From: Rhodopirellula islandica
GTDB taxonomy: Bacteria; Planctomycetota; Planctomycetia; Pirellulales; Pirellulaceae
Direction of reading: 5' to 3'
DNA length: 64,000 nt
NCBI RefSeq assembly: GCF_001027925.1
Contig: NZ_LECT01000031.1
Location: forward strand, 62,001-126,000
The notes below the pieces were generated by a model. It was not told where the DNA came from and made no database searches. It worked only from the letters and a program-made list of their open reading frames with translations. Below, one piece after another: positions 1-64,000 of this stretch. Every line of letters starts with the position of its first letter. The stretch's first letter is position 1. The translations under genes and the position numbers were made by a program.

Positions 1-328
1 GACTTGAGGGGGCAATGTCGGGCATCTCGGCGTCAGGTCGTGTCAGAGGAAGCAAACAGAAAAGGTGAAATCAGCGCGGCGGATCACTCCATTTGCGAGC
101 TGACACCGCTGCCAAAACGGTAACGATTTCCAAGGGTTTGCGAAACCAGACTCGAATCACTCCGTTTTGTTTCTCCAACAGGAACGTTTGCTACAGACAG
201 CCCCCATCGATGGGGATCAAAAACGTTTTTCGGCCGCCTTGATTCGGTTTTTGACCTAGGGTTGGTGTGAGAGGTCTCTCGAAAACGTGTGCAAGACACG
301 CCCGTTACCCGTGTGAGGATCCCAATTG
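1..328. other. Leading stretch with no supported gene
   Basis: Short open frames exist on both strands, but none has a recognisable protein or a consistent start, and their composition is low-complexity and arginine/serine rich. It probably holds the end of an upstream transcription unit and the promoter of the small gene starting at 329. I see no clear terminator or promoter. Confidence 0.5.
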
Positions 329-667
329 ATGCCGCTCCCAACACCGACAAACGTTAGCCAACCGCCGCCCGTGACGGTGATTCCGCCACGTCGGGCTCGA
401 TCCGCATTCACCTCGAATCCGGACCGCCAAAATGCTCGCTCCTCCGATCAAGTGGTCCGACAAGACCGCCGTCGCAAGCGGGAATCATCGAATGGCTCGT
501 TTTCCGGCGAACGTCGTCAATTCGGAAGCTCGCACGCGGACCTCTCCGAAGATGGCCGAGAACTGGCAGCCGCCATCGACAAGTACAAAATGACCCACCA
601 TCGTCGGTACATCACCTGCGATGAGATGCTGGTCGTGATGCGGCAGTTGGGTTACAGCAAATCGTAG
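329..667 (+). CDS. Small basic conserved hypothetical protein
   Basis: The protein is 112 residues. Residues 1-70 are Pro/Arg/Ser rich and probably disordered; the last 40 residues look folded (ELAAAIDKYK, then RRYITCDEMLVVMRQLGY). I associate that C-terminal pattern with short planctomycete proteins of unknown function. I chose the ATG at 329 over the TTG three bases earlier. There is no signal peptide, membrane segment or metal motif, so it is probably cytosolic. It stands alone, with long gaps on both sides. The coding call rests on the ordered C-terminus; function is unknown. Confidence 0.6.
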   Translation: MPLPTPTNVSQPPPVTVIPPRRARSAFTSNPDRQNARSSDQVVRQDRRRKRESSNGSFSGERRQFGSSHADLSEDGRELAAAIDKYKMTHHRRYITCDEMLVVMRQLGYSKS

Positions 668-1183
668 CTCGACAGAACGCTGCTCTGTGACGTGCCAGTT
701 TTCAAGCTCCCGGTCATTGAGCAGGCGGGCGACCAACGTTTCCGTGTCGCCCGCCAAATTCTTCTCTCGCACAACGGGGGAGCCTCCTCGCAGGGACCCT
801 TCCACGCCTCCTCCGGCCGCAGTGTCCTTCCAGCAGGATTGCGGTCCCGTCGTTCATCTCGGGTTCATCCCGGTGGATCGCCCATCTGTTCTGTCGCCCG
901 AGAACAGGCTCCATCGGCCAACCCGAATTTCGATGCTCGATCTTGCCGAAACGCGATAATCGAGCAGGGACCTGACAATTTGTGAGCCCCGTTTTCTTTC
1001 GAAATTGCGACCCTCTCGGTTTGCGGCGGTCACACCCGCCCATCAGTGCGGTGGTAAAATCCTTTTGGTGAGCCTTCGGATTGAAATAGCACCTCAAAAA
1101 TTAGATTCACCAAGACCCACTTTTCTTTTCGATCCGCCCTGCAACTCTGCAGCGGTGAACACTCCCGGTTTGGAGCCGTCCGA
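668..1183. other. Long intergenic gap, no supported gene
   Basis: About 515 bases with several overlapping short frames of arginine-rich, unrecognisable protein. I treat these as non-coding. The region contains a 10-bp perfect inverted repeat (see 724-754) and presumably the promoter of the sulfatase at 1184. Confidence 0.5.
724..754 (+). terminator. Possible hairpin terminator
   Basis: GGCGGGCGAC at 724-733 pairs perfectly with GTCGCCCGCC at 745-754 across an 11-base loop, followed by AAATTCTTCTCT. It lies 57 bases after the stop of the small gene at 329-667. The tail is only moderately T-rich, so an intrinsic terminator is plausible but not certain. Confidence 0.4.
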
Positions 1184-2734
1184 ATGAAGCCTCGAGTTCT
1201 TCTCTTTCAAGCTTGCCTGCTGACCCTGGGGCTAAGCCTCACGGTACAGGCACAAGAAAAACCCAACATTCTCGTCATCTGGGGTGACGACATTGGGACT
1301 GAAAACATCAGTCATTACAACCGAGGAATGATGGGCTACAAAACGCCCAACATTGATCGTGTTGCCAACGAAGGGATCTTCTTCACGGACTACTACGGTC
1401 AACAGTCTTGCACTGCCGGACGCGCGGCGTTCATCGGCGGCAGCGTCCCTGTCCGTAGCGGAATGACCAAGGTCGGTTTGCCAGGCGCCAAAGAAGGCTG
1501 GCAAAAGACCGACGTCACAATGGCAACTGTGCTCAAGAGCCTGGGATATTCCACCGGCCAGTTCGGCAAGAATCACCAAGGTGACCGCGACGAACACCTG
1601 CCCACTCAACATGGTTTTGATGAGTTCGTCGGCAACCTGTATCACCTCAACGCCGAAGAGGAACCAGAGAACGAAGACTATCCCGGCGACATGAAAATGG
1701 CAGACGGAAGAACTTTTCGTCAAGCCTTCGGTCCTCGTGGTGTGATCAAGGCCACCGCCGATGGGAAGATCGAAGACACCGGACCGCTCACCAAGAAGCG
1801 GATGGAAACCATCGACGAAGAAACCATCTCGGCGGCGAAAGATTTCATCACCCGTCAACACAAAGCTGGCAAGCCCTTCTTCTGCTGGTGGAATGGCACC
1901 CGCATGCACTTCCGCACCCACGTCAAGAAAGAGAATCGTCACAAGGGCAACGATGAATACACCGACGGCATGATCGAGCACGACATGCAGGTTGGCGAAC
2001 TGCTCGACCTGTTGGATGAACTCGGAATCGCTGACAACACGGTCGTTCAGTACTCCACTGACAACGGCCCTCACTACAACACCTGGCCCGATGCAGGAAC
2101 GACTCCGTTCCGCAGTGAGAAGAACTCCAACTGGGAAGGTGCCTATCGCGTTCCTTGTTACATTCGTTGGCCTGGGAAATTCAAAGCCGGCACAGTTCTG
2201 AACGGGGTCTTGGCCCACGAAGACTGGTTGCCCACGTTTGCTGCCATTGGCGGTTCGACCGACATCAAAGAACAACTGCTCCAAGGTGTGGAACTGAACG
2301 GTCGTTCTTACAAGAACCACATCGACGGTCACAATCAGCTCGACTACCTCACCGGCAAGACGGACGAGTCGCCTCGCAAAGAGTTCATGTATGTGAACGA
2401 TGACGGACAGATCGTTGCGATTCGCTACGAAGATTGGAAAGCCGTTTTCCTCGAAAACCGGGGCGTGGCTTTCGAAGTCTGGCGTGAACCGTTTGTCGAA
2501 CTTCGAGTTCCGTTGTTGTTCAACTTACGTCGCGATCCGTTTGAGAAAGCACAACACAACTCCAACACCTACAACGATTGGTTCTTGTCGCGAGTCTTCG
2601 TGCTGGCTCCGATGCAGCAGTTGGCAGGGAACTTCCTGAAAACGATGAAAGAATTCCCACCAAGCCAAACGCCTGGTTCTTTCAACCTGGAAAAGATTCA
2701 AAAGCAAATCGAAGGCAGCATGGGCGGTCGTTGA
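1184..2734 (+). CDS. Exported arylsulfatase-family sulfatase
   Basis: This 516-residue protein begins with a signal peptide (about residues 1-23, ending VQAQ) and runs straight into the sulfatase core (KPNILVIWGDD, metal-binding aspartates). The motif CTAGR at 76-80 gives Cys76 as the residue to be oxidised to formylglycine. The later pattern VVQYSTDNGPH is the metal-binding DNG segment of this superfamily. It should hydrolyse sulfate esters in the periplasm or outside the cell; the substrate cannot be read from sequence, though sulfated algal polysaccharides are the usual target in this group. An excellent terminator follows at 2769. The next gene, convergent, is another sulfatase. Confidence 0.93.
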   Translation: MKPRVLLFQACLLTLGLSLTVQAQEKPNILVIWGDDIGTENISHYNRGMMGYKTPNIDRVANEGIFFTDYYGQQSCTAGRAAFIGGSVPVRSGMTKVGLPGAKEGWQKTDVTMATVLKSLGYSTGQFGKNHQGDRDEHLPTQHGFDEFVGNLYHLNAEEEPENEDYPGDMKMADGRTFRQAFGPRGVIKATADGKIEDTGPLTKKRMETIDEETISAAKDFITRQHKAGKPFFCWWNGTRMHFRTHVKKENRHKGNDEYTDGMIEHDMQVGELLDLLDELGIADNTVVQYSTDNGPHYNTWPDAGTTPFRSEKNSNWEGAYRVPCYIRWPGKFKAGTVLNGVLAHEDWLPTFAAIGGSTDIKEQLLQGVELNGRSYKNHIDGHNQLDYLTGKTDESPRKEFMYVNDDGQIVAIRYEDWKAVFLENRGVAFEVWREPFVELRVPLLFNLRRDPFEKAQHNSNTYNDWFLSRVFVLAPMQQLAGNFLKTMKEFPPSQTPGSFNLEKIQKQIEGSMGGR

Positions 2735-2768
2735 TCTGAGCGCCAATGCTCACAGAATGATTCTCAGG

Positions 2769-2801
2769 AAGCGGCGAGCCAGGCTCGCCGCTTCTTTTTT
2801 T
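2769..2801 (+). terminator. Strong intrinsic terminator after sulfatase
   Basis: AAGCGGCGAGCC (2769-2780) is the exact reverse complement of GGCTCGCCGCTT (2782-2793), followed by a run of Ts to 2801. In practice a 10-bp GC-rich stem with a five-base loop. It lies 34 bases after the sulfatase stop codon. Confidence 0.85.
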
Positions 2802-2916
2802 GTGCCCTTGAGGAAGCTGCCGATCGGTGCCGAGCGAAGGATTCTGTCGTGGTGAGATTCGCGATCAAGCGTGAATTGACCCCCGTCCCCTTTTGTGAGT
2901 CCGTCCCCTTTTGGAG

Positions 2917-2979
2917 GTCCCGCCCCAACGGGGCAGCCCTATGCCAGCCCAGGGCAACGCCCTGGGTTGTGGCGGGACC
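2917..2979. repeat. Palindromic repeat, family C
   Basis: An outer pair GGTCCCGCC (2917-2925) / GGCGGGACC (2971-2979) encloses an inner pair CCCAGGGC (2948-2955) / GCCCTGGG (2959-2966). I recognise this type of sequence from Rhodopirellula genomes, where its six-frame translations produce spurious proteins with the string PGQRPGLWR. Open frames crossing it should not be annotated as genes. Confidence 0.65.
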
Positions 2980-3011
2980 AAGATTACAAAGCCCAAACGG
3001 GGGCGGTCCTA

Positions 3012-3136
3012 AGCAGGTCAGCAGGAATGATCGGGCATCATCATGTGAGCCGTTTGGGCGTTAGCCCCGGTTATACGTGGGAGCAACGGCGATTACCGAA
3101 ACAGCCCAAATGCCGAAAGACTCCTGCCGATTTGCC
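3012..3136 (-). repeat. 125-bp TA-flanked palindromic element, family B copy 1
   Basis: It begins AGCAGGTCAGCAGG and ends with the degenerate complement CCTGCCGATTTGCC; TA lies directly outside both ends (3010-3011 and 3137-3138). Inside is the family core, reading GTGAGCCGTTTGGGCG on the plus strand. Read on the minus strand it aligns over at least its first 61 bases without gaps to copy B3. It carries no protein. It sits with repeats C and D in the 624-bp gap between two convergent sulfatase genes. Confidence 0.8.
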
Positions 3137-3140
3137 TAGA

Positions 3141-3310
3141 ACCTCTCCCAAAACGAAGTTTTGGGAGAGGTCGAGCGACGCCGTTCAGGCGTGCGTGAGG
3201 GAGGGGGCCGGGCATGGGAAGCGGCTCGCACTCCCCCTTCCCCGAAAAACTCGCTGAATGCTCGTTTTTCGATCCCTCCTAACTTCGTCAGGCGGGGTTC
3301 GCAAGATGCT
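3141..3310. repeat. Hairpin repeat block, family D
   Basis: It opens with a perfect 14-bp inverted repeat, ACCTCTCCCAAAAC (3141-3154) and GTTTTGGGAGAGGT (3158-3171), around GAA. It continues through about 140 bases of GC-rich sequence ending near AACTTCGTCAGGCGGGG. Its borders are approximate. I have seen similar blocks in Rhodopirellula intergenic DNA. The frames read through it are not believable proteins. Confidence 0.5.
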
Positions 3311-3358
3311 GCTGGCATAGCATTGAAAGACTGCACGACCTCTTTGAGAGGCCGGAGG

Positions 3359-4768
3359 CTACTCAGCGTGTTGGGGCGGTGGAGCGGGGGAGGAGTCCGA
3401 CACGTTTTGGAAGATGTTGCTCAAACGCTGGTTCGCAGCGGACGCTTCGGATGGTTGATTCGATGACGCGTCGGTGGGTTGCTCTTTGGGAAGCTCGCTT
3501 GCGTCAATCAGCTTGTCCAAGTGATTGGACCAACGCCAGCGACCGTCAAACACATTGACGTCTGACCGGATGCCGTGAATCACCCAGTCACGTTTGGGGC
3601 CGACGCGGCCATGGAACTGAGACGCGATGCTATGACCGTCGATTGAAATGGAGTCTGGGACGTTGTGCCCTGCTAGCTCGCAAAACGTCGGGAACAAATC
3701 AACGACGTCGACCAGATCGTCGCAAACCGAGTCGACTGGAACTGGATCGGGGCCCCAAACGATCAGTGGAACGTGGGTGCCCGCATCATTGAGTTCATAC
3801 TTTCCACCGTTGACTCGACCTGCCTGGGTGTGCCGTGTGTGCGGGCGTTCGTTCGGTTGACCGGCTTTCGGATTCCGAAAGTCTCGTTGGTGGGTTCCGT
3901 TGTCACCCATGAAGATCACGTAGGTGTTTTTGCGAATGCCAAGGTCCTCGGCTGCATCCAGGACTCGCCCCGCCAGTTTGTCCAAGTAGGTGATCATGTT
4001 GCCGAGCGATGCGGATCGTCCCGCCGATCGGTCGTCAGGAGTTTCGACGATCGGATCGTGCGGGAGCATTTCGTTGTGGACGATCAGGAACGGCGTGTTG
4101 GCTTCCGTCGCTTCCCGCATTTGATCGACGACGTAGTCCACCAAGACGTCGGGACCAAATCGCTCGGCAACATCTTCGCGAACCCGTCCATCGTGATTTA
4201 AGGTTGGGTTCCAGTGCCGAACCGTCTTGGCTCCGTCTTTCCAGATTTGCCAGACGCACCAGGAATCGAAACCACTGTCACGGATGTGATTGGGATGCTT
4301 CTCCAACGTCGCAAGCTGCCATTTGCCGGTCACAGATGTGGAGTAACCCGCGGACCTCAACTGCTGTGCAAAGGTTGGCAGTTTCTGAAAGTCAACCAAT
4401 TTGTTCGTCCCCAGATGAACCGGCAACACATCGGTTTGTCGATGCCGCATCACATACAGACCCGTGTGCAGACTGACCCGTGATGGTGTGCAAACTGGAC
4501 TGGTGTACGCACGCGTGAATCGCAGGCCTTCCGCAGCCATGCGATCCAGTCGCGGCGTTTGAAAGTCAAGGCCACCGTAGCAACCGAGCGTTTCGTAGCC
4601 GAGGTCGTCCGCAAAGATCATCACGATGTTCGGGCGAGCATCGATCAACGCCGCCGTTTCCGACCGAACGGTGTGCTGGCATTGAAACGCCATCACAAGA
4701 GGCACAATTACTCTCCACCACCAAAGAGAGCATGGGAATCGACGGGCGCAAGAGATCGAACGCATCAT
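3359..4768 (-). CDS. Exported sulfatase
   Basis: From the ATG at 4768 the protein has 469 residues and starts with a cationic, Trp/Val-rich signal or anchor segment (about 1-36). A TTG at 4807 would add 13 residues. The core follows: RPNIVMIFADDLG, then CTPSR with the formylglycine cysteine at about residue 93, and FMGDNGTH for the metal site. The C-terminal 40 residues are Ser/Pro/Gln rich and probably disordered. It should be an exported sulfate-ester hydrolase of unknown substrate. It converges with the sulfatase at 1184 but differs clearly in sequence, so the pair is not a recent duplication. The 3' end abuts the repeat cluster. Confidence 0.92.
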   Translation of the reverse strand: MMRSISCARRFPCSLWWWRVIVPLVMAFQCQHTVRSETAALIDARPNIVMIFADDLGYETLGCYGGLDFQTPRLDRMAAEGLRFTRAYTSPVCTPSRVSLHTGLYVMRHRQTDVLPVHLGTNKLVDFQKLPTFAQQLRSAGYSTSVTGKWQLATLEKHPNHIRDSGFDSWCVWQIWKDGAKTVRHWNPTLNHDGRVREDVAERFGPDVLVDYVVDQMREATEANTPFLIVHNEMLPHDPIVETPDDRSAGRSASLGNMITYLDKLAGRVLDAAEDLGIRKNTYVIFMGDNGTHQRDFRNPKAGQPNERPHTRHTQAGRVNGGKYELNDAGTHVPLIVWGPDPVPVDSVCDDLVDVVDLFPTFCELAGHNVPDSISIDGHSIASQFHGRVGPKRDWVIHGIRSDVNVFDGRWRWSNHLDKLIDASELPKEQPTDASSNQPSEASAANQRLSNIFQNVSDSSPAPPPQHAE

Positions 4769-4930
4769 ACCGGGGCGAATCAAAACGAGGAAATGAAGAA
4801 CAGTCAAAGCACAGGCGAACCTGCGAGCAGTTTAACGACACGACTCAAACAGGGGATCGATGAAGTGAGACGGGAGATGGACGTTTGAAGCCCGCATTCC
4901 TTTCCATGGATCGGCCCCGTGGATCTGCGA

Positions 4931-5055
4931 AGCAGGTCGGCAGGAGTCTGTGGGGATTGGAACTGTTTTGGTAAGCGTTGTTGCTCCCACGTACAACCGG
5001 GGCCAACGCCCAAACGGCTCACATGGTTCTGCTCGATCGTTCCTGCTGACCTGCT
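4931..5055 (+). repeat. 125-bp palindromic element, family B copy 2
   Basis: It starts AGCAGGTCGGCAGGAG and ends CCTGCTGACCTGCT, an imperfect terminal inverted repeat. The core reads GCCCAAACGGCTCACATG, in the same orientation as B3. Unlike the other copies it lacks clear flanking TA (left flank GA, right flank CA). It lies in the divergent gap between the sulfatase at 3359-4768 and the hydrolase at 5232, so it could influence their promoters. Confidence 0.75.
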
Positions 5056-5231
5056 CAACGGAGCCTGCAAACCAAGAGTCCGGTCTGTCCCCCTGGCAGC
5101 CTTTCGACTCGATGAGATCTGGAGCGACGCCGGAGAGAAGCGTGGGGGGCACCGCCATGGTATGTTGCCAGTTTTGTCCAGGTTTCCGAGCAATCCACTC
5201 AATCTTCATCCGTCAAAGGGCCCCTCTCGCT

Positions 5232-6626
5232 ATGCGATTGATCCATGTCTTTCTCCTGCCACCGATCGCTGTGCTGCTCGCCTTCACCGCAGTCGCGTCC
5301 GCCGAGGAGTCGCCGTATGACGTCTATCCCGCTGTTGAACCGCCGTATTTCCGAGTGCGTTACGAGGCGTCGTCGGAGAAGGGCGAACTGAATTTCCCGG
5401 TCAAGTACACGGTTTGGATTCCGCCGAACGCGGCGACTTTGCGTGGCGTGATCGTTCATCAACATGGTTGTGGCGAAGGGTCCTGCAAATCAGGGCTCAC
5501 CGGCGCATTCGATCTTCATTGGGAGGCACTCGCGAGCAAACATGACTGCGCGTTGTTGGCACCAGCTTACGAACAACCACAGGCTGCTGACTGCCAACTG
5601 TGGTGCGATCCACGCAACGGATCGGACGCCGCTTTCCAGAAGTCACTCACGGATCTCGGCAAAGCCTCCGGTCATCCGGAGCTCGACACGATCCCGTGGA
5701 CGCTTTGGGGGCACAGCGGCGGCGGAGTCTGGGCGGGGACAATGACGTTGCTGCACCCGGATCGCGTCGCGGCCGCTTGGCTGCGTTCGGGCGTGCCGAT
5801 TCTGGATCCCATTCCCGAGCGGCCATCTGCCAAGACGGTCTTGGTTCCCGAGACCCCGCTCGACGTCCCGATCATGTTGAATCTCGGTACGAAGGAGGGC
5901 GTTACCGTGACGGAGGGGCGCTTCTCCGGTCTCTGGCCAAAGATGAAAGCACTGTTCCACTCGTTGCGTGCCAAAGGCGGCCTGATCGGTGTCGCGGTGG
6001 ATCCGCTCACCAGCCACGAGTGCGGCAACCAGCGCTACCTTGCCATTCCGTGGTTCGACGTCTGCTTGAGTGCGCGGTTGCCAGAACGAATCAACCAACC
6101 GCTGAAACCCATGCCCACGAACGAAGCTTGGCTCGCTCCGTTGCTCGAGACAGAAGCTTTCCCGTCAGCAGAGTGGAAGGGCGATCCGATGGATGCCATT
6201 TGGTTGCCCAACGAAGCAATCGCGATGGCTTGGATGCAGTACGTGAAAGACACCGCGATTGAGGACACGACACCTCCGCCCTCCCCAACCAATTTGCGAG
6301 TGGCCGACGGCGAACTGAGTTGGGACGCCGAAGTTGATTTCGAAAGCGGACTCGCTCACTTCATCATCGAACGCGATGGCAAGGAAATCGCGACCGTTCC
6401 AACGACGGCGAGGAACCCTTTCGGGCGAGCTCTCTTTCAAGGCCTGCAATACAGTGACACACCCCTGCAACCACTCGCCGAGATGCGTTTCACGGACAAG
6501 ACCGCCAGGCAAGGCGAAAACCATTCCTATCGCGTGATCGCCGTGAATACGCTCGGCCTGAAGTCGACCGACGATCCTGCGCGGGTTGCTCCCTCCACGA
6601 CCGCCCCAGGCGAACGGAGGCAATGA
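5232..6626 (+). CDS. Exported alpha/beta hydrolase with C-terminal Fn3-like domain
   Basis: The ATG at 5232 gives 464 residues with a clear signal peptide (1-24, ending AVASA). An in-frame extension to 4950 only translates repeat B2 and is rejected. Residues 50-330 form an alpha/beta-hydrolase domain: an early [10 protein letters not shown] segment and the nucleophile motif GHSGGG with Ser162. Residues about 375-455 ([16 protein letters not shown] onward, ending [10 protein letters not shown]) resemble a fibronectin type III domain. It is probably a periplasmic esterase or peptidase-like enzyme; the substrate is not evident. It ends 213 bases from a convergent gene, with repeat block E between. 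Confidence 0.8.
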
Positions 6627-6716
6627 TCCTGGACGGTGCGATTCACCTTTCGGATTAGATGATGGCCGAGATCTGCTGGGCTGCTCGTTCCTAGGCGGTC
6701 AAGGTTGTTGCCAGCT

Positions 6717-6827
6717 CGTTCCCAGGCTCCGGCCTGGGAACGCGGTGCCTTGCAGGCTCTGCCTGTCGGTTGGGTGATCGTGAGGCGGGAGCCTCAGACG
6801 CAGTGTGTGCCCAGGCGGGAGCCTGGG
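6717..6827. repeat. Block of tandem short hairpins, family E
   Basis: Three hairpins stand in a row: CGTTCCCAGGC/GCCTGGGAACG (6717-6742), TGAGGC/GCCTCA (6781-6796) and CCCAGGC/GCCTGGG (6810-6827), the last two with GGGA loops. A weaker TGCAGGC/GCCTG pair lies near 6751. The CCAGGC-GCCTGG type is a familiar bacterial intergenic repeat. It fills most of the gap between convergent genes. Confidence 0.65.
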
Positions 6828-6839
6828 TACAAGGGTGGG

Positions 6840-7244
6840 CTACCTTGGGGGGGCGAGTCCTGCGAGAGCTTTCATGGCATCTTGAGCACGATCGGAGGGG
6901 ACAAAGACGTGATCGTGAAAGAATGCCGCCATCACATTGGCGCTGATCCCTCGATCAGAAAGAGCCTTGGCGATGGCGGCCGTCAGCCCCACTGCCTCGA
7001 GACTGGAATGCACTTGCAGCGTGATCATTCGAAAGACGGCTTGGTACTGTTCTCCCGCGACGTCCGCTTGTTCCCTTCGCAGCACCAGCGTCAAACCCTC
7101 CTGCTCTTCGAACGCGGCGATGGGGTGCAGGTCAGCGGCGTCAGCGATGCATTTTCCAGGTTGGGTCACGAATACAAATTCATGTTCGGACATCAGGGGA
7201 TGCAAAGAGCCAAGCAGGGTTGGCAAGTCGGTGATCCCAGTCAT
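6840..7244 (-). CDS. ACT-domain protein (COG3602/ACT_7-like)
   Basis: The chosen ATG at 7244 follows a strong GGAGGG ribosome site about six bases upstream and gives 134 residues. An in-frame extension up to 7628 exists but its translation is featureless. The protein has two ACT-like halves: EFVFVTQPG to about residue 65, and a second with FRMITLQVHSSLEAVGLTAAIAKALSDRGISANVMAAFFHDHVFVP, split here only for length considerations of the motif: the key features are the beta-strand VHSSLEAVGL and the ligand-loop SDRGISANV. ACT domains bind amino acids or similar small ligands; no catalytic domain is attached. Role unknown, probably cytosolic ligand sensing. Confidence 0.78.
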   Translation of the reverse strand: MTGITDLPTLLGSLHPLMSEHEFVFVTQPGKCIADAADLHPIAAFEEQEGLTLVLRREQADVAGEQYQAVFRMITLQVHSSLEAVGLTAAIAKALSDRGISANVMAAFFHDHVFVPSDRAQDAMKALAGLAPPR

Positions 7245-7700
7245 AGACGTTCCCTCCAGGATGGTTTCGTTCAATGTCGCTGAGGCGTTGAACCCCTCGG
7301 TGTTCGCAGCGAACACGCCGAGCGAGGATAGCAAGGGATCGTTTGGAACGGGACCTAAGGACAAGGTGGAGGGGGAGTCTTGGCACCCTGCTTTGGTTTG
7401 TTCGTTGGTCATTGCAGGACCAAAACCCCTGGATGCATGGGGCAGATCATTTGCCACTATTCGCGTCCACTGGAAATCTGAAACAAATGGAGCTTGAAAA
7501 AGTTCGGAAGGAGAAATGGACGGGAGCGTTTCGTTTACTCTCTTGTGGTCCCCCTTTGTTGACCTGCTATCTCCCCGCCACACTTCCCCTGCGTCGCCTC
7601 TTGGCGAAACTGCGATCGGATTTTGCACAACCGCGTTGTGGTTGATGATCTGTGTCCGGTCAAGAAATCGTCACGCGACAACCACTGAAGAGCAAAATTG
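7245..7700. other. Divergent gap, no supported gene
   Basis: This 456-base stretch separates the ACT protein (minus) from the S9 peptidase (plus). Open frames continue into it from the ACT gene but read as composition-poor sequence with no homologous look. It should hold two divergent promoters. I see no repeat element and no clear operator. Confidence 0.5.
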
Positions 7701-9821
7701 ATGCACCCATGTCTGAAGGTTGTCACTCAGTTGTCGGTCGCGGCATTCGCGTTCTCATTGAACATGAATGCCGCACTGGCTCAATCGGCCGTCTCGCAAT
7801 CGATCAGCCCGGCCGAGTTGCTCGAAAGGTCTCGGCCTCGATTGGAAGGCATCTACGCCAAAGGTGAGATGCGTCCCAAGCGTTTCGAGGCAAACTGGTT
7901 GGGAGACAGCACGGGTTTTGTGATTCCCGAGAAGGACGCCGATTCCGGAGAATCCGTCCGAGCCATCTACAGCGTGGAGTCAGGGGAACGCACGGTTGCA
8001 TCGCCGGATGTCGAGATCGCCGAGCGTGATCCCTTGCTGTCACCCGATGGACGCAGTCTGCTGAAGAAGCAGCGTCGAAGCTGGGTGATTCGCGACCTGG
8101 GAAGCGGGGAGTCACGTCCTTTGTTGGAACCATCCAAGTCCGGTGACATCTCCTATCAAGATCCGAGCTGGAGCCCTGATGGCAAGCGAATTCTTTTCGT
8201 CGAAGCCAACTCCAATGATGTCCAATTTCGCAATGTCCTCGTTCCGGATGACCCTTCTTATCCCAGTGTCAGCAAAACACGTTTCGCTCGCGTCGGAACC
8301 AAAATTCCAGAGTTGAGAGTGGGCGTGGTCAGTGTGGACGGCGATGACGCTGGTTCAGTGACCTGGTTGCCAATTGCCTTCCCTGAGGAAGGTGGCTACT
8401 TCGGTGAAGTTTCATGGGCAGGGAACTCGGACGAAGTTCTGGTCGAGCGACTCAGTCGTTTCCGTGACAAACGCGAGTTTCTATTGGCCAAAGTGGACGG
8501 GTCGGTGTCCACCCTTTTTGAAGAAACCAATGACGCGTGGGCGGTTGGAAGCCACGGGATCAACTCGGGCATCACGTGGCTTGATGGAGGCAAACGGTTC
8601 CTCTTCCTGAGTGAAAAGGACGGTTGGCGGCAGGCCTTCACGATCGCACGCGACGGAACAGACATTCAGATTCTGACACCGGGTGAGTACGACATCATCG
8701 ATCGTGCGGAACCGGGCGATGTCGTCGACGAAGCAAACGGTTGGTACTACTTCTATGCGTCGCCTGAAAACGGCACGCAACGGTATCTGCACCGTGTTCC
8801 TCTGGATGGATCAGGAACGCTTGAAAAGATCACGCCGGGGGACCAGCCTGGATGGCATGAGTATCAGTTTTCGCCGGATCGCAAATGGGCTTTTCATACC
8901 TATTCAACCGTGAACACGCCTCCGGTGGTTGAGTTGGTTTCGATTCCAGAACATCGCTCGATCCGGATCCTGGAAGACAACCAAGAACTGCAGAAGCTTG
9001 CCCAAAAGACAATCACGCGAGCCACCGAATTCGTCCAGTTGAAGCTGTCTGAGGATGTGACCGTTGATGCGAGTGTGACCAAACCCAGTGACTTTGATGA
9101 GTCGAAACGTTACCCGGTGTTTGTCTATGTCTATGGCGAGCCCTATCTCCAGACAGTGCTCGATCGTTGGGGAGCCGCTCAAATCGATTTTCTCCGCACG
9201 ATTGCGGACCTGGGGTACATCACTGTATCGATCGACAATCGCGGGACGCCTTGCCCCAAAGGCGCAGCGTGGCGACGAAGCATCTTCGGTAGCTTGGGAC
9301 CACTCTCGACCGAAGAACAAGCTGCCGCGATTCAGGAACTGGGACGCACGCGATCGTATGTGGATCTGTCGCGGGTCGGGATCTGGGGTTGGAGTGGCGG
9401 TGGTTCGAACACACTGAACGCATTGTTTCGAAAACCCGATGTTTATCATCTCGGGATCGCTGTCGTGCCCAAGCCACAACCGCATCTCTACAACGCTTGG
9501 TTCCAAGAGATCTACATGCGGACTCCGGAAGTCAACGCCGACGGATACGCTCGTTCGGCTCCCTTGGGATTTGCAGACGGGTTGAAGGGCAAGTTGCTGA
9601 TTGTCACAGGATCAGGCGAAACCAACACGCACATTCAGATCATCGAAGGTTTGGTCGATCGGTTGATCGAACTGGGCAAGCCTTTTGATTACATGGTCTA
9701 CCCCAACCGAGACCATGGGCTGCGTGAAGGCAAAGGTTCTGAAGTGCATGTCCGAATGTTGATCACGCGGTACTTGCTCGAGAACCTGACACCCGGGCCG
9801 ATGCCGGTGGAATCGAACTAG
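7701..9821 (+). CDS. Exported S9-family prolyl oligopeptidase / DPP IV-like peptidase
   Basis: A 706-residue protein with an N-terminal signal peptide (about 1-28, ending AALAQ). I use the ATG at 7701 rather than the TTG just before it. Residues about 50-440 have the repeating pattern of a DPP IV-type beta-propeller (LLSPDGRSL, DPSWSPDGKRI, FSPDRKWAFH). Residues 450-700 are the alpha/beta-hydrolase domain with nucleophile Ser565 in GWSGGG and His672 in NRDHG. Where DPP IV relatives have the catalytic Asp (the ADDNVH segment), this protein reads GETNTH, with Glu640 and Thr641, so the acid is altered. Its stop codon TAG is formed by TA plus the first base of repeat A1. Confidence 0.88.
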   Translation: MHPCLKVVTQLSVAAFAFSLNMNAALAQSAVSQSISPAELLERSRPRLEGIYAKGEMRPKRFEANWLGDSTGFVIPEKDADSGESVRAIYSVESGERTVASPDVEIAERDPLLSPDGRSLLKKQRRSWVIRDLGSGESRPLLEPSKSGDISYQDPSWSPDGKRILFVEANSNDVQFRNVLVPDDPSYPSVSKTRFARVGTKIPELRVGVVSVDGDDAGSVTWLPIAFPEEGGYFGEVSWAGNSDEVLVERLSRFRDKREFLLAKVDGSVSTLFEETNDAWAVGSHGINSGITWLDGGKRFLFLSEKDGWRQAFTIARDGTDIQILTPGEYDIIDRAEPGDVVDEANGWYYFYASPENGTQRYLHRVPLDGSGTLEKITPGDQPGWHEYQFSPDRKWAFHTYSTVNTPPVVELVSIPEHRSIRILEDNQELQKLAQKTITRATEFVQLKLSEDVTVDASVTKPSDFDESKRYPVFVYVYGEPYLQTVLDRWGAAQIDFLRTIADLGYITVSIDNRGTPCPKGAAWRRSIFGSLGPLSTEEQAAAIQELGRTRSYVDLSRVGIWGWSGGGSNTLNALFRKPDVYHLGIAVVPKPQPHLYNAWFQEIYMRTPEVNADGYARSAPLGFADGLKGKLLIVTGSGETNTHIQIIEGLVDRLIELGKPFDYMVYPNRDHGLREGKGSEVHVRMLITRYLLENLTPGPMPVESN

Positions 9822-9945
9822 TGGTCTGTCACAGCTAAAAGTGAGGGGTGATCGTAGTGGACGAGGCCACGAGTCCTTGGATTTGACGCCAGTTCAGGAC
9901 TCGTGGCCTCGTCCACTACCCTAAAAACAAGTCCTGACAGACCAC
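9821..9945 (+). repeat. 125-bp palindromic element, family A copy 1
   Basis: Terminal inverted repeats are GTGGTCTGTCA on the left and TGACAGACCAC on the right. An inner stem of about 24 bp (GTAGTGGACGAGGCCACGAG and its complement) encloses a loop with GGATTTGACGCCAGTT. TA precedes the left end and supplies, with the element's first G, the stop codon of the peptidase gene. The right flank is GA rather than TA. No coding capacity. It lies between convergent genes. Confidence 0.85.
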
Positions 9946-10026
9946 GAGGCCGGTAGGTTTAGGTCTCTTCGAGTGGGAACTGTTCGGCGTTCGCCACGGT
10001 TCCCGCTCTCACCCGGGAAAGTTTGG

Positions 10027-11781
10027 CTACGGTTTTGATCCTGTTTCGTAGTGGAACCAGTCGATGTCGACCCAACCGCTTTCGGAAACGTCGTCGGTTC
10101 GGTTGTTCCAACAGAACACACCGGGACGATTGCCACGCCAGTTCCCGAAGTTCAGCGTGTAGTTCCAAGGCGTTGTGATCCAGGACTCTCCATCGAGACT
10201 CCACGCGAAGTCCGCTTCATCACCATCGGTCGTGCTTCGTAGATAGAGATCTGTGCCAGGGACCGTTGGCCCGGTGTCCAACTTGCCGTTGTGGTTGAAG
10301 AAGAGCTGCGTCGTGCCATCCTTTTGCCTCTGAACGCCGAACAAAGCATAGCGGCCGGAATGGTGACAGAAACCAGCCCGTGTGCCCCAGGTCATGCCGC
10401 GTAAATCCAGCTTGGTCGTGGCGGTCGTTTTAGCGACGCCGAGATGGCGCTGGGAAAGCGTGTTGGACGCTCCCCAGAACGCTCCTTTCAGTCGGCCGCG
10501 ATCCACCGTGACGGGTTGGGAGGCGTGCAGACGCAAATAGCCCGGCCGAGCTGAAAGTGAAAACCGTTCGCGACGTGGTTCGTGGTTCCAATTCCATTGC
10601 GGACCGATTTGCTGGCCATCGAATTCATCGGATGTCTGAAGCGGACGAGCGTGCTCGCTTGGGATGGGCTTGTTGTGAACCCAAACGGGCTCGCCGATCC
10701 CATCACCGTCGATGTCCTCGCCAATGATTGGCCATCCCTCTTTCCAAGTGACGGGTTGCAAACACTGAGGGCGTCCGTGAAAGACGGGTGTTCCGTTTTG
10801 AACGAGCTGATGCATGAACCACCATCTGCCATCCGGGGCTTCGATCAAGGAACCTTGGCAGGCCGATCGATCGGAGTCCGTTTCTCGTTCCATCACCACA
10901 CGCGATTCGTAGGGGCCTTGCAAGGAATCAGTTTGTGATCGAAGACAAAGTTGCTTGCGATCGCGGCTTGCACCTTCGCCTTGCCACTCAATCAGCATGA
11001 TGTACCACTGATTGTCGAAGCGTCGGATCTTGGCGGCTTCGACGGCGGTTCCTGAGAAGATGGTCGTGCCTTCGTCGAGCAATTCAGAACCATCCCAGGA
11101 CAGGCGGAAGAGTTTGATCTCATGGGGTTGGTCCGGACGCGGCGGGGATCCTTTGCCCCAATTGCAAACCAACCAGGCCTCCTGTTTTTCGTTGTCAAAG
11201 TAAACCGCGGGATCGGTCCAGTGCTTTCGCTTGAGGAGACAGACGGGCTCCGTCCAAGGACCGGCAAGGTCATTGGCTCGGGTCAGGTAGAGGCCTGATT
11301 GAAAATCGATTTGGTAGCACAGCCATTCACCGTTGTGTTGGACCAGATCGCCAGCCCAGCACCCGAACCGGTAACCGTTCATTTGGTCCCAGTTGTATGA
11401 CGGTTCCCAAGTGATTGTGGGGATGGCATGCCCGGTGTACTGCCAATTCACCAGATCTTTCGATTCCAAGAGGGTCATCCCAGGCGAGTAGTGATTCGTC
11501 GACGTGATCATGACCCAGCGATCATTGGCTTCATCGCGTTCGACGTCGCTGTCCGCAAAATCGCCATTGAGAATCGGGTTGGCATAAGTTCCGTTGCCCA
11601 GGTCACCCCACTGACGAAAACGTGCGTCGATGGATGATTCGGTCTGTTCGAGCATCGCTGTCACGGGCGGCGGACTGTTCGGGGAATCAGCAGATGCGAC
11701 CGATGAAAACGCCAGGGTGACGAGCAGAGGGAGACGGAATGATCGTGCGAACAGATCCAAAAAGTCGGAGTTCATTTTCAT
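10027..11781 (-). CDS. Exported GH43-like glycoside hydrolase
   Basis: The ATG at 11781 gives 584 residues with a signal peptide (about 1-32). Upstream in-frame codons exist but precede no signal. Residues 65-370 carry five-bladed-propeller glycosidase features: NPILNGDFADSDV, with Asp77 the likely catalytic base, and TAVEAAKI, with Glu248 the likely acid. Tryptophan-rich substrate loops lie between them. Residues 395-580 form a second beta-rich domain (DEFDGQQIGPQWNWNH onward) like the concanavalin-type module often attached to GH43 enzymes. Expected activity is on arabinan, xylan or related side chains; exact specificity is unknown. Likely periplasmic or secreted. Confidence 0.88.
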   Translation of the reverse strand: MKMNSDFLDLFARSFRLPLLVTLAFSSVASADSPNSPPPVTAMLEQTESSIDARFRQWGDLGNGTYANPILNGDFADSDVERDEANDRWVMITSTNHYSPGMTLLESKDLVNWQYTGHAIPTITWEPSYNWDQMNGYRFGCWAGDLVQHNGEWLCYQIDFQSGLYLTRANDLAGPWTEPVCLLKRKHWTDPAVYFDNEKQEAWLVCNWGKGSPPRPDQPHEIKLFRLSWDGSELLDEGTTIFSGTAVEAAKIRRFDNQWYIMLIEWQGEGASRDRKQLCLRSQTDSLQGPYESRVVMERETDSDRSACQGSLIEAPDGRWWFMHQLVQNGTPVFHGRPQCLQPVTWKEGWPIIGEDIDGDGIGEPVWVHNKPIPSEHARPLQTSDEFDGQQIGPQWNWNHEPRRERFSLSARPGYLRLHASQPVTVDRGRLKGAFWGASNTLSQRHLGVAKTTATTKLDLRGMTWGTRAGFCHHSGRYALFGVQRQKDGTTQLFFNHNGKLDTGPTVPGTDLYLRSTTDGDEADFAWSLDGESWITTPWNYTLNFGNWRGNRPGVFCWNNRTDDVSESGWVDIDWFHYETGSKP

Positions 11782-11828
11782 GATCAACAGGTTGCAGCAA
11801 TGAGGTGGGGAGGTGAAAGGCGGGAGCT

Positions 11829-12275
11829 TCAAGTGCGATTGGAAGTGTCGACAAGGGAGAAACGCTTGGTGCCGCTGACGAAGATTCCGCACGCGATGAA
11901 TGCACCGACGAGTGCCCCGAGAAGAATGATGCCAATTCCTTGAACGTTGGGCCCAGCCAAAAGAAACAATCCCATGGGAGGAAAACAGATGGCGATCAAC
12001 GAGTAGAGCATCTGACGGGAACGCACACTTGGATCATGAGGCCAATTCCGAGAACGAATCCGGAAGATCAGCCCACCGACGACGCACCCAATCAAAAGTG
12101 TGGCGAGCCCAATTGCAGGAACGTGAGTCAGCAAGGGAACGGATGCAAACGCACCAGCCACTGCGGAGAAAATGATGTACCACGCCGGTCCCCTTCGGAA
12201 TTCTGAATTCACACCGTGACTCAGTGGACGCACTGTTTCGGTTTCCGTCGGTGGTGCGTAAGGGTTGTCAGTCAC
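11829..12275 (-). CDS. Small integral membrane protein of unknown function
   Basis: A 148-residue protein opening MTDNPYAPPTE, an N-terminal pattern I associate with planctomycete membrane proteins. Four hydrophobic segments follow at about 33-50, 54-75, 88-107 and 111-132, with a short polar C-terminus. No enzymatic motif is visible. It lies 47 bases upstream of the GH43 gene on the same strand and may be cotranscribed with it, though nothing links their functions. Confidence 0.8.
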   Translation of the reverse strand: MTDNPYAPPTETETVRPLSHGVNSEFRRGPAWYIIFSAVAGAFASVPLLTHVPAIGLATLLIGCVVGGLIFRIRSRNWPHDPSVRSRQMLYSLIAICFPPMGLFLLAGPNVQGIGIILLGALVGAFIACGIFVSGTKRFSLVDTSNRT

Positions 12276-12429
12276 AGTGGCTCAGATTGACTATCAAAAC
12301 TCGAACAAAGGCGGTTTGCAAGATCGTTGCTGGCGGACTCTGTTGGATCCCGGAAGCGGAATGACGCTCCGCGGTGGAAGGCTGACTCCGTTCGCATGCT
12401 TGGCAGAAGTCTAGTGAATTTGGTTGGTA

Positions 12430-12681
12430 AGCAGGTCGTTAGTGGTCTGTTACAGCTAATCGTGCGGGGTGATCGTAGTGGACGAGGCGACGAGTCCTTG
12501 GATTTGACGCCAGTTCAGGACTCGTCGCCTCGTCCACGACCCTAAGAATAAGTCGTGACAGACCACTATGAGTCTTTCGGCTTCTAAATTGGTTTGGCAA
12601 GCGTCGTTGCTCCCACGTACAACCGGGGCTAACGCCCAAACGGCTCACATGATTATGCCCGATCATTCCTGCCGACCTGCT
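12430..12681 (+). repeat. Family B copy 3, interrupted by an A element
   Basis: The left end AGCAGGTCG starts at 12430 and the right end CCTGCCGACCTGCT finishes at 12681, with TA outside both ends (12428-12429, 12682-12683). Between them sits a complete A element (12442-12566) flanked by TA on each side. Removing the A element and one TA leaves exactly 125 bases. The left 61 of these align without gaps to the minus strand of B1 (shared GAGTCTTTCGGC and GTTGCTCCCACG at the same spacing). Confidence 0.85.
12442..12566 (+). mobile_element. 125-bp palindromic element, family A copy 2, nested in B3
   Basis: Terminal repeats GTGGTCTGTTACAGC and GTCGTGACAGACCAC, with TA at 12440-12441 and 12567-12568, consistent with a duplicated TA target. 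The stem reads GACGAGGCGACGAG where A1 reads GACGAGGCCACGAG, and the opposite arm changes to match. Too short to encode a transposase, so it would need one in trans. The nesting is the best direct evidence of mobility in the window. Confidence 0.8.
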
Positions 12682-12718
12682 TAGCAGATGCAACTCGTCT
12701 TCCGGCTTTTGTCCTTCT

Positions 12719-12777
12719 TCATCCCGGGAGGGATGTCAGACGGTAGCCGATGGTCGCTGCAACGCAGCGCACCACCG
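12719..12777. repeat. Short palindromic repeat, family F
   Basis: Starts near TCATCCCGGGAGGGATG (itself palindromic, CATCCC/GGGATG) and continues through GACGGTAGCCGATGG to a GCTGC-AAC-GCAGC-type hairpin ending CACCACCGG. I recognise the GTCAGACGGTAGCC type of sequence from Rhodopirellula intergenic regions. Borders are approximate. Confidence 0.5.
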
Positions 12778-12787
12778 GAAACTTCCA

Positions 12788-12973
12788 TCACCCCTGGCCA
12801 GCGCTGATGGAACGCGACGTGACGATGGCAGGAAAACCGACGAAGATCAGTACGGCGACGGCGGCGATCACTCCGAAGAGGATCGAGAGCATCGCGACGG
12901 TGCTGATCAAGGATTCAAGTGCCAGGCTTTTGGTTTGGCGGCGTTTGGGAATCGAATGAGCAGTGAGTTCCAT
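12788..12973 (-). CDS. Possible small single-pass membrane protein
   Basis: From the ATG at 12973 the frame gives 61 residues: a polar, positively charged start (MELTAHSIPKRRQTK), then one long hydrophobic stretch at about residues 23-50, then a short tail. It lies 97 bases after the DUF5722 gene on the same strand. There is no good ribosome site. The charge pattern is that of a real membrane peptide, but the gene is short and its end lies close to repeat F, so I hold it as tentative. Confidence 0.45.
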   Translation of the reverse strand: MELTAHSIPKRRQTKSLALESLISTVAMLSILFGVIAAVAVLIFVGFPAIVTSRSISAGQG

Positions 12974-13070
12974 GATCGGCTACCAGGGAGATGGAAGGGG
13001 ATGGATCTGTTGTTGGACGCGACGAATTGGTGCCACTGCCCATCTCCGGATGGTGCAGTCATGGTGTCGT

Positions 13071-15251
13071 TCATTGTTTCCAATGAGATTCGTAGTGGGT
13101 GCGGAGGTTCGATTCGGTTGAGGTTCCGATCGACTTGTAAGCATCCCAGGCTGGTTTGGGGGCACCGCGTGGTTGCTCGGGCGAACCGAGTCCACGCAGT
13201 CCCAAGTGCAGGCCACCTTCGGCACGGGAGTCCACGGGGCGATGGTAGTCGAATGCAAGAATGGACTTGCACTTGCGAATTTGTTCAAAGGTGTAGAACA
13301 CCGCGGCGGCTTGTTGTTCTAACGCTTGTGGATCAGTCTCGGACGCGTGGAAGCCTTGCTCGCTGAGCAACACCGCACGCACCTTGCCCTCGGGATCTCG
13401 CAAACGTTCGGTGTGCAACCAGTCGTCCAGCACCTGCCAGTTCTTGAGCGTGAACATGCTGGCATCGAGTGTGAATTCAACGTTGTCGTTCCAGGTGTCG
13501 GATTCCCACAGGCTTTCGGGGTAGGGATGATGAGCCAATCCCCACGGGAAGTTGCCTTCGACTTCACCGTGTCGAACGAGCGCCTGCATGATGTCTTTGG
13601 ACGCGTACCAACGCCAATGCGGAGGATCTTCCAGGTTCCAATGATGCGTCAACGAAATGAACGTGCGAGCGTGAGGATTGACCCGTCGAGTTGCGGCGTC
13701 GACCATCCGCATGGAGCGAAAGTAGTGGTCGAGATAGACGTGCATGGGAACCTCGCCCATGTTGGTCCATTGCCAACCGGCGTCGATTTCATTGTGGACG
13801 ATCCAGTGATCGATTCGGAGGTTGCCTTCGCTGTAGCGTTCAGCGAGGAAGTCCAGCGTGTCGGCGTACAGTTGGGCGGACGCTTCGTCGACCAAGTTCG
13901 GCATCGTGTACGTGCCAGCGGGGTCGGCATTGGGATGTTCCAAGCTGGGCAAGTCATCGGTCGACTTGGTTCGCGAATTGGGAATCAGCAGAATGGCCGC
14001 CATCACCAAACCAGCGTCGCGTCCCTTTTGCACACGGTGATCGAGGTGCCGCATGGCGGCTTGGTTGACGTATCGTTCTCGCCCGCGGACCTGCGTGGCC
14101 TGAAACCCGCGACGTGGTGTCGGTGAAACCAAATGGCTCAAGACCAGATTGACCGAACCGTGAGCCAGTCCGAGTTCCTCGACATGTTCCGGTGCGAGCT
14201 CGGCAAGGCAGGTCATGCCTTTGGCGGCACGCAGCTTTGGTGTTGGAGAAAGCTCTTTGGCCTCGGCCGCATCGTAGCGATCGACGTGATGCACGGCGGA
14301 AAACGGCGTTGCGGATCGATTGCCTTCGGGGTCCAGTTGGCTCGAAATTGAAACGACTTGCCATCGAACGCCCGTGTCACGCAGCTTCGATTCTTGGTCG
14401 GCCGGGATGCGGACGATGAAGGTTCCGTCTGCGTCAATCCGGACGGGGCGAAAGAAGGTTTTCGAGTTCACCTTGGCCGGAACCGCGGAAATTTCGGTCA
14501 ACCCGCGCGCGATCAAACTGAGGTTGGCCGTTGAGAGTTGGCCGACCGCTTTTCCCGCGACGAGGATCGCGTCGGCAGTGTGTTCCACCCGCGTGATTTC
14601 AAGCGGGAATTGCGTCTGATAGTACGAGGCGATCTGTTCGTCCAGTCGTTCCAATCGCTTGACTCGTTCCTGTTGTTCCTGGTTTTGTCGTCTCTCGAAA
14701 TCGTTTTCGAGACGCAGAACAACATTTCGGATTCGAAACCGCTTGTTGGCTTCGGTTCCGAAATCGAGTCGCAGCCAAAGCGGTTGGTCTTCTCGCAGAA
14801 ACTGTTGGCCCAGGGACAGGTCGCAGGTGTACGTCGTCCAGCCTTCCGCGCGATTCAAATGCGGCAGGTCGACGCGGCGTTTTTCTGTCCATGGTTGTCC
14901 GTAGAACAGTTGCATGTTTCGGATGCCCTGCGGGCAAAACACTTCCATCGCCAGAATCCAACGTCGTTCGTTCGCGGGTGTCGGCGGGATCTGAAAGGCA
15001 ATGAATGGATCGTTGCCAGTGGTTCGGAACGCGATCGCGTCTTCCGCCGGTTCCATTTTCAAGTGCTTGAGTTGCGTCTGTTCACTGGAAAGCTGGATCG
15101 ATCGCGGCGCGATGGTGGAGGGGGATTGAGCGGTCGCGAGCGAATTGAAAAGGGGGATCAAAGCTAAGATCGCGAGAACCGGCAGAACGTCCCGCGCGGA
15201 GGGCGTGAAACAAGTGCGTCGGAGAGCAAACCAATCGGAAAACAGATTCAT
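13071..15251 (-). CDS. Exported DUF5722 family protein, probable glycoside hydrolase
   Basis: A 726-residue protein with an N-terminal signal segment (about 1-42, ending ATAQS). Residues 45-190 look like a beta-sandwich, carbohydrate-binding type region; a short charged helix follows (FERRQNQEQQERVKRLERL). Residues 330-715 match the DUF5722 pattern. HNEIDAGWQW places Glu488 after a beta-strand and LLSEQGFH places Glu631, as expected for the acid and nucleophile of a (beta/alpha)8 clan-A glycosidase. That assignment is my inference; activity in this family is not something I can state. It is divergent from the porin gene, which fits an uptake and degradation locus. Confidence 0.82.
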   Translation of the reverse strand: MNLFSDWFALRRTCFTPSARDVLPVLAILALIPLFNSLATAQSPSTIAPRSIQLSSEQTQLKHLKMEPAEDAIAFRTTGNDPFIAFQIPPTPANERRWILAMEVFCPQGIRNMQLFYGQPWTEKRRVDLPHLNRAEGWTTYTCDLSLGQQFLREDQPLWLRLDFGTEANKRFRIRNVVLRLENDFERRQNQEQQERVKRLERLDEQIASYYQTQFPLEITRVEHTADAILVAGKAVGQLSTANLSLIARGLTEISAVPAKVNSKTFFRPVRIDADGTFIVRIPADQESKLRDTGVRWQVVSISSQLDPEGNRSATPFSAVHHVDRYDAAEAKELSPTPKLRAAKGMTCLAELAPEHVEELGLAHGSVNLVLSHLVSPTPRRGFQATQVRGRERYVNQAAMRHLDHRVQKGRDAGLVMAAILLIPNSRTKSTDDLPSLEHPNADPAGTYTMPNLVDEASAQLYADTLDFLAERYSEGNLRIDHWIVHNEIDAGWQWTNMGEVPMHVYLDHYFRSMRMVDAATRRVNPHARTFISLTHHWNLEDPPHWRWYASKDIMQALVRHGEVEGNFPWGLAHHPYPESLWESDTWNDNVEFTLDASMFTLKNWQVLDDWLHTERLRDPEGKVRAVLLSEQGFHASETDPQALEQQAAAVFYTFEQIRKCKSILAFDYHRPVDSRAEGGLHLGLRGLGSPEQPRGAPKPAWDAYKSIGTSTESNLRTHYESHWKQ

Positions 15252-15484
15252 TCGAAGGGGGGTTGTTTGGTGGGGAGGGGGCTCAGCGACGAAGGAGGGG
15301 GAGGCCGCCAGCGGGGAGTTGCATTTGGTCCGATTGTAACGGTTCGCCGCGTCGGTCTACATCCGCTTGGTAGACGTGTCGATTTTGATCATCGGAGCGA
15401 TACGAAGGATCAATTCTTGTGGGCCGGTCATCCGGGACGCAAGGCTTGCATCACAAGGAATGACTTCCAAACAAAGGCGGATGG

Positions 15485-16996
15485 ATGACTGGGCGAGCAA
15501 TCGGGAAACGACTTCGAACGCGGCAAACAGAATTCCGCGGAATCAGTCTGCGAATGGTGATGATCACGTGGACACTGGTTGGTCTTCAGACGACGGTGAC
15601 CAACGCCCAGGAACCCCTGATTTTGGGAAGCGGAATTGTCTCGCAGTCACCCGTTGAGGTTCCACTGGGGCAGACAGTGTCGGAGGAGTCGATTGCGGGA
15701 AACGCTGACAAACGTTCGGATGACGTGTCACAGGAGTTGGCACGCTTGCAGGCCCAGATCGATGAACTGAAGCAAGCGTCGAAGATTTCGCAGGAGCCGG
15801 TTTTTGTTTTTGCGGAGGAGTCTCCTGCAACTTCTTGCACTCCCCCTGCGTCGAGCAAGTATCCCACCGCGCGGCTGACCGGATTCTTCCAAGCCGATAC
15901 CGCTTGGTTCCATCAAAGCGAGCGAAACATTGCAGCGGTGGGGGATGCGGAAGATGGCTCCGACTTTCGGCGAGCTCGTTTGGCCGCGGTTGGGAACGTT
16001 TGGGACAACGTTGCCTACTCGCTTGAGATGGACTTCGGATTTCCCGGACGCCCGAGCTTCATGGACGTGTGGGTCGACTTGGAGGATGTGGTTGGGGATG
16101 GCAATCTGCGAGTCGGCCAGTTTCGACAACCGATCGGAATGGAAGGATTGACCAGCGTCAAAGAGCTCACGTTCATGGAACGCTCGCTGCCATTTGCGTT
16201 GATCCCGTTTCGTCAGGTGGGAGCAGTTCTTTACGGTACATCGTCGGACGAGTTGATGACTTGGGCCGTTAGCGGTTTTCGCTTTCCGACGGATGTTTAC
16301 GGCGGCAGCGTCGGCGAGAACGGTGGCTATGGAACAGCCGCCCGTTTGACTGGGTTGCTGGTGGATCGTGAACCGGGCAACGTTCGCTTCCACGTTGGAG
16401 GTGCCTACAGTTTCATAGATCCTTCGAACGATCTGTTTCAATACCGCAGCCAGCCCGAAGTGTTTGTCAGCGAAACCGGTGGCGGAGTGCCCGCGGCGGT
16501 GGCTGTGAACACACCGTTCTTCGTTGACACGGGGATCATCGACGCGGAGCACACCCATCTGTTTGGAGCGGAACTCGCGGCTTCGGCGGGTTCGTTCTAT
16601 GCCCAGTCGGAGTATCTGGTCAGCGTGGTGGATCAGATTGGCGAGCCGACGGTCGCACTGCCGGGTGCCTACGCGTACGCAGGCTACTTCTTGACCGGTG
16701 AACAGCGTTCGTATGACAAGAAGAACGGAGTCTTCGGCGATGTCATTCCCAATGGCAGCGTCGGCAAAGACGGCGGCATCGGGGCATGGGAATTGGCCGT
16801 TCGGTATTCCTATCTCGACTTCAACGATGCGAATGTGCAAGGCGGACGGTTGAGCGACATCACCGCAGGAGTGAATTGGCACTGGAACCCACACACCAAG
16901 TTCCAACTGAACTACATCCATGCGATGTTGGACAGTCCGGTTAATGGCGACAGCGACGCGAGCATCTTTGCAATGCGAGCCCACCTGGATTTCTAA
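15485..16996 (+). CDS. Phosphate-selective porin O/P-type outer membrane porin
   Basis: A 503-residue protein. The ATG at 15485 precedes a long basic leader; the alternative ATG at 15554 gives a more usual signal peptide (MVMITWTLVGLQ to TNAQ), so the true start is open. Residues about 75-100 form a short coiled coil (DVSQELARLQAQIDELKQ), typical of the periplasmic trimerising segment in OprP-like porins. Beta-barrel sequence follows (LTGFFQADTAWFHQ, FRRARLAAVGNV) to a terminal phenylalanine in MRAHLDF. It should form an outer membrane channel; ion specificity is not readable. The stop codon TAA is TA plus the first A of repeat B4. Confidence 0.88.
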   Translation: MTGRAIGKRLRTRQTEFRGISLRMVMITWTLVGLQTTVTNAQEPLILGSGIVSQSPVEVPLGQTVSEESIAGNADKRSDDVSQELARLQAQIDELKQASKISQEPVFVFAEESPATSCTPPASSKYPTARLTGFFQADTAWFHQSERNIAAVGDAEDGSDFRRARLAAVGNVWDNVAYSLEMDFGFPGRPSFMDVWVDLEDVVGDGNLRVGQFRQPIGMEGLTSVKELTFMERSLPFALIPFRQVGAVLYGTSSDELMTWAVSGFRFPTDVYGGSVGENGGYGTAARLTGLLVDREPGNVRFHVGGAYSFIDPSNDLFQYRSQPEVFVSETGGGVPAAVAVNTPFFVDTGIIDAEHTHLFGAELAASAGSFYAQSEYLVSVVDQIGEPTVALPGAYAYAGYFLTGEQRSYDKKNGVFGDVIPNGSVGKDGGIGAWELAVRYSYLDFNDANVQGGRLSDITAGVNWHWNPHTKFQLNYIHAMLDSPVNGDSDASIFAMRAHLDF

Positions 16997-17119
16997 GCAG
17001 GTACGCAGGTGTCATCGGGTATGTGAGCCGTTTGGCGTTAGCCACGGTTCCCACGCAAAACCGGGGCTAACGCCCAAACGGCTCACAAGGCGAAACTCAA
17101 TCATTCCTGCGTACCTGCT
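16996..17119 (+). repeat. Palindromic element, family B copy 4 (124 bp)
   Basis: Perfect 14-bp terminal inverted repeats AGCAGGTACGCAGG / CCTGCGTACCTGCT, with TA directly outside both ends (16994-16995 and 17120-17121). Inside, a second near-perfect pair GTGAGCCGTTTGGCGTTAGCC-type / GGCTAACGCCCAAACGG makes this copy more symmetrical than B1-B3. It lies between the convergent porin and nadB genes, and its left TA is part of the porin stop codon. Confidence 0.85.
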
Positions 17120-17168
17120 TAGAGTGAGGTAGCGGGACTGAGAGAGAACCAATTCAAGTCGGCATATT

Positions 17169-18851
17169 TCAATCGGCGGTCGAGTTTGCTTGCGTCGATT
17201 CGCGTGTGATCACGGGCGAGGTCATCGGTTCGCCTTTTTGGGGCATGCCACCGTCCACATCGACTTGCACGCTGAGGTGGCAACGCCAGTTCTCGTCATC
17301 GGGTTCGGGGAAGTCGCTGCGGAGATGAACGCCACGTGACTCGGTCCGTGCCAGTGCCGAGGATGCCATGCAGTGGGCGGTCAGCAACAAGTTTTGGAGT
17401 TCCCAGCCTTCCACTTTGTCGAATTGATGCCGCATCACGTAAGCCGCAAGCGATCGGATTTGGCTGTCGGCCTGCCGCAACCCTTCGGCGTCGCGTTGTA
17501 CACCGACCAACCGGCCCATCAGGCTTTTTAGGGAGACGCGAACGTCGGCGATGTCGAACGATTCACTGAGTGTGTGGTCGGCATGTTGAATGCGACGGGC
17601 GACCATCTTGTGCGGCCCTTCCGCGGCCGATCGACTGGCCGCTTCTCCGGCGTGTGCCCCGTAGACCAACCCTTCCAGCAAACTGTTGCTGGCGAGACGG
17701 TTGGCACCGTGCAAACCGGAGCTGGTGGCTTCGCCTGCGGCCCACAATCCAGGCAGACTGGTTCGCCCCAGCATGTCGACTCGAACGCCACCAATCATGT
17801 AGTGAGCGCCAGGGCGAACGGGGATGCGGTCGGTCGCGATGTCCAAGCCAAACTTGCCACAAGTTTCCGCGATGCCGGGAAAACGAGTGCGAACGTGTTC
17901 CGCGTTGAGATGCGACAGGTCCAAGTACACGCAGGGGTGCGCGGTTTCGTTCATTTGGTTGACGATCGATTGGCTGACCACATCCCGCGGTGCCAGTTCG
18001 CCGCGAGAGTCGTAGTCGGGCATGAATCGATGTCCGGTCGCGTCTCGCAAGTACGCCCCATCGCCACGCAGGGCCTCGGTGATCAGCGACCGCGAGGAAC
18101 CAGCGATGTAGAGGACCGTCGGGTGAAATTGAATGAATTCCATGTCCCGCAATTGGACACCGGCCCGGTAAGCCAATGAGGTGCCATCCCCGGTGGCGAC
18201 GGGCGGGTTGGTCGATTCCCGGTAGACTTGGCCGACGCCGCCGGTGCAAAGAATTGTTTCCTTGGCCCAGACCATTGTGGGACGACCGTCGGGGGTGACC
18301 ACGATCGCTCCGTGGCAGCGACCTTCTTGGCTGAGCAAATCGACGGTGAACGCGTTTTCCCAAATGTCGATGTTGGCGGCTTCCCGCGAACGAGCGATCA
18401 CGGCCCGCATGACTTCGCGGCCGGTCGCGTCGCCCATCGCGTGGACGATGCGTTCGTGGCTGTGGCCGCCTTCCCGGCCAAGAGCCAATTCACCTTCGCG
18501 TTTGTCGAACTGGGTGCCCCAGTGAATCAGTTCTTCGATTCGGCGGGGCCCCTCGTGGATGACACGCGCCACCACAGCGGGATCGCAAAGGTTTCCACCC
18601 GCGATCAGCGTGTCTCGGATATGATCATCAAAGCAATCTTCGGGATCCAAGACCCCGGCGATGCCGCCTTGAGCGTAGTTGCTGTTGGATTCTCGCAGTT
18701 CGTCTTTGGTGACGACCAAAACGGAAAGGTTCGGTTCCACCGCGTTGGCTGCCCGCAGGCCTGCCAAACCACCTCCGATGACCAACACATCTGTGAAACG
18801 ATGAAGGGCTCTTCGCGAATCAAAAGGCAAAAGATACCGGGGAGTGATCAT
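17169..18851 (-). CDS. nadB: L-aspartate oxidase
   Basis: A 560-residue flavoprotein that oxidises L-aspartate to iminoaspartate, the first step of quinolinate and NAD synthesis. The FAD-binding motif VIGGGLAGLRAA lies at 24-35, and the family signatures SNSNYAQGGIAG, GREGGHSHERIVHA and GELAPRDVVSQ are all present. The C-terminal helical domain (from about residue 430) is complete. No signal peptide, so cytosolic. Length fits the family. It is divergent from psd with only 123 bases between. No nadA or nadC is visible in the window. Confidence 0.95.
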   Translation of the reverse strand: MITPRYLLPFDSRRALHRFTDVLVIGGGLAGLRAANAVEPNLSVLVVTKDELRESNSNYAQGGIAGVLDPEDCFDDHIRDTLIAGGNLCDPAVVARVIHEGPRRIEELIHWGTQFDKREGELALGREGGHSHERIVHAMGDATGREVMRAVIARSREAANIDIWENAFTVDLLSQEGRCHGAIVVTPDGRPTMVWAKETILCTGGVGQVYRESTNPPVATGDGTSLAYRAGVQLRDMEFIQFHPTVLYIAGSSRSLITEALRGDGAYLRDATGHRFMPDYDSRGELAPRDVVSQSIVNQMNETAHPCVYLDLSHLNAEHVRTRFPGIAETCGKFGLDIATDRIPVRPGAHYMIGGVRVDMLGRTSLPGLWAAGEATSSGLHGANRLASNSLLEGLVYGAHAGEAASRSAAEGPHKMVARRIQHADHTLSESFDIADVRVSLKSLMGRLVGVQRDAEGLRQADSQIRSLAAYVMRHQFDKVEGWELQNLLLTAHCMASSALARTESRGVHLRSDFPEPDDENWRCHLSVQVDVDGGMPQKGEPMTSPVITRESTQANSTAD

Positions 18852-18974
18852 CGTCCATCCATCGTGTTAACAAATTCGAGCGCGAGTGTTCTCGACAATT
18901 TCACAGTGTAACCAGTACGCTTCCTGCTGACCGGCCCCCTGCCAAGCCGTCGTTTTGGCTTTCATATTGAATCC

Positions 18975-19970
18975 ATGGCCAGCTTTTTGACCTCCAACGC
19001 TTCCATCCCGCTCGACGACCCGAATCCGCTGACCACGGATGCGCTCGCATCGGAAGTACCTGCCATGGATCCATCGTTGAAATCGATCCAGCCCGGTGGC
19101 GGCGTGGTGATGTCGGTCGAGTTGGCATGGGGGAGAGTCCGGCGAGCATGGCTGAGAGCGGTCCGTCCCAAGTACGTGGCCAAAATGCGAGATCGTCGCC
19201 AGGGGCATCGCGGCGAGTTGCCGTTCGATCCGGTGGATTCGCGAGACATGAAATACTATCGCAACCAAGACAGTTATTGGTGGGCAGATGCCGATGACCC
19301 GTTTCTCTGGCGGGAGTCGCTCCCGTTTGTACGGGTTGGGTTAGCCGAGATGATCGTGCTGACCTCCGCTTCGCTTGTCCTGGCCGTTCTTTTCGGGTGG
19401 TTCTGGTGGCCCCTGTCCGTGCCGTTCCTGGCCGTCGCTTGCCTGGTGGCGTGGTACTTTCGGAATCCGCGCCGCAAAGTTCCGGACACGTTTGGCACGG
19501 TGGTGTCCCCCGCGGACGGCAAACTGGTTGAGATTGCCGAAGTCGATGACCCAATCATAGGGGCGGCGATCCGTTTTCGAATCTTCTTGTCGATTTTCAA
19601 TGTGCATGCCAATCGAATTGCGATGCCGGGCAAAGTCGTGCGGGTTCGATACCGCCCGGGGAAATTTTTGAATTTGTGGCGTTCCGAATCGTCCAAAGAA
19701 AACGAAAACATGGACGTGGAGTTGGAATGTCCTGAAATTGGCGGCCGAATTGTCCGGATTCGGCAGGTCACTGGTCAATTCGCGCGAAGAATTGTCTGCT
19801 GGGCTCGCGTGGGCGATGTTTTGCAACGCGGAGAAATATTCGGAATGATTAAACTGGGTTCGCGAACCGAGTTGGTGATCCCTCGCGACGAAGCCCTCGA
19901 GATCGTGGCTCAAGTCGGTGAAAAGGTGAGTGCCGGCTCGACTGTGTTCGCCCGTTATCAACAAGGTTGA
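18975..19970 (+). CDS. psd: Phosphatidylserine decarboxylase proenzyme, N-terminally extended
   Basis: Makes phosphatidylethanolamine from phosphatidylserine, after self-cleavage to a pyruvoyl enzyme. The 331-residue protein ends with a complete short-type Psd domain (about 165-331): VVSPADGKLVEI, FLSIFNVHANRI and KLGSRTELVIP, where cleavage between Gly295 and Ser296 would create the pyruvoyl group. The first 110 residues are an extension not needed by short Psd enzymes. Hydrophobic segments at about 124-160 would anchor it in the inner membrane. The next gene, pssA, starts five bases after the stop codon, so product and substrate synthesis are coupled. Confidence 0.93.
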   Translation: MASFLTSNASIPLDDPNPLTTDALASEVPAMDPSLKSIQPGGGVVMSVELAWGRVRRAWLRAVRPKYVAKMRDRRQGHRGELPFDPVDSRDMKYYRNQDSYWWADADDPFLWRESLPFVRVGLAEMIVLTSASLVLAVLFGWFWWPLSVPFLAVACLVAWYFRNPRRKVPDTFGTVVSPADGKLVEIAEVDDPIIGAAIRFRIFLSIFNVHANRIAMPGKVVRVRYRPGKFLNLWRSESSKENENMDVELECPEIGGRIVRIRQVTGQFARRIVCWARVGDVLQRGEIFGMIKLGSRTELVIPRDEALEIVAQVGEKVSAGSTVFARYQQG

Positions 19971-19975
19971 TCGAA

Positions 19976-20944
19976 ATGAGCGAACTGAAACCACGACCTC
20001 CCTTCCTGGACGACGACAGCGTCGACGACGAATCCGACCTCATCCAAGAAGATGAGTTTGTGGATCGTTCGAAATTTGGACGTCGCCGCAAACGTCGCTC
20101 CGGCAAACGTCGGCGGTTGACCCTGGCGGTGTTGCCCACGTTGTTGACGCTGGGCAATGGCGTTTGTGGATTGGCGGCGATTGCGATCGCGGTCAGCACG
20201 GGAACGTTGGATTGGACCCCCGAGTCCAAACTCTTTGCGGCCGGTTTGCTGATCTTTGGCGGCATGTTGTTTGACGCCTTGGACGGGTCAGCGGCGAGAT
20301 TGACCGGTCAGGCCAGCCGGTTTGGCGCGGAGTTGGATTCTCTGTGCGATGCGGTGACGTTTGGTGTCGCACCAGCGGTCATCGTCTGGCGGATCAGTGA
20401 CGTGTTGCTGCAACGTTTGACTTGGGGCATTGGCGTTCTGTTCGCACTTTGTGTGTTGATTCGGTTGGCTCGCTTCAACGTGGAAACCCCAGAAGACGAC
20501 GACCACGAGGGATTCGAAGGATTGCCTTCCCCCGCCGCGGCCGGAACGATCGCCGCCTTTGCGATCGCGATCCCAGACCTGGCTGATTTCGCAGTGGGGG
20601 AAAGCTATCCCGAATGGATCCATTCGTTAGCGGGCATCGCGTTGGATGCGTCGCACTACGTGATTCCAACCTTGGCGTTGGTGCTGGCGTTCCTGATGGT
20701 GTCTCGTTACGAGTATCCCCACGTGTTCGCGCAATTGGTTCGGGGACGACGAGCGCCGCATCAAATTGGACAAGCTCTCTTTGCGGTCGTTGGAATTTTG
20801 TTGTTGCACTGGGTCGCGCTTCCGGTGGTGTTCTGCTACTTCGCCTTCACGTCGCCGATTCGGTCTTTGTTGCAACGCAAGCAGTCGCCTCCGGGTTCTT
20901 CGTCAACGAGCTCTCCTTCTCCGTCGTCGGCTGAAGGCGGATGA
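19976..20944 (+). CDS. pssA: CDP-diacylglycerol-serine O-phosphatidyltransferase
   Basis: Condenses CDP-diacylglycerol with serine to give phosphatidylserine, the substrate of the psd product. The 322-residue protein has an acidic-then-basic N-terminus (to about 45) and then several membrane helices. The CDP-alcohol phosphotransferase motif is intact (DALDGSAAR, then GAELDSLCD). The ATG at 19976 is preferred over a TTG at 19967 that overlaps psd. It overlaps the next gene by four bases (ATGA), indicating one operon. Confidence 0.94.
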   Translation: MSELKPRPPFLDDDSVDDESDLIQEDEFVDRSKFGRRRKRRSGKRRRLTLAVLPTLLTLGNGVCGLAAIAIAVSTGTLDWTPESKLFAAGLLIFGGMLFDALDGSAARLTGQASRFGAELDSLCDAVTFGVAPAVIVWRISDVLLQRLTWGIGVLFALCVLIRLARFNVETPEDDDHEGFEGLPSPAAAGTIAAFAIAIPDLADFAVGESYPEWIHSLAGIALDASHYVIPTLALVLAFLMVSRYEYPHVFAQLVRGRRAPHQIGQALFAVVGILLLHWVALPVVFCYFAFTSPIRSLLQRKQSPPGSSSTSSPSPSSAEGG

Positions 20945-22041
20945 TCGTCCGTTGGTTGATCGGTCTGTCGCTGGGCACCCTGATCATCGCAGCAACATCG
21001 CCATGGTTCGTGCGCAGCTATGTGCCGCGTCAGTACGATGAGGTTCGACAGCGAGTGTTGCTGAGCCCTGGCGAATCGTATCGCTGGCGAGCCGAGGGCT
21101 ATGCGACGACTGCGATCGGTCCGCATGGGATGATGGGGCGAACCAACTTGCCTGTGGCAACGGATTCGCAGTCGCCACGAGCAACCGTGATTGCTCTCTG
21201 GGGAGACTCGCAAGCCGAAGGGGTTTGCGTCCCTGATCCAGAAAAGTTGTGGCAACAGCTTCAATTGGACCTGCGATATCAATCCGGTCGGGATGAGTTG
21301 GCACGCTCGCCGGTGCAGGTCCTGCCGTTGGCAAGCAGCGGTGATGACGTGGCTGACTGGACCGCTGAGTTGCCGCTGAGCGAAGCGGGGTTCGCAGTGG
21401 ATGAACACGTCATTCTGCTTTGCGAGATGGTGGACATGATGGGCCGGCAGGAGACGCCCGGGGGCAGGGCACCAGTGGATTCGTCCCAGATCGCAAGGAT
21501 GAACCAAGTGACACGCTGGGTTCCAGACTTCGTCCTGCATGCGGGCCGGAATCTGGTCACCGATCCGGACACACTGGCTCCGCGACGACTGCGGTTTGGC
21601 CTGGGGCCAATTCGTTGTTTGGAGGAACCAACGCGGATCACCTTGGAAGACCAGGTCGATCGAGCTGCTGCGGAACGCTGGATCCCGGACAGTTTGGTCT
21701 CGCTGCGAGATGCGACGACGAAACCGCTGTGGATCGTTTACGCACCGCGTTGCCCAGTGGTCATGGACGGAAGGTTGCGTTGGGAAGATCCGGACGACCT
21801 TCTTTGGGGAATTGTCCAGCAACATGCGGCGGAACAATCCATCCAGGTCATTGATTGTCGGCCTGCGTTTCGCGAATCCGTGCGACGCGGTGTCTTCCCT
21901 CACGGATTCCAGAACGGACGGATTGGGAACGGGCACCTCAATCCAGTTGGCTATCGATTGATCGCCCGCGAATTCGCGAAGCGTTGGAAGGCATTTCCAC
22001 GTGGTGACCGCTCGCTGGTGAACGCTGGAGGCCCCGAGTGA
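20941..22041 (+). CDS. Membrane-anchored SGNH-hydrolase-like protein, MBOAT partner
   Basis: A 366-residue protein with an N-terminal membrane anchor (about 4-22) and an extracytoplasmic domain. VIALWGDSQAEG (around residues 82-93) is the block I serine motif of SGNH hydrolases. The final catalytic block reads GNGHLNPVGY, where related proteins usually have an Asp shortly before the His; here it is Asn. Such proteins often accompany MBOAT acyltransferases such as AlgI and complete O-acylation of polysaccharides. It overlaps both neighbours by four bases, so it should act with the MBOAT protein that follows. Confidence 0.75.
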   Translation: MIVRWLIGLSLGTLIIAATSPWFVRSYVPRQYDEVRQRVLLSPGESYRWRAEGYATTAIGPHGMMGRTNLPVATDSQSPRATVIALWGDSQAEGVCVPDPEKLWQQLQLDLRYQSGRDELARSPVQVLPLASSGDDVADWTAELPLSEAGFAVDEHVILLCEMVDMMGRQETPGGRAPVDSSQIARMNQVTRWVPDFVLHAGRNLVTDPDTLAPRRLRFGLGPIRCLEEPTRITLEDQVDRAAAERWIPDSLVSLRDATTKPLWIVYAPRCPVVMDGRLRWEDPDDLLWGIVQQHAAEQSIQVIDCRPAFRESVRRGVFPHGFQNGRIGNGHLNPVGYRLIAREFAKRWKAFPRGDRSLVNAGGPE

Positions 22042-23456
22042 ATTTCACGCAACTCGAGTTTCTCTGCTTTTTGGCAGTTGTCGTTTCCATCGCGTGGATG
22101 CTGCGTGGACGTGTGGCTCGCAATGGTCTGTTGTTGCTGGCGAGCTACTACTTCTACGCGTACTGGGACGTTCGTTTCTGCGGCTTGTTGCTGTTATCGA
22201 CCGCGGTGGATTTCTTTGTCGCGAAACGAATTGCCGCGAGTGAGGAAGACTCGACCCGCAAGCGTTGGTTGGTGTGCAGTTTAATCGTCAACCTTGGGAT
22301 GCTGGGGTTCTTCAAGTACTTCAACTTCTTCCTTGAGACCGCTGAACCGCTTGTTCGTTCTTTGGGGATGAACGCGTCGACGTTGCCAATTGTGTTGCCG
22401 GTGGGGATCTCGTTCTTCACGTTTCAAACGCTCAGTTACACGATCGATGTGTATCGCCGGAAGATGTCACCGACCGACAATCTGTTGGATTTCGCATTGT
22501 ACGTGGCGTTCTTTCCGCAATTGGTGGCGGGGCCAATTGTCCGTGCCGCTCATCTGTTACCGCAATTGGCAGTGAGCCCCACGTGGAATTCCAAGCGAAT
22601 GTACAACGGCGGGCAGCAGTTGCTTCGCGGTGCGGTGAAGAAGGTCTTGATCGCGGATCATCTGGCAGATCTCGTCGATGGGGTTTTCGCGGGACCGGAG
22701 CTGTATCATCCCGCGACCGTGTGGTTGGCTGTGTTCGCTTACGCCGGGCAGATTTACTATGACTTTTCTGGGTACAGCGACATGGCGATCGGGATCGCCA
22801 AGATGTTGGGGTACCGCTTTCCCGTCAACTTTCGCCACCCTTATCTTTCGACCTCGGTGGGTGAGTTTTGGCATCGGTGGCACATCACGTTGTCCACCTG
22901 GTTGCGAGATTACTTGTTCATCCCGCTGGGTGGTTCTCGCGGTCCTGCTTCGCAAACGAATCGCAACCTGATGATCACGATGACCCTGGGTGGGTTGTGG
23001 CACGGAGCCGCGCTGACGTTTGTCTGCTGGGGCGTTTGGCACGGTTTGGCCCTGGTGGTAGCGCGCGCCAAGCGGTTGCCCCTGCCGCGAGTGGCCGGTT
23101 GGTGTGCAACGATGAGTGTCGTACTGTTTGGCTGGGTTTTGTTCCGGGCGAGCTCGTTTCAGAGCGCGGTCGCGATCTATCGCGGATTGATCGGCTTGAC
23201 GGCACCGGTGCCGATGTTGGGGGTGGTGGGCGGCACATGGGCGGAGGCTGGCACGATTCTTTGGTTGCCGCCACTGCCGTTGATGGCGCTCGGATGCATG
23301 GTGGCGGAGCACTTGGTTTGGCGAACTCGCGGACGACGATGGATGCGATTGCCCGCGGATCGTTGGTTCACGCCCGTCGCGACTGCCGTGATGATCTGGG
23401 CGTTGGTGTTGTACGCTCCGCGTGGCTTTCGACCGTTTGTTTACTTTCAGTTCTGA
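22038..23456 (+). CDS. MBOAT family O-acyltransferase (AlgI-like)
   Basis: A 472-residue polytopic membrane protein of the type that carries acyl groups, usually acetyl, across the inner membrane onto polysaccharides. The family region is clear: YYDFSGYSDMAIGIA, FWHRWHITLSTWLRDY and the catalytic histidine in GGLWHGAAL. The start is a GTG overlapping the previous stop (GTGA), so translation is coupled. Downstream lies a convergent gene only eight bases away. In this operon the acceptor could be an exopolysaccharide, a cell-wall polymer or a lipid head group; the sequence does not decide. Confidence 0.92.
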   Translation: MNFTQLEFLCFLAVVVSIAWMLRGRVARNGLLLLASYYFYAYWDVRFCGLLLLSTAVDFFVAKRIAASEEDSTRKRWLVCSLIVNLGMLGFFKYFNFFLETAEPLVRSLGMNASTLPIVLPVGISFFTFQTLSYTIDVYRRKMSPTDNLLDFALYVAFFPQLVAGPIVRAAHLLPQLAVSPTWNSKRMYNGGQQLLRGAVKKVLIADHLADLVDGVFAGPELYHPATVWLAVFAYAGQIYYDFSGYSDMAIGIAKMLGYRFPVNFRHPYLSTSVGEFWHRWHITLSTWLRDYLFIPLGGSRGPASQTNRNLMITMTLGGLWHGAALTFVCWGVWHGLALVVARAKRLPLPRVAGWCATMSVVLFGWVLFRASSFQSAVAIYRGLIGLTAPVPMLGVVGGTWAEAGTILWLPPLPLMALGCMVAEHLVWRTRGRRWMRLPADRWFTPVATAVMIWALVLYAPRGFRPFVYFQF

Positions 23457-23464
23457 CCGTTTGC

Positions 23465-24376
23465 TCAACGGTTTTTCCAATCGATGCCGGATAAGTTTGC
23501 GATGGCCAGCGCGAGTGCGTGCGTGCCGTCTCGCTCGTGCCCTTGAGCGGCGACGGATTGATAGAGTTGTTCTGCCAAGGCCAAACCTGGCATGGATAGC
23601 TTCATCGCACGACATTCAGCCAAGGCAATTCCCATGTCTTTCAAAAAGTGCTCGACATAGAAACCAGGGTCGAACTGGTTGTCAATGATTCGCGGCCCCA
23701 AGTTGCTCAAAGACCAACTGCCCGCCGCACCTGAGCCAACCGATTGCATCACGGTCGGCAAGTCCAGGCCTGCTTTGTGACCGTAGACGAGTGCTTCGCA
23801 GACGCCGATCATGTTGGTCGCGATCAAAATTTGATTGACCATTTTGGTGTGCTGGCCTGCGCCAGGGCCGCCTTGGTGGACGACGGTTTTGCCCATCAAA
23901 TCCAAACAGGGTTGGATTGTCTCGAGTGCTCGCTTGCTTCCGCCGACCATGATCGACAGGGTGCCGCCCCGTGCCCCGGTGTCACCGCCGGAAACGGGGG
24001 CGTCAAGCGAGTCGACTTCCCGTTTGGCGGCCTGCTCTGCGATTTCGACGGCCAAGGATGGTTGGCTGGTGGTCATGTCCACCAGCACATTGCCAGGTTT
24101 GCAGCCTGCCAGCACACCTGTTTCCGGATCGAGGATGACTTCTCGGACATCGTGTGGATAACCGACGATGGTGAAAATGAGATCACTGTTCGCGGCGACG
24201 TCTTTGGGGGTGCTGAACCAACTCGCACCCTGTTGGAGCAACGACTCGGCTTTTGCCAACGTACGGGTCGTCAGAGCGACCTCGTAGCCGGCATCGAGCA
24301 GATGCCCACACATACTGGCCCCCATCACTCCCGTGCCGATCCATCCAATTTTGGGGAGCGATTGATCGTTGGCCAT
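23465..24376 (-). CDS. 3-hydroxyisobutyrate-dehydrogenase-family oxidoreductase
   Basis: A 303-residue NAD(P)-dependent beta-hydroxyacid dehydrogenase. The Rossmann motif [10 protein letters not shown] lies at about 12-21, the substrate-binding signature [14 protein letters not shown] at about 122-135, and the catalytic lysine in [11 protein letters not shown] at about 170-180. Relatives act on 3-hydroxyisobutyrate, tartronate semialdehyde, L-threonate or D-glycerate-type acids; substrate is not readable here. It begins six bases after the NHL-repeat gene, so they are probably cotranscribed. It could serve the sugar-acid operon at 40.4-47 kb, but that is conjecture. Confidence 0.88.
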
Positions 24377-24382
24377 GAGCTT

Positions 24383-25435
24383 TCACTTGGTGAGGGGAAC
24401 TCGCAAGATGCGATGGTTGAAACTGTCGGCAATGTAAAGTTGATCGTTGTGAATGCAAACGCCGTGGGGCCGACGAAGGGTGTATTCGCCTAGATTCAAG
24501 GTTTGCACAACGTCGGTATGTGGATCGTAAACGCGAATCACATGGTTGACGTCGTCGGCGATGAAGACAAGCCCATCGTCACCGACGTCCATGTGCTTGG
24601 GACCATTGAAGCTGGCTTGGTCAGCGTCGCCGTCTGCCTTGCCCTTTTGCCCGCTTCCCGCCAGTGTCGTGATGCTGCCATTGGCTTCGACGCGGCGGAG
24701 ACGATTGCCGTTGCGTTCCAGCACGAGCAAACGACCGTCAGGGGCCAACTCCACCGCACGGGGATCTCTGAACTTGGCGGTTTGCCCAGCTAGGATCGAA
24801 ACCGTTCCCGATGCGAGATCGATTGACCGGACGACTTGATTGCCGATGTCCGCGATCAGCAAACGATTTTGCTTCGCGTCCAAGGTGATGCAAATTGGTT
24901 CTCGAAAGGTCGCTTGTTTCCGGTTCACGTTGTCGGTCGCCGGCCCTGATTTGCCATGGCCAGCAAAACTGTCCACGATCCACTCGCCTTGATCGTTCTG
25001 CATCAAACGGCGAACGGAATGGTTCGCATGATCCGACAAATACAGAACGTCGTTGCCATCAATCACCAGATTGTGCAACTTATTGAATCGTGCTTCGCGA
25101 GCAGGACCGTCAACGTATCCCAAAGCGTTCGGCTCGGTTGCCGATTCCGGCCCAGCGATCACTTCCGGTTTGGTCGGGTCGTTGGGAGGGCATCGCAAAA
25201 CTCGGCCTCCATCAAATTCGACAATCCACATCTGGTTCTGGGAATCAAACTCCACTGCAAACGGAGTCCGTAGCGGTCCCGGGGCGGGAGCGTTTTCTGG
25301 AGCCGGTTCGGTTGGCCCGATCAGCACTTCAACAGGCAGAACAGGTAAGTCGTCAGCCAGTAGCATTGGCAGGGGGGCAAGTAACGCGATCGCTGCAAAC
25401 GCGAGGACGAGGTTGCGAAGCAAGTGGGGCTGCAT
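24383..25435 (-). CDS. Exported NHL-repeat beta-propeller protein
   Basis: A 350-residue protein with a signal peptide (about 1-27, ending LLADD). The rest repeats a propeller-blade pattern, for example FNKLHNLVIDGNDVLYLSD, FREPICITLDAKQNRLLIAD, FRDPRAVELAPDGRLLVLE, FNGPKHMDVGDDGLVFIAD and RPHGVCIHNDQLYIAD. It looks like a six-bladed NHL propeller, a family that binds ligands or, in some members, has lyase or lactonase activity. No catalytic set is obvious. Likely periplasmic. It is upstream of, and closely spaced with, a hydroxyacid dehydrogenase. Confidence 0.85.
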   Translation of the reverse strand: MQPHLLRNLVLAFAAIALLAPLPMLLADDLPVLPVEVLIGPTEPAPENAPAPGPLRTPFAVEFDSQNQMWIVEFDGGRVLRCPPNDPTKPEVIAGPESATEPNALGYVDGPAREARFNKLHNLVIDGNDVLYLSDHANHSVRRLMQNDQGEWIVDSFAGHGKSGPATDNVNRKQATFREPICITLDAKQNRLLIADIGNQVVRSIDLASGTVSILAGQTAKFRDPRAVELAPDGRLLVLERNGNRLRRVEANGSITTLAGSGQKGKADGDADQASFNGPKHMDVGDDGLVFIADDVNHVIRVYDPHTDVVQTLNLGEYTLRRPHGVCIHNDQLYIADSFNHRILRVPLTK

Positions 25436-25709
25436 GATGGAATCGGTGGGGAGGTAGGTGGGAGGGGATTGGTCAGGACCAGCTTTGCTCGCTCACGAGG
25501 CGGGTTGTGACAAGGTGGGCTTGCTAGCAAGAGCCATCGCGAACCAACCAAGCCAGACGCCGAGACCAGTTTGAGATGGGCAGGGAACTGGCCGGGGTGT
25601 GCGGACACACACTATAGATCAATGAATCCATTCCGTGTGCACTCGTTGGGTCGCCGACGAGAGGGCAATCCATTCAGGCAGCGGCTCAATCGGACGCAGG
25701 CCGGCATTG

Positions 25710-26072
25710 CTATTGGTATCGTTCGCGGACTTCGGGGAGCGGGTAGTCGGTGACGTCTCGGTCGCCGTCCTCGGCATTGATTTCCCACAGGCGTTGATAG
25801 CCCCGAGTGACCAATTCAACCATTGCTTCGGCGTGGTTCGAGTCAAGTTCGGAGAGTGCAAATGGCCCCGCAACCGAGCTCGGTTCGACTCGTTCATCGC
25901 GGATGCACTGCGCGAGGATAGGATTGCAGCGGATGTGTCGCTCAGGAGAAACATGGAGCTTTTCGGGATCAAGGTGTCCGATGACGTAGCGAAGGTAGAG
26001 ATCGCTGTCGACGATTGACATCACATCTTCGCCGCACACTTCGCATCGATAGCCTTCGTCACACTTGGCCAA
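25710..26072 (-). CDS. Small cysteine-rich conserved hypothetical protein
   Basis: A 120-residue soluble protein. Cys10 and Cys13 form a CxxC pair in YRCEVCGEDV; a later RHIRCNPILAQC segment adds two cysteines and a histidine, so one zinc site is plausible. The remainder is acidic with no known domain. It starts 31 bases after the giant FtsK-like gene on the same strand and is probably the last gene of that transcript, which suggests a shared process. I recognise the style as a conserved planctomycete protein but no function. Confidence 0.72.
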   Translation of the reverse strand: MAKCDEGYRCEVCGEDVMSIVDSDLYLRYVIGHLDPEKLHVSPERHIRCNPILAQCIRDERVEPSSVAGPFALSELDSNHAEAMVELVTRGYQRLWEINAEDGDRDVTDYPLPEVRERYQ

Positions 26073-26103
26073 GAGAACATTCCGAACGAGAAAAAGTTGA
26101 GAG

Positions 26104-29100
26104 TCAAGTTGTCGCCAACAGCGACGTCAATTCTCCTGACGTGGGCGGGTCGCACAACCGGAATTTTGTCATTCGTCCATCGGAATCGTCGTACAAAATC
26201 ATCGTGGCGGCAGAGAGATCGGCGGCCGCGGGGGAATCGATCAAAAGCGATGAGTCACCGGCGTTGAGCGGTCCCACCAGACGCAATTCCAAATCATGAT
26301 GGCTCTGCCGAGGCAACCATCGATTCAGCGTTTCTGCGGATGGCAGACTCGCGATGACGAACACGTTGACGGCCGGGCCCTCTCGAAGGACGGTTTGCAA
26401 CGCATCGCAACCAGAGATTTGGGTGGCGGCGTCCAACGAGAAGTTCATCGATTCCGGTTGACGAAGATCGCGGAACCGATCCAGGCCATCCAGCACGACC
26501 AACAGGGGCGTGTCGTTGCTTTGCGGAAGAGTCGCGATGGGCGGAACGTCATCCGCCTTGGTTTTGGCGGAAACGAGTGTGCCATCCGAATCGAGACTGA
26601 ACGAAGGGGCGGTCGTGGCGAGTCCGTCCGTGGTCGAAGTTTCCTGGGTGGGTTTGCCGAGTCGGGCGTCCACGAATTCAGCCAGCTGAATCATGGCGTT
26701 CTCGGCGTCGCGAGGCCGGATGACGTGTGCGTCCACCTGGTGTTGTTGGGTCCACTGCACGACCGAGTCTCCTTCTTCGGCTCGGGAGCCGTCGAACAAG
26801 ACCAACGAGAGGTCCGGACGATGCGCCCTGGCGGACGCGATGATGCTGCTCAGGACGCTAGGGCGATTGCGTGCCGAACCGATCAGCAAGGCGTTGCGGC
26901 CGGTGTTGGATTGAAACCGCAAAGCGCACGGGGGGCCGAGTTCAACGGCTTCCCCCAGCAATCCGACCAGGGTGTCGGAGGGCTGTGATGCTTCGATGGC
27001 TTGGCGTGCCATGTCGGCGGTGAAACGTCCTGGTCGGTTGCCTTCGAAGACCACAGCGGCGCCGAGTTCCCGATTCCAAGCTTCGTCTCGCTGCCCAATC
27101 TCATGGAGTAGTCGGACTTGTTCCGCGGTTTCTAAGTAAGCGACCTGGAAGGGCTGGTTGCCTTCGACCAGGCCACTGGCGTCGTTGTAGATGGCTTCAC
27201 CGGGCCGGGATATCAACCGAGCCGCCGTGTTGTCATCGGACAAAATCAAGGCGGCATCGGCCTCGCTGCACTGCATCGCGATTCGAACCGCCATTTGCCC
27301 CAACGTGGCTCGGGGGAGGCTGTTGGCACCGGCCAGCGATTGACTGCTGAGAACAACGTGGATGCCAAACGAGCGGCCTTGTCGAACGAGGCGATCCAAG
27401 AGTGCGGTGCAATCGGAGGCGAGCGTGTCGTCTCGAGTGAACAGTTCTTGGAACTCGTCGACGACCAGCATCAAACGGGGCATGACTTCGTCAGGGCGGG
27501 CGCGCCGATAGGCACCGAGTTCCTGGACCCCCGCAGCCCGAAACAACTCGCCTCGGGTGGTCATTTCCGAATCGAGTCGTTGCAGGACACTGCGTCCAAA
27601 TTCCCGTTCGCTTTCAATGCCAATGACGCGAGCGTGAGGTAGTTTGGCATCGGCGTAGATCTTGAACTCGACGCCCTTCTTGAAATCCAGCAGATAGAAC
27701 TGCAGTTCATCGGGAGAGTACATCGCAGCGCCGGATGTGACGATGCTGTGCAGCAGCGTGCTTTTTCCCGAGCCCGTTTTGCCGGCGATCAGAACGTGTT
27801 GGCGAACACCTTCGCCTAAATCGAGTGACCGGTTCCGTCCCGCCCCGGAGCTACCAATGACGATGTGGAGACCATCAGCGGCGGTGCTCGTTTGATCGGA
27901 CGTGGGGATGCATTCATTGGGCATCAACGAGGTCAACGGCACGATGACACGCGAGGCTTCCTGGGCCAAACGCCCGATGCGCTGGATCAGTGCCGAGCGG
28001 TCTTGGGGCATGGGTGGCGGCGCGGGCCAGAATTCGCACTCATCCAATCCCGCGTTGAGAAGACGCCAATGGCCAGCGGTCAGACCCTCCTCCAACATTC
28101 GAACACGTCGCTTGTTGCCGATTGGAATGATCCCATCCTCGTTCGGTTGCAGCGGTTCCGCGTTCAAACTGGACCGATCGATCCCATCAAAGGCGGCTGA
28201 AGGGTCTTTGCGAGCGGCTTCTTCGCCGGTATCCAAGCCCGCTTGGCCATATCTCAGACGCAGCAGATTGGGATGGTCAAACATCGGCATGTCCGCCGGC
28301 CATTCGTGTTTGCTGTCCACGACCAGAATGACGAATACACCGCAGCGAATTCCGCTGCGGATGAGCGATGCCAGGTGCGAATGAGCGTCCCGAGACAGCC
28401 CGTCCGGAAATCCGACCGCGGCAATCGCTTCGTAGGGTTGTGCCAGCGATCCAGCCACCTTGTTGTAGTCTTCCAAACGTTCGTATTGGTCCCTCAAACA
28501 CGACTGCAGAATGTTTTCAGCATGATGGCTGATGTCGGCGATGCGAGCCGTGATTTGGTCGCCCTGCGTCCAGACGCGATGGTGAATCAGGCTGGGATCG
28601 TGGTCAGCCAAAGCGAGAAAGCTGGAGAAGTTCTGCCCTCGCCCTGCTGGATCAATCAGGGTCACACGAGCTTGGCCCGGTGGAGCAGCGCTGAGCAAAC
28701 GCCAAAGCACCTGGTGTGCGATTTTGATGGCATCCTCGATGTGGGCCGTGGGTGCTTCGATGATCACGCCCGAATGCATTCGCCGGTGCATTGCGATTGG
28801 CATCGTGTCCGGGACTTGCAACCGATTCAGAATGTCGGCTTCGTCGTGAGCGTCACCGTTTTGCTCCACGTGATGGGATGTGTCGTAACCCAGAGCAGAA
28901 TCGAATTGCTGCTTCAGACGATTGCCCAACCGGATCGATCCCACGGGCAGGAAATCAATTCCGGGATGCAGCGGCGGTGGGTTGGAAAGCAATTCGTCCC
29001 AATGTGGATACCGATACTCGACCAAGTCGTTGGCCGCGAGGATTCGCGTCAACCCGCGATGCATGCCAGATTGCAGTCGCTGCGCCAACGATTCCAGCGT

Positions 29101-30339
29101 GTGCCGATGCTGTTCTGCCACCGCTTGCAGAGTTTGGCCAGCCACCGCATCAGATTGGGTGAGTTTTTGCGAGATGTCCGTGGCCGTTTGATTGGCCCGT
29201 TCACGCATCGATTGCTGAAGATCCGCGAAACTGGTTCGGAATTGTTCCTCAATCCGATTCAACTGGTCTTGCAGTCGTGCTTCTTCGGCGACCTGTTTTG
29301 CGGCAAGCTCTTCGCGGAGGTCCTGCAGTTGGTTTTTTTGCCACTGTTGAGCGTCTTTGATGTGCGAGTCGCGCAGCAGGATCAATTCCTGGCTGGTCTT
29401 CTTGGCGGCCGCCGTCGAAATTCGTTTGGCCCGCAGAACAGCGTCTTGGGATGCCAAGCGAATTCGTTCGGTGGCAGGGTGCAAAGATCGAGTCATCTTC
29501 CGCAGAGGCCACATCAAAATCAGGTAGCATGTGAACCCGATCAAACCGGATACGATGACGGAGCCGATCAAGTAGTGAATGAGCGGTTCGGCTTTCAACA
29601 AGATCGAGAGGCCGGAGAAGATCAACAACAGAACGGCGACCAGCGAGGGCAGGTAATACACCGCGTCCACCACGTGCGCGGCGAATCCGGTTTGCATCTC
29701 GGAGACAGTGGATTTCAATCGACGGTTCTGTCGGCGGACCAGATCCAACGCATCTTCCACCTTGGTCGGTGGGGACTCACCAAATTCAGCGTACAGATCG
29801 CTTGGCGTTTGGACATCAAGCAAGCGGTTGAGTCGGCGGATCGTCAGCGCCCGAGCCCATTCAATGTCTTCGTTTGATTCCGCAAGAGTCGCGTCGAGCT
29901 GATGATGTTCTTTGGCGGCCAGCTTTTTGGGCTGATCCTTGCGGGCGTCGTACTGGTTCTTGATCGCGATCAGTCGCTTTTCGACCTTGCCATGGATCAC
30001 CGCTTCGTCTTCGGCGAGCTGCCTCCGAAAACGGACGCCGCATCGTCGCAGTTGGTCACGTGTCTGCAGGGTCGCCACCTCGTACGCGGCGATCATTTGC
30101 TCTTGCGCTGTGTCCCACTGCGTCAGCGTGTTGAGACGATCGGTGTGGCAGTTCTGTTTGACCGCAGCGAGCTGGTCTGTCAGACGCTGTTCGATGTCCG
30201 CATGTTGGTCGCCTTGTTGGCGAACCAATCGAGCATGTTCGTCTCGCGAAGCCGCAACGCGTTGGATCAATCCATGAAGCAGACGGCGTTGGCGTTCCGG
30301 AGCAAACAACAGTGCAGGCGAAACAGCAGAGTCTTTCAT
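26104..30339 (-). CDS. Giant FtsK/SpoIIIE-family ATPase with coiled coils, EccC-like layout
   Basis: The protein has 1411 residues. Residues 15-215 are charged coiled coil; two membrane helices lie at about 228-247 and 252-275; more coiled coil runs to about 440. Three ATPase-like domains seem to follow. The first (about 500-740) lacks a Walker A. The second is canonical: GKTGSGKST near 852-860, a Walker B in LMLVVDEFQEL near 955, and typical FtsK strands. The third (about 1120-1400) has a broken P-loop, ALLIGSARNRPS, and a Walker B-like LLVVLDGLDRF. Two helices followed by tandem ATPases resembles EccC/YukB of type VII secretion; a DNA or protein pump is the likely role. No WXG100 partner is visible. 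Confidence 0.82.
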   Translation of the reverse strand: MKDSAVSPALLFAPERQRRLLHGLIQRVAASRDEHARLVRQQGDQHADIEQRLTDQLAAVKQNCHTDRLNTLTQWDTAQEQMIAAYEVATLQTRDQLRRCGVRFRRQLAEDEAVIHGKVEKRLIAIKNQYDARKDQPKKLAAKEHHQLDATLAESNEDIEWARALTIRRLNRLLDVQTPSDLYAEFGESPPTKVEDALDLVRRQNRRLKSTVSEMQTGFAAHVVDAVYYLPSLVAVLLLIFSGLSILLKAEPLIHYLIGSVIVSGLIGFTCYLILMWPLRKMTRSLHPATERIRLASQDAVLRAKRISTAAAKKTSQELILLRDSHIKDAQQWQKNQLQDLREELAAKQVAEEARLQDQLNRIEEQFRTSFADLQQSMRERANQTATDISQKLTQSDAVAGQTLQAVAEQHRHTLESLAQRLQSGMHRGLTRILAANDLVEYRYPHWDELLSNPPPLHPGIDFLPVGSIRLGNRLKQQFDSALGYDTSHHVEQNGDAHDEADILNRLQVPDTMPIAMHRRMHSGVIIEAPTAHIEDAIKIAHQVLWRLLSAAPPGQARVTLIDPAGRGQNFSSFLALADHDPSLIHHRVWTQGDQITARIADISHHAENILQSCLRDQYERLEDYNKVAGSLAQPYEAIAAVGFPDGLSRDAHSHLASLIRSGIRCGVFVILVVDSKHEWPADMPMFDHPNLLRLRYGQAGLDTGEEAARKDPSAAFDGIDRSSLNAEPLQPNEDGIIPIGNKRRVRMLEEGLTAGHWRLLNAGLDECEFWPAPPPMPQDRSALIQRIGRLAQEASRVIVPLTSLMPNECIPTSDQTSTAADGLHIVIGSSGAGRNRSLDLGEGVRQHVLIAGKTGSGKSTLLHSIVTSGAAMYSPDELQFYLLDFKKGVEFKIYADAKLPHARVIGIESEREFGRSVLQRLDSEMTTRGELFRAAGVQELGAYRRARPDEVMPRLMLVVDEFQELFTRDDTLASDCTALLDRLVRQGRSFGIHVVLSSQSLAGANSLPRATLGQMAVRIAMQCSEADAALILSDDNTAARLISRPGEAIYNDASGLVEGNQPFQVAYLETAEQVRLLHEIGQRDEAWNRELGAAVVFEGNRPGRFTADMARQAIEASQPSDTLVGLLGEAVELGPPCALRFQSNTGRNALLIGSARNRPSVLSSIIASARAHRPDLSLVLFDGSRAEEGDSVVQWTQQHQVDAHVIRPRDAENAMIQLAEFVDARLGKPTQETSTTDGLATTAPSFSLDSDGTLVSAKTKADDVPPIATLPQSNDTPLLVVLDGLDRFRDLRQPESMNFSLDAATQISGCDALQTVLREGPAVNVFVIASLPSAETLNRWLPRQSHHDLELRLVGPLNAGDSSLLIDSPAAADLSAATMILYDDSDGRMTKFRLCDPPTSGELTSLLATT

Positions 30340-30523
30340 GGTTTCGATTCTACTCCAATCCGACGCCCACGGCGCGTTTGTGAAGCGATCGAAATCAAAA
30401 GCTGGCGGATGAAGTTTGAGCGTTCAGCAAAAGTTGCGCGGCCAATCCAAAAGGTCCCCGCCGTTGCGACCACTGTTTGAAGTGGCAGCGTTCATGGTGG
30501 GCTGCCGAGCGGACGTGCCACTG

Positions 30524-31573
30524 CTAGTCTTCGGCGATGTCCGAAGCTTGGTCTTGGGGAGGTGAGACAGGCGGGGGTTCTGACTCAGCCAGTTTGCCGT
30601 TGGGCAAAGTGACATCGATTCTGGTTCCCTGTTGGCATGATTTGGGTGCGGTCTCAGGCAGGCCGCCTTCGGGGGTGTCCGAGGGGGAATGGTCTGCGGG
30701 TTCAGTGGAGACTTCCCAGTGACCGTCTTGGATGTTGATGCGGCCACCCATGGCGTGGGTGATATTGCGAACCAGGTACAGCCCCAAACCGGTGCCTTGC
30801 TGACTGCGTTCCAGTTCACTGCCTAGCCGGACGAATCGCCCGAAAACTTTGCGTCGCAAGTTAGCGGGAATTCCTGTGCCGTTGTCCAAAACTGAAACAG
30901 TGACATCTCCCGAGGCGGAACAAACCGCAGTCAACTCGACTTTGGGAGGCGACCCACCGTATTTGATGGCGTTGTCAATCAAGTTGCGAAACAGAATTTC
31001 AATTTGGATGACGGGCGCGTGCACGAGAATTGGCGGGCATTTCACGCGGACGGTTTCTGGCGGCAGCTTGTATCGCACACAGGCGCCTTGGGCACACTTG
31101 GAAAGTACCGTGTGCAGAGACAAATCGCAGGCCTCATAGGCTTCGCCTCCTCGGTCGACTCGGGCGACATCGAGCAGGTGATTGATCAGGCTGTCCAAAC
31201 GTTCCACGTCTTCCAGCATGATGAGATGGAATTCCTTCTGTTGTTCGACGCTGACGTCGTGGCGGGTCATCGTCTGTAGGTACAGTTTCAGCGACGCAAT
31301 TGGACTTTTGAGTTCATGGGTGACGGAGTCGATGAAGTTGGATTGCCGACGGTTCAAGTTGAACGCTTTGACCGACAGCGTCAGGTAAGCGATGACGCCG
31401 GCCAGGATTGCGATCAAAAGCGGCGCCCCGGCACCCAGCATCACCCAGAACATGCCCGAGGTGGAATCGTTGCGGACAGCGCCCCAAACCGTTCCGCTGA
31501 TCCAAACCGCGGTCAGCAAGACGACCAGGACGATCAGCACAACGCCCAGTGTGACGGGCGTTCGCAGGGTCAA
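30524..31573 (-). CDS. Membrane sensor histidine kinase
   Basis: A 349-residue kinase with two membrane helices (about 10-33 and 44-66) and almost no periplasmic loop. The dimerisation helix follows directly (SVTHELKSPIASLK, His86). The ATPase domain shows RNLIDNAIKYGG, LDNGTGIP and GTGLGLYLV. The C-terminal 50 residues are Pro/Ser/Glu rich. The start is a TTG at 31573; no ATG is available before the upstream stop, so the exact start is uncertain. No response regulator is adjacent. With so short a loop it likely senses the membrane or a partner protein. Confidence 0.88.
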   Translation of the reverse strand: MTLRTPVTLGVVLIVLVVLLTAVWISGTVWGAVRNDSTSGMFWVMLGAGAPLLIAILAGVIAYLTLSVKAFNLNRRQSNFIDSVTHELKSPIASLKLYLQTMTRHDVSVEQQKEFHLIMLEDVERLDSLINHLLDVARVDRGGEAYEACDLSLHTVLSKCAQGACVRYKLPPETVRVKCPPILVHAPVIQIEILFRNLIDNAIKYGGSPPKVELTAVCSASGDVTVSVLDNGTGIPANLRRKVFGRFVRLGSELERSQQGTGLGLYLVRNITHAMGGRINIQDGHWEVSTEPADHSPSDTPEGGLPETAPKSCQQGTRIDVTLPNGKLAESEPPPVSPPQDQASDIAED

Positions 31574-32029
31574 CGGGCGGTTCGAAATGGGCGAGACGAT
31601 GACCGTGTCCTTTGCATGGGCGAGTTGAAATTGAACCAGACACTTGGTTCTTCACATTCCCGGTGGGGCGGGACGTTCGCGTGAGCGAATGCGAACAATT
31701 CTGCAGCAAGATAGCAGCGTTCCAGGTTGCATCGAAGAAGCCTGCCGAAGATTGGATCCGGGGAATCCCGATCCGTCGCGTGGGCAAGCCAGAACGCCTG
31801 ATGGATTGGGCCGGTCGCCTCCAATCGAGGCTCCCGCGGAGGCCGACGGGGCAACCGTGGTCGTGACAGGCTGCCACACCTCGGGGTGGGTAGCAGATCG
31901 GATCAAGACAAAAATGAGTCAAAACTTCTTCAAAAATGGGCCCCCGACCCTGACGGCAGTTGCCCAACCGGCAATAATGAAACTCATGAAGACCAAGTGT
32001 CTTCTTCATTGCCACGCGGAGATAGGATC
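31574..32029. other. Divergent gap, no supported gene
   Basis: About 455 bases between the histidine kinase and the ABC operon. Frames crossing it are antisense shadows or short and featureless. A GGAGATAGG ribosome site at its right edge serves the gene at 32030. I see no repeat element. Confidence 0.5.
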
Positions 32030-32476
32030 ATGCGTGCCGAAACGCAGCAACGACAATATTCTGAGAGAACGCTCCAGCAGGTTCGGCTGGACAGCGTCCG
32101 TGCGCTCGCGAAGGCGAAGTTCTGCCCGGACACCAGTGAGGTCGTTCGCTTGCAATGTGTTGACGATCGGGCTGAGTCAGAGAATCACTTCGGCAACCAA
32201 CTTTGGTACTTCGAAGGCAAAGGCGTTGACGAGGGCCATCATCGGCAAGACGTGTTCGGGGTGGTCGAGTATCAAATTCAGTTTGGGCTGCAGGAGTTGG
32301 TGGAAGACGGGGTTTTTGATACCCCTCAGGAACGCGAAGGCTTTCGTTCGTTGTACGACCGTGAGGTCAGCGGCCCTTCTTGGCGGCACCCGGCGAATCG
32401 TTTGTTCTTGGCCGCGATGATGGCGGTGGCTGCTTTGACGCTGTTCTTGCTGACGCTGAAGAATCTGCTGGCGTGA
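32030..32476 (+). CDS. Tail-anchored conserved hypothetical protein, ABC operon
   Basis: The ATG at 32030 sits behind a GGAGATAGG ribosome site and gives 148 residues; a longer frame upstream lacks such support. Residues 1-120 are soluble, charged and helical in character, with QVRLDSVRALAKAKFCPDTSE and a QREGFRSLYDREVS segment. Residues about 125-146 form one membrane helix at the very C-terminus. It overlaps the ABC ATPase gene by four bases, so it is probably an accessory subunit or regulator of that transporter, on the cytosolic face. Confidence 0.75.
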   Translation: MRAETQQRQYSERTLQQVRLDSVRALAKAKFCPDTSEVVRLQCVDDRAESENHFGNQLWYFEGKGVDEGHHRQDVFGVVEYQIQFGLQELVEDGVFDTPQEREGFRSLYDREVSGPSWRHPANRLFLAAMMAVAALTLFLLTLKNLLA

Positions 32477-33555
32477 GTTCTTTTGCCGCTGATCCAGCTG
32501 AGTGCGTCGCCGAACCTCTCGAAACGCCTGTGAAAGATGGAACGATCGTTTCCGTCAACGGGCTGCAGAAAACCTACCGCGGAGGCTGGCTGCGTTCCTC
32601 TCACGTGCATGCTCTCTCGGGTGTCACCCTGAATGCGGATGCCGGTCAAGTCTTCGGTCTGCTCGGGCCCAATGGGGCTGGCAAAACGACACTGATCAAA
32701 ATCTTGCTGGGAGTGATCCGTTCGTCCGGTGGAACAGCCAGTTTGTTCGGTTTGCCAGCCGGCTCGGCAGCGGCTCGTCGTCGAGTTGGGTATCTGCCTG
32801 AGTCGTTGCGAGTTGATCGGCACCACACCGCCCGGACAGCGCTGAAGTATTACGGCCGACTGAGTGGACTCGACGGCACGACAATCCGCAGACGCAGCGA
32901 CGAATTGCTGGAGTTGGTCGGACTCGCCGGTCGAGATCGGGAACCGGTGCGGCAGTTCAGCAAAGGCATGTTGCAGCGGTTGGGACTGGCACAAGCCCTG
33001 ATGCATGATCCCGACCTGTTGGTCCTGGATGAACCCACCGATGGTTTGGATCCCGTCGGTCGGTCCGAAGTGCGTCAGGTGATCGAACGTTTGCGAGACG
33101 CAGGCAAAACCATCCTGATGAACAGCCACATTCTGCACGAAGTGGAATTGGTGTGCACTCACTTGGCGATCATGGCGAAAGGCCGCGTGCTGGCATCGGG
33201 CCCCATCAACAACTTGAGCGGTCCCGGGATCGAAGTTTCCCAGTCGGCGATGACGATTCACATGGAAATTGAACTGGAGCGTTCCAAGTTGGAAACGTTG
33301 CAGGAGCAACTGCAGCCAATGATGTCGACCGATTCCGCTTGGCAGTTGGTGCGTTCGAAAGAATCGAATGATCTTTGGCGAGTCCAGTTGGACTGCGATG
33401 AACAAGCCGACGTGGACGCGAGCGTGGATGTGGTTCGTAGCCTGGATGGCTCGATCGTCACATTGCAACCACATCGACACACTTTGGAACACACGTTCAT
33501 GCGATTGGTTCAACAAGCCGGTTCGCCCGGCCGTGACGCCGGCCCGACGCCGTGA
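32473..33555 (+). CDS. ABC transporter ATP-binding protein
   Basis: The GTG at 32473 overlaps the preceding stop and gives 360 residues; a frame open to 32380 only reads into the neighbour. Walker A is GPNGAGKTT, the signature is FSKGM in place of LSGGQ, Walker B is LLVLDEPTDGLDP, and NSHILHEVE holds the switch histidine. From about residue 220 there is a 130-residue C-terminal domain. The class is that of ABC-2 exporters such as those for drugs, copper-enzyme assembly or gliding. It should energise the permease encoded 72 bases downstream. Confidence 0.92.
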   Translation: MSSFAADPAECVAEPLETPVKDGTIVSVNGLQKTYRGGWLRSSHVHALSGVTLNADAGQVFGLLGPNGAGKTTLIKILLGVIRSSGGTASLFGLPAGSAAARRRVGYLPESLRVDRHHTARTALKYYGRLSGLDGTTIRRRSDELLELVGLAGRDREPVRQFSKGMLQRLGLAQALMHDPDLLVLDEPTDGLDPVGRSEVRQVIERLRDAGKTILMNSHILHEVELVCTHLAIMAKGRVLASGPINNLSGPGIEVSQSAMTIHMEIELERSKLETLQEQLQPMMSTDSAWQLVRSKESNDLWRVQLDCDEQADVDASVDVVRSLDGSIVTLQPHRHTLEHTFMRLVQQAGSPGRDAGPTP

Positions 33556-33627
33556 GGCCAATGATCCTTTGATTGGCCCGCCGTTGCTGTCACCACCCAC
33601 TTTGAAAACGATCGCTGGAGAGATGCA

Positions 33628-36201
33628 TTGAATTGGCGACCCTATTTCGCCGTCGTTTGGGACTCGTTTCATGCCGCGATGGCGTCGCGAGTTCTGTGGG
33701 CAGCGATGCTGGCCATTTGGATTTTGCTGGCCATGCTGGCTCCCATCGGCGTTCGCGAAGATTACACGACGACGTTTCGCTTCTTCGACGTCTACAACGG
33801 GACGCGAATGAAGGCGATGCTCGCGCAGGGCATGGTCGACCCAGACCAAAAGGACGCTCCGCTGGGGCGGATCGCCGCTGCGATGCCAGAGGAGCTTTCG
33901 CGGAAACTCCAACGAGTGGGGGAAGGCGACGAGGTCCGGATTCCGTTGCCGATGCTGACGGATGCACTGAACGAGTTGATCGATCAAGACTTTAAACTCG
34001 CCACCAACGCTCCAGATGCTGACGAAGAGTCCGGCGAAACGTCCGAAAAAGCCTCCGATTCGCGTCACTGGTACGATGCCCAAGCCTGGCAGGAAACCGT
34101 TCGACTTCGGGAGCTGCGTGAACTGGATGAAAAGCCGGCGGAGGAGTTGGCCGATTCGCTAATCCGGCGTCGGGCCAGACTTCGGATCGAGGCCGCGTTA
34201 CCGGGAGTCTTCGAAGCTCGAAGTGCTCGATCGGTGTTGTTGACGTACGGGACATTGGATTTTCCGACTGGGTTTGAAATTGATCGAACTCAATTCGAAT
34301 CCTTGTTCAATCAGTTTGTGATTCCGACCCTGGTTCACTGGCTGCTTGGTTTCGTGCTGGTCTTCCTCGGTGTCTTGGTCACCGCATCCATGATCCCCGA
34401 CATGCTGCAAACCGGGTCGCTGCACCTGCTGCTGAGCAAACCCGTTTCCCGTCCGGCGTTGCTGCTGGCGAAGTTCGTCGGTGGATGCGCGTTTGTGTTC
34501 TTGTGCGTGGCTCAGTTGGTCATCGGACTGTATCTGATTGCGGGAATGCGGCTGGAGATCTGGAATCCCAGAATCCTGTGGTGCATTCCCGTTGCTGTCT
34601 TTCTGTTCGCTGTTTTCTTCAGCGTGTCTGTGCCGGCTGGATTGAAGTGGCGTTCCCCCATCATTTCAATCGCAGCGGCGGGAGCTCTGGCTGCGATCTG
34701 CCTCGTGTTCAGCATCATCGCGGGCGTGTTCGACACTCGGATTGTTCAGCCGGAACGCATTTCCGGCCTGGTTCGAGCGGGGGATGATTTGATCTCGGTC
34801 ACCAACGGCGGCGGGTTGAACCGGATGGACGAGGATCAACAGCAGTGGGTGCCTGTGATCGAAAGCAAAGCGATGTCCAACGATCGCGTTTTGCGGCCTG
34901 TTGCAATCGATGACGATCATGTTCTGACTGCGAGAATTCGCAATGGAAAATTCAACCCATTCGGCTCGGGGTCGCTCGATCTGATCGTGTTGGCACGCGA
35001 CAACGATTGGAAGCCTCAACCTGGATTGCGATTGCCAACCGCGACTGAACGTTTGATTCCCATTGGACTGACGGACAAGTCCGGCTCGGGACAGACCTTG
35101 GCGGTCAACACCGCGGATTTGCTGATCACCCAAAACCGGGACATCCTCTCGTCAATCGGCAAGCAGGTCAAAGAGGAATCCGACGATCCAGACAGTGACA
35201 GCGACGGTGGTGCGGACGGTCGATCTCCGCGGGGACAATCGGCGGATTCCATTGGTGCTTGGTTGAGCACCCTTGTGACGATGCAAGGCGGCGCCACGGA
35301 AGAATTCGTTTCGATCCTGCCGCGAAATGTGGCGCTGAGTCCCCCGATTCGGCTAGCGGTTCCCTTGGACGCGGCTGATTTGAACGGGGAGAGTGCAAGC
35401 GAATCGACGCGTTTGTTGATTCTCAATGGAAGCCAATTGCAGCAATTGGTACCCGATGGCGATCCGACGGAGAATGTCTGGCAGCGGGATCTCACAGCTG
35501 ATTTGCCTCGTTCAGACACTCCCTTGCCTCCCGTGTTGGCTGCCTCGAACCGATATGTCGTCGCCAGCACCGGTGATGAGGTGGCGCGCGTGTTCACCAC
35601 CAAGGATCTGAGTGAGATCTTCGCTGGCGATTGGCCCGATGACATCGCGCCGCTTTCACTGCACGCTGTCGCGGAAGACCTGTTCTTGGTTGTGACAACA
35701 GAAGGCAGTGGCCATCTGCTACGCGTGGTTGAAAAACAAGGTGATGAACCGGGCTCGGAAAATCACCCGTTGCAAGTGGTCGCCACACTCCCGGTGGATG
35801 AGATTGAAACCGCAATGGTGGAGTTCACGCCGGACTCATCGGTGGTCCAGTTGGTCGTCGCTCATGACGTCGACCGAGTCAGCGAATTCCATGTCAGCAG
35901 CCAGGCGGACACGGCTGACCTGAGTGTCGTTCGTAGCATCGAACCGAAACGATCGTTTTGGCGCCGCGTCGATCGGTATGGAATTGGGTTGCTGGAATTG
36001 CTGACGCCTCAGGTGCTCGCACTGGGTGACACCACCGCAGGGATGGTCTCTGGCAAAAAGGCGTTCATTGTCGGCGGTGGCGACATGGAGGCAGGGGAAG
36101 TCGTCCGCTATGGAATCGCGACGCCAATCATCAGCTGTGGTGTCTTCATCGCCGTCATGCTGACGTTGAGCTGCGTCTACTTTGCTCGCAGCGATTTCTG
36201 A
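33628..36201 (+). CDS. ABC-2-type permease with large inserted soluble domain
   Basis: An 857-residue protein starting at a TTG behind a GGAGAG ribosome site. One helix at about 17-42 is followed by a 190-residue soluble loop, then a cluster of helices at about 234-375 (WLLGFVLVFLGVLVTASMI and on). Residues about 385-800 are soluble and beta-rich, with a Ser/Asp-rich linker around 515-545. One last helix lies at about 832-852. The membrane parts look like an ABC-2 export permease; the large domain between the last helices is unusual and reads like a sensor or propeller on the outer face. Substrate unknown. Confidence 0.82.
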   Translation: MNWRPYFAVVWDSFHAAMASRVLWAAMLAIWILLAMLAPIGVREDYTTTFRFFDVYNGTRMKAMLAQGMVDPDQKDAPLGRIAAAMPEELSRKLQRVGEGDEVRIPLPMLTDALNELIDQDFKLATNAPDADEESGETSEKASDSRHWYDAQAWQETVRLRELRELDEKPAEELADSLIRRRARLRIEAALPGVFEARSARSVLLTYGTLDFPTGFEIDRTQFESLFNQFVIPTLVHWLLGFVLVFLGVLVTASMIPDMLQTGSLHLLLSKPVSRPALLLAKFVGGCAFVFLCVAQLVIGLYLIAGMRLEIWNPRILWCIPVAVFLFAVFFSVSVPAGLKWRSPIISIAAAGALAAICLVFSIIAGVFDTRIVQPERISGLVRAGDDLISVTNGGGLNRMDEDQQQWVPVIESKAMSNDRVLRPVAIDDDHVLTARIRNGKFNPFGSGSLDLIVLARDNDWKPQPGLRLPTATERLIPIGLTDKSGSGQTLAVNTADLLITQNRDILSSIGKQVKEESDDPDSDSDGGADGRSPRGQSADSIGAWLSTLVTMQGGATEEFVSILPRNVALSPPIRLAVPLDAADLNGESASESTRLLILNGSQLQQLVPDGDPTENVWQRDLTADLPRSDTPLPPVLAASNRYVVASTGDEVARVFTTKDLSEIFAGDWPDDIAPLSLHAVAEDLFLVVTTEGSGHLLRVVEKQGDEPGSENHPLQVVATLPVDEIETAMVEFTPDSSVVQLVVAHDVDRVSEFHVSSQADTADLSVVRSIEPKRSFWRRVDRYGIGLLELLTPQVLALGDTTAGMVSGKKAFIVGGGDMEAGEVVRYGIATPIISCGVFIAVMLTLSCVYFARSDF

Positions 36202-36490
36202 ACAACTGCTGAACAACTGGATGTTTGGAACGAGCGGCGTCAGAGCTTAAGAGCCTGAACGCAATTCCGCGCGGTTAAATTCACGTTGGCTCAATCGGTT
36301 GCACAAGGAGATGGCAAGCGTGCATCGCGGTCCCAGGTCCAGTTGTAGGGATTGGTTGGATGGGGAAACAAAATGCGTTGCGTGTCTCCGCAATGCACCG
36401 AGTGACAAGCTGCCTGAGCATAACGGAGGGCTAGTGTAGAGAGCCCCAACTACATTCTCAGAAAGCTTCTCTTAGGCGGGGACAATATGC
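36202..36490. other. Intergenic gap before the two-component pair
   Basis: This 289-base stretch holds a tandem 11-bp duplication CTGAACAACTG at 36198-36219 that begins at the permease stop codon. It also holds a 9-bp imperfect hairpin TGCGTTGCG / CGCAATGCA at 36374-36397. No gene is supported. The response regulator promoter should lie here. Confidence 0.45.
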
Positions 36491-36916
36491 ATGTGCAGTA
36501 CCGATCGAATTCTATTCGTGGACGACGACACAATCGTCTTGCGGGTGCTCCGTCGTAGCATGGAAGACAACTACGACGTCGAGACCGCAGAATCGGGCCA
36601 ACGGGCTCTCGAAATTCTTCGCAGCAGTGAGCCAATCAGTTGCGTGGTCAGCGACATGCGGATGCCCGCGATGGATGGCATTGAGTTGGTTCAGACGATT
36701 GCGATCGAGTGGCCCGAGGTTCCATGCATCATTCTGACTGGCAACCAGGACGAAGAGAGCGAGCGACGAGCGATCAACGAATCCAACGTCTTCCGATTGA
36801 TGAACAAGCCTTCGCCACGCATTGAAATCATCGAGGCGATCGAGAGCGCGCTCCAACATCGCAGAGAAAAGCGTCTTCCGCCATCGTCCAATTCCCCGTT
36901 CACCGTGAGTGCGTGA
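36491..36916 (+). CDS. Stand-alone response regulator receiver protein
   Basis: A 141-residue single CheY-type receiver domain. The acidic cluster is DDD at 11-13, the phospho-acceptor is Asp55 in VVSDMRMPAMDG, the conserved Thr follows in IILTGNQ, and the Lys is in NKPSP. No DNA-binding or enzymatic output domain is attached. The gene is 58 bases upstream of a large histidine kinase on the same strand and should be its partner, passing the signal to another protein. Confidence 0.92.
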   Translation: MCSTDRILFVDDDTIVLRVLRRSMEDNYDVETAESGQRALEILRSSEPISCVVSDMRMPAMDGIELVQTIAIEWPEVPCIILTGNQDEESERRAINESNVFRLMNKPSPRIEIIEAIESALQHRREKRLPPSSNSPFTVSA

Positions 36917-36974
36917 ACAACGATTGGTCGTCACTCTTCTTTGACGGACGAAGTCCCCAGCCTCGGGCTACCTC

Positions 36975-39900
36975 ATGCAACGTACCATTCTTCTATCCAT
37001 TCTGATTGCCTGCATCGGGGTGTTCGCGACGGTTGCCACTGTGGAGATGGTGCGTCAATCCGCATTGAGGCATGACCGGCAGCGATTCGACCACATGGCA
37101 GATCGCTTGCAAGGCGAGTTTCAGCGCCGCATGCAACAAAGCGAATTGGGATTGATTGCTGTTCAGTGTCTCTTCTCTGCCAACGAACAGGTTGAGTATT
37201 CCGACTTCATTCGACTGCTCTCACAAATTGATCGCGAAGATGAATTCCTGGGCGCCGAAGCGTTCGGGTACTTGGCAGTTGTTCCTGACACCGCAGAAGC
37301 GACGCAACAACTCAACGCAGAGTTGGTGGCGTCCGGCTTGAATCCATTGCGGGTCACGACCCACGAAGCGGCTGGATTGCACTTCAATGACGTCGAGACT
37401 GACAAGCTGATTCCTGGTCGGTTCATCATCAAATTTGTTCAGCCCAATACGCGTTTCGATTGCGCCGTTGGACTGGATCTTGGCGAGGATCGTCTCCGCC
37501 GAGAAACAGCCGAACGTTCCGCAAGGACAGGAATGGCGTGCATCACCCCACGCTTGCAGTTGATGGGGAGTGATCCCGACGAATCTGGTTTCCTGTTCAT
37601 GATGCCACACTATCGAGGCACCCCAAGGACGGAAGCGGAACGTTTGAACTCAATCGTTGGTTGGGTCGGCATGGCCCTTGATGGTGCATCGGTGTTCGAG
37701 AATCTGGAAGCTGCCACGGGGAATGAACTGGGTTACAGGTTGTTCATTCAAGAGGGGCTCCATTCCCAGTTTCAACTTGCATCCAGCCAGAGTGATTCCA
37801 GCGAGAGTTCCCTTGGCTTCCAGCGACGCACATCCGAATTGATCGCGGGACAACTGTGGAATGTGGAAGTCTTCCCAACAAAGGATTTCGCCACGACCGT
37901 TCATTCGCTTGTATGGACGATTGCCGTTGGTGGAGGATGCTTCACGTTGGTGGTCTTCATTCTGGTGTTGACCTTGAGCACCCACGCGTATCGAGCGCAA
38001 AAACTCGCGTCCCATATGCTTGTTGACCTACGCCGGCTGGCGATGGTTGCCGAACGCACAACGAATGAGGTGGTCATCACGGATGTGGATCGAAAGATCA
38101 CGTGGGTCAATGAAGGGTTCATCCGCAACACGGGGTATCAGTTGAGTGAGGTGGAAGGCCAATCTCCGGGGGACATTTTCCAGTGCAATGATACGGATCC
38201 CAACACTCTCCAGTTGATTCAAGAGGCTCTCGCCAATCAGAAGGGGTTTTGTGGTGAACTACTGAATCAACGCAAGGATGGGACTCGATACTGGGTCTAC
38301 CTCGACATTCAGCCACTTCTTGATGATGACGGGGAGCAGGTCGGTTTTTTGGCGATCAAAAATGACGTCACGGAAGCCCATGAGGCCGCAGCACGTATCA
38401 AACGCGTGAACGAACGAATGGAATATGCTCTCGACGGGGGACAAATGTCGATCTGGGACTGGGACATTTCCAAAGGAAGGATCGTCTACGACAGTCGCGG
38501 CTATGAAGTCACCGGGCATCATTCACCCGAAGGTGGTGACCCAGCGAATGTATGGTTCGAACGAATTCACCCGGAAGACCTGGCCCAAGTGGAATCAGAA
38601 ATCAATCGCTGTATTTCGGGCGAAAAAGAAGGTTTCGTCATTGAATGGCGGTGCATGCAAGAGAACGGGGACTTCAGTTGGTTGTTTGCCCGCGGCCATG
38701 TCGTGCAGCGTGATGAGGCCGGGCAAGCCACCTACGTGGCCGGGACGACCATGGAGATCAATGAACGCAAGCGAGTCGAATTGGCCCTCGTTGAAAGCCA
38801 AAAGCGTTCGCAGGCTGTTTTCAATTCATCGCAAGATGCCATTGTGTTTCTTTCCAATGGGGAACTCTTGGATTGCAACCCACGAACCCTTGAACTGTTC
38901 GGGTTTGAAAGCCTCCGCGATATGGCACGTTTCGATCTCGTTTCGCTCTCACCAGAATTGCAACCCGACGGGAAACGCTCGGACGTCGAAGCAAGCAAGA
39001 TCATGGACCTTCTCAATACCGATGGGAAGATTCACTTTGAGTGGACCCACATGTCCAATGATGGAAGATGTTTTGACTGTGACATCTCGGTTGTGTCGTT
39101 CAATTTGTCGGGGCAGGTCTACCAGCAAGCCGTGTTGCGTGACATCTCCAACAAAAAGGAAATGCAACGACAGCTTTCACAGACACAGAAACTGGAAAGC
39201 ATTGGCCAGTTGGCAGCTGGTGTTGCTCACGAAATCAACACCCCGATGCAGTGCGTGTTTGGGAATGTGGAATACCTGAACATGGCATTCGACAAAGCGT
39301 TTCAACTGATCAACACGTATCGCGAATTGCGAGACGATTCCGAGCCCAGTGAATTGGCAAAGGAAGTCGTTCAAAAGGCAGAGTTGGGCTGTCGTTTTGA
39401 TTCCTTGCAGCACAACATCACCGAGTCAATCCAAGAAGCTCATGATGCCGCCAACCGAGTGATTGATATCGTTCGCGCGATGAAGACCATGTCGCACCCG
39501 GGCACCTCAGCAAAGTCCACCACGGATCTGAACCGATTGATTCGTGACGCGACGATTGTTGCGAGAAACCATTGGAAGTACGTCGCCAGTTTGGAATTGA
39601 ATTTGGATGATGCTGTCCATTCGCTTCCGGTGTTCCCGGCTCAAATGAGCCAAGTGATCTTGAATTTGGTGGTCAACTCCGCGGATGCGATCGCAGAAGG
39701 GCGTGAGCAGGAGTCGTCGGAACTGGGAGTCATTTCGGTCTCCACTCAGATGGCGGAAGATCACGTGCGCATCACAGTGATGGACACCGGCAATGGGATG
39801 TCTGAGAGCGTTCGCAGTCGCGTCTTTGATCCGTTCTTTACAACCAAAGACGTTGGCAAAGGTACCGGCCAGGGAATGGCGATTGCTTACGATGTGATCG

Positions 39901-40067
39901 TCAACCAACACGGGGGGACGATTCAGGTGGATTCCTCGCCTGGGCAAGGCGCGTGCTTCACGATCCTGCTTCCAATTGAAGTGGAGACAAAACCGGTGAT
40001 CGGCGACCTGAGTGAGAGTTCAGGTGGGCTGAGTGTCGCAGTTGGAGCGTCTCAGTTCCAATCCTAG
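36975..40067 (+). CDS. CHASE/PAS multi-domain sensor histidine kinase
   Basis: A 1030-residue membrane kinase. One helix at about 5-23, a periplasmic CHASE-type sensor domain (about 55-300, FGYLAVVP to the YRLFIQEG region), then a second helix at about 312-340. Three PAS domains follow at about 355-475 ([16 protein letters not shown]), 485-605 and 615-735. The transmitter has [14 protein letters not shown] with the phospho-acceptor His near residue 751, and ATP-binding motifs [16 protein letters not shown] and [13 protein letters not shown]. There is no receiver domain. It pairs with the response regulator upstream. Its stop codon TAG is TA plus the first base of repeat A3. Confidence 0.93.
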
Positions 40068-40191
40068 TGGTCTGCCACGACTTCTTCTTAGGGTGGTGGA
40101 CGAAGCGACGAGTCCTGAACTGGCGTCAAATTCAAGGACTCGTCGCCTCGCCCACCACGATCAACCCTCACTTTTAGCTGTGACAAACCAC
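40067..40191 (-). repeat. 125-bp palindromic element, family A copy 3 (inverted)
   Basis: Same length as A1 and A2 but in the opposite orientation: the plus strand starts GTGGTCTGCCACGAC and ends GCTGTGACAAACCAC. The long stem is kept, with paired changes (GTGGTGGACG here facing CCCACCAC where A1 has GTAGTGGACG facing CCACTAC). TA precedes its left end and completes the kinase stop codon; the right flank is CA. It lies between convergent genes. Confidence 0.85.
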
Positions 40192-40356
40192 CAGCCACCG
40201 TGAGGTCAAAATCAGATGCTGGGATAAGTCTGTGAGCGGGAGGGTCTGCTTTCGATCTTCGATCTGCCAGCGTGGATGGTGGCGTACCCAGTTCACTTGG
40301 TCGAACAGAACTGCCGCGTTGTTTCCGAAAATGTGGCGGAAATCGAATCCGTTGCC

Positions 40357-40896
40357 TCATCGATTCGCGTTCTCGTCTGGGACCGGATGGGGGGCGGATG
40401 CCATCGGTGGCTCGGACGCGTGCTCCAGCATTGAGATGCAATCGTTTCGAAAGCGAGCATAACCAACACCAATGGTGAGGATGCAATACGCAGCAACCAT
40501 CGGTTTGGACGCCCCTGCCTGAAACAACCTTGGCGCGTCCAGAAATGCTTCGCCGCTGAACCAAGCCAGTGCCAAGTACGTGCCGTTGGCGAGCAGGCAA
40601 AAGTCGGCAACGAACCACAACACTCGTCGATTTGCGCCGAGTGCGATTGCGACCGGTACAAGGACCCCGAGGACCGGTCCCGACCACAGTGTGATCAGCG
40701 GTGCGGGATCCGGTGAATGGATCGAATACGGTAGATGCCATGGTCGAAGGTCGATCTCAATCAAGGTCGCACCGCTGATCCAACCACCAACCACATGACC
40801 AAGTTCGTGAGACTGAGTCATTGCCAACCAACTCAACAACATCCATCCTGCAAAACGAACGGTCACGCGGATCGACTGGGACAAGTTCGTCGTCAT
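40357..40896 (-). CDS. M50-type membrane metalloprotease-like protein
   Basis: A 179-residue polytopic membrane protein. The first helix contains SHELGHVVGG, an HExxH-type zinc site as in M50 site-2 proteases; the opposing Asp motif of that family is not obvious, though NGTYLALAW lies in a later helix. Short for a full site-2 protease, it resembles the M50B-like or peptidase-M50-family fragments common in bacteria. It starts four bases after the VOC gene stop, so it may be the last gene of the sugar-acid operon. Activity is uncertain. Confidence 0.68.
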   Translation of the reverse strand: MTTNLSQSIRVTVRFAGWMLLSWLAMTQSHELGHVVGGWISGATLIEIDLRPWHLPYSIHSPDPAPLITLWSGPVLGVLVPVAIALGANRRVLWFVADFCLLANGTYLALAWFSGEAFLDAPRLFQAGASKPMVAAYCILTIGVGYARFRNDCISMLEHASEPPMASAPHPVPDENANR

Positions 40897-40900
40897 GCTG

Positions 40901-41317
40901 CTATTGAGGCCCTGTCATTTCCCAAATCACACCACGCGTGGTTGCCGGATCAATGAAACCGGCCTTCTTGCTCAGCACTCCATCGTGAGGCGTCTCGTTT
41001 TTAGGCGTCATTCGCCTTGCCGGCAACTCTGCAAATGTTTGCCCGACATCGGTGGTCTCAAAGCAAAGGTGATGAAGCCCCTCTCCGTTTTGATTCAAAT
41101 GATCCATCAAGGGATGATCGTCCGTCAATGGCTGGACGAGTTGCAGATGCAGGTTTCCCATGTCCAAGTGGGTCAGTCGTACGTTTCCAGACTGAATGTA
41201 TTCGTCCACAACGACTGGCAAACCGAGTTGATCGCGGTAAAACGCGAGAGCCTCGTCTGTATCGCGAACCACGATGGCGATGTGATCGAGTTTCTTGAAA
41301 AGTGGTGTCTCAGACAC
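40901..41317 (-). CDS. VOC superfamily protein (methylmalonyl-CoA epimerase-like)
   Basis: The GTG at 41317 gives 138 residues; upstream frame is noise. The two beta-alpha-beta-beta-beta modules are clear: LDHIAIVVRDTDEALAFYRD and GEGLHHLCFETTDV, with metal ligands expected at His in each and at Glu in the terminal VIWEMTGP. Closest in style to methylmalonyl-CoA epimerase, but vicinal-oxygen-chelate enzymes also include lyases and isomerases acting on hydroxyacids. Its position behind a sugar-acid kinase gene (20 bases) suggests an epimerase or isomerase step in that pathway. Confidence 0.85.
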   Translation of the reverse strand: MSETPLFKKLDHIAIVVRDTDEALAFYRDQLGLPVVVDEYIQSGNVRLTHLDMGNLHLQLVQPLTDDHPLMDHLNQNGEGLHHLCFETTDVGQTFAELPARRMTPKNETPHDGVLSKKAGFIDPATTRGVIWEMTGPQ

Positions 41318-41337
41318 GGGAACCTCTAGGAATGAAA

Positions 41338-42738
41338 TCAGGCTTTGAGTTTTTGAAACGCTTCGAGCAATGCGTTTGGACCACCCACGTTTCCAGGGAA
41401 GACAACGTAAGCGATCCCCGGTAGGTGGCTGTCGGCTGGCATTTTCCAAACGGGGACACCAGGAAGAATTTGCCCGAGGACCGTCGCGTGCTTGGCTCCC
41501 AACCCCTTGGTGGCAACGTCACTGGAGGTGATGCCACCTTTGGCAATCAGGAATCGAGGACGCTGAGTGAGACTGCTGACGACTGAAACGAGAGCTTTCG
41601 AAACTTGGTTTCCAATGGCGAGACTCGCTGCCGCATCGGTCCCGGTTACCAATTTCCGAGAAGATGAAAGGACGACGTTGAAGTTTTCCAGCCCATCGTT
41701 CACGGCGGTGACGATTTCCTGCAAGTACGATTCGCTTTCATCCCCCAGTAGCTTGTCGACGTCCAAGACGACCGATGTCAGATCGGATTCGTTGTCGAGC
41801 AAACACCTCAGTTGTTCAGTTGTCTTGGGGACGTACGAGCCGACGACAACCAGACCGGTTTTCGAACCCTCGTTCACCATCTCCTCGGCGCGAAGCAAAT
41901 CCCTGGGTTCCAAACCGGCGAAGGCTTGCACGAAGCTCGCTGCGGTTCGGTAGACGAACGTTTGCCCGTTTTGTTCGGCAGATTGAGCGGCGAACACAAA
42001 GGCTTCGATGTCTCGCATGGAAGCTGCGTTGACGATGCACACCGATCCCGGCGGCAAATCGGACAAGCGAGTTTGAAGCGGATTCAGGTCCGACGAACGC
42101 AGTTCATTGAGCCCGACCGATACGATCTGGTTGGGATCGAGCTTTCCATCGTGCTTCTCCGCGACCCAACGTTTCAGGTCGCTGTTCTGAAATCCAAACG
42201 CTGCATCCTTGGCGAACGGAGTTTCCGCGGCGGGAATCAGTGCTTCTCCTTCGGCGACATAGTGGATGTCGCCGATCGTGTAGCGACCGCCTTGAAGGAA
42301 GAATGGGGCGATCACGTGAACCGCCTCGGACGTTCCAACCGCGGTCGCGATCGCATCAACTTCAGCGGGGTAATGGCCTCGAAGCGTGGAATCGCTGCGA
42401 CTGACCACGACAAATCGCTGTTTGGTTTGCCGTGCGGCCTCGATCAGATTTTTGCCAATTTCTTGGGCTAGTTGAACCGCATCAGGTTCCGTCATCGACC
42501 GTGAATTCGTGAGCACATAGAACAGATCAGCGGGAGAATCCAACGCTGCGGCCAATTCATCGACGCCCCAGGTGGTCAAAACAGGAGTGTCGTAAACCGT
42601 TTGTGTCCCGGTGGGATCATCGTCCAGGACAACAATCTTGCGGTTCGACCGCTGGTTGTTTTCGCGAATCTGGGGAAGCAACGATTCGGAGCGTTCTTCC
42701 GCGATGCCTTGGATTGCATCCGAGAGAGTTTGTGTCAT
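41338..42738 (-). CDS. Four-carbon acid sugar kinase family protein (DUF1537)
   Basis: A 466-residue soluble kinase. The N-terminal domain has IVVLDDDPTGTQTVYDTPVLTTW and SRSDSTLRGHYPAEVDAI, the substrate-binding signature of the family. The C-terminal nucleotide-binding domain contains LIAKGGITSSDVATKGLG. Known members phosphorylate D-threonate, L-threonate, D-erythronate or their 3-oxo forms at the 4-position with ATP. Here it is the diagnostic gene of the operon, implying that the pathway handles a four-carbon or similar sugar acid. Cytosolic. Confidence 0.9.
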   Translation of the reverse strand: MTQTLSDAIQGIAEERSESLLPQIRENNQRSNRKIVVLDDDPTGTQTVYDTPVLTTWGVDELAAALDSPADLFYVLTNSRSMTEPDAVQLAQEIGKNLIEAARQTKQRFVVVSRSDSTLRGHYPAEVDAIATAVGTSEAVHVIAPFFLQGGRYTIGDIHYVAEGEALIPAAETPFAKDAAFGFQNSDLKRWVAEKHDGKLDPNQIVSVGLNELRSSDLNPLQTRLSDLPPGSVCIVNAASMRDIEAFVFAAQSAEQNGQTFVYRTAASFVQAFAGLEPRDLLRAEEMVNEGSKTGLVVVGSYVPKTTEQLRCLLDNESDLTSVVLDVDKLLGDESESYLQEIVTAVNDGLENFNVVLSSSRKLVTGTDAAASLAIGNQVSKALVSVVSSLTQRPRFLIAKGGITSSDVATKGLGAKHATVLGQILPGVPVWKMPADSHLPGIAYVVFPGNVGGPNALLEAFQKLKA

Positions 42739-42786
42739 GGGAATTGGAGCGAAGAAGGCGAATGAAGGTTCAAGATTTCAAGCATT

Positions 42787-43434
42787 TCATGGATCGATCG
42801 GGCAATCCAAGAGAGCGAACGCACGACACGGTGCACCATCGCCGCCAGCCACCTTGAGCGGCATGGCGCCAAACAAACAATGGGGCTCGGTGATCGCGTC
42901 GAGGTTGGTCAGTCCCTCGACAATGATCACGTTGCCGCCCAGCAAAATCTGATGGATCTCCGTCACCGCTGGCAGATCGTTGACATCCGCAACCGACGGT
43001 GGTTCCACGCCCACCAAGCGAACTTTTCGATTGACCATCCAGCGGGCCAGGTCAGGACTGATCGGCTGAAAGTTGTCTCGGTAGTACCTCGGATCGCTCA
43101 CATGCTGACTCCACCTCGTTCGCAGCAACAATGCATCTCCCGCCGGAAAGGTCTCTGCGAGTTCACCGAGGTGCGAGATCTCAATCGGGGTTCTGGGAGG
43201 CAGGTGTGCCAAATCGACGATCCACGCATTGCCAATGCAATCTTGCAACGGAATTTGATCAATCGTTTGCTCGCTCGCTTCAAAGTGCAGCGGCGCATCC
43301 ATGTGAGTGCCGCAGTGCGAATACAGATGCAGCGTGCTTGCGTTCCAACCGTCTTCGGCCAGCGTGAACTTGCTCTCCGATTCAAAGCCTCGCATCCCAG
43401 GTTCCAGACGCAATGTCAGGTCGATGACTTTCAT
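42787..43434 (-). CDS. Cyclase family protein (kynurenine-formamidase-like metal hydrolase)
   Basis: The ATG at 43434 overlaps the upstream gene's stop by four bases and gives 215 residues. STLHLYSHCGTHMDAPLHF is the HxGTHxDxPxH metal site of the cyclase/KynB family. Members hydrolyse amides, lactones or related bonds, and some act as isatin hydrolases. In this operon a lactonase or acid-processing role is possible, but nothing in the sequence fixes it. No signal peptide, so cytosolic. Confidence 0.87.
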   Translation of the reverse strand: MKVIDLTLRLEPGMRGFESESKFTLAEDGWNASTLHLYSHCGTHMDAPLHFEASEQTIDQIPLQDCIGNAWIVDLAHLPPRTPIEISHLGELAETFPAGDALLLRTRWSQHVSDPRYYRDNFQPISPDLARWMVNRKVRLVGVEPPSVADVNDLPAVTEIHQILLGGNVIIVEGLTNLDAITEPHCLFGAMPLKVAGGDGAPCRAFALLDCPIDP

Positions 43435-44480
43435 TCTTGGGGCGTCTCCCAACATCCAGATTGTGACGAAGTGTACATGGCTTCCTGAACCGCCAAGCTT
43501 TTCAGGTAGCTCGCTCCATCGGTTTCGAAGGCTTGGCCATTTTTCAGTTGATCGATGAAGTGTCGCTGGGTTGCAAAAACGCAGTCTCCTGCGAAACCGT
43601 GTTGGCTGGGTGAGTAAGAGTGCTCCCGCTCGGATTCGCCCAGAGGTTGAATCATCAGCCGACCATCGTCGTGAAGTCGGATTGAACCTTCGTCACCTTC
43701 CAACAGAACCTCGCCAAACGTGTAACGAGGATTCTTTGCCGTGGATTCGTTGAAACGATTGGCGTCGTACAACCCCATCGCACCGTCGTGAAAGCGGAGA
43801 ACGCCCACCGCGGTGTCCTCCCCGGCGATGACCGGGTTGAGTTTGCGGTGCCAACACCAGGCTTGGTCGATTTCGCCACCGAGATATCGAAACGTGTCGA
43901 TCGTATGAATGCCCGCTTCCAAGATCAGGAACTTGTCCATCGTCTGAAAATAAGGCTGGCGAGCAAGGTACGCGTCTGGACCGTGTCCGTCGCCGGCTCG
44001 ATTTCGAAACGACAGGGAGTGCAAACGACTGCCAATCGCACCGGAGTTCATCAGCTGTTTCATCTCGCGATACCAAGGTTGGAATCGAAAGTTTTCGTGG
44101 ACCATGAAGCGAATGCCTCTCTGCTCGGTCAACGTGACCAATTCGCGGGCCTCCTGCACGGTTGGTGCAAGCGGTTTTTGGCAAATGATGGCGTGGCCAC
44201 GCTGGGAAATCTCGTCGACCAACCGCAGATGGGTGTCGGGTCGAGTGATGATGTCCACGAAGTCGACCTCGTGCCGGTCCAGCATCCGCTGGTAGTCCGC
44301 GTAGGCCGATGCAATGCCGTTTGCCTGAGCAACTTCATTCGCTTTGTCGATCTCCACGTCGCAGCAGGCAACGATTTCAACGTCGCTCATCCGGTTCCAA
44401 GCGTCGTAGTGAAACTGGCTGAAGTAACCGGCACCAATCACGGCGCCCCGGTAGGTTCGTTCCGTTGGTTGGGCAGTCAT
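43431..44480 (-). CDS. Gfo/Idh/MocA family oxidoreductase
   Basis: The ATG at 44480 overlaps the transporter stop and gives 349 residues. The Rossmann motif AVIGAGYFSQFH begins the protein, and ICQKPLAPTVQEA contains the conserved EKP-type lysine region (here CQKP). The C-terminal beta-sheet domain is complete to about residue 335. The family oxidises or reduces sugars, inositols and sugar acids with NAD(P). It is translationally coupled to both neighbours, so it most likely acts on the imported compound. Confidence 0.9.
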   Translation of the reverse strand: MTAQPTERTYRGAVIGAGYFSQFHYDAWNRMSDVEIVACCDVEIDKANEVAQANGIASAYADYQRMLDRHEVDFVDIITRPDTHLRLVDEISQRGHAIICQKPLAPTVQEARELVTLTEQRGIRFMVHENFRFQPWYREMKQLMNSGAIGSRLHSLSFRNRAGDGHGPDAYLARQPYFQTMDKFLILEAGIHTIDTFRYLGGEIDQAWCWHRKLNPVIAGEDTAVGVLRFHDGAMGLYDANRFNESTAKNPRYTFGEVLLEGDEGSIRLHDDGRLMIQPLGESEREHSYSPSQHGFAGDCVFATQRHFIDQLKNGQAFETDGASYLKSLAVQEAMYTSSQSGCWETPQE

Positions 44481-45778
44481 GCGGCGGCTCCTGTTACTCG
44501 CGAAGCAGCATCCAGCTCTTCCGCGATGGACCGGTCCGGCGAGATGCGGAACCACAGAAAGATTGCCACCACATTCAGTGCTGCGGCCGAGTAGAAGAAC
44601 GGCTCATGAGCATGGAAGTGGGCGACCAAGTACGGGAAGGACAACGACGTCGCGAAGGCACCCAGGTTGCCGATCATGTTCATGGCTCCGCTGACCGCGC
44701 CGGCACTTTTTCCGCCGATGTCCATGCAGGTTGACCAAGAAGGGCTGAGAATCATGTCACTGCCAAAGATCGCGATGCACATGCAAATGACAGCGGACAT
44801 GGGCGTGGTCATGTTCACACACAAGCTCATCCCAATGGCACCCAGTGCAAACCCGATCGCAGCCGGTAGGCGTCGAGAAAGTTTCCATTGGCCGCGGCTG
44901 TAGAGCCGATCGACAGTGAAGCCCGCCATCCAGTTGCCGACAACCCCGCACAACAAGGGGGCGGCGGCGTACCAGCCCGTTTGTTCGCTGGTCAGTGAGT
45001 ATTGTTCTTTCAGGTAGGGGAAAAACCAACTGACGGTGAAGAAGAACGTGAAGTTGTGGGCGACGTACTGGAACATCAGCATCAACATGTTGGTGGATCG
45101 CAACATCTGAAGGAACTTGATGGGCGTTTCCTCAACGTGTTCCAGCTGAGCCGCTCGTTTCGGATTGCGTGACTGCATGATGTGCGTGGCCTCGGATTCC
45201 GACACGGCGAAATGATCTTCCGGCAGGTCACGAAAGAGCGTGTACCACAGAATCGCAAACAGGATCCCGATCACCCCAAAGAACCAAAACGTTTGTTGCC
45301 ACCCGCCCAGTGCACCGATCAGCCAGACCACGCCCGGCATCGCCAGGGCAGCCCCCAGACGTCCGCCCGAAAAGCTGATCGAATTGGTGATTCCACGTTC
45401 GTTCATCGGCAACCAAGACGTGAAGGCGCGAGCCAGGGTGGGGTAACCACCGGCTTCCCCCATCCCGAAGAGGAACCGCAGGCCAACCATGGCTGACAAG
45501 CCGCGAACGACTCCCGTGAGGATGGTGAATGCGGACCATATCAAGCACACAACGGCCATGACTTTCCGAGGACCAAAGCGATCGGCCAACTTTCCGCTGG
45601 GAACTTGGAACAGGGCGTAGCCAAGTGCGAAGGCGGACATGACCCAACCCATCTGTTGATCGGAAAAACCGAGGTCGGTTGCCATGTCCTCTTTGGCAGC
45701 TGAGATGCACGCTCGATCCACCCACATCAGCACGGACAACAAGAACGCGCCGAGGATCAGCAAGAAGCGTGTGGGCAT
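44477..45778 (-). CDS. MFS transporter, anion:cation symporter type
   Basis: A 433-residue protein with about 12 membrane helices. The loop 2-3 motif GKLADRFGPRKV is present, as is RFLFGMGEAGGYPTLARAFTSWLP, typical of the ACS group that imports glucarate, galactonate, tartrate and other organic acids with protons or sodium. It lies in the middle of the operon, between the dehydrogenase (62 bases) and the oxidoreductase (overlap), so it should import the pathway's substrate. Confidence 0.92.
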   Translation of the reverse strand: MPTRFLLILGAFLLSVLMWVDRACISAAKEDMATDLGFSDQQMGWVMSAFALGYALFQVPSGKLADRFGPRKVMAVVCLIWSAFTILTGVVRGLSAMVGLRFLFGMGEAGGYPTLARAFTSWLPMNERGITNSISFSGGRLGAALAMPGVVWLIGALGGWQQTFWFFGVIGILFAILWYTLFRDLPEDHFAVSESEATHIMQSRNPKRAAQLEHVEETPIKFLQMLRSTNMLMLMFQYVAHNFTFFFTVSWFFPYLKEQYSLTSEQTGWYAAAPLLCGVVGNWMAGFTVDRLYSRGQWKLSRRLPAAIGFALGAIGMSLCVNMTTPMSAVICMCIAIFGSDMILSPSWSTCMDIGGKSAGAVSGAMNMIGNLGAFATSLSFPYLVAHFHAHEPFFYSAAALNVVAIFLWFRISPDRSIAEELDAASRVTGAAA

Positions 45779-45840
45779 GGGGGATGTCCGTGGGATGAGA
45801 AAGAGAATGCGCTCGTGATTGAATCAATTCAAGGCGAACT

Positions 45841-46935
45841 TCAGACGGGCGTCGTTTCACCCTGGAGTCGTCGACTCAGGTGAGCTGCGATTTTGTCCGT
45901 GATCTCGACCGTCGAAAGTTGGCCGCCCATGTCCGCGGTCCGCTGCGTTGGGTCAGACAAAACGTCCGAGATGGCACCGTTCAAAGCGTCCGCTGCGCGG
46001 CGTGTTTCAGCGTGACCCAGCCACTCCAACATCATTGCGGTCGACAGGTGCATCGCAATTGGATTGGCGATCGATTGCCCGGCGATATCGGGGGCCGAAC
46101 CATGCGAAGGTTGAAAGACCGCTGCGTTGTCACCCAAGTCGCCCGAAGGCGCCATTCCCATTCCACCGACCAGACCGGCGGCCAGGTCAGAGAGGATGTC
46201 GCCGAACATGTTTTCCGTGACCATGACATCGAAGTCTTGTGGGCGACGGACCAAGAACAATGCAGCTGCATCGACATAAACATGATCGGCTTTGATGTCC
46301 GGGAACTCCTTGGCGACTTCGTCAAACACGTGACGAAAATAAACCATTGAGGAAAGCACGTTGGCCTTGTCGATCAAGGTGACCGTCTTCTTGCCGTTTC
46401 GGCGACGAGCGGTTTGGAATGCCAAGCGGCAAACCCGTTCCGATGCCGATCGGCTGATCCGGAGCAAGTTGGTCGCTTCATCCGCGTCCAGATCCGCAAT
46501 CGCATCACGTCCATAGAACAACCCTTCGGTGCTCTCGCGAACCAGCACAAAGTCGATGTCACCGGGGCCTTGGCCCTTCAACGGGGTGTCGTCTTCGTGA
46601 AAGAGGCGAATTGGGCGGACACCACCGTACAACTGCAAACGCTCGCGAAGGTCCAATTGAGGTGCGATCTCTTTGCCATTGGGGTAGCGAACGTTAGGCA
46701 ATCCCATCGCGCCGAGTAACACCGCATCGGATGCCAGGCAGGCATCGAATGCCGACTGAGGCAGTGCTTCCCCGGATCGCTGATACTCGCCAACGCCGAC
46801 GCTGTGATGGTCGAGTTCGAAGGCGACTCCGTTCAAATTCGATTGCATGATTTCAAGCAACCGAACCGATTGGTCACAAACTTCGGGGCCGATGCCATCG
46901 CCACCTAAGATGACGAGATGAAAGGATTGGGTCAT
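45841..46935 (-). CDS. Isocitrate/isopropylmalate-dehydrogenase-family enzyme
   Basis: A 364-residue beta-decarboxylating dehydrogenase, first gene of the operon. Motifs: [11 protein letters not shown], the substrate arginines in [28 protein letters not shown] with the catalytic Tyr, IDKANVLSS with the Lys, and [19 protein letters not shown] with metal aspartates. [11 protein letters not shown] resembles tartrate and homoisocitrate dehydrogenases more than LeuB (VRELTGG), so I do not call it leuB. In this context, oxidative decarboxylation of a hydroxyacid or its phosphate is likely. No leuA, leuC or leuD is nearby. Confidence 0.88.
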
Positions 46936-47088
46936 GGGGGATGGTGCGAGAAAGAATGGGCGACTGGGAAATCAAAAAGCATGGCGAATCAAACACAACA
47001 CTCACCAATGTTCGAATCGCGATTGCGACTGCGAACGGCCGAGAACGACTGAATGCACTCCGTCGCTTCTCTTCAACGGCCAACATTA

Positions 47089-47103
47089 CACCACAGTGTG
47101 GTG
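47089..47103. promoter_or_regulatory. 15-bp perfect palindrome, possible operator
   Basis: CACCACAGTGTGGTG is a perfect inverted repeat (six-base arms, three-base centre). It lies in the 261-base divergent region, 154 bases upstream of the sugar-acid operon and 94 bases upstream of the DUF1593 gene. The position and symmetry suit a repressor or activator site shared by both directions. No regulator gene is encoded in the cluster. Confidence 0.45.
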
Positions 47104-47196
47104 GGTTTCGACAGAGGATGACCAACATTCTTGCGGTGCGCTCTATACACTCACTGCCTGGAAAGAATGATTTCGCATTTGCAATAAGGAACTGAT

Positions 47197-48243
47197 GTGT
47201 CGACTCGAAAACAACTCCTTGTGGCTGGGGTGATCTTCACCGGTCTCTTGTCCGTGATGATTCCCACCGTCTCTGCCGAACGACCACGACTGGCTGTGTT
47301 GACTGACATTGGCGGCGATCCCGATGACACGCAATCGTTGGTTCGCTTGTTGGTTTATTCCAACGAGTTTGAGATCGAAGCGTTGATCGCCAGTGCGTCA
47401 GGGACACGAGGTGAACTGAAGGAATCGATCACTCGGCCTGACCTGATTCATGAACTCATCGATGCCTACGAACATGTTCGGCCGAATTTGCAACAACACG
47501 CCAAAGGTTGGCCGGAGGCGGATGCACTTCGCGGCGTCGTCGTGTCAGGCAATCCGAATCGGGAACGCCCTCACATCGGTGAGGGACATGACACCGATGG
47601 ATCACGTTTGTTGATCAAACGGATTGATGCGGGGTCGGTGGAGTCGCCCCTTTGCATCACCGTCTGGGGTGGGCAAACTGATCTGGCTCAGGCCCTTGAC
47701 CGAGTCCAAGCGACACGCGGTCCGGATGGATTCGCAGCGTTTGTTCGCAAGTTCTCTGTCTATGACATCGCCGACCAGGACGGCATTGCCAATTGGATGC
47801 GAAAGCAATTTCCGGGGATGCACTATGTGCTATCCACAGCGGCACCGAACGCCGACAAACGCACCGCGAATTTTCGTGGGATGTATTTGACGGGTGATGA
47901 AAGCCTGACCGGACGAAATTGGATTGAAGCCAATGTTCGAAGCAAGGGACCACTGGGAGCGTTGTATCCCACCAAGACTTGGACGGCACCCAATCCGCAC
48001 GGTTGCCTGAAGGAAGGTGACACGCCTTCGTGGTTTTTCTTCCTGCCGAAAGGCGGGAATGATCCCAAAGACCCAAGCCAACCTGGTTGGGGCGGGGAGT
48101 TCACGAAGCAAGACGACGGATGGTACCGAGACCGAACGGCCACCACGAACTACGATCCTCGCACATCGGTCAGCCGTTGGCGTCCCGAATTTCAAGCGGA
48201 CTTTGCTAAACGCATGCAGTGGTGTTTGCCTGCCACCGAGTGA
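47197..48243 (+). CDS. Exported DUF1593 nucleoside-hydrolase-like protein
   Basis: The GTG at 47197 has a TAAGGA ribosome site upstream; the overlapping ATG two bases earlier runs quickly to a stop. The 348-residue product has a signal peptide (about 1-27). LTDIGGDPDD at about 36-45 is the calcium-binding aspartate cluster shared with nucleoside hydrolases, followed by FEIEALIASASG. Later DUF1593 sequence includes HDTDGSRLLI and VWGGQTDLAQAL. An extracellular N-glycosidase or related hydrolase is likely. It is divergent from the sugar-acid operon and could supply its substrate. Confidence 0.88.
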   Translation: MSTRKQLLVAGVIFTGLLSVMIPTVSAERPRLAVLTDIGGDPDDTQSLVRLLVYSNEFEIEALIASASGTRGELKESITRPDLIHELIDAYEHVRPNLQQHAKGWPEADALRGVVVSGNPNRERPHIGEGHDTDGSRLLIKRIDAGSVESPLCITVWGGQTDLAQALDRVQATRGPDGFAAFVRKFSVYDIADQDGIANWMRKQFPGMHYVLSTAAPNADKRTANFRGMYLTGDESLTGRNWIEANVRSKGPLGALYPTKTWTAPNPHGCLKEGDTPSWFFFLPKGGNDPKDPSQPGWGGEFTKQDDGWYRDRTATTNYDPRTSVSRWRPEFQADFAKRMQWCLPATE

Positions 48244-48276
48244 CGCATCCGCGCGACCTGCCCCGTCCAGTTCACG

Positions 48277-49869
48277 TCAGGTGATCTGATAGGCCTCAGC
48301 CAGTTTTGCAAAGGATGCGACTTGTTCCGCGATCCACGCTTCATCACGATGCATCTCAGTGGCCATCAGCTTGGCAACCGTCTCTGAGATCTGGACCGTT
48401 GCTTTGGAGTTCAAAAACAGGCATCGGGTTCGGCGAGCCAGCACATCTTCGACCGCCCTTGCCATCTCGTTCCGGACCGCCCAGATCACTTCGCCACCGG
48501 TGATGGAGAGGTCCGTGTGCAACTTCTGGCTCCACTCGGGTTTCTCTTGTTCCAGTCGTTCGATCTCGGGCAGGTCCGATCCGTAGTGCCCTCGCCCCGC
48601 ACCGGCGACGGTGTTGGTCGATCCCGAGTTTGGATCGTAGCCATGCAGGTGAAGTGTTTCCGTTTGGCAGCCAGTCGCGGTGAGCGGAGTGGCTGAATTT
48701 TTCGTCGAGGCAATCGTTCGATCGACGCAGTCCTCAGCCATCTTGCGGACCGTCGTCCATTTGCCACCGGTGATCGTGATCAGCTTGGAATCGGAGATGC
48801 GAATGGTGTGATCGCGAGACAGCGACGCGGTTCGTGATGACTTGTCGCCTTTGACCAGTGGTCGAATCCCGGTGAACACGCTGAGGACATCTTCACGCGC
48901 TGGTGCTTCGACCAAGTACTCCTTTGCAGTCTCCAGAAGAAATTCAATCTCTCCGGCTTGTGGTTTGGGTTCCAGCGACACGGTCTCAATCGCCGTGTCG
49001 GTGGTTCCGACCACCGCATGATTGTGCCAAGGGATGATGAACAGAACGCGACCGTCAGACGTTTTGGGAACGATCATCGCAATGTCGCCGGGGAAGAAGC
49101 GGCGAGGCAGAACGAGATGCACACCTTGGCTGGCCGCCAGCATCTTTTCAGCAGCCGGCTCGTCCATCGCTCGGACAGCATCACAGAACGGCCCCGCGGC
49201 ATTGATCACTCGGCGTGCCCCGATCGATAGCGTGGCACCCGTTTCGCGGTCCTCGGCAAGCACACCGTTGATTTCACCCGCATCGTCTTTCGAGAGTCCC
49301 GTCACGGCAACGTAGTTCAACAGGCACGCCCCATGCTCCGCAGCGGTCCGAGCCATGCTGATGAGCAACCGCGTGTCATCGAACTGCCCGTCGTGATAGA
49401 TCACGCCTCCGTTGGCTTTCTGCTTCTGCAAGGTCGGCACTCGCTGTGCGGCTTCCTGGGGACCAATCGCGTGAGACCGCCCGAAACGGTTTCCGGTCGC
49501 CAACCAGTCGTAAACTTTCAGGCCCGTTGCGTAATACATCCGTTCCATCAACGAACCACAGGGGATCAAAAACGGCATGTCATGCACCAGTTGTGGCGCG
49601 TTGTTGCGAAGCAGCGTGCGCTCCTTCAAGGCATCTCGCACCAACGTGATGTTGCCTTGTTGGAGGTAGCGGACGCCGCCATGTACCAGTTTGGTGCTGC
49701 GGCTGGACGTTCCCTTGCCGAAGTCAGCTTGTTCGAGCAGCAGGCAATCCAGACCACGCGTGGCAGCATCCATGGCGATTCCAACCCCCGTCGCACCGCC
49801 GCCAATGATGACAATGTCCCAGGGCTCGGAACGTTCGTTGAGCTGGGTCAGGGAATGTTCGCGTTGCAT
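48277..49869 (-). CDS. glpD: Aerobic glycerol-3-phosphate dehydrogenase
   Basis: The ATG at 49869 is chosen; the frame extends to 49926 without family sequence. The 530-residue flavoprotein oxidises glycerol 3-phosphate to dihydroxyacetone phosphate and passes electrons to quinone at the inner membrane. DIVIIGGGATGVGIAMDAA binds FAD; GTSSRSTKLVHGGVRYL is the family signature. The C-terminal domain with GGKWTTVRKMAEDCVD is complete. It starts 72 bases after the glpK stop on the same strand, forming a glycerol-use operon. The facilitator glpF is not present. Confidence 0.95.
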   Translation of the reverse strand: MQREHSLTQLNERSEPWDIVIIGGGATGVGIAMDAATRGLDCLLLEQADFGKGTSSRSTKLVHGGVRYLQQGNITLVRDALKERTLLRNNAPQLVHDMPFLIPCGSLMERMYYATGLKVYDWLATGNRFGRSHAIGPQEAAQRVPTLQKQKANGGVIYHDGQFDDTRLLISMARTAAEHGACLLNYVAVTGLSKDDAGEINGVLAEDRETGATLSIGARRVINAAGPFCDAVRAMDEPAAEKMLAASQGVHLVLPRRFFPGDIAMIVPKTSDGRVLFIIPWHNHAVVGTTDTAIETVSLEPKPQAGEIEFLLETAKEYLVEAPAREDVLSVFTGIRPLVKGDKSSRTASLSRDHTIRISDSKLITITGGKWTTVRKMAEDCVDRTIASTKNSATPLTATGCQTETLHLHGYDPNSGSTNTVAGAGRGHYGSDLPEIERLEQEKPEWSQKLHTDLSITGGEVIWAVRNEMARAVEDVLARRTRCLFLNSKATVQISETVAKLMATEMHRDEAWIAEQVASFAKLAEAYQIT

Positions 49870-49941
49870 GTATGAACCGAAAGGAGCAAGAGAAGTTGAG
49901 CGAGATGAGACGCGTCCTGTCATCACAGGGCGAGCGAGAAG

Positions 49942-51447
49942 TCAGTCGGTCGCGGATTCGAGTTCTGCCCACTGCTTGGAACGCTCGAGCGCTTTGGCCC
50001 AGCGAATTCGGCGTCGCGACACCTCGTCGGCTGCCATTTGGGGCTCGAACACGCGGTCGGTTTCCCAGATTCGCTCGATGTCGGCGTAATCCTTCCAGAA
50101 ACCGGTCGCGAGGCCGGCGACATAGGCCGCCCCAGCCGCCGTGGTTTCAATGATCTTGGGACGGACCACGCGAGCACCAATGATGTCAGCCTGGAATTGC
50201 ATCAACAAGTCATTGGCGGCCGCTCCGCCATCGACTCGCAGTTCCTCGATCGCGACGCCGGAATCCTTCCGCATCGCGTCGAGCACATCTGCAACTTGGA
50301 AGGCAATGCCCTCCAGTGCGGCACGAGCGATGTGAGCCTTGGTGGTCCCGCGAGTCAGGCCAACCAAGATGCCGCGTGCGTAGGAATCCCAGTGTGGTGC
50401 GCCGAGACCGGCGAACGCTGGAACGAGGTACACGCCGTCGGTATCGTCCACGCTGGCAGCGAGCGATTCGACTTCGGAGGACGACTGGATGATCCCCAGT
50501 CCGTCTCGCAACCACTGCACAATCGCACCGGCGATGAAGATGCTGCCTTCGTAGGCGTACTCTCGTTTGTCGCCATCCCAGCAGGCAACGGTGGTCAACA
50601 AGCGCGAAGGAGAGGGGGACGGCGTGTCACCGATGTTCATCAACATGAAACATCCGGTGCCGTAAGTGTTCTTCGCCATGCCGGGCAGGGTGCAGTTCTG
50701 TCCCAGCAAAGCCGATTGCTGGTCGCCCGCCGCTCCACCCAGTGGAATGGATTTGCCAAACAGCGAGGGTTCCGTTTCACCGTACACGTGACTGGACGGG
50801 TGGACGCTGGGAAGAATGGCTTTGGGAATGTCAAACAATTCCAGCAACTCGTCGTCCCACTTCCCTGTGTGAATGTTCCACAGCATTGTTCGCGAGGCGT
50901 TGGTGACATCGGTGGCGTGGACGTTTCCGCCCGTCAACTTCCAAAACAACCAACTGTCGATGGTCCCAAATGCAAGCTCGCCCTTTTCGGCTCGCTCTTT
51001 GGCCCCAGAAACGTTCTCGAGAATCCAGTGCAGCTTCGTGGCGCAGAAATAGGCGTCGATGACCAATCCCGTCTTGTGCTGAACCAGTTCTGATCGGCCT
51101 GCTTCCCGCAACGCATCGCAATCGGGAGCCGTTCTTCGATCTTGCCACACGATGGCGTTGTGAATCGGTTCGCCGGTGGCGCGGTCCCACACCAGGGTGG
51201 TCTCGCGTTGATTGGTGATTCCAATGGCGTGCACGTCAGACGCGTCCATGTTGTGCTGTTGAAGCACCGTTTGAGCGACCGACAGTTGCGTCTCCCAAAT
51301 TTCGTTCGCGTCGTGTTCCACCCAGCCCGGTTTGGGGTAGTGCTGTGTGAACTCTTGCTGGGTCATCCCGATGATCGATCCATCGTGTGCAAACAGGATC
51401 GCTCGAGAACTCGTTGTTCCTTGATCCAGTGCCAGAATTGCCTTCAT
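49942..51447 (-). CDS. glpK: Glycerol kinase
   Basis: The ATG at 51447 follows a GGAG ribosome site and gives 501 residues, the normal family length. [13 protein letters not shown] is the N-terminal phosphate motif, [11 protein letters not shown] and [13 protein letters not shown] are family signatures, and [19 protein letters not shown] closes the ATP site. It phosphorylates glycerol to glycerol 3-phosphate, the substrate of the glpD product encoded next. Whether the site for fructose-1,6-bisphosphate control is kept cannot be judged by eye. Confidence 0.96.
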
Positions 51448-51796
51448 CGAATGTCTCCGCCAAGTTGATTGATCGTCATGGTTGTCAAAATGCAGTCTGA
51501 TTCTAGCGGAGTTGGCGACGGCACGTGCCGGTGAACAACGCTGCGTGAGCGTCCCTTGCAATGATCATCGGGAATCTCGCACCGCCCGTGTTGGAAGCGG
51601 CGCCAACGATCGCGGTAGTCGGCCGCGAACGGACCAATCTTGCTTCCAATGGCTGCGACGAACGACCATCCGATTTCATTGTCGCGGCAAGAATCAACCG
51701 CATTCGCGATCAGTTCGTGGCCCTTCCTCGCCCTCGGTTCGCTAGACTGAAGACTGGTTGTCGAATTCGCGGGCTCATGTGGACCGAGGTGTGACG

Positions 51797-52030
51797 ATGT
51801 CGAAGATCCAGAGGATGGCAGAATCTCTTTTGCCAGAGGCTTGGTTTGTTCGCGTTCGCGATTCGTCGAAAAAGTGGATGATCCGGTGCCCGCATTGCCA
51901 CCGCGAGCAGTCCGTGTGGGACGTGGGCGGAATCCGATGCGGGGCTGCATCGGTTGGGAAGCGGATCCAGGCACACTGTGATTACTGCGGGAACGTGACC
52001 GCGAGCATGCACTACCAAGACGAAGAATGA
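51797..52030 (+). CDS. Small zinc-ribbon protein
   Basis: The ATG at 51797 gives 77 residues. Two CxxC pairs, CPHC at about 31-34 and CDYC at about 60-63, should bind one zinc ion; an additional Cys lies in GIRCGAAS. A tryptophan-rich start (LLPEAWFVRVRDSSKKWMIR) precedes them. It resembles small conserved planctomycete zinc ribbons. It is alone, 349 bases from glpK and 21 bases from the convergent sulfatase. Function unknown. Confidence 0.78.
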   Translation: MSKIQRMAESLLPEAWFVRVRDSSKKWMIRCPHCHREQSVWDVGGIRCGAASVGKRIQAHCDYCGNVTASMHYQDEE

Positions 52031-52051
52031 GGTCGGGTTCGGTACCGTTCC

Positions 52052-53536
52052 CTATTTCGCCGGTTGCCGTTTTCTGTTGACCAGGTCATTCGTTCGGACA
52101 TCAATGAGCTTTTGAGTCAAGCGTTGTTTCATCTCCGCCACCACGGCGGCATGCTCGGGAGAGGACGCGAGGTTGGTGAACTGCTGCGGGTCAGATTGCA
52201 TGTCGAACAGTTCGATCCCGCCCGACGCGTCTTCCTTGTACTGAATGAACGCCCAGCGATCTGTTCTCAAGAGGAACCCTTTCCTCATTGGCGCGACACA
52301 AAATGCCGCGTCACGAACCGCGAGAGTGGGATCATCCAGCAACTTGGAAAGGTCCTTGCCCTGGACATGATCGGGGACCTCCACCTCGCACAACTTGGCC
52401 AGGGTCGGGTACAAATCCAACATCTCCACCAAACTGTGGCAGACACCGGGGGCTTTGCCAGGGACCTTGATGATCAGAGGGACCTGCGAGGATTCATCTC
52501 TCAGAGAAACCTTGGCCCAGAAATCATGCTCGCCCAAGTGGTAGCCGTGGTCGCTGGTGAAAACAACGATCGTGTTTTCTTCTTGCCCGGATTCGCGGAG
52601 CGCCGCCAGCACCTTGCCGACTTGCGCATCCATGTAGGCGACCGACGCGTAGTATCCACCGACCGCTTTGCGCTGGTGGCGGAGATCCATCTTCATGTTC
52701 TGGCTGGTTTTGTAGTTGATGCCCAACTTCGGGATATCGTCCCAGTCGCCCTCGATGCGTTCCGGCAGGCGAATTTTGCGATACGGTTTGAAGGGCTCGA
52801 AGTACTTCGCGGGAGCCACGAAGGGAACATGCGGACGGACAAAACCAACGCCCAACCAAAACGGTTGCTCTCTTTTTTTACGAATCAGGTCGGCTGCTTT
52901 GACGGCGGTTTTCCCATCCGAGTGAACGTTGTCATCGCCTTCGGCTTCCACCACGACAAACGTGTTGCCTCCAACGACGGGACGAGCCCCATCGGGGTTG
53001 TTCTCTAGCGTTTCCCCATCGCCTGTGGCTTTCCATTCTGGTCCCGGGCTGTTGAAACGCTCTGTCCATGAAATCGCGTCATCCGCCCCGTTGCCGCCAT
53101 CGTGGTCTCGTCCGTCCCCGCCGGTTTCAATTCCGCCCGGCACACCCATGTGATAGATCTTGCTGACACGAGCCGTGTAGTAGCCCTGGTCTTTGAAACA
53201 TTGAGGCCAAGTCTGGCGGTCACCAATCTGTGGACGCGGGCTTGTGTAGCCCAAAACGCCGGTTGCGTGCGGGTAGTACCCCGACAGAAACGACGCTCGG
53301 GAGGGACCGCAATAAGTCGCCTGGCAATACGCCCGCGTGAATCGGGTTCCCGCGGCCGCCAAGGTGTCGATGTTCGGCGTCTGGCAAACTTCGTTTCCGT
53401 AACACGACAGCGCCGTGGACGTGAGGTCGTCCGAGATGAGGAACAGCACGTTCATCGGCTGCTTCGCAGCGACCGGGGCCTGCCAAGCTAACTGGAGGGG
53501 CGCAGCTAGAATGGGGAGCAGCATCCAAAGACGCAT
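52052..53536 (-). CDS. Exported iduronate-2-sulfatase-like sulfatase
   Basis: A 494-residue protein with a signal peptide (about 1-24). NVLFLISDDL starts the core; CGPSR at 76-80 provides formylglycine Cys76; VVFTSDHGYHLGEHDFWAK is the metal site in the form typical of iduronate-2-sulfatase relatives. The C-terminal domain is complete (FDMQSDPQQFTNLA). It should remove sulfate from sulfated uronates or similar sugars outside the cytoplasm. It differs from the two sulfatases at 1-5 kb. No sulfatase-maturing enzyme is encoded in this window. Confidence 0.93.
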   Translation of the reverse strand: MRLWMLLPILAAPLQLAWQAPVAAKQPMNVLFLISDDLTSTALSCYGNEVCQTPNIDTLAAAGTRFTRAYCQATYCGPSRASFLSGYYPHATGVLGYTSPRPQIGDRQTWPQCFKDQGYYTARVSKIYHMGVPGGIETGGDGRDHDGGNGADDAISWTERFNSPGPEWKATGDGETLENNPDGARPVVGGNTFVVVEAEGDDNVHSDGKTAVKAADLIRKKREQPFWLGVGFVRPHVPFVAPAKYFEPFKPYRKIRLPERIEGDWDDIPKLGINYKTSQNMKMDLRHQRKAVGGYYASVAYMDAQVGKVLAALRESGQEENTIVVFTSDHGYHLGEHDFWAKVSLRDESSQVPLIIKVPGKAPGVCHSLVEMLDLYPTLAKLCEVEVPDHVQGKDLSKLLDDPTLAVRDAAFCVAPMRKGFLLRTDRWAFIQYKEDASGGIELFDMQSDPQQFTNLASSPEHAAVVAEMKQRLTQKLIDVRTNDLVNRKRQPAK

Positions 53537-53640
53537 GGAGGTTTTCTCAGTGAATGGGAAGGACGGCGACGGGATTCGCCATTGTAGGCCGATTCAGGGG
53601 AGCACGCACATGAACGGCCTTCCCGTCGCAGATCCACCGC

Positions 53641-54639
53641 TCACGCTTGGGAGCAGATACCACGGTAGTACTCGATGCTTTGTCGAAGTCCTTCCGTCAT
53701 GTCCACGGTGGGCTCAAACCCAAGCCGCGAACGAATCTGATTCGTGTCTGCCAGCGAATCGCGAACGTCACCTGCGCGAGGCGGTTCGTGAATGGGTTGG
53801 ATGTCACCTTCCAGCAACTCGCGAAGCGTGTCCAGCAAATCCAACAACGTTGTGCGTTGACCGCGACCGACGTTGAAGACTCCGCCAGCAGCGTCCTCCA
53901 TCGTCGCTGCCAACATATTTGCGTGGGCGACGTCTCGCACAAACACAAAGTCGCGGGATTGTTGTCCGTCCCCGTAGATGACCGGGCGTTCGCCGCTGAG
54001 GATCATGGAAACGAAGCGTGGGATCACAGCGCTGTATTCGCTTTGGGGATCTTGCCTTGGACCGAACACGTTGAAGTACCTCAGGACCACCGTTTCGATC
54101 GGGAACTCACGCTGAAAGACTTGGCAGTAGTTCTCCGAGGACAACTTCGCCGCCGCATACGGCGACAAAGGGGCGGGCATGTCATCTTCTCGCTTGGCGA
54201 CATAGGGCGAGTTCCCATACACGGCGCTGGTCGACGAGAGCACCAACCGTTTGACACCAGCAGTCGCCCCGGCGGCGAGCAATTCAACGGTGCTGGTGGT
54301 TGTCCATTCGTGGCACAACCCGGGTTCACGCATGCTCCGTGGGACGCTTGCCATCGCTGCAAAATGAAAGATGTGGTCGACGTTTTCGACGGCTTTTTCC
54401 ACGCAGGTTCGGTCGGCTGCATCGCCTTCAACGAACGTCAACCGATCTTGAGCGGGGCCTTCCTGAAACGGCGTCAGGTTGTGAAGGAAACCTGTGCTGA
54501 GGTTGTCGAGTGCGACCACGTTGGCACCGGCATCAAGCAAGCGTTCAACCATTTGCGAGCCAATGAATCCCGCCGCTCCCGTGACCAGACAACGTGTGCC
54601 AGCGAGCTGAGCGATGGCGGATTGGAGGGTGGACGACAT
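53641..54639 (-). CDS. NAD-dependent nucleotide-sugar epimerase
   Basis: A 332-residue short-chain dehydrogenase of the extended type. VTGAAGFIGSQM at about 19-30 binds NAD; the Tyr-Lys pair is in SPYAAAKLSSE, the Ser in SSTSAVYG, and LRYFNVFGPRQDP and RDFVFVRDVAHA are typical of UDP-N-acetylglucosamine/glucose 4-epimerases (WbpP/Gne type). It likely supplies UDP-galactose or UDP-GalNAc for surface polysaccharides. It lies downstream of the FliS-like gene on the same strand, separated by 178 bases with a hairpin. Confidence 0.9.
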   Translation of the reverse strand: MSSTLQSAIAQLAGTRCLVTGAAGFIGSQMVERLLDAGANVVALDNLSTGFLHNLTPFQEGPAQDRLTFVEGDAADRTCVEKAVENVDHIFHFAAMASVPRSMREPGLCHEWTTTSTVELLAAGATAGVKRLVLSSTSAVYGNSPYVAKREDDMPAPLSPYAAAKLSSENYCQVFQREFPIETVVLRYFNVFGPRQDPQSEYSAVIPRFVSMILSGERPVIYGDGQQSRDFVFVRDVAHANMLAATMEDAAGGVFNVGRGQRTTLLDLLDTLRELLEGDIQPIHEPPRAGDVRDSLADTNQIRSRLGFEPTVDMTEGLRQSIEYYRGICSQA

Positions 54640-54765
54640 AGAACGGCAGGCCGGTAGCGTTGGGGAACGAAGCGGCGTCCGGCCTGAAGAAGGTCAACTC
54701 AATCCTCGAGTCGACGTGTCACGTCAGTCGCTCTGTGTGAGCCGACCGGTGACCTGAAGTAACAT

Positions 54766-54797
54766 CTCGCAGCAACGTTTTCGGGAATTGCTGCGAG
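54766..54797 (-). terminator. Hairpin after the FliS-like gene
   Basis: CTCGCAGCAA (54766-54775) and TTGCTGCGAG (54788-54797) pair perfectly around a 12-base loop, 20 bases past the end of the FliS-like gene on the minus strand. The following bases on that strand (ATGTTA) are only weakly T-rich, so termination efficiency is uncertain. Confidence 0.5.
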
Positions 54798-54817
54798 CTT
54801 GTTTCAAAAGGCAGGGA

Positions 54818-55426
54818 TCAACCCTGCAGGTTCAATCCACCACTGCCTGATAGCACGTCAGCGATGCGTTTGTTGGAAGGTGTCTTGTCCGTCCCTTCCT
54901 GAGCACAGACCATTCGCCAGGTCTCTGCTTCCGTTTCCAGCACCAAGCGGATTTCGTCGATCATGGAGGAATCGCCATTCTGTTCGGCTGCAATCAAGTG
55001 CTGGCACAAGAAGACGTACAGGTCAGCGACGGTGCGGCAAACTTCGACGGAGTTGTCGGTGACTCCCGAAAGCAGTTCCGACAACAACTCGAGCAACTTC
55101 AACGAATACTCGTTCGTCCCGCGTTTGCCAGGTTGGGAGTTCCAGTGGTGAGCCAAGTGCCGCGAGACTTCCACGGCACGCTCGATCACCATCAGACGCA
55201 ATCGGGCGGGCGATGCAGTCTGAACCATGGATTCCAGGTACGCGTCGCCCCGGCGTCGGCCAAAGTTCTCCATTCCCTCGCTGAGGCTGCCTGTTTCGCC
55301 AGGACGCGACGCAGAGTCGCCTGGCATCTCCAGGGCTTGCTCTTGTGGCTCGTTCGATGGCACAGAGGATTCGTCACCAACAAAGGTCATCGGGGGTGGG
55401 ACGAAGGAGTCAGCCGTGTTGTACAT
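54818..55426 (-). CDS. FliS-like flagellin chaperone with extended ends
   Basis: The ATG at 55426 (MYNTADSF) is preferred over a GTG at 55462, giving 202 residues. The centre (about 70-165) matches FliS: YLESMVQTASPARLRLMVIE, then four helices including SLKLLELLSELLSG and VADLYVFLCQHLIAAEQN. The first 65 residues (Pro/Glu/Ser rich) and last 35 go beyond a normal FliS of about 130 residues. FliS binds flagellin C-termini and prevents early polymerisation. The flagellin gene lies 435 bases upstream on the same strand. I leave the symbol blank because of the unusual length. Confidence 0.75.
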   Translation of the reverse strand: MYNTADSFVPPPMTFVGDESSVPSNEPQEQALEMPGDSASRPGETGSLSEGMENFGRRRGDAYLESMVQTASPARLRLMVIERAVEVSRHLAHHWNSQPGKRGTNEYSLKLLELLSELLSGVTDNSVEVCRTVADLYVFLCQHLIAAEQNGDSSMIDEIRLVLETEAETWRMVCAQEGTDKTPSNKRIADVLSGSGGLNLQG

Positions 55427-55861
55427 CGGGTTTCCGGTTGCGGGAATTGGAAACGGGCACACAGGACGAGTCCCGGTATGCAGCGCATTTTGTTATCGAC
55501 GTGGACGAAGGAAAACTTCATCCAAAGACACGAGGGGGGCCATCCTCACACCGGATAAGAGCTTGATGTTCCCTCCGTGATGAGGAAACGAATCCGTGTT
55601 GCGTTGTCCAGCTAGGTTAGGATGCGTGACAGGAAGCGACGGTGCCTCGAAAAAGCTTCTTAATCGTTGCCGTTTGACATCGGTGACGTTGCATAATCCG
55701 AACGCGAGGCGCTTGAAGTCGACCGTGAACCGTCAACGACTGAGACAGTTCGCTGATTAAATGAAAATAGCAGAAGCGAGCCTGGGCTCACTCCTGCTTT
55801 TTGATGTTGGAAGTCTCGACTCAACCAGCGAACTTTGTTGCCGATCGAGATGAAGCGGGGA
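55427..55861. other. Gap between flagellin and the FliS-like gene
   Basis: No gene is supported here. It contains the flagellin terminator at 55769-55798 and presumably a separate promoter for the FliS-like gene. Short frames in it are featureless. Confidence 0.5.
55769..55798 (-). terminator. Flagellin terminator
   Basis: AGCAGAAGCGAGCC (55769-55782) faces GGCTCACTCCTGCT (55785-55798), a 14-bp stem with G-T wobbles. On the minus strand it is followed by ATTTTCATTTAATC, about 65 bases after the flagellin stop codon. A T run on the plus-strand side as well (CTTTTTG) could let it act in both directions. Confidence 0.65.
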
Positions 55862-57901
55862 TTAACCCAGCAAAGACAACACGTTCCGTGGGTTTTGGTT
55901 TGCCAGTGACAGCACGTTGGTACCGGATTGAACCAGAATTTGAGCACGTGTCAGGTTGGCTGATTCTTGAGCGAAGTCAGCGTCACGGATCGAGCTTTCA
56001 GCTTCTTGCAGGTTGGCTTTGGTTTCGTTCAGCGAAACCATGTTGCTTTCCAGCGTTGTGCTTTGGAACGAACCCAGACGACCACGCAGACCGACCACTT
56101 TGCCGATCACTTCGTCGATGACCTTGGCGGCACCTTCGACGTCGTTGGTCAAACTCTTGGATTGGCCACTGCCCAGTTCGTAGAGACGTCCGGACGCTCC
56201 GCCCAATTTGCCCGTCGAAACGCTGCCAATCCCCAAGCTTGCTTGCTGGGTGCTGGTCACATCGGGACCCAATTGGAATGTGGCTCCACCACCGGTGATG
56301 CTGAAGCTGAAGTTGGTGCTGCTTCCGTCATCGACGGTCAAGCTCAAATCCAACGAGCTGGTGTTGATCGACAGGCTGTTTCCGTTGCCGTTGGCGGTCA
56401 CACCGTTGACGGTGGCAACCACGTCGGTACCGGTCGAACGCACGTTGTCGAGGCTCGCCTCGAAAGTTCCGCCTGCACCTTCACTGATGACGTCGATGTT
56501 GACCAAGGAATCACTGCCGTAGGTGGTCGAGGTGAATTCCAAGCCGTTCGTTGCGTCGGCTTCCACACCGGTGCTGTCAGAAACCAAGTTCACTGCGGCA
56601 GCAATTTGATCCTTGCTGGTTCCAGCACCGAAATTGAACGTTTCAGCTCCGTTCTCGCCGTTGAGCTGGAAGACCAAGTCTGCGTTGAGTGTTTCCCCAC
56701 CGGTGCTACCGGTGTCCAAACTGTCGAGCCCGTCGGCGATGTCGACTTGGGCGTCTGCGTTGGCGGTTACGTTGAAGGCTTGTTCGCCGTCGACTTGCAC
56801 AGCTTCGATGACGGTTGCCAAAGCGGATGCGTCTTGAGGGGCACTGCTATTGACGGTGACCGTCAGAATCTTTTGATCTTCGTCGTACGAAGCTTCGTTT
56901 GCAGCACCCGATACAAAGTTGATCGAAACGTTGTTGAAGTCCGAACCAAGCGAGGCAGCGTCGATTTGCAGTGCGGCTCCATTGGAGTCAACGGTCGCGG
57001 CGGTGGCTGCGGCTGCGGTACCTGGAGCCGTTGCGCCGGTTGCGACAAATCCTTCGATGGAATTGATCGCAGTCTGAATCACTTCCGCGTCGGCATCAGC
57101 GTCCACTTCACCTGGGTTCGCTGAATCGCCTTCGAAGTTGCCGGTGATCGTCAACACGCCGGTATCGGAGTCGAACGAAGCCTCGCCTGGTCCTGAAGCG
57201 TTGCTGTCATTCGTGATGACGATGCTGGTCAAGCCTTCGCCAGTGATATCGATGGTTTCACCATTGATCGTCTGTGCGGCTGTTCCAACATCGGGAGTGC
57301 TGGCAGTTGCGTTGGCAGGCGTCGTGAACCCGGAATCACTGGCGGTTGCACTCGCTTGCGTCGCAGCCGAGTTGATGACCACTTCCACGTCGATTTGACC
57401 GGTTTTGCCGAGCTTGGCTTGATCAATCGAGACGTCGCTGACGCTGCTCACGCTATTGGCAGTGCTGATGAAGTCTTGGGAACCGTCGAGCAGCTTCCGA
57501 CCTTGGAAAGTCGTCGTTTGTGCGATTCGGTTGATGGCTTCGAGCGAGCTGTCGATCTGCAATTGGTTGGCAGCGATTTCCTCGTTGCTCAACGCACCCG
57601 AGTTGGCGGCTTCCACCACCAGACCACGAACGTCGTTGAGCAAGTTGCTGACTTGGCCCAGGGCACTGTCGGCGGTGCTGATGATCTGGCTGGCACGTTG
57701 CGTGTTGCTGATCGATTTGGTCAGTCCAGTGATTTCACTTCGCAGCGCTTCGCTGGCAATCAAACCAGCAGGGTCGTCGCTGCCCGAGTTGATTCGAAGA
57801 CCGGTGCTCAAACGAGTCAAAGATTCTTGCAGGTCATTGTTGCTGCTTTGGAGGCGGTTCTGTGCAACCAAAGAAGAAACGTTGGTGTTGATCCGAGTCA
57901 T
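55862..57901 (-). CDS. Large flagellin
   Basis: The ATG at 57901 begins MTRINTNVSSLVAQNRLQSS, the conserved flagellin N-terminus, and gives 679 residues, well above the common 270-500. The N-terminal helical D0/D1 region runs to about 170 (LSTGLRINSGSDDPAGL) and the matching C-terminal region from about 590, ending RAQILVQSGTNVLSLANQNPRNVLSLLG-type sequence. The 400-residue centre is Ala/Asn/Asp/Thr rich and beta-structured, with repeats of the ASxAxxINxxS-like kind and almost no cysteine. It forms the filament surface outside the cell. A FliS-like chaperone gene follows. Confidence 0.95.
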   Translation of the reverse strand: MTRINTNVSSLVAQNRLQSSNNDLQESLTRLSTGLRINSGSDDPAGLIASEALRSEITGLTKSISNTQRASQIISTADSALGQVSNLLNDVRGLVVEAANSGALSNEEIAANQLQIDSSLEAINRIAQTTTFQGRKLLDGSQDFISTANSVSSVSDVSIDQAKLGKTGQIDVEVVINSAATQASATASDSGFTTPANATASTPDVGTAAQTINGETIDITGEGLTSIVITNDSNASGPGEASFDSDTGVLTITGNFEGDSANPGEVDADADAEVIQTAINSIEGFVATGATAPGTAAAATAATVDSNGAALQIDAASLGSDFNNVSINFVSGAANEASYDEDQKILTVTVNSSAPQDASALATVIEAVQVDGEQAFNVTANADAQVDIADGLDSLDTGSTGGETLNADLVFQLNGENGAETFNFGAGTSKDQIAAAVNLVSDSTGVEADATNGLEFTSTTYGSDSLVNIDVISEGAGGTFEASLDNVRSTGTDVVATVNGVTANGNGNSLSINTSSLDLSLTVDDGSSTNFSFSITGGGATFQLGPDVTSTQQASLGIGSVSTGKLGGASGRLYELGSGQSKSLTNDVEGAAKVIDEVIGKVVGLRGRLGSFQSTTLESNMVSLNETKANLQEAESSIRDADFAQESANLTRAQILVQSGTNVLSLANQNPRNVLSLLG

Positions 57902-58232
57902 GTTATTTATCCCAAAGATGGGTTGATGTTGAGTAGAAGGGGTCAACCAGTGGGGTGCCGAAGCAACGGAGTGACCCTGGACAAAAAGCACTTGGCTCTG
58001 CGTCCACCTCAACCATGGGACGCGTTTGTGATACGTGCGGTGTGTGCAACCCCAAATTCGTTGCCCTGGGAGGATTTCCCTTCCCCGCTTCCGCACAACC
58101 GGAATAATCCGCGACCCTCATCATGGAAGGCATCGTTGGGCTGCGATATCATGCAATGGTCGAGCCTGAAAACTCGGCCCATGCGAATTCATTGATTCGC
58201 ATGCATTCTGGAACCTTTTGGCGAATTTTTTC
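57902..58232. other. Divergent region between flagellin and the nuclease-domain gene
   Basis: This 331-base stretch has no supported gene. I looked for sigma-28-like and sigma-54-like promoters upstream of flagellin and could not find a convincing match. It contains the hairpin at 58181-58202. Confidence 0.5.
58181..58202. promoter_or_regulatory. 8-bp inverted repeat upstream of the nuclease-domain gene
   Basis: ATGCGAAT (58181-58188) and ATTCGCAT (58195-58202) form a perfect pair around TCATTG, 31 bases before the start at 58233. It could be an operator or a leader hairpin. It also contains EcoRI-like GAATTC by chance. Confidence 0.3.
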
Positions 58233-58652
58233 ATGACCGTCCAAATGCAACTCGCTCGGATCATCATTTCCGAGCTGACCGACAATCAAGTCATTTATCT
58301 CAAGGAAGTCGACGGCACCCGCCAATTCCCGATCATGATTGGAATCTTCGAAGCCACCAACATCGATCGACGTGTGAAAAACGACTACGTCCCCCCGCGA
58401 CCGTTGACCCACGATTTGATTGTCAACGTTGCCGAATCGCTCGATGCAACGATCGAACAAGTCGTGATCAGCGATTTGTCCGAGCACACGTACTTTGCAC
58501 AGTTGCACCTGCGGACCCGGGACGGCGAACTGATCGAAGTCGACGCCAGACCGAGTGATGCCATTGCCGTGGCGGTCACGTTTGATCCCCCGTTGCCGAT
58601 CTTTGTCGCGGAAGAAGTTTTGGATGGTGCCACCGGAACCAACGACGATTGA
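58233..58652 (+). CDS. Bifunctional nuclease domain (BFN/DUF151) protein
   Basis: The ATG at 58233 gives 139 residues; a TTG at 58218 is in frame but unsupported. LARIIISELTDNQVIYLKE, RQFPIMIGIFEA and VDARPSDAIAVAV are the signatures of the DUF151 family, whose plant member has RNase and DNase activity. Whether bacterial members cut nucleic acid in the cell is not clear. It lacks the UVR domain found in some relatives. The panC gene starts about 90 bases downstream. Confidence 0.9.
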   Translation: MTVQMQLARIIISELTDNQVIYLKEVDGTRQFPIMIGIFEATNIDRRVKNDYVPPRPLTHDLIVNVAESLDATIEQVVISDLSEHTYFAQLHLRTRDGELIEVDARPSDAIAVAVTFDPPLPIFVAEEVLDGATGTNDD

Positions 58653-58744
58653 TTCACCGACGGTGAATCGTCATCGCGTCATGTTTGAATTGGCCCGTTT
58701 GGCGTTCTCGCTCACTTTCCCCGGTTCTCGTTCAAGGCCCTCTG

Positions 58745-59596
58745 TTGCAAACGTTTTCCATCATTGATTCCATGCGCGCATGGTGTCGCCAACAATCCAG
58801 TGAACAACGAACGATTGGGTTGGTGCCCACGATGGGTGCGCTGCACGAAGGTCATTTGTCGCTGGTTCAGGCGGCAAAGGAACGCTGTGACCACTGTGTC
58901 ACCACGATCTTCGTGAACCCCACCCAGTTTGCTGCCCACGAAGACCTCGATCACTATCCCCGGCCGCTCGAAGAGGACTTGGCCAAGCTTCGGCAGGCCG
59001 GTGTCGAGGCGGTCTTTCTGCCCTCGGCGGCGGAGATGTATCCCGAGCGAGCGGGGCAGGTTGCGACTTCGGTGCAGCCCTCGTCCGTTGCGTTGCCCCT
59101 GGAGGGGGTGCATCGCCCGGACCACTTTGTTGGCGTCGCGACCGTGGTGCTGAAATTGTTTCTGGCCGCCCCGGCGGATTTCGCGTTCTTTGGTCGCAAA
59201 GACTTTCAACAGCTCTGTGTGATCGAGCACATGGTGCGGGATCTGAATCTGCCAACCCAGATCGTTCCCTGCGAGATCATCCGCGAACCGGACGGCTTGG
59301 CGATGAGCAGCCGCAACCGATATCTCTCCAAGAGCGAACGCCAACGTGCACTGTGTCTGTCTCGTGCGCTTCAGGAGACAGAAGCGGCGTTTCACGGGGG
59401 AGAGCGGAGCCCCCATCGCCTGCAGGCCATTCTGGCCGATCATCTCACGGATTGTGACAGCGTGGATTACGCCGTGGTGGTGGATCGAGAGAGTCTGTTG
59501 CCGGTCTCAGAGATCGAACAAAATGCGGTGGCCCTGATAGCAGCTCGGGTGGGCTCCACGCGATTGATCGACAATCGTGAATTGTATGTTGATTGA
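58745..59596 (+). CDS. panC: Pantoate-beta-alanine ligase (pantothenate synthetase)
   Basis: Joins pantoate to beta-alanine using ATP, the last step of pantothenate synthesis. PTMGALHEGHLSLV, TIFVNPTQF, GVHRPDHFVGVATVV and GRKDFQQLCVI are all present. The start is uncertain: I use the TTG at 58745, which gives 283 residues, the usual length, and a normal N-terminus (MQTFSIIDSMRAW). The frame stays open to 58685. No ATG fits better and no clear ribosome site is seen. Other pan genes are not in the window. Confidence 0.93.
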   Translation: MQTFSIIDSMRAWCRQQSSEQRTIGLVPTMGALHEGHLSLVQAAKERCDHCVTTIFVNPTQFAAHEDLDHYPRPLEEDLAKLRQAGVEAVFLPSAAEMYPERAGQVATSVQPSSVALPLEGVHRPDHFVGVATVVLKLFLAAPADFAFFGRKDFQQLCVIEHMVRDLNLPTQIVPCEIIREPDGLAMSSRNRYLSKSERQRALCLSRALQETEAAFHGGERSPHRLQAILADHLTDCDSVDYAVVVDRESLLPVSEIEQNAVALIAARVGSTRLIDNRELYVD

Positions 59597-59796
59597 AAAG
59601 CTCCTGACTCGCTGGCTTGGAAAGCATTCGCAATCCGTGTAACGCTCACGTTCCGAATGGTTGACCAACGCCCCAGGATCGTCCCCCTTTTCTCATCGCA
59701 TTCGGCTCGCCCAGGTCACCCGACCGGGTAGAATTGTGGGTCTTGTTCAATTTTGACTTCTGACCGACAGACGGTTATCTGGAAACGGCTTGATCG

Positions 59797-60765
59797 ATGA
59801 TTCAACGCATTTTGGTAACGGGCGGCGCTGGCTTTCTGGGATCGCATCTCTGTGAACGGTTGGTGCACGAAGGGCACGACGTGATCTGCTTGGACAACTT
59901 CTTCACCAGCCAGAAGTCGAATGTGGTTCATCTGCTCGACAAACCAAACTTTGAACTCATTCGGCACGACATCACACTGCCGATCCACCTGGAAGTCGAC
60001 CAGATCTACAACATGGCGTGCCCCGCCGCTCCAGGGCACTACCAGTTCAACCCCATCAAAACGATCAAGACCAGCGTGATGGGATCGATCAACATGTTGG
60101 GGATCGCCAAACGATGCGGTGCTCGGATTCTGCAGGCCAGCACCAGTGAGGTGTACGGTGACCCCGAACAACACCCGCAAACCGAGTCGTATCGAGGCAG
60201 CGTCAATCCGATCGGCATTCGGGCTTGCTATGACGAAGGCAAGCGTGTCGCCGAAACGTTGTTCATGGATTATCACCGCAGCAACAACGTTGACGTCCGG
60301 ATCGTTCGGATTTTCAACACTTACGGACCACGGATGCATCCCTTTGATGGACGCGTCGTTGCCAACTTCATCCGGCAAGCGTTGGCGGGCGACGACATCA
60401 CCATCTTTGGCGACGGCTCGCAAACCCGATCGTTCTGCTACCGAGATGATTTGGTCGAAGTCATCATCCGAATGATGAATTGCGATGGGTTCATCGGACC
60501 GGTCAACATTGGCAATCCCCACGAGTTCACCATTCGTCAACTTGCGGAAAAGACGATCGAGCTGACGGGCTCGAGCAGCAAACTGATCGAAGCACCCTTG
60601 CCGTCGGATGATCCGACGCGACGCCGCCCTGACATTTCTCTCGCCAAAGAGAAACTGGGCTGGGAACCAAAGATCGAATTGGATCAGGGGCTTCAGCACA
60701 CGATCGAATGGTTCAAAACCATTCACTTGAGCGACTACCGCCCGCCAACACCGAATTTCAGCTGA
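59797..60765 (+). CDS. UDP-glucuronate decarboxylase (UDP-xylose synthase)
   Basis: A 322-residue extended short-chain dehydrogenase making UDP-xylose from UDP-glucuronate. [12 protein letters not shown] at 7-18 binds [19 protein letters not shown] and [12 protein letters not shown] are specific to the UXS group; the Tyr-Lys pair is in [10 protein letters not shown]. It lacks the N-terminal membrane segment of animal UXS, so it is cytosolic. UDP-xylose would feed surface polysaccharide synthesis. It converges with the DevC-type permease gene 33 bases away. Confidence 0.93.
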
Positions 60766-60798
60766 GCAGCCGCCAGCAAGGGACTGGCCGGAATCGCG

Positions 60799-62046
60799 TC
60801 AGAACAAATTCGCAGGTTCAGCGCGAATCAGCTTGCGAATCGCGATCAGTCCCGCCGCGTTGCACATCAGCAACGACAAGGCGGCGACCAGCACCAACCA
60901 AGTGAACGTCATGCGAATCGGAACCCCGGCCAGTGCCGAAGTGATGGCGTAAAGCAGCAATGCCGCCAGCACCGAGGGCGGAAATGCGATGGTTGCTAGC
61001 AGCGTGGACTGGGTCAGCAGCGTTTTCATTAGGAACCCGGTGCCGTAGCCCATTGCCTTCAACGTCGCGTACTCGCTGAGGTGAGCTTGGACGTCGGAGG
61101 CCAGGATCATGTAGCTGATCACACCACCAACCACGACCGCCAGCACCACGCCCATGGCGAAGATCATTCCGATCGGCGTTTCGGTGTACCATCGCCAACG
61201 TTCTGCCGTTTTCGCATCATCGATGGTGAGTGCTGTGGCAGAGGAAGCCGGTCCCGCGAGCGAGTCCAATCGTCCGGCAACCATCTGGCATCCTCGCTCT
61301 CGCGTCACGCCCTGCGTCAGCCGAATCAGCAGCAAGGAAACCTCTTCGTCGCTGCTGCCCGGAACAAGCTTTCGAAATGTTTCGCGTGTGCACAACAACG
61401 CTCCGTTGGCGGCCAGTCCCGTGCCCAGATGGAACGTCCCGACGATTTTGGCGGGCGTCCCAAAGACATCGGCAACGGTCCCAATGTCTTCCGGTCCGAA
61501 CTTCACCCCGTTCTGAGGTCCAAAGTCGGGCTTGGTTGCATCGTCAACCAGAACAGCGCCTTCGACCAGCAGTTTCCGCCGCATTTCCAGCGTCAGCTCC
61601 GGCAAGTCAAACGCGGGGGCGTTCAAATCGATTCCCATCACCGCAATCGCTCGCGGATCTTGGTTGTTCGGGTTGATCCACTGGGTCACACCGATATCAA
61701 GCGGAACGGCTTCGTCGACCTCATCAATCGATTTCAACCAAGGCCGAAGCTCATTCCGAGTCTTGGAGGCATCGTAAATGTGCAAGTAGTCCGGGGAACG
61801 CACCAGCAAGTCACAGGGCATTCGGTCCAGCAACACCGTGGCGGTGTCACCGACACTGCCGAGGAACCCCAGTTGCATGAACATCAACAGAATCGCGAAA
61901 CCGATCCCGCAAATGGAGACCACCGTACGAATCCACATGTGACTGAGGTTGGACCATGCCAGCGACGTTCGCACCACGCCGAGGCGTTTGCGGCGTTTCT
62001 TGCCCGACCGCTTGGCAGGCTTCGCAACAGTGGCCGATTCCGTCAC
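60799..62046 (-). CDS. DevC-type ABC export permease
   Basis: A 415-residue FtsX/MacB-type permease. A very basic N-terminus (AKRSGKKRRKR) precedes the first helix at about 40-63; a 200-residue periplasmic domain follows, then three helices at about 275-300, 330-355 and 365-388. LAWSNLSHMWIRTVVSICGIGFAILLMFMQ-like start and DMPCDLLVRSPDYL-like loop are typical of cyanobacterial DevC, which exports glycolipids with DevA and DevB. It overlaps the adaptor gene by four bases, so the two are made together. Confidence 0.9.
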   Translation of the reverse strand: MTESATVAKPAKRSGKKRRKRLGVVRTSLAWSNLSHMWIRTVVSICGIGFAILLMFMQLGFLGSVGDTATVLLDRMPCDLLVRSPDYLHIYDASKTRNELRPWLKSIDEVDEAVPLDIGVTQWINPNNQDPRAIAVMGIDLNAPAFDLPELTLEMRRKLLVEGAVLVDDATKPDFGPQNGVKFGPEDIGTVADVFGTPAKIVGTFHLGTGLAANGALLCTRETFRKLVPGSSDEEVSLLLIRLTQGVTRERGCQMVAGRLDSLAGPASSATALTIDDAKTAERWRWYTETPIGMIFAMGVVLAVVVGGVISYMILASDVQAHLSEYATLKAMGYGTGFLMKTLLTQSTLLATIAFPPSVLAALLLYAITSALAGVPIRMTFTWLVLVAALSLLMCNAAGLIAIRKLIRAEPANLF

Positions 62047-63245
62047 GGCTTCGCTGCCGACGCCACTTCGGCCGACTTTGCGGAGCGGCCGGCTTGGATC
62101 TCGACGTCGACCTGCAATTCGATCAGGTGACTCGCACTCTCGGCGTCCCCCGCGTCAATGGCGATCACCACATCCGCGGAATAGCGATCCACCGCCGCCA
62201 TCGGGTACGGACTGGCCAACGTCGGAGGGGCGATCAACGAATGAATGCGTTGAACTTTTCCATGCAGCGGGTCCCGCAGGGCGGGTGATGTGATGATTGC
62301 GGTTTGTCCGATTTCAACTCGGGAGAGATCCGCGACGTTGACTTCCGCCACGCAGACCATTTGCGTCGTGTCCGCCAGGTGCATCAAAGCGGACACGCCG
62401 GTTGCCGTTCCGATCGTCGCGTCGACGCGAAGCACACGGCCTTTGGTGGGAGCAACCAACCGTGACGTGGCCACATTGAATTTCAACAGCTCGATTTGTT
62501 GCTTCAACGATTCCAACGAAGCGGATTGTTCGGCAGCGATCAAGGACAACTCCGTCGCACGAATTTCTTGTTCAGCTGAATCGACACCAAACTGGCCTTC
62601 GTCGATGGCCTCTTCCGCATCTCGCAAAGCCGATTCGTACCGAGCCTGCGATTCGCTGACCTTCAACGCTTCGGTGTCCAGGGCATTCTCTGATACCAAG
62701 CGTTGGCGAGCAGGGTCGCGGGAGGCGGTTTCCAGTTGACGCAATCGGCGTAGCCCCAAATCGGCGGCTTGTTTGAGCAGGTTCAATTCCCCGCCGTCGG
62801 CCTTGGAATCTTTGAAACGCTTCTGTGCGTCCTTCAACTTCGATTCGGCTTGCTTCAGTGACGATCGAGCCACTTGTAGTTTGGCTTCTCCTGCCGCTCG
62901 CTCCGCTGCGATCCGTCGTCGAGCCTCGTCCAATTTGGTTTGGGCGATGGTCAGTTCGAGTTGCCGGGCGGGAAGACTCTCCAGTTCCATCAGCACGGTC
63001 CCGGCAGTGACATCTTGCCCGGAATCCACAAAGATTTTCGCGACGCGATCTCCCGGTGCTGCCATGACCGCCAGAATTCCTCCTCGAGGCTCCAGCGTTC
63101 CGAGTGCCATGACTCGTTGCAACGCCACCGTTTGAGTGGGTCTGTCGGGGTTCGTTGATTCATCGGAACGGCCCGCGGATTGGCCATCACAGCCGCAGAT
63201 CATTGCGAAAACCCCGATCGCGAGCGTGAGGGGCAATCGGATCAT
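62043..63245 (-). CDS. DevB/HlyD-type periplasmic adaptor
   Basis: The ATG at 63245 gives 400 residues starting with a signal sequence ending in a Cys-containing segment (MICGCDG), possibly a lipoprotein site. A split lipoyl/beta-barrel domain flanks a long coiled-coil hairpin at about 105-270 (ARRRIAAERAAGEAKLQ onward). GTLEPRGGILAVMAAPGDRVAKI is the usual start of DevB adaptors. It should bridge the DevC-type permease to an outer membrane channel. The overlap with the permease gene gives coupled translation. A frame open to 63479 has no signal and is rejected. Confidence 0.9.
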   Translation of the reverse strand: MIRLPLTLAIGVFAMICGCDGQSAGRSDESTNPDRPTQTVALQRVMALGTLEPRGGILAVMAAPGDRVAKIFVDSGQDVTAGTVLMELESLPARQLELTIAQTKLDEARRRIAAERAAGEAKLQVARSSLKQAESKLKDAQKRFKDSKADGGELNLLKQAADLGLRRLRQLETASRDPARQRLVSENALDTEALKVSESQARYESALRDAEEAIDEGQFGVDSAEQEIRATELSLIAAEQSASLESLKQQIELLKFNVATSRLVAPTKGRVLRVDATIGTATGVSALMHLADTTQMVCVAEVNVADLSRVEIGQTAIITSPALRDPLHGKVQRIHSLIAPPTLASPYPMAAVDRYSADVVIAIDAGDAESASHLIELQVDVEIQAGRSAKSAEVASAAKP

Positions 63246-63415
63246 GCCCGGTGGGATCGACCTTGCGGGGATCGGTTGCTTGGCTTGGGGCACGAGGAAC
63301 AACTGCAGAAACGAGGTGACACGAATTCGGGACAAGTTGCTAAGGTAACGTTTTTCCGCTCCGCCAGGCCATCGCGATTGACGGGTCTGGCACGCAAAAT
63401 GTCCCGAAAATTCGC

Positions 63416-64000
63416 GTGAAAATTCCCTTTCGAAACGAAAATCCGACCGCCAAGAACGGAGTCCGTGCGACCGCTTCACGCGGGATCACGCCCGAGATTG
63501 CCTTGGATGGCTCCGCTGCAATCGATGTTCGCGGTGTGAATCACTACTACGGGACCGGTGATGCGCGGAAACAGGTCCTGCACGACAACCATCTCCAGGT
63601 TCAACCTGGCGAAATTGTCATCATGACGGGGCAATCCGGTTCCGGCAAAACAACGTTGCTGACGCTAATCGGCACTTTGCGTCGTGTCCAAGAAGGCCAG
63701 TTGAACGTTCTCGGCCAGCCGCTTCACGATTTGTCGCAAACCAACATCGGCTCGCTCCGCAAACGATTGGGCTTCATTTTCCAAGCCCACAACCTGTTTG
63801 GTTCGCTGACTGCTTTGCAGAACGTCCGCATGGCGTTGGAACTCCAACCCAACCGTGCGTCTCGCAGTGAAGAGAATGAACGCTGTGCAAAAATGCTGAC
63901 AGCCGTGGGGCTAGGGGATCGCATTCAATACAAACCGGGAGGTTTGTCCGGCGGACAGAAACAACGGGTCGCGGTCGCCAGAGGCCTCGTCCATCAACCC
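63416..64000 (+). CDS. DevA-type ABC ATPase, cut by the window end
   Basis: The GTG at 63416 opens a frame of 195 codons still open at 64000. A 35-residue lead precedes the ATPase domain (IDVRGVNHYYGTGDARKQVL). Walker A is TGQSGSGKTTLL, the Q-loop is FIFQAHNLF, and the signature is LSGGQKQRVAVARGL; Walker B should follow beyond the window. It resembles DevA, the partner of DevB and DevC. Unlike the usual devBCA order it is transcribed away from devBC, leaving a 170-base divergent control region. The start codon is a best guess, since the nearest ATG at 63399 runs to a stop. Confidence 0.88.
   Translation, partial: MKIPFRNENPTAKNGVRATASRGITPEIALDGSAAIDVRGVNHYYGTGDARKQVLHDNHLQVQPGEIVIMTGQSGSGKTTLLTLIGTLRRVQEGQLNVLGQPLHDLSQTNIGSLRKRLGFIFQAHNLFGSLTALQNVRMALELQPNRASRSEENERCAKMLTAVGLGDRIQYKPGGLSGGQKQRVAVARGLVHQP

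Follow-up and report, generated by a model that had tools for sequence, protein, structure and literature searches.

In the window analysed here, i.e. a stretch of 64,000 nucleotides from a contig of Rhodopirellula islandica, one short repeated element (A2) lies inside another (B3), and the locus raises the question of how the first came to interrupt the second. We conclude that A2 is very probably a non-autonomous MITE of the IS630/Tc1-mariner type, which an IS630-type transposase placed at a TA within an older B-type MITE, that TA being duplicated in the process. This reading draws on the anatomy of the insertion, the multi-copy nature of both families, the TA flanks in CTAG context, the two-base empty sites of other copies and the existence of IS630 transposons with matching ends.

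The preliminary description of this DNA had placed A2 within B3 with TA at both of its borders; its coordinates proved exact to the base and both TAs are present (Table 1). As TA makes up 1.06 % of the dinucleotides of the window, a given element would be bordered by it on both sides by chance with a probability of about 1e-4. Removal of A2 together with one TA was said to leave a B element of 125 bases, and this was borne out: the restored B3 (12430-12441 joined to 12569-12681) is 125 nt long, as are 33 of the 42 full B copies, and aligns without gaps to the closest of these 42 with 90.4 % identity. With both TAs kept, B3 would measure 127 nt, a length seen in 0/42 B copies; with both removed, it would measure 123 nt and reach at best 68 % identity with the three copies of that length. 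The site is located between the listed reading frames, and a search of Rfam at gathering scores gave no match in positions 2000-18000 of the window.

Two features of the target count against a simple insertion account. At the insertion point B3 reads GTTATG and the B consensus GGCAGG, so that the TA used by A2 is absent from the consensus and three substitutions are clustered at the target. It also follows that A2 was inserted at TTAT (T at -3 and T at +3) and not at the CTAG usual for family A, for which such a target is atypical.

Table 1. Elements of families A and B and associated TA dinucleotides, in window coordinates.
Feature	Position	Strand	Remarks
MITE B1	3012..3136	-	flanks CTA / TAG
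MITE B2	4931..5055	+	flanks CGA / CAA
MITE A1	9821..9945	+	flanks CTA / GAG
TA left of B3	12428..12429	.	
MITE B3, left piece	12430..12441	+	AGCAGGTCG... end; TA target included
Left TA of the A2 target duplication	12440..12441	.	
MITE A2	12442..12566	+	125 nt, GTGGTCTGTTA...TGACAGACCAC; inverted repeats GTGGTCTGT(T/C)A at its ends, hairpin in the centre
Right TA of the A2 target duplication	12567..12568	.	
MITE B3, right piece	12569..12681	+	end is GACCTGCT
TA right of B3	12682..12683	.	followed by G
MITE B4	16996..17119	+	AGCAGGTACGCAGG subfamily, 124 nt; flanks CTA / TAG
MITE A3	40067..40191	-	flanks CTG / TAG; empty site CTAG in G214

Both families were surveyed in the genome carrying the window (7.43 Mb in 55 contigs, hereafter the own genome). 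The search with A2 gave 83 matches from the 40 candidates scored of 142, i.e. at least 40 places of nearly full length and 43 shorter matches that mostly represent the hairpin on the opposite strand, and the search with B2 gave at least 40 places from the 40 candidates scored of 321. The stretches retrieved yielded distinct hits, 72 for A and 66 for B, among which 60 A and 42 B copies were near full length with enough flanking sequence and were retained for the flank counts, the remaining hits being omitted. Family A is short and without coding capacity, and 55 of its 60 copies are exactly 125 nt long. Strong hairpins were predicted by folding in all three stretches submitted, with z-scores of -7.3 for A2, -3.6 for B2 and -10.1 for the B4 stretch. 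Families A and B are described here as high-copy MITEs of the IS630 type. Variants of other lengths were also encountered. In R. solitaria, A occurs as a form of 391-392 nt with about 266 additional nucleotides in the hairpin (L382-L385, L387-L389); six copies of 391 nt differ pairwise at 1-5 positions and are flanked by TA, and this long variant is apparently recent. In the relative G214, B end pieces are paired over about 457 bp (e.g. offsets 128683-129139 and 296589-297045 from 4400000), which suggests a longer B variant. Separately, a gene for a Y1-type transposase was noted near B-type ends in the own genome at L121 (G000:C16, near 234-575).

The suggestion that A moves as a discrete unit with a TA target was accompanied by the caveat that flanking TA might prove no commoner than chance; the counts did not bear this caveat out. 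Across the 60 A copies, TA stands at 81 of the 120 borders (40 left, 41 right, both sides in 29), and the dinucleotide is scarce in the window (1.06 % vs 4.6 % expected from composition). Position -3 is C in 55/60 copies and position +3 is G in 51/60, i.e. A insertions are mostly found in CTAG context, yet CTAG is ten times rarer in the whole window than base composition predicts. Of the 42 B copies, 29 carry TA at the left border, 31 at the right and 26 at both, and B junctions are mostly CTAA/TTAG/TTAA. Some A elements reside within 7-bp tandem repeats such as AGCTAGA/AGCTAGG, with one CTAG per unit (L112, L113, L020, L108, L353, L358); in L112 and L113, taking out A and one TA restores the period, as read by eye.

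Empty sites were sought by comparing the joined flanks of the 102 copies with 1.2 Mb of G214 and 0.4 Mb of the relative G130, the alignment classes being assigned by eye. In G214, 40 alignments spanning the junction were obtained from 18 loci, 12 of which had a single alignment. At 7 of these 12 loci (4 A and 3 B), the occupied site exceeds the empty one by the element plus exactly two bases, as expected of a discrete unit with a TA target: A1_L011, A16_L025 (in an alignment of just 87 nt), A25_L112 (within a heptamer repeat), A59_L024 (A3 of the window), B7, B17 and B26. At A12_L007, which is A1 of the window, the corresponding TA of G214 is occupied by a B element; A and B apparently inserted into this target separately. 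The remaining single-alignment loci were ambiguous (A51) or not clean (A3_L013, A23, B42), and six loci aligned to several places (A45, A55, B0, B6, B25, B37). G130 gave four alignments, none of them clean.

At the A2/B3 locus itself, an empty B3 site was sought in relatives, as the preliminary description had proposed, and was not found: G214, G130 and the relative G210 lack both A2 and B3, and the full empty site is not readable in any of the three. The intergenic DNA at this place is not alignable in G214 and G130. In G210, the left flank of the own genome has a counterpart over window positions 12059-12430 (80.9 %), where the similarity stops, so that it ends one base past the TA of B3; the 5.2-kb locus of G210 holds no A or B match. 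The right side is not alignable in G210 and G130 because both retain an open frame at this place, and similarity to it in the own genome is limited to a short stretch (12780-12823, 93 % to G210). This open frame beside B3 encodes 214-256 aa and is similar in G130 (L183:7949-8593) and G210 (L275:481-1251); most of it has seemingly disappeared from the own genome (window 12682-12823). G130 also has, at a place collinear with A2/B3 (C1 near 1988.6 kb; L183 around 8.5-8.7 kb), the sequence CCTA-AGCACG...GACCTGCT-TAGC with a different hairpin, which looks like another B-type MITE at a putatively orthologous place.

A transposase gene whose ends match those of A had been proposed as a search target in the whole genome, and this was answered in part: an IS630 element with A-type ends was found in R. 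solitaria and one with B-type ends in the own genome, where the A-type transposase gave 0 matches (12 candidates scored). The B-ended element (C44 at 122 kb) is 1189 bp long, bordered by CTA...TAG with ends CTA-AGCACGTCTGCAGGAGT, and its gene matches NF033545 at 1e-40; the two B ends share 22/30 and 23/30 positions with the nearer end of this element. The A-ended element (L255, 1236 bp, CTA/TAG flanks) belongs to G091, which appears to be R. solitaria CA85. The left and right ends of A are identical to its two ends at 25/30 and 24/30 positions, respectively, and 0 of 100,000 shuffles were as good for either. Its reading frames match Pfam HTH_32 and DDE_3, and the transposase gene is interrupted. 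Related elements of 1235 bp were detected in G072 and G006, one G072 copy having two uninterrupted overlapping frames. The searches for a partner of A, which led to L255, gave matches in 14 of 16 genome handles, and in 56 of 241 genomes of the family, the own genome not being among them. An autonomous A candidate in the own genome at C17:216619/218749 was rejected, its two end motifs coming from different MITE copies. An autonomous partner in the same genome is usual for a MITE but is not required. Between the A-type and the B-type transposase there is no more than a remote resemblance (BLASTP E 0.005 over 47 residues), and the two families therefore stem from distinct IS630 subgroups, though both measure about 125 nt. 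With IS630 transposons having matching ends and with the TA duplication, the assignment of A to an IS630/Tc1-mariner-like type, given at first as an inference, is upheld.

Other origins of the nested structure were weighed against this one. The strong hairpins in all three folded stretches, together with 11 Y1_Tnp matches in the own genome, would suit REP-like palindromes spread by Y1/RAYT transposases of the IS200/IS605 type, which transpose without target duplication. The terminal inverted repeats, the TA on both sides, the two-base difference at 7 empty sites and the existence of IS630 elements with the same ends make such an origin of A and B very unlikely; in addition, a motif search with up to 2 mismatches at the 11 Y1 loci recovered B ends in L121 only, with scattered single A-like motifs elsewhere. 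We regard as equally improbable that the CTA...TAG borders belong to the element, i.e. that a unit of up to 131 nt is inserted without any duplication. The conserved C at -3 and G at +3 speak for it, and it is contradicted by the 7 readable empty sites: one CTAG is kept at those of B7, B17 and A3 of the window, the occupied sites exceeding them by only two bases over the element, and A2, with T at both outer positions, nevertheless interrupts B3 with two bases gained beyond the element. Homologous recombination among repeat copies, for which many similar copies are available and which would agree with flank dinucleotides often unequal between the two sides, is in our view the least credible source of the composite, to the point of being negligible. 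B3 stays in register across A2 with exactly one extra TA, and A3 of the window (804 aligned bases) and A51_L068 (841) are collinear in G214 in spite of their unequal flanks.

Transposition of A2 into B3 also orders the two insertions, and the proposal that A came after B is sustained at this site. It does not extend to the families as a whole, since B interrupts A at C7:182274-182504, where a 231-bp pair consists of a B within an A. A lies inside B twice (the A2/B3 site and L098) and B inside A once; A abuts B through one shared TA at L012, L026 and L005, and at C52 an A, a B and a further A copy are clustered within 474 bp. From the mutual nesting and the shared TAs, the two families were probably active in overlapping periods.

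The flanking TA is altered in an excess of copies that goes beyond plain duplication and neutral decay. The 55 A copies measuring exactly 125 nt have 110 sides, 37 of which deviate from TA; a private substitution rate of 1.2 % would predict 2.6, so that deviation is about 14 times more frequent than private mutations would give. Altered sides amount to 20/74 in copies with at most one private substitution and to 17/36 in those with more, and alteration is weakly correlated with age (Spearman 0.19, p 0.16), in the direction of some decay. Over the 60 A copies, altered sides read GA/TC in 26 cases, CA/TG in 12 and TT in 1, a T-to-G/A-to-C bias. Ordinary TA decay between the own genome and G214, counted in 44 aligned blocks, yields 96 GA/TC and 344 CA/TG (p 7e-9 for the difference), and the bias also departs from that of substitutions inside the A element (p 0.003). 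TA is not a fast-evolving dinucleotide, being conserved at 80.5 % between these two genomes, mid-range among dinucleotides; existing CTAG sites are kept in 13/23 and 13/32 cases in aligned DNA. At the terminal base of the element, 11-15 % of the A and B copies show a change, compared with 3-4 % at the next base. In G214, 10 of 58 B sides are altered. Among 19 A copies from other species, TA stands on both sides in 14 and CA on both sides in one, five of the 19 being long R. solitaria copies that are also counted among the eight discussed below.

Several sources of these altered junctions were considered. Insertion with a coupling sequence, as modelled on Tn916, was not supported by the one case available, a B that lies in an A at its consensus CTAA and has TA on neither side, its flanks being GA and TG. 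A duplicated non-TA target was rejected as the main cause in A because the changes match in only 1/8 of the copies altered on both sides. It is possible for some B copies: 8/42 are altered on both sides, above the prediction of independence, with 2/8 matching, and B0 and B6, with GA on both sides, fit such a target; the repeat copies of G214 at these two loci read CTAG once. Matched duplications at non-TA sites are described for Sleeping Beauty in an excerpt of PMC5801840. Selection against new TA or CTAG is another possible source; CTAG avoidance as the sole cause is weakened by B, which has the same per-base rate (0.168 and 0.167) although most of its junctions are CTAA/TTAG/TTAA. Finally, an error-prone junction step at or near insertion (e.g. 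gap filling after strand transfer) might often turn one TA into GA or TC, an idea that we put forward only tentatively and hold to be rather doubtful. In its favour are the excess of altered sides in A, present even in copies with at most one private substitution, the GA/TC bias, the ordinary stability of TA in aligned DNA, the changes at the terminal base, the rarity of matching two-sided changes in A and the flanks of the B within an A just described. It is opposed by the commoner two-sided changes in B, by the greater alteration of older A copies (17/36 sides) and by the young A variant of R. solitaria, which has TA on 15/16 sides in 8 copies, two of them sharing nearly identical flanks and the exception being a copy of 395 nt.

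Families A and B share with IS630 and with ISY100, itself of the IS630/Tc1-mariner type, the TA duplication, the CTAG preference and matching terminal repeats, and the DDE_3 and HTH domains of these transposons recur in the partner element of A. The differences are that A and B are too short for a gene and that the partner of A was not found in the own genome. The CTAG preference of IS630 was reported by Tenzen and Ohtsubo (1991, as cited in an excerpt of PMC2170065); according to the same paper, the cuts of ISY100 fall at its 3' ends and, on the 5' side, two bases into the element, with duplication of TA. By analogy with ISY100 in vitro, A would have moved by cut-and-paste followed by gap repair. 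A transposase of the R. solitaria kind would have acted in trans, the own genome having yielded none, and A may have derived from such an insertion sequence, retaining about 30 bp from either end with an unrelated hairpin between them. Bacterial MITEs, i.e. Correia elements and others, resemble A and B in their length of about 125 nt, terminal repeats, hairpin and high copy number, as far as an excerpt of the review PMC10969869 describes them; a word search of that review found no occurrence of IS630 or Planctomycetes. REP/RAYT palindromes (GTAG and CGTC repeats), as portrayed in part of PMC3733652, are likewise palindromic and multi-copy and have been reported from Planctomycetes. REPs are 20-40 bp long, unlike A and B, which measure about 125 nt and combine terminal repeats with a duplicated TA. 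No description of families A and B was recognised among the matches listed in the open-access literature, judged by title and start of abstract.

At the A2/B3 site, the nesting of two bacterial MITEs can be followed in anatomical detail, and two large repeat families of Rhodopirellula are linked to IS630 subgroups that differ considerably from each other. The findings suggest that A has been left stranded, its transposase being absent from the genome. With many insertions, some having empty sites in relatives, these families could record the accuracy with which the host repairs transposon junctions.
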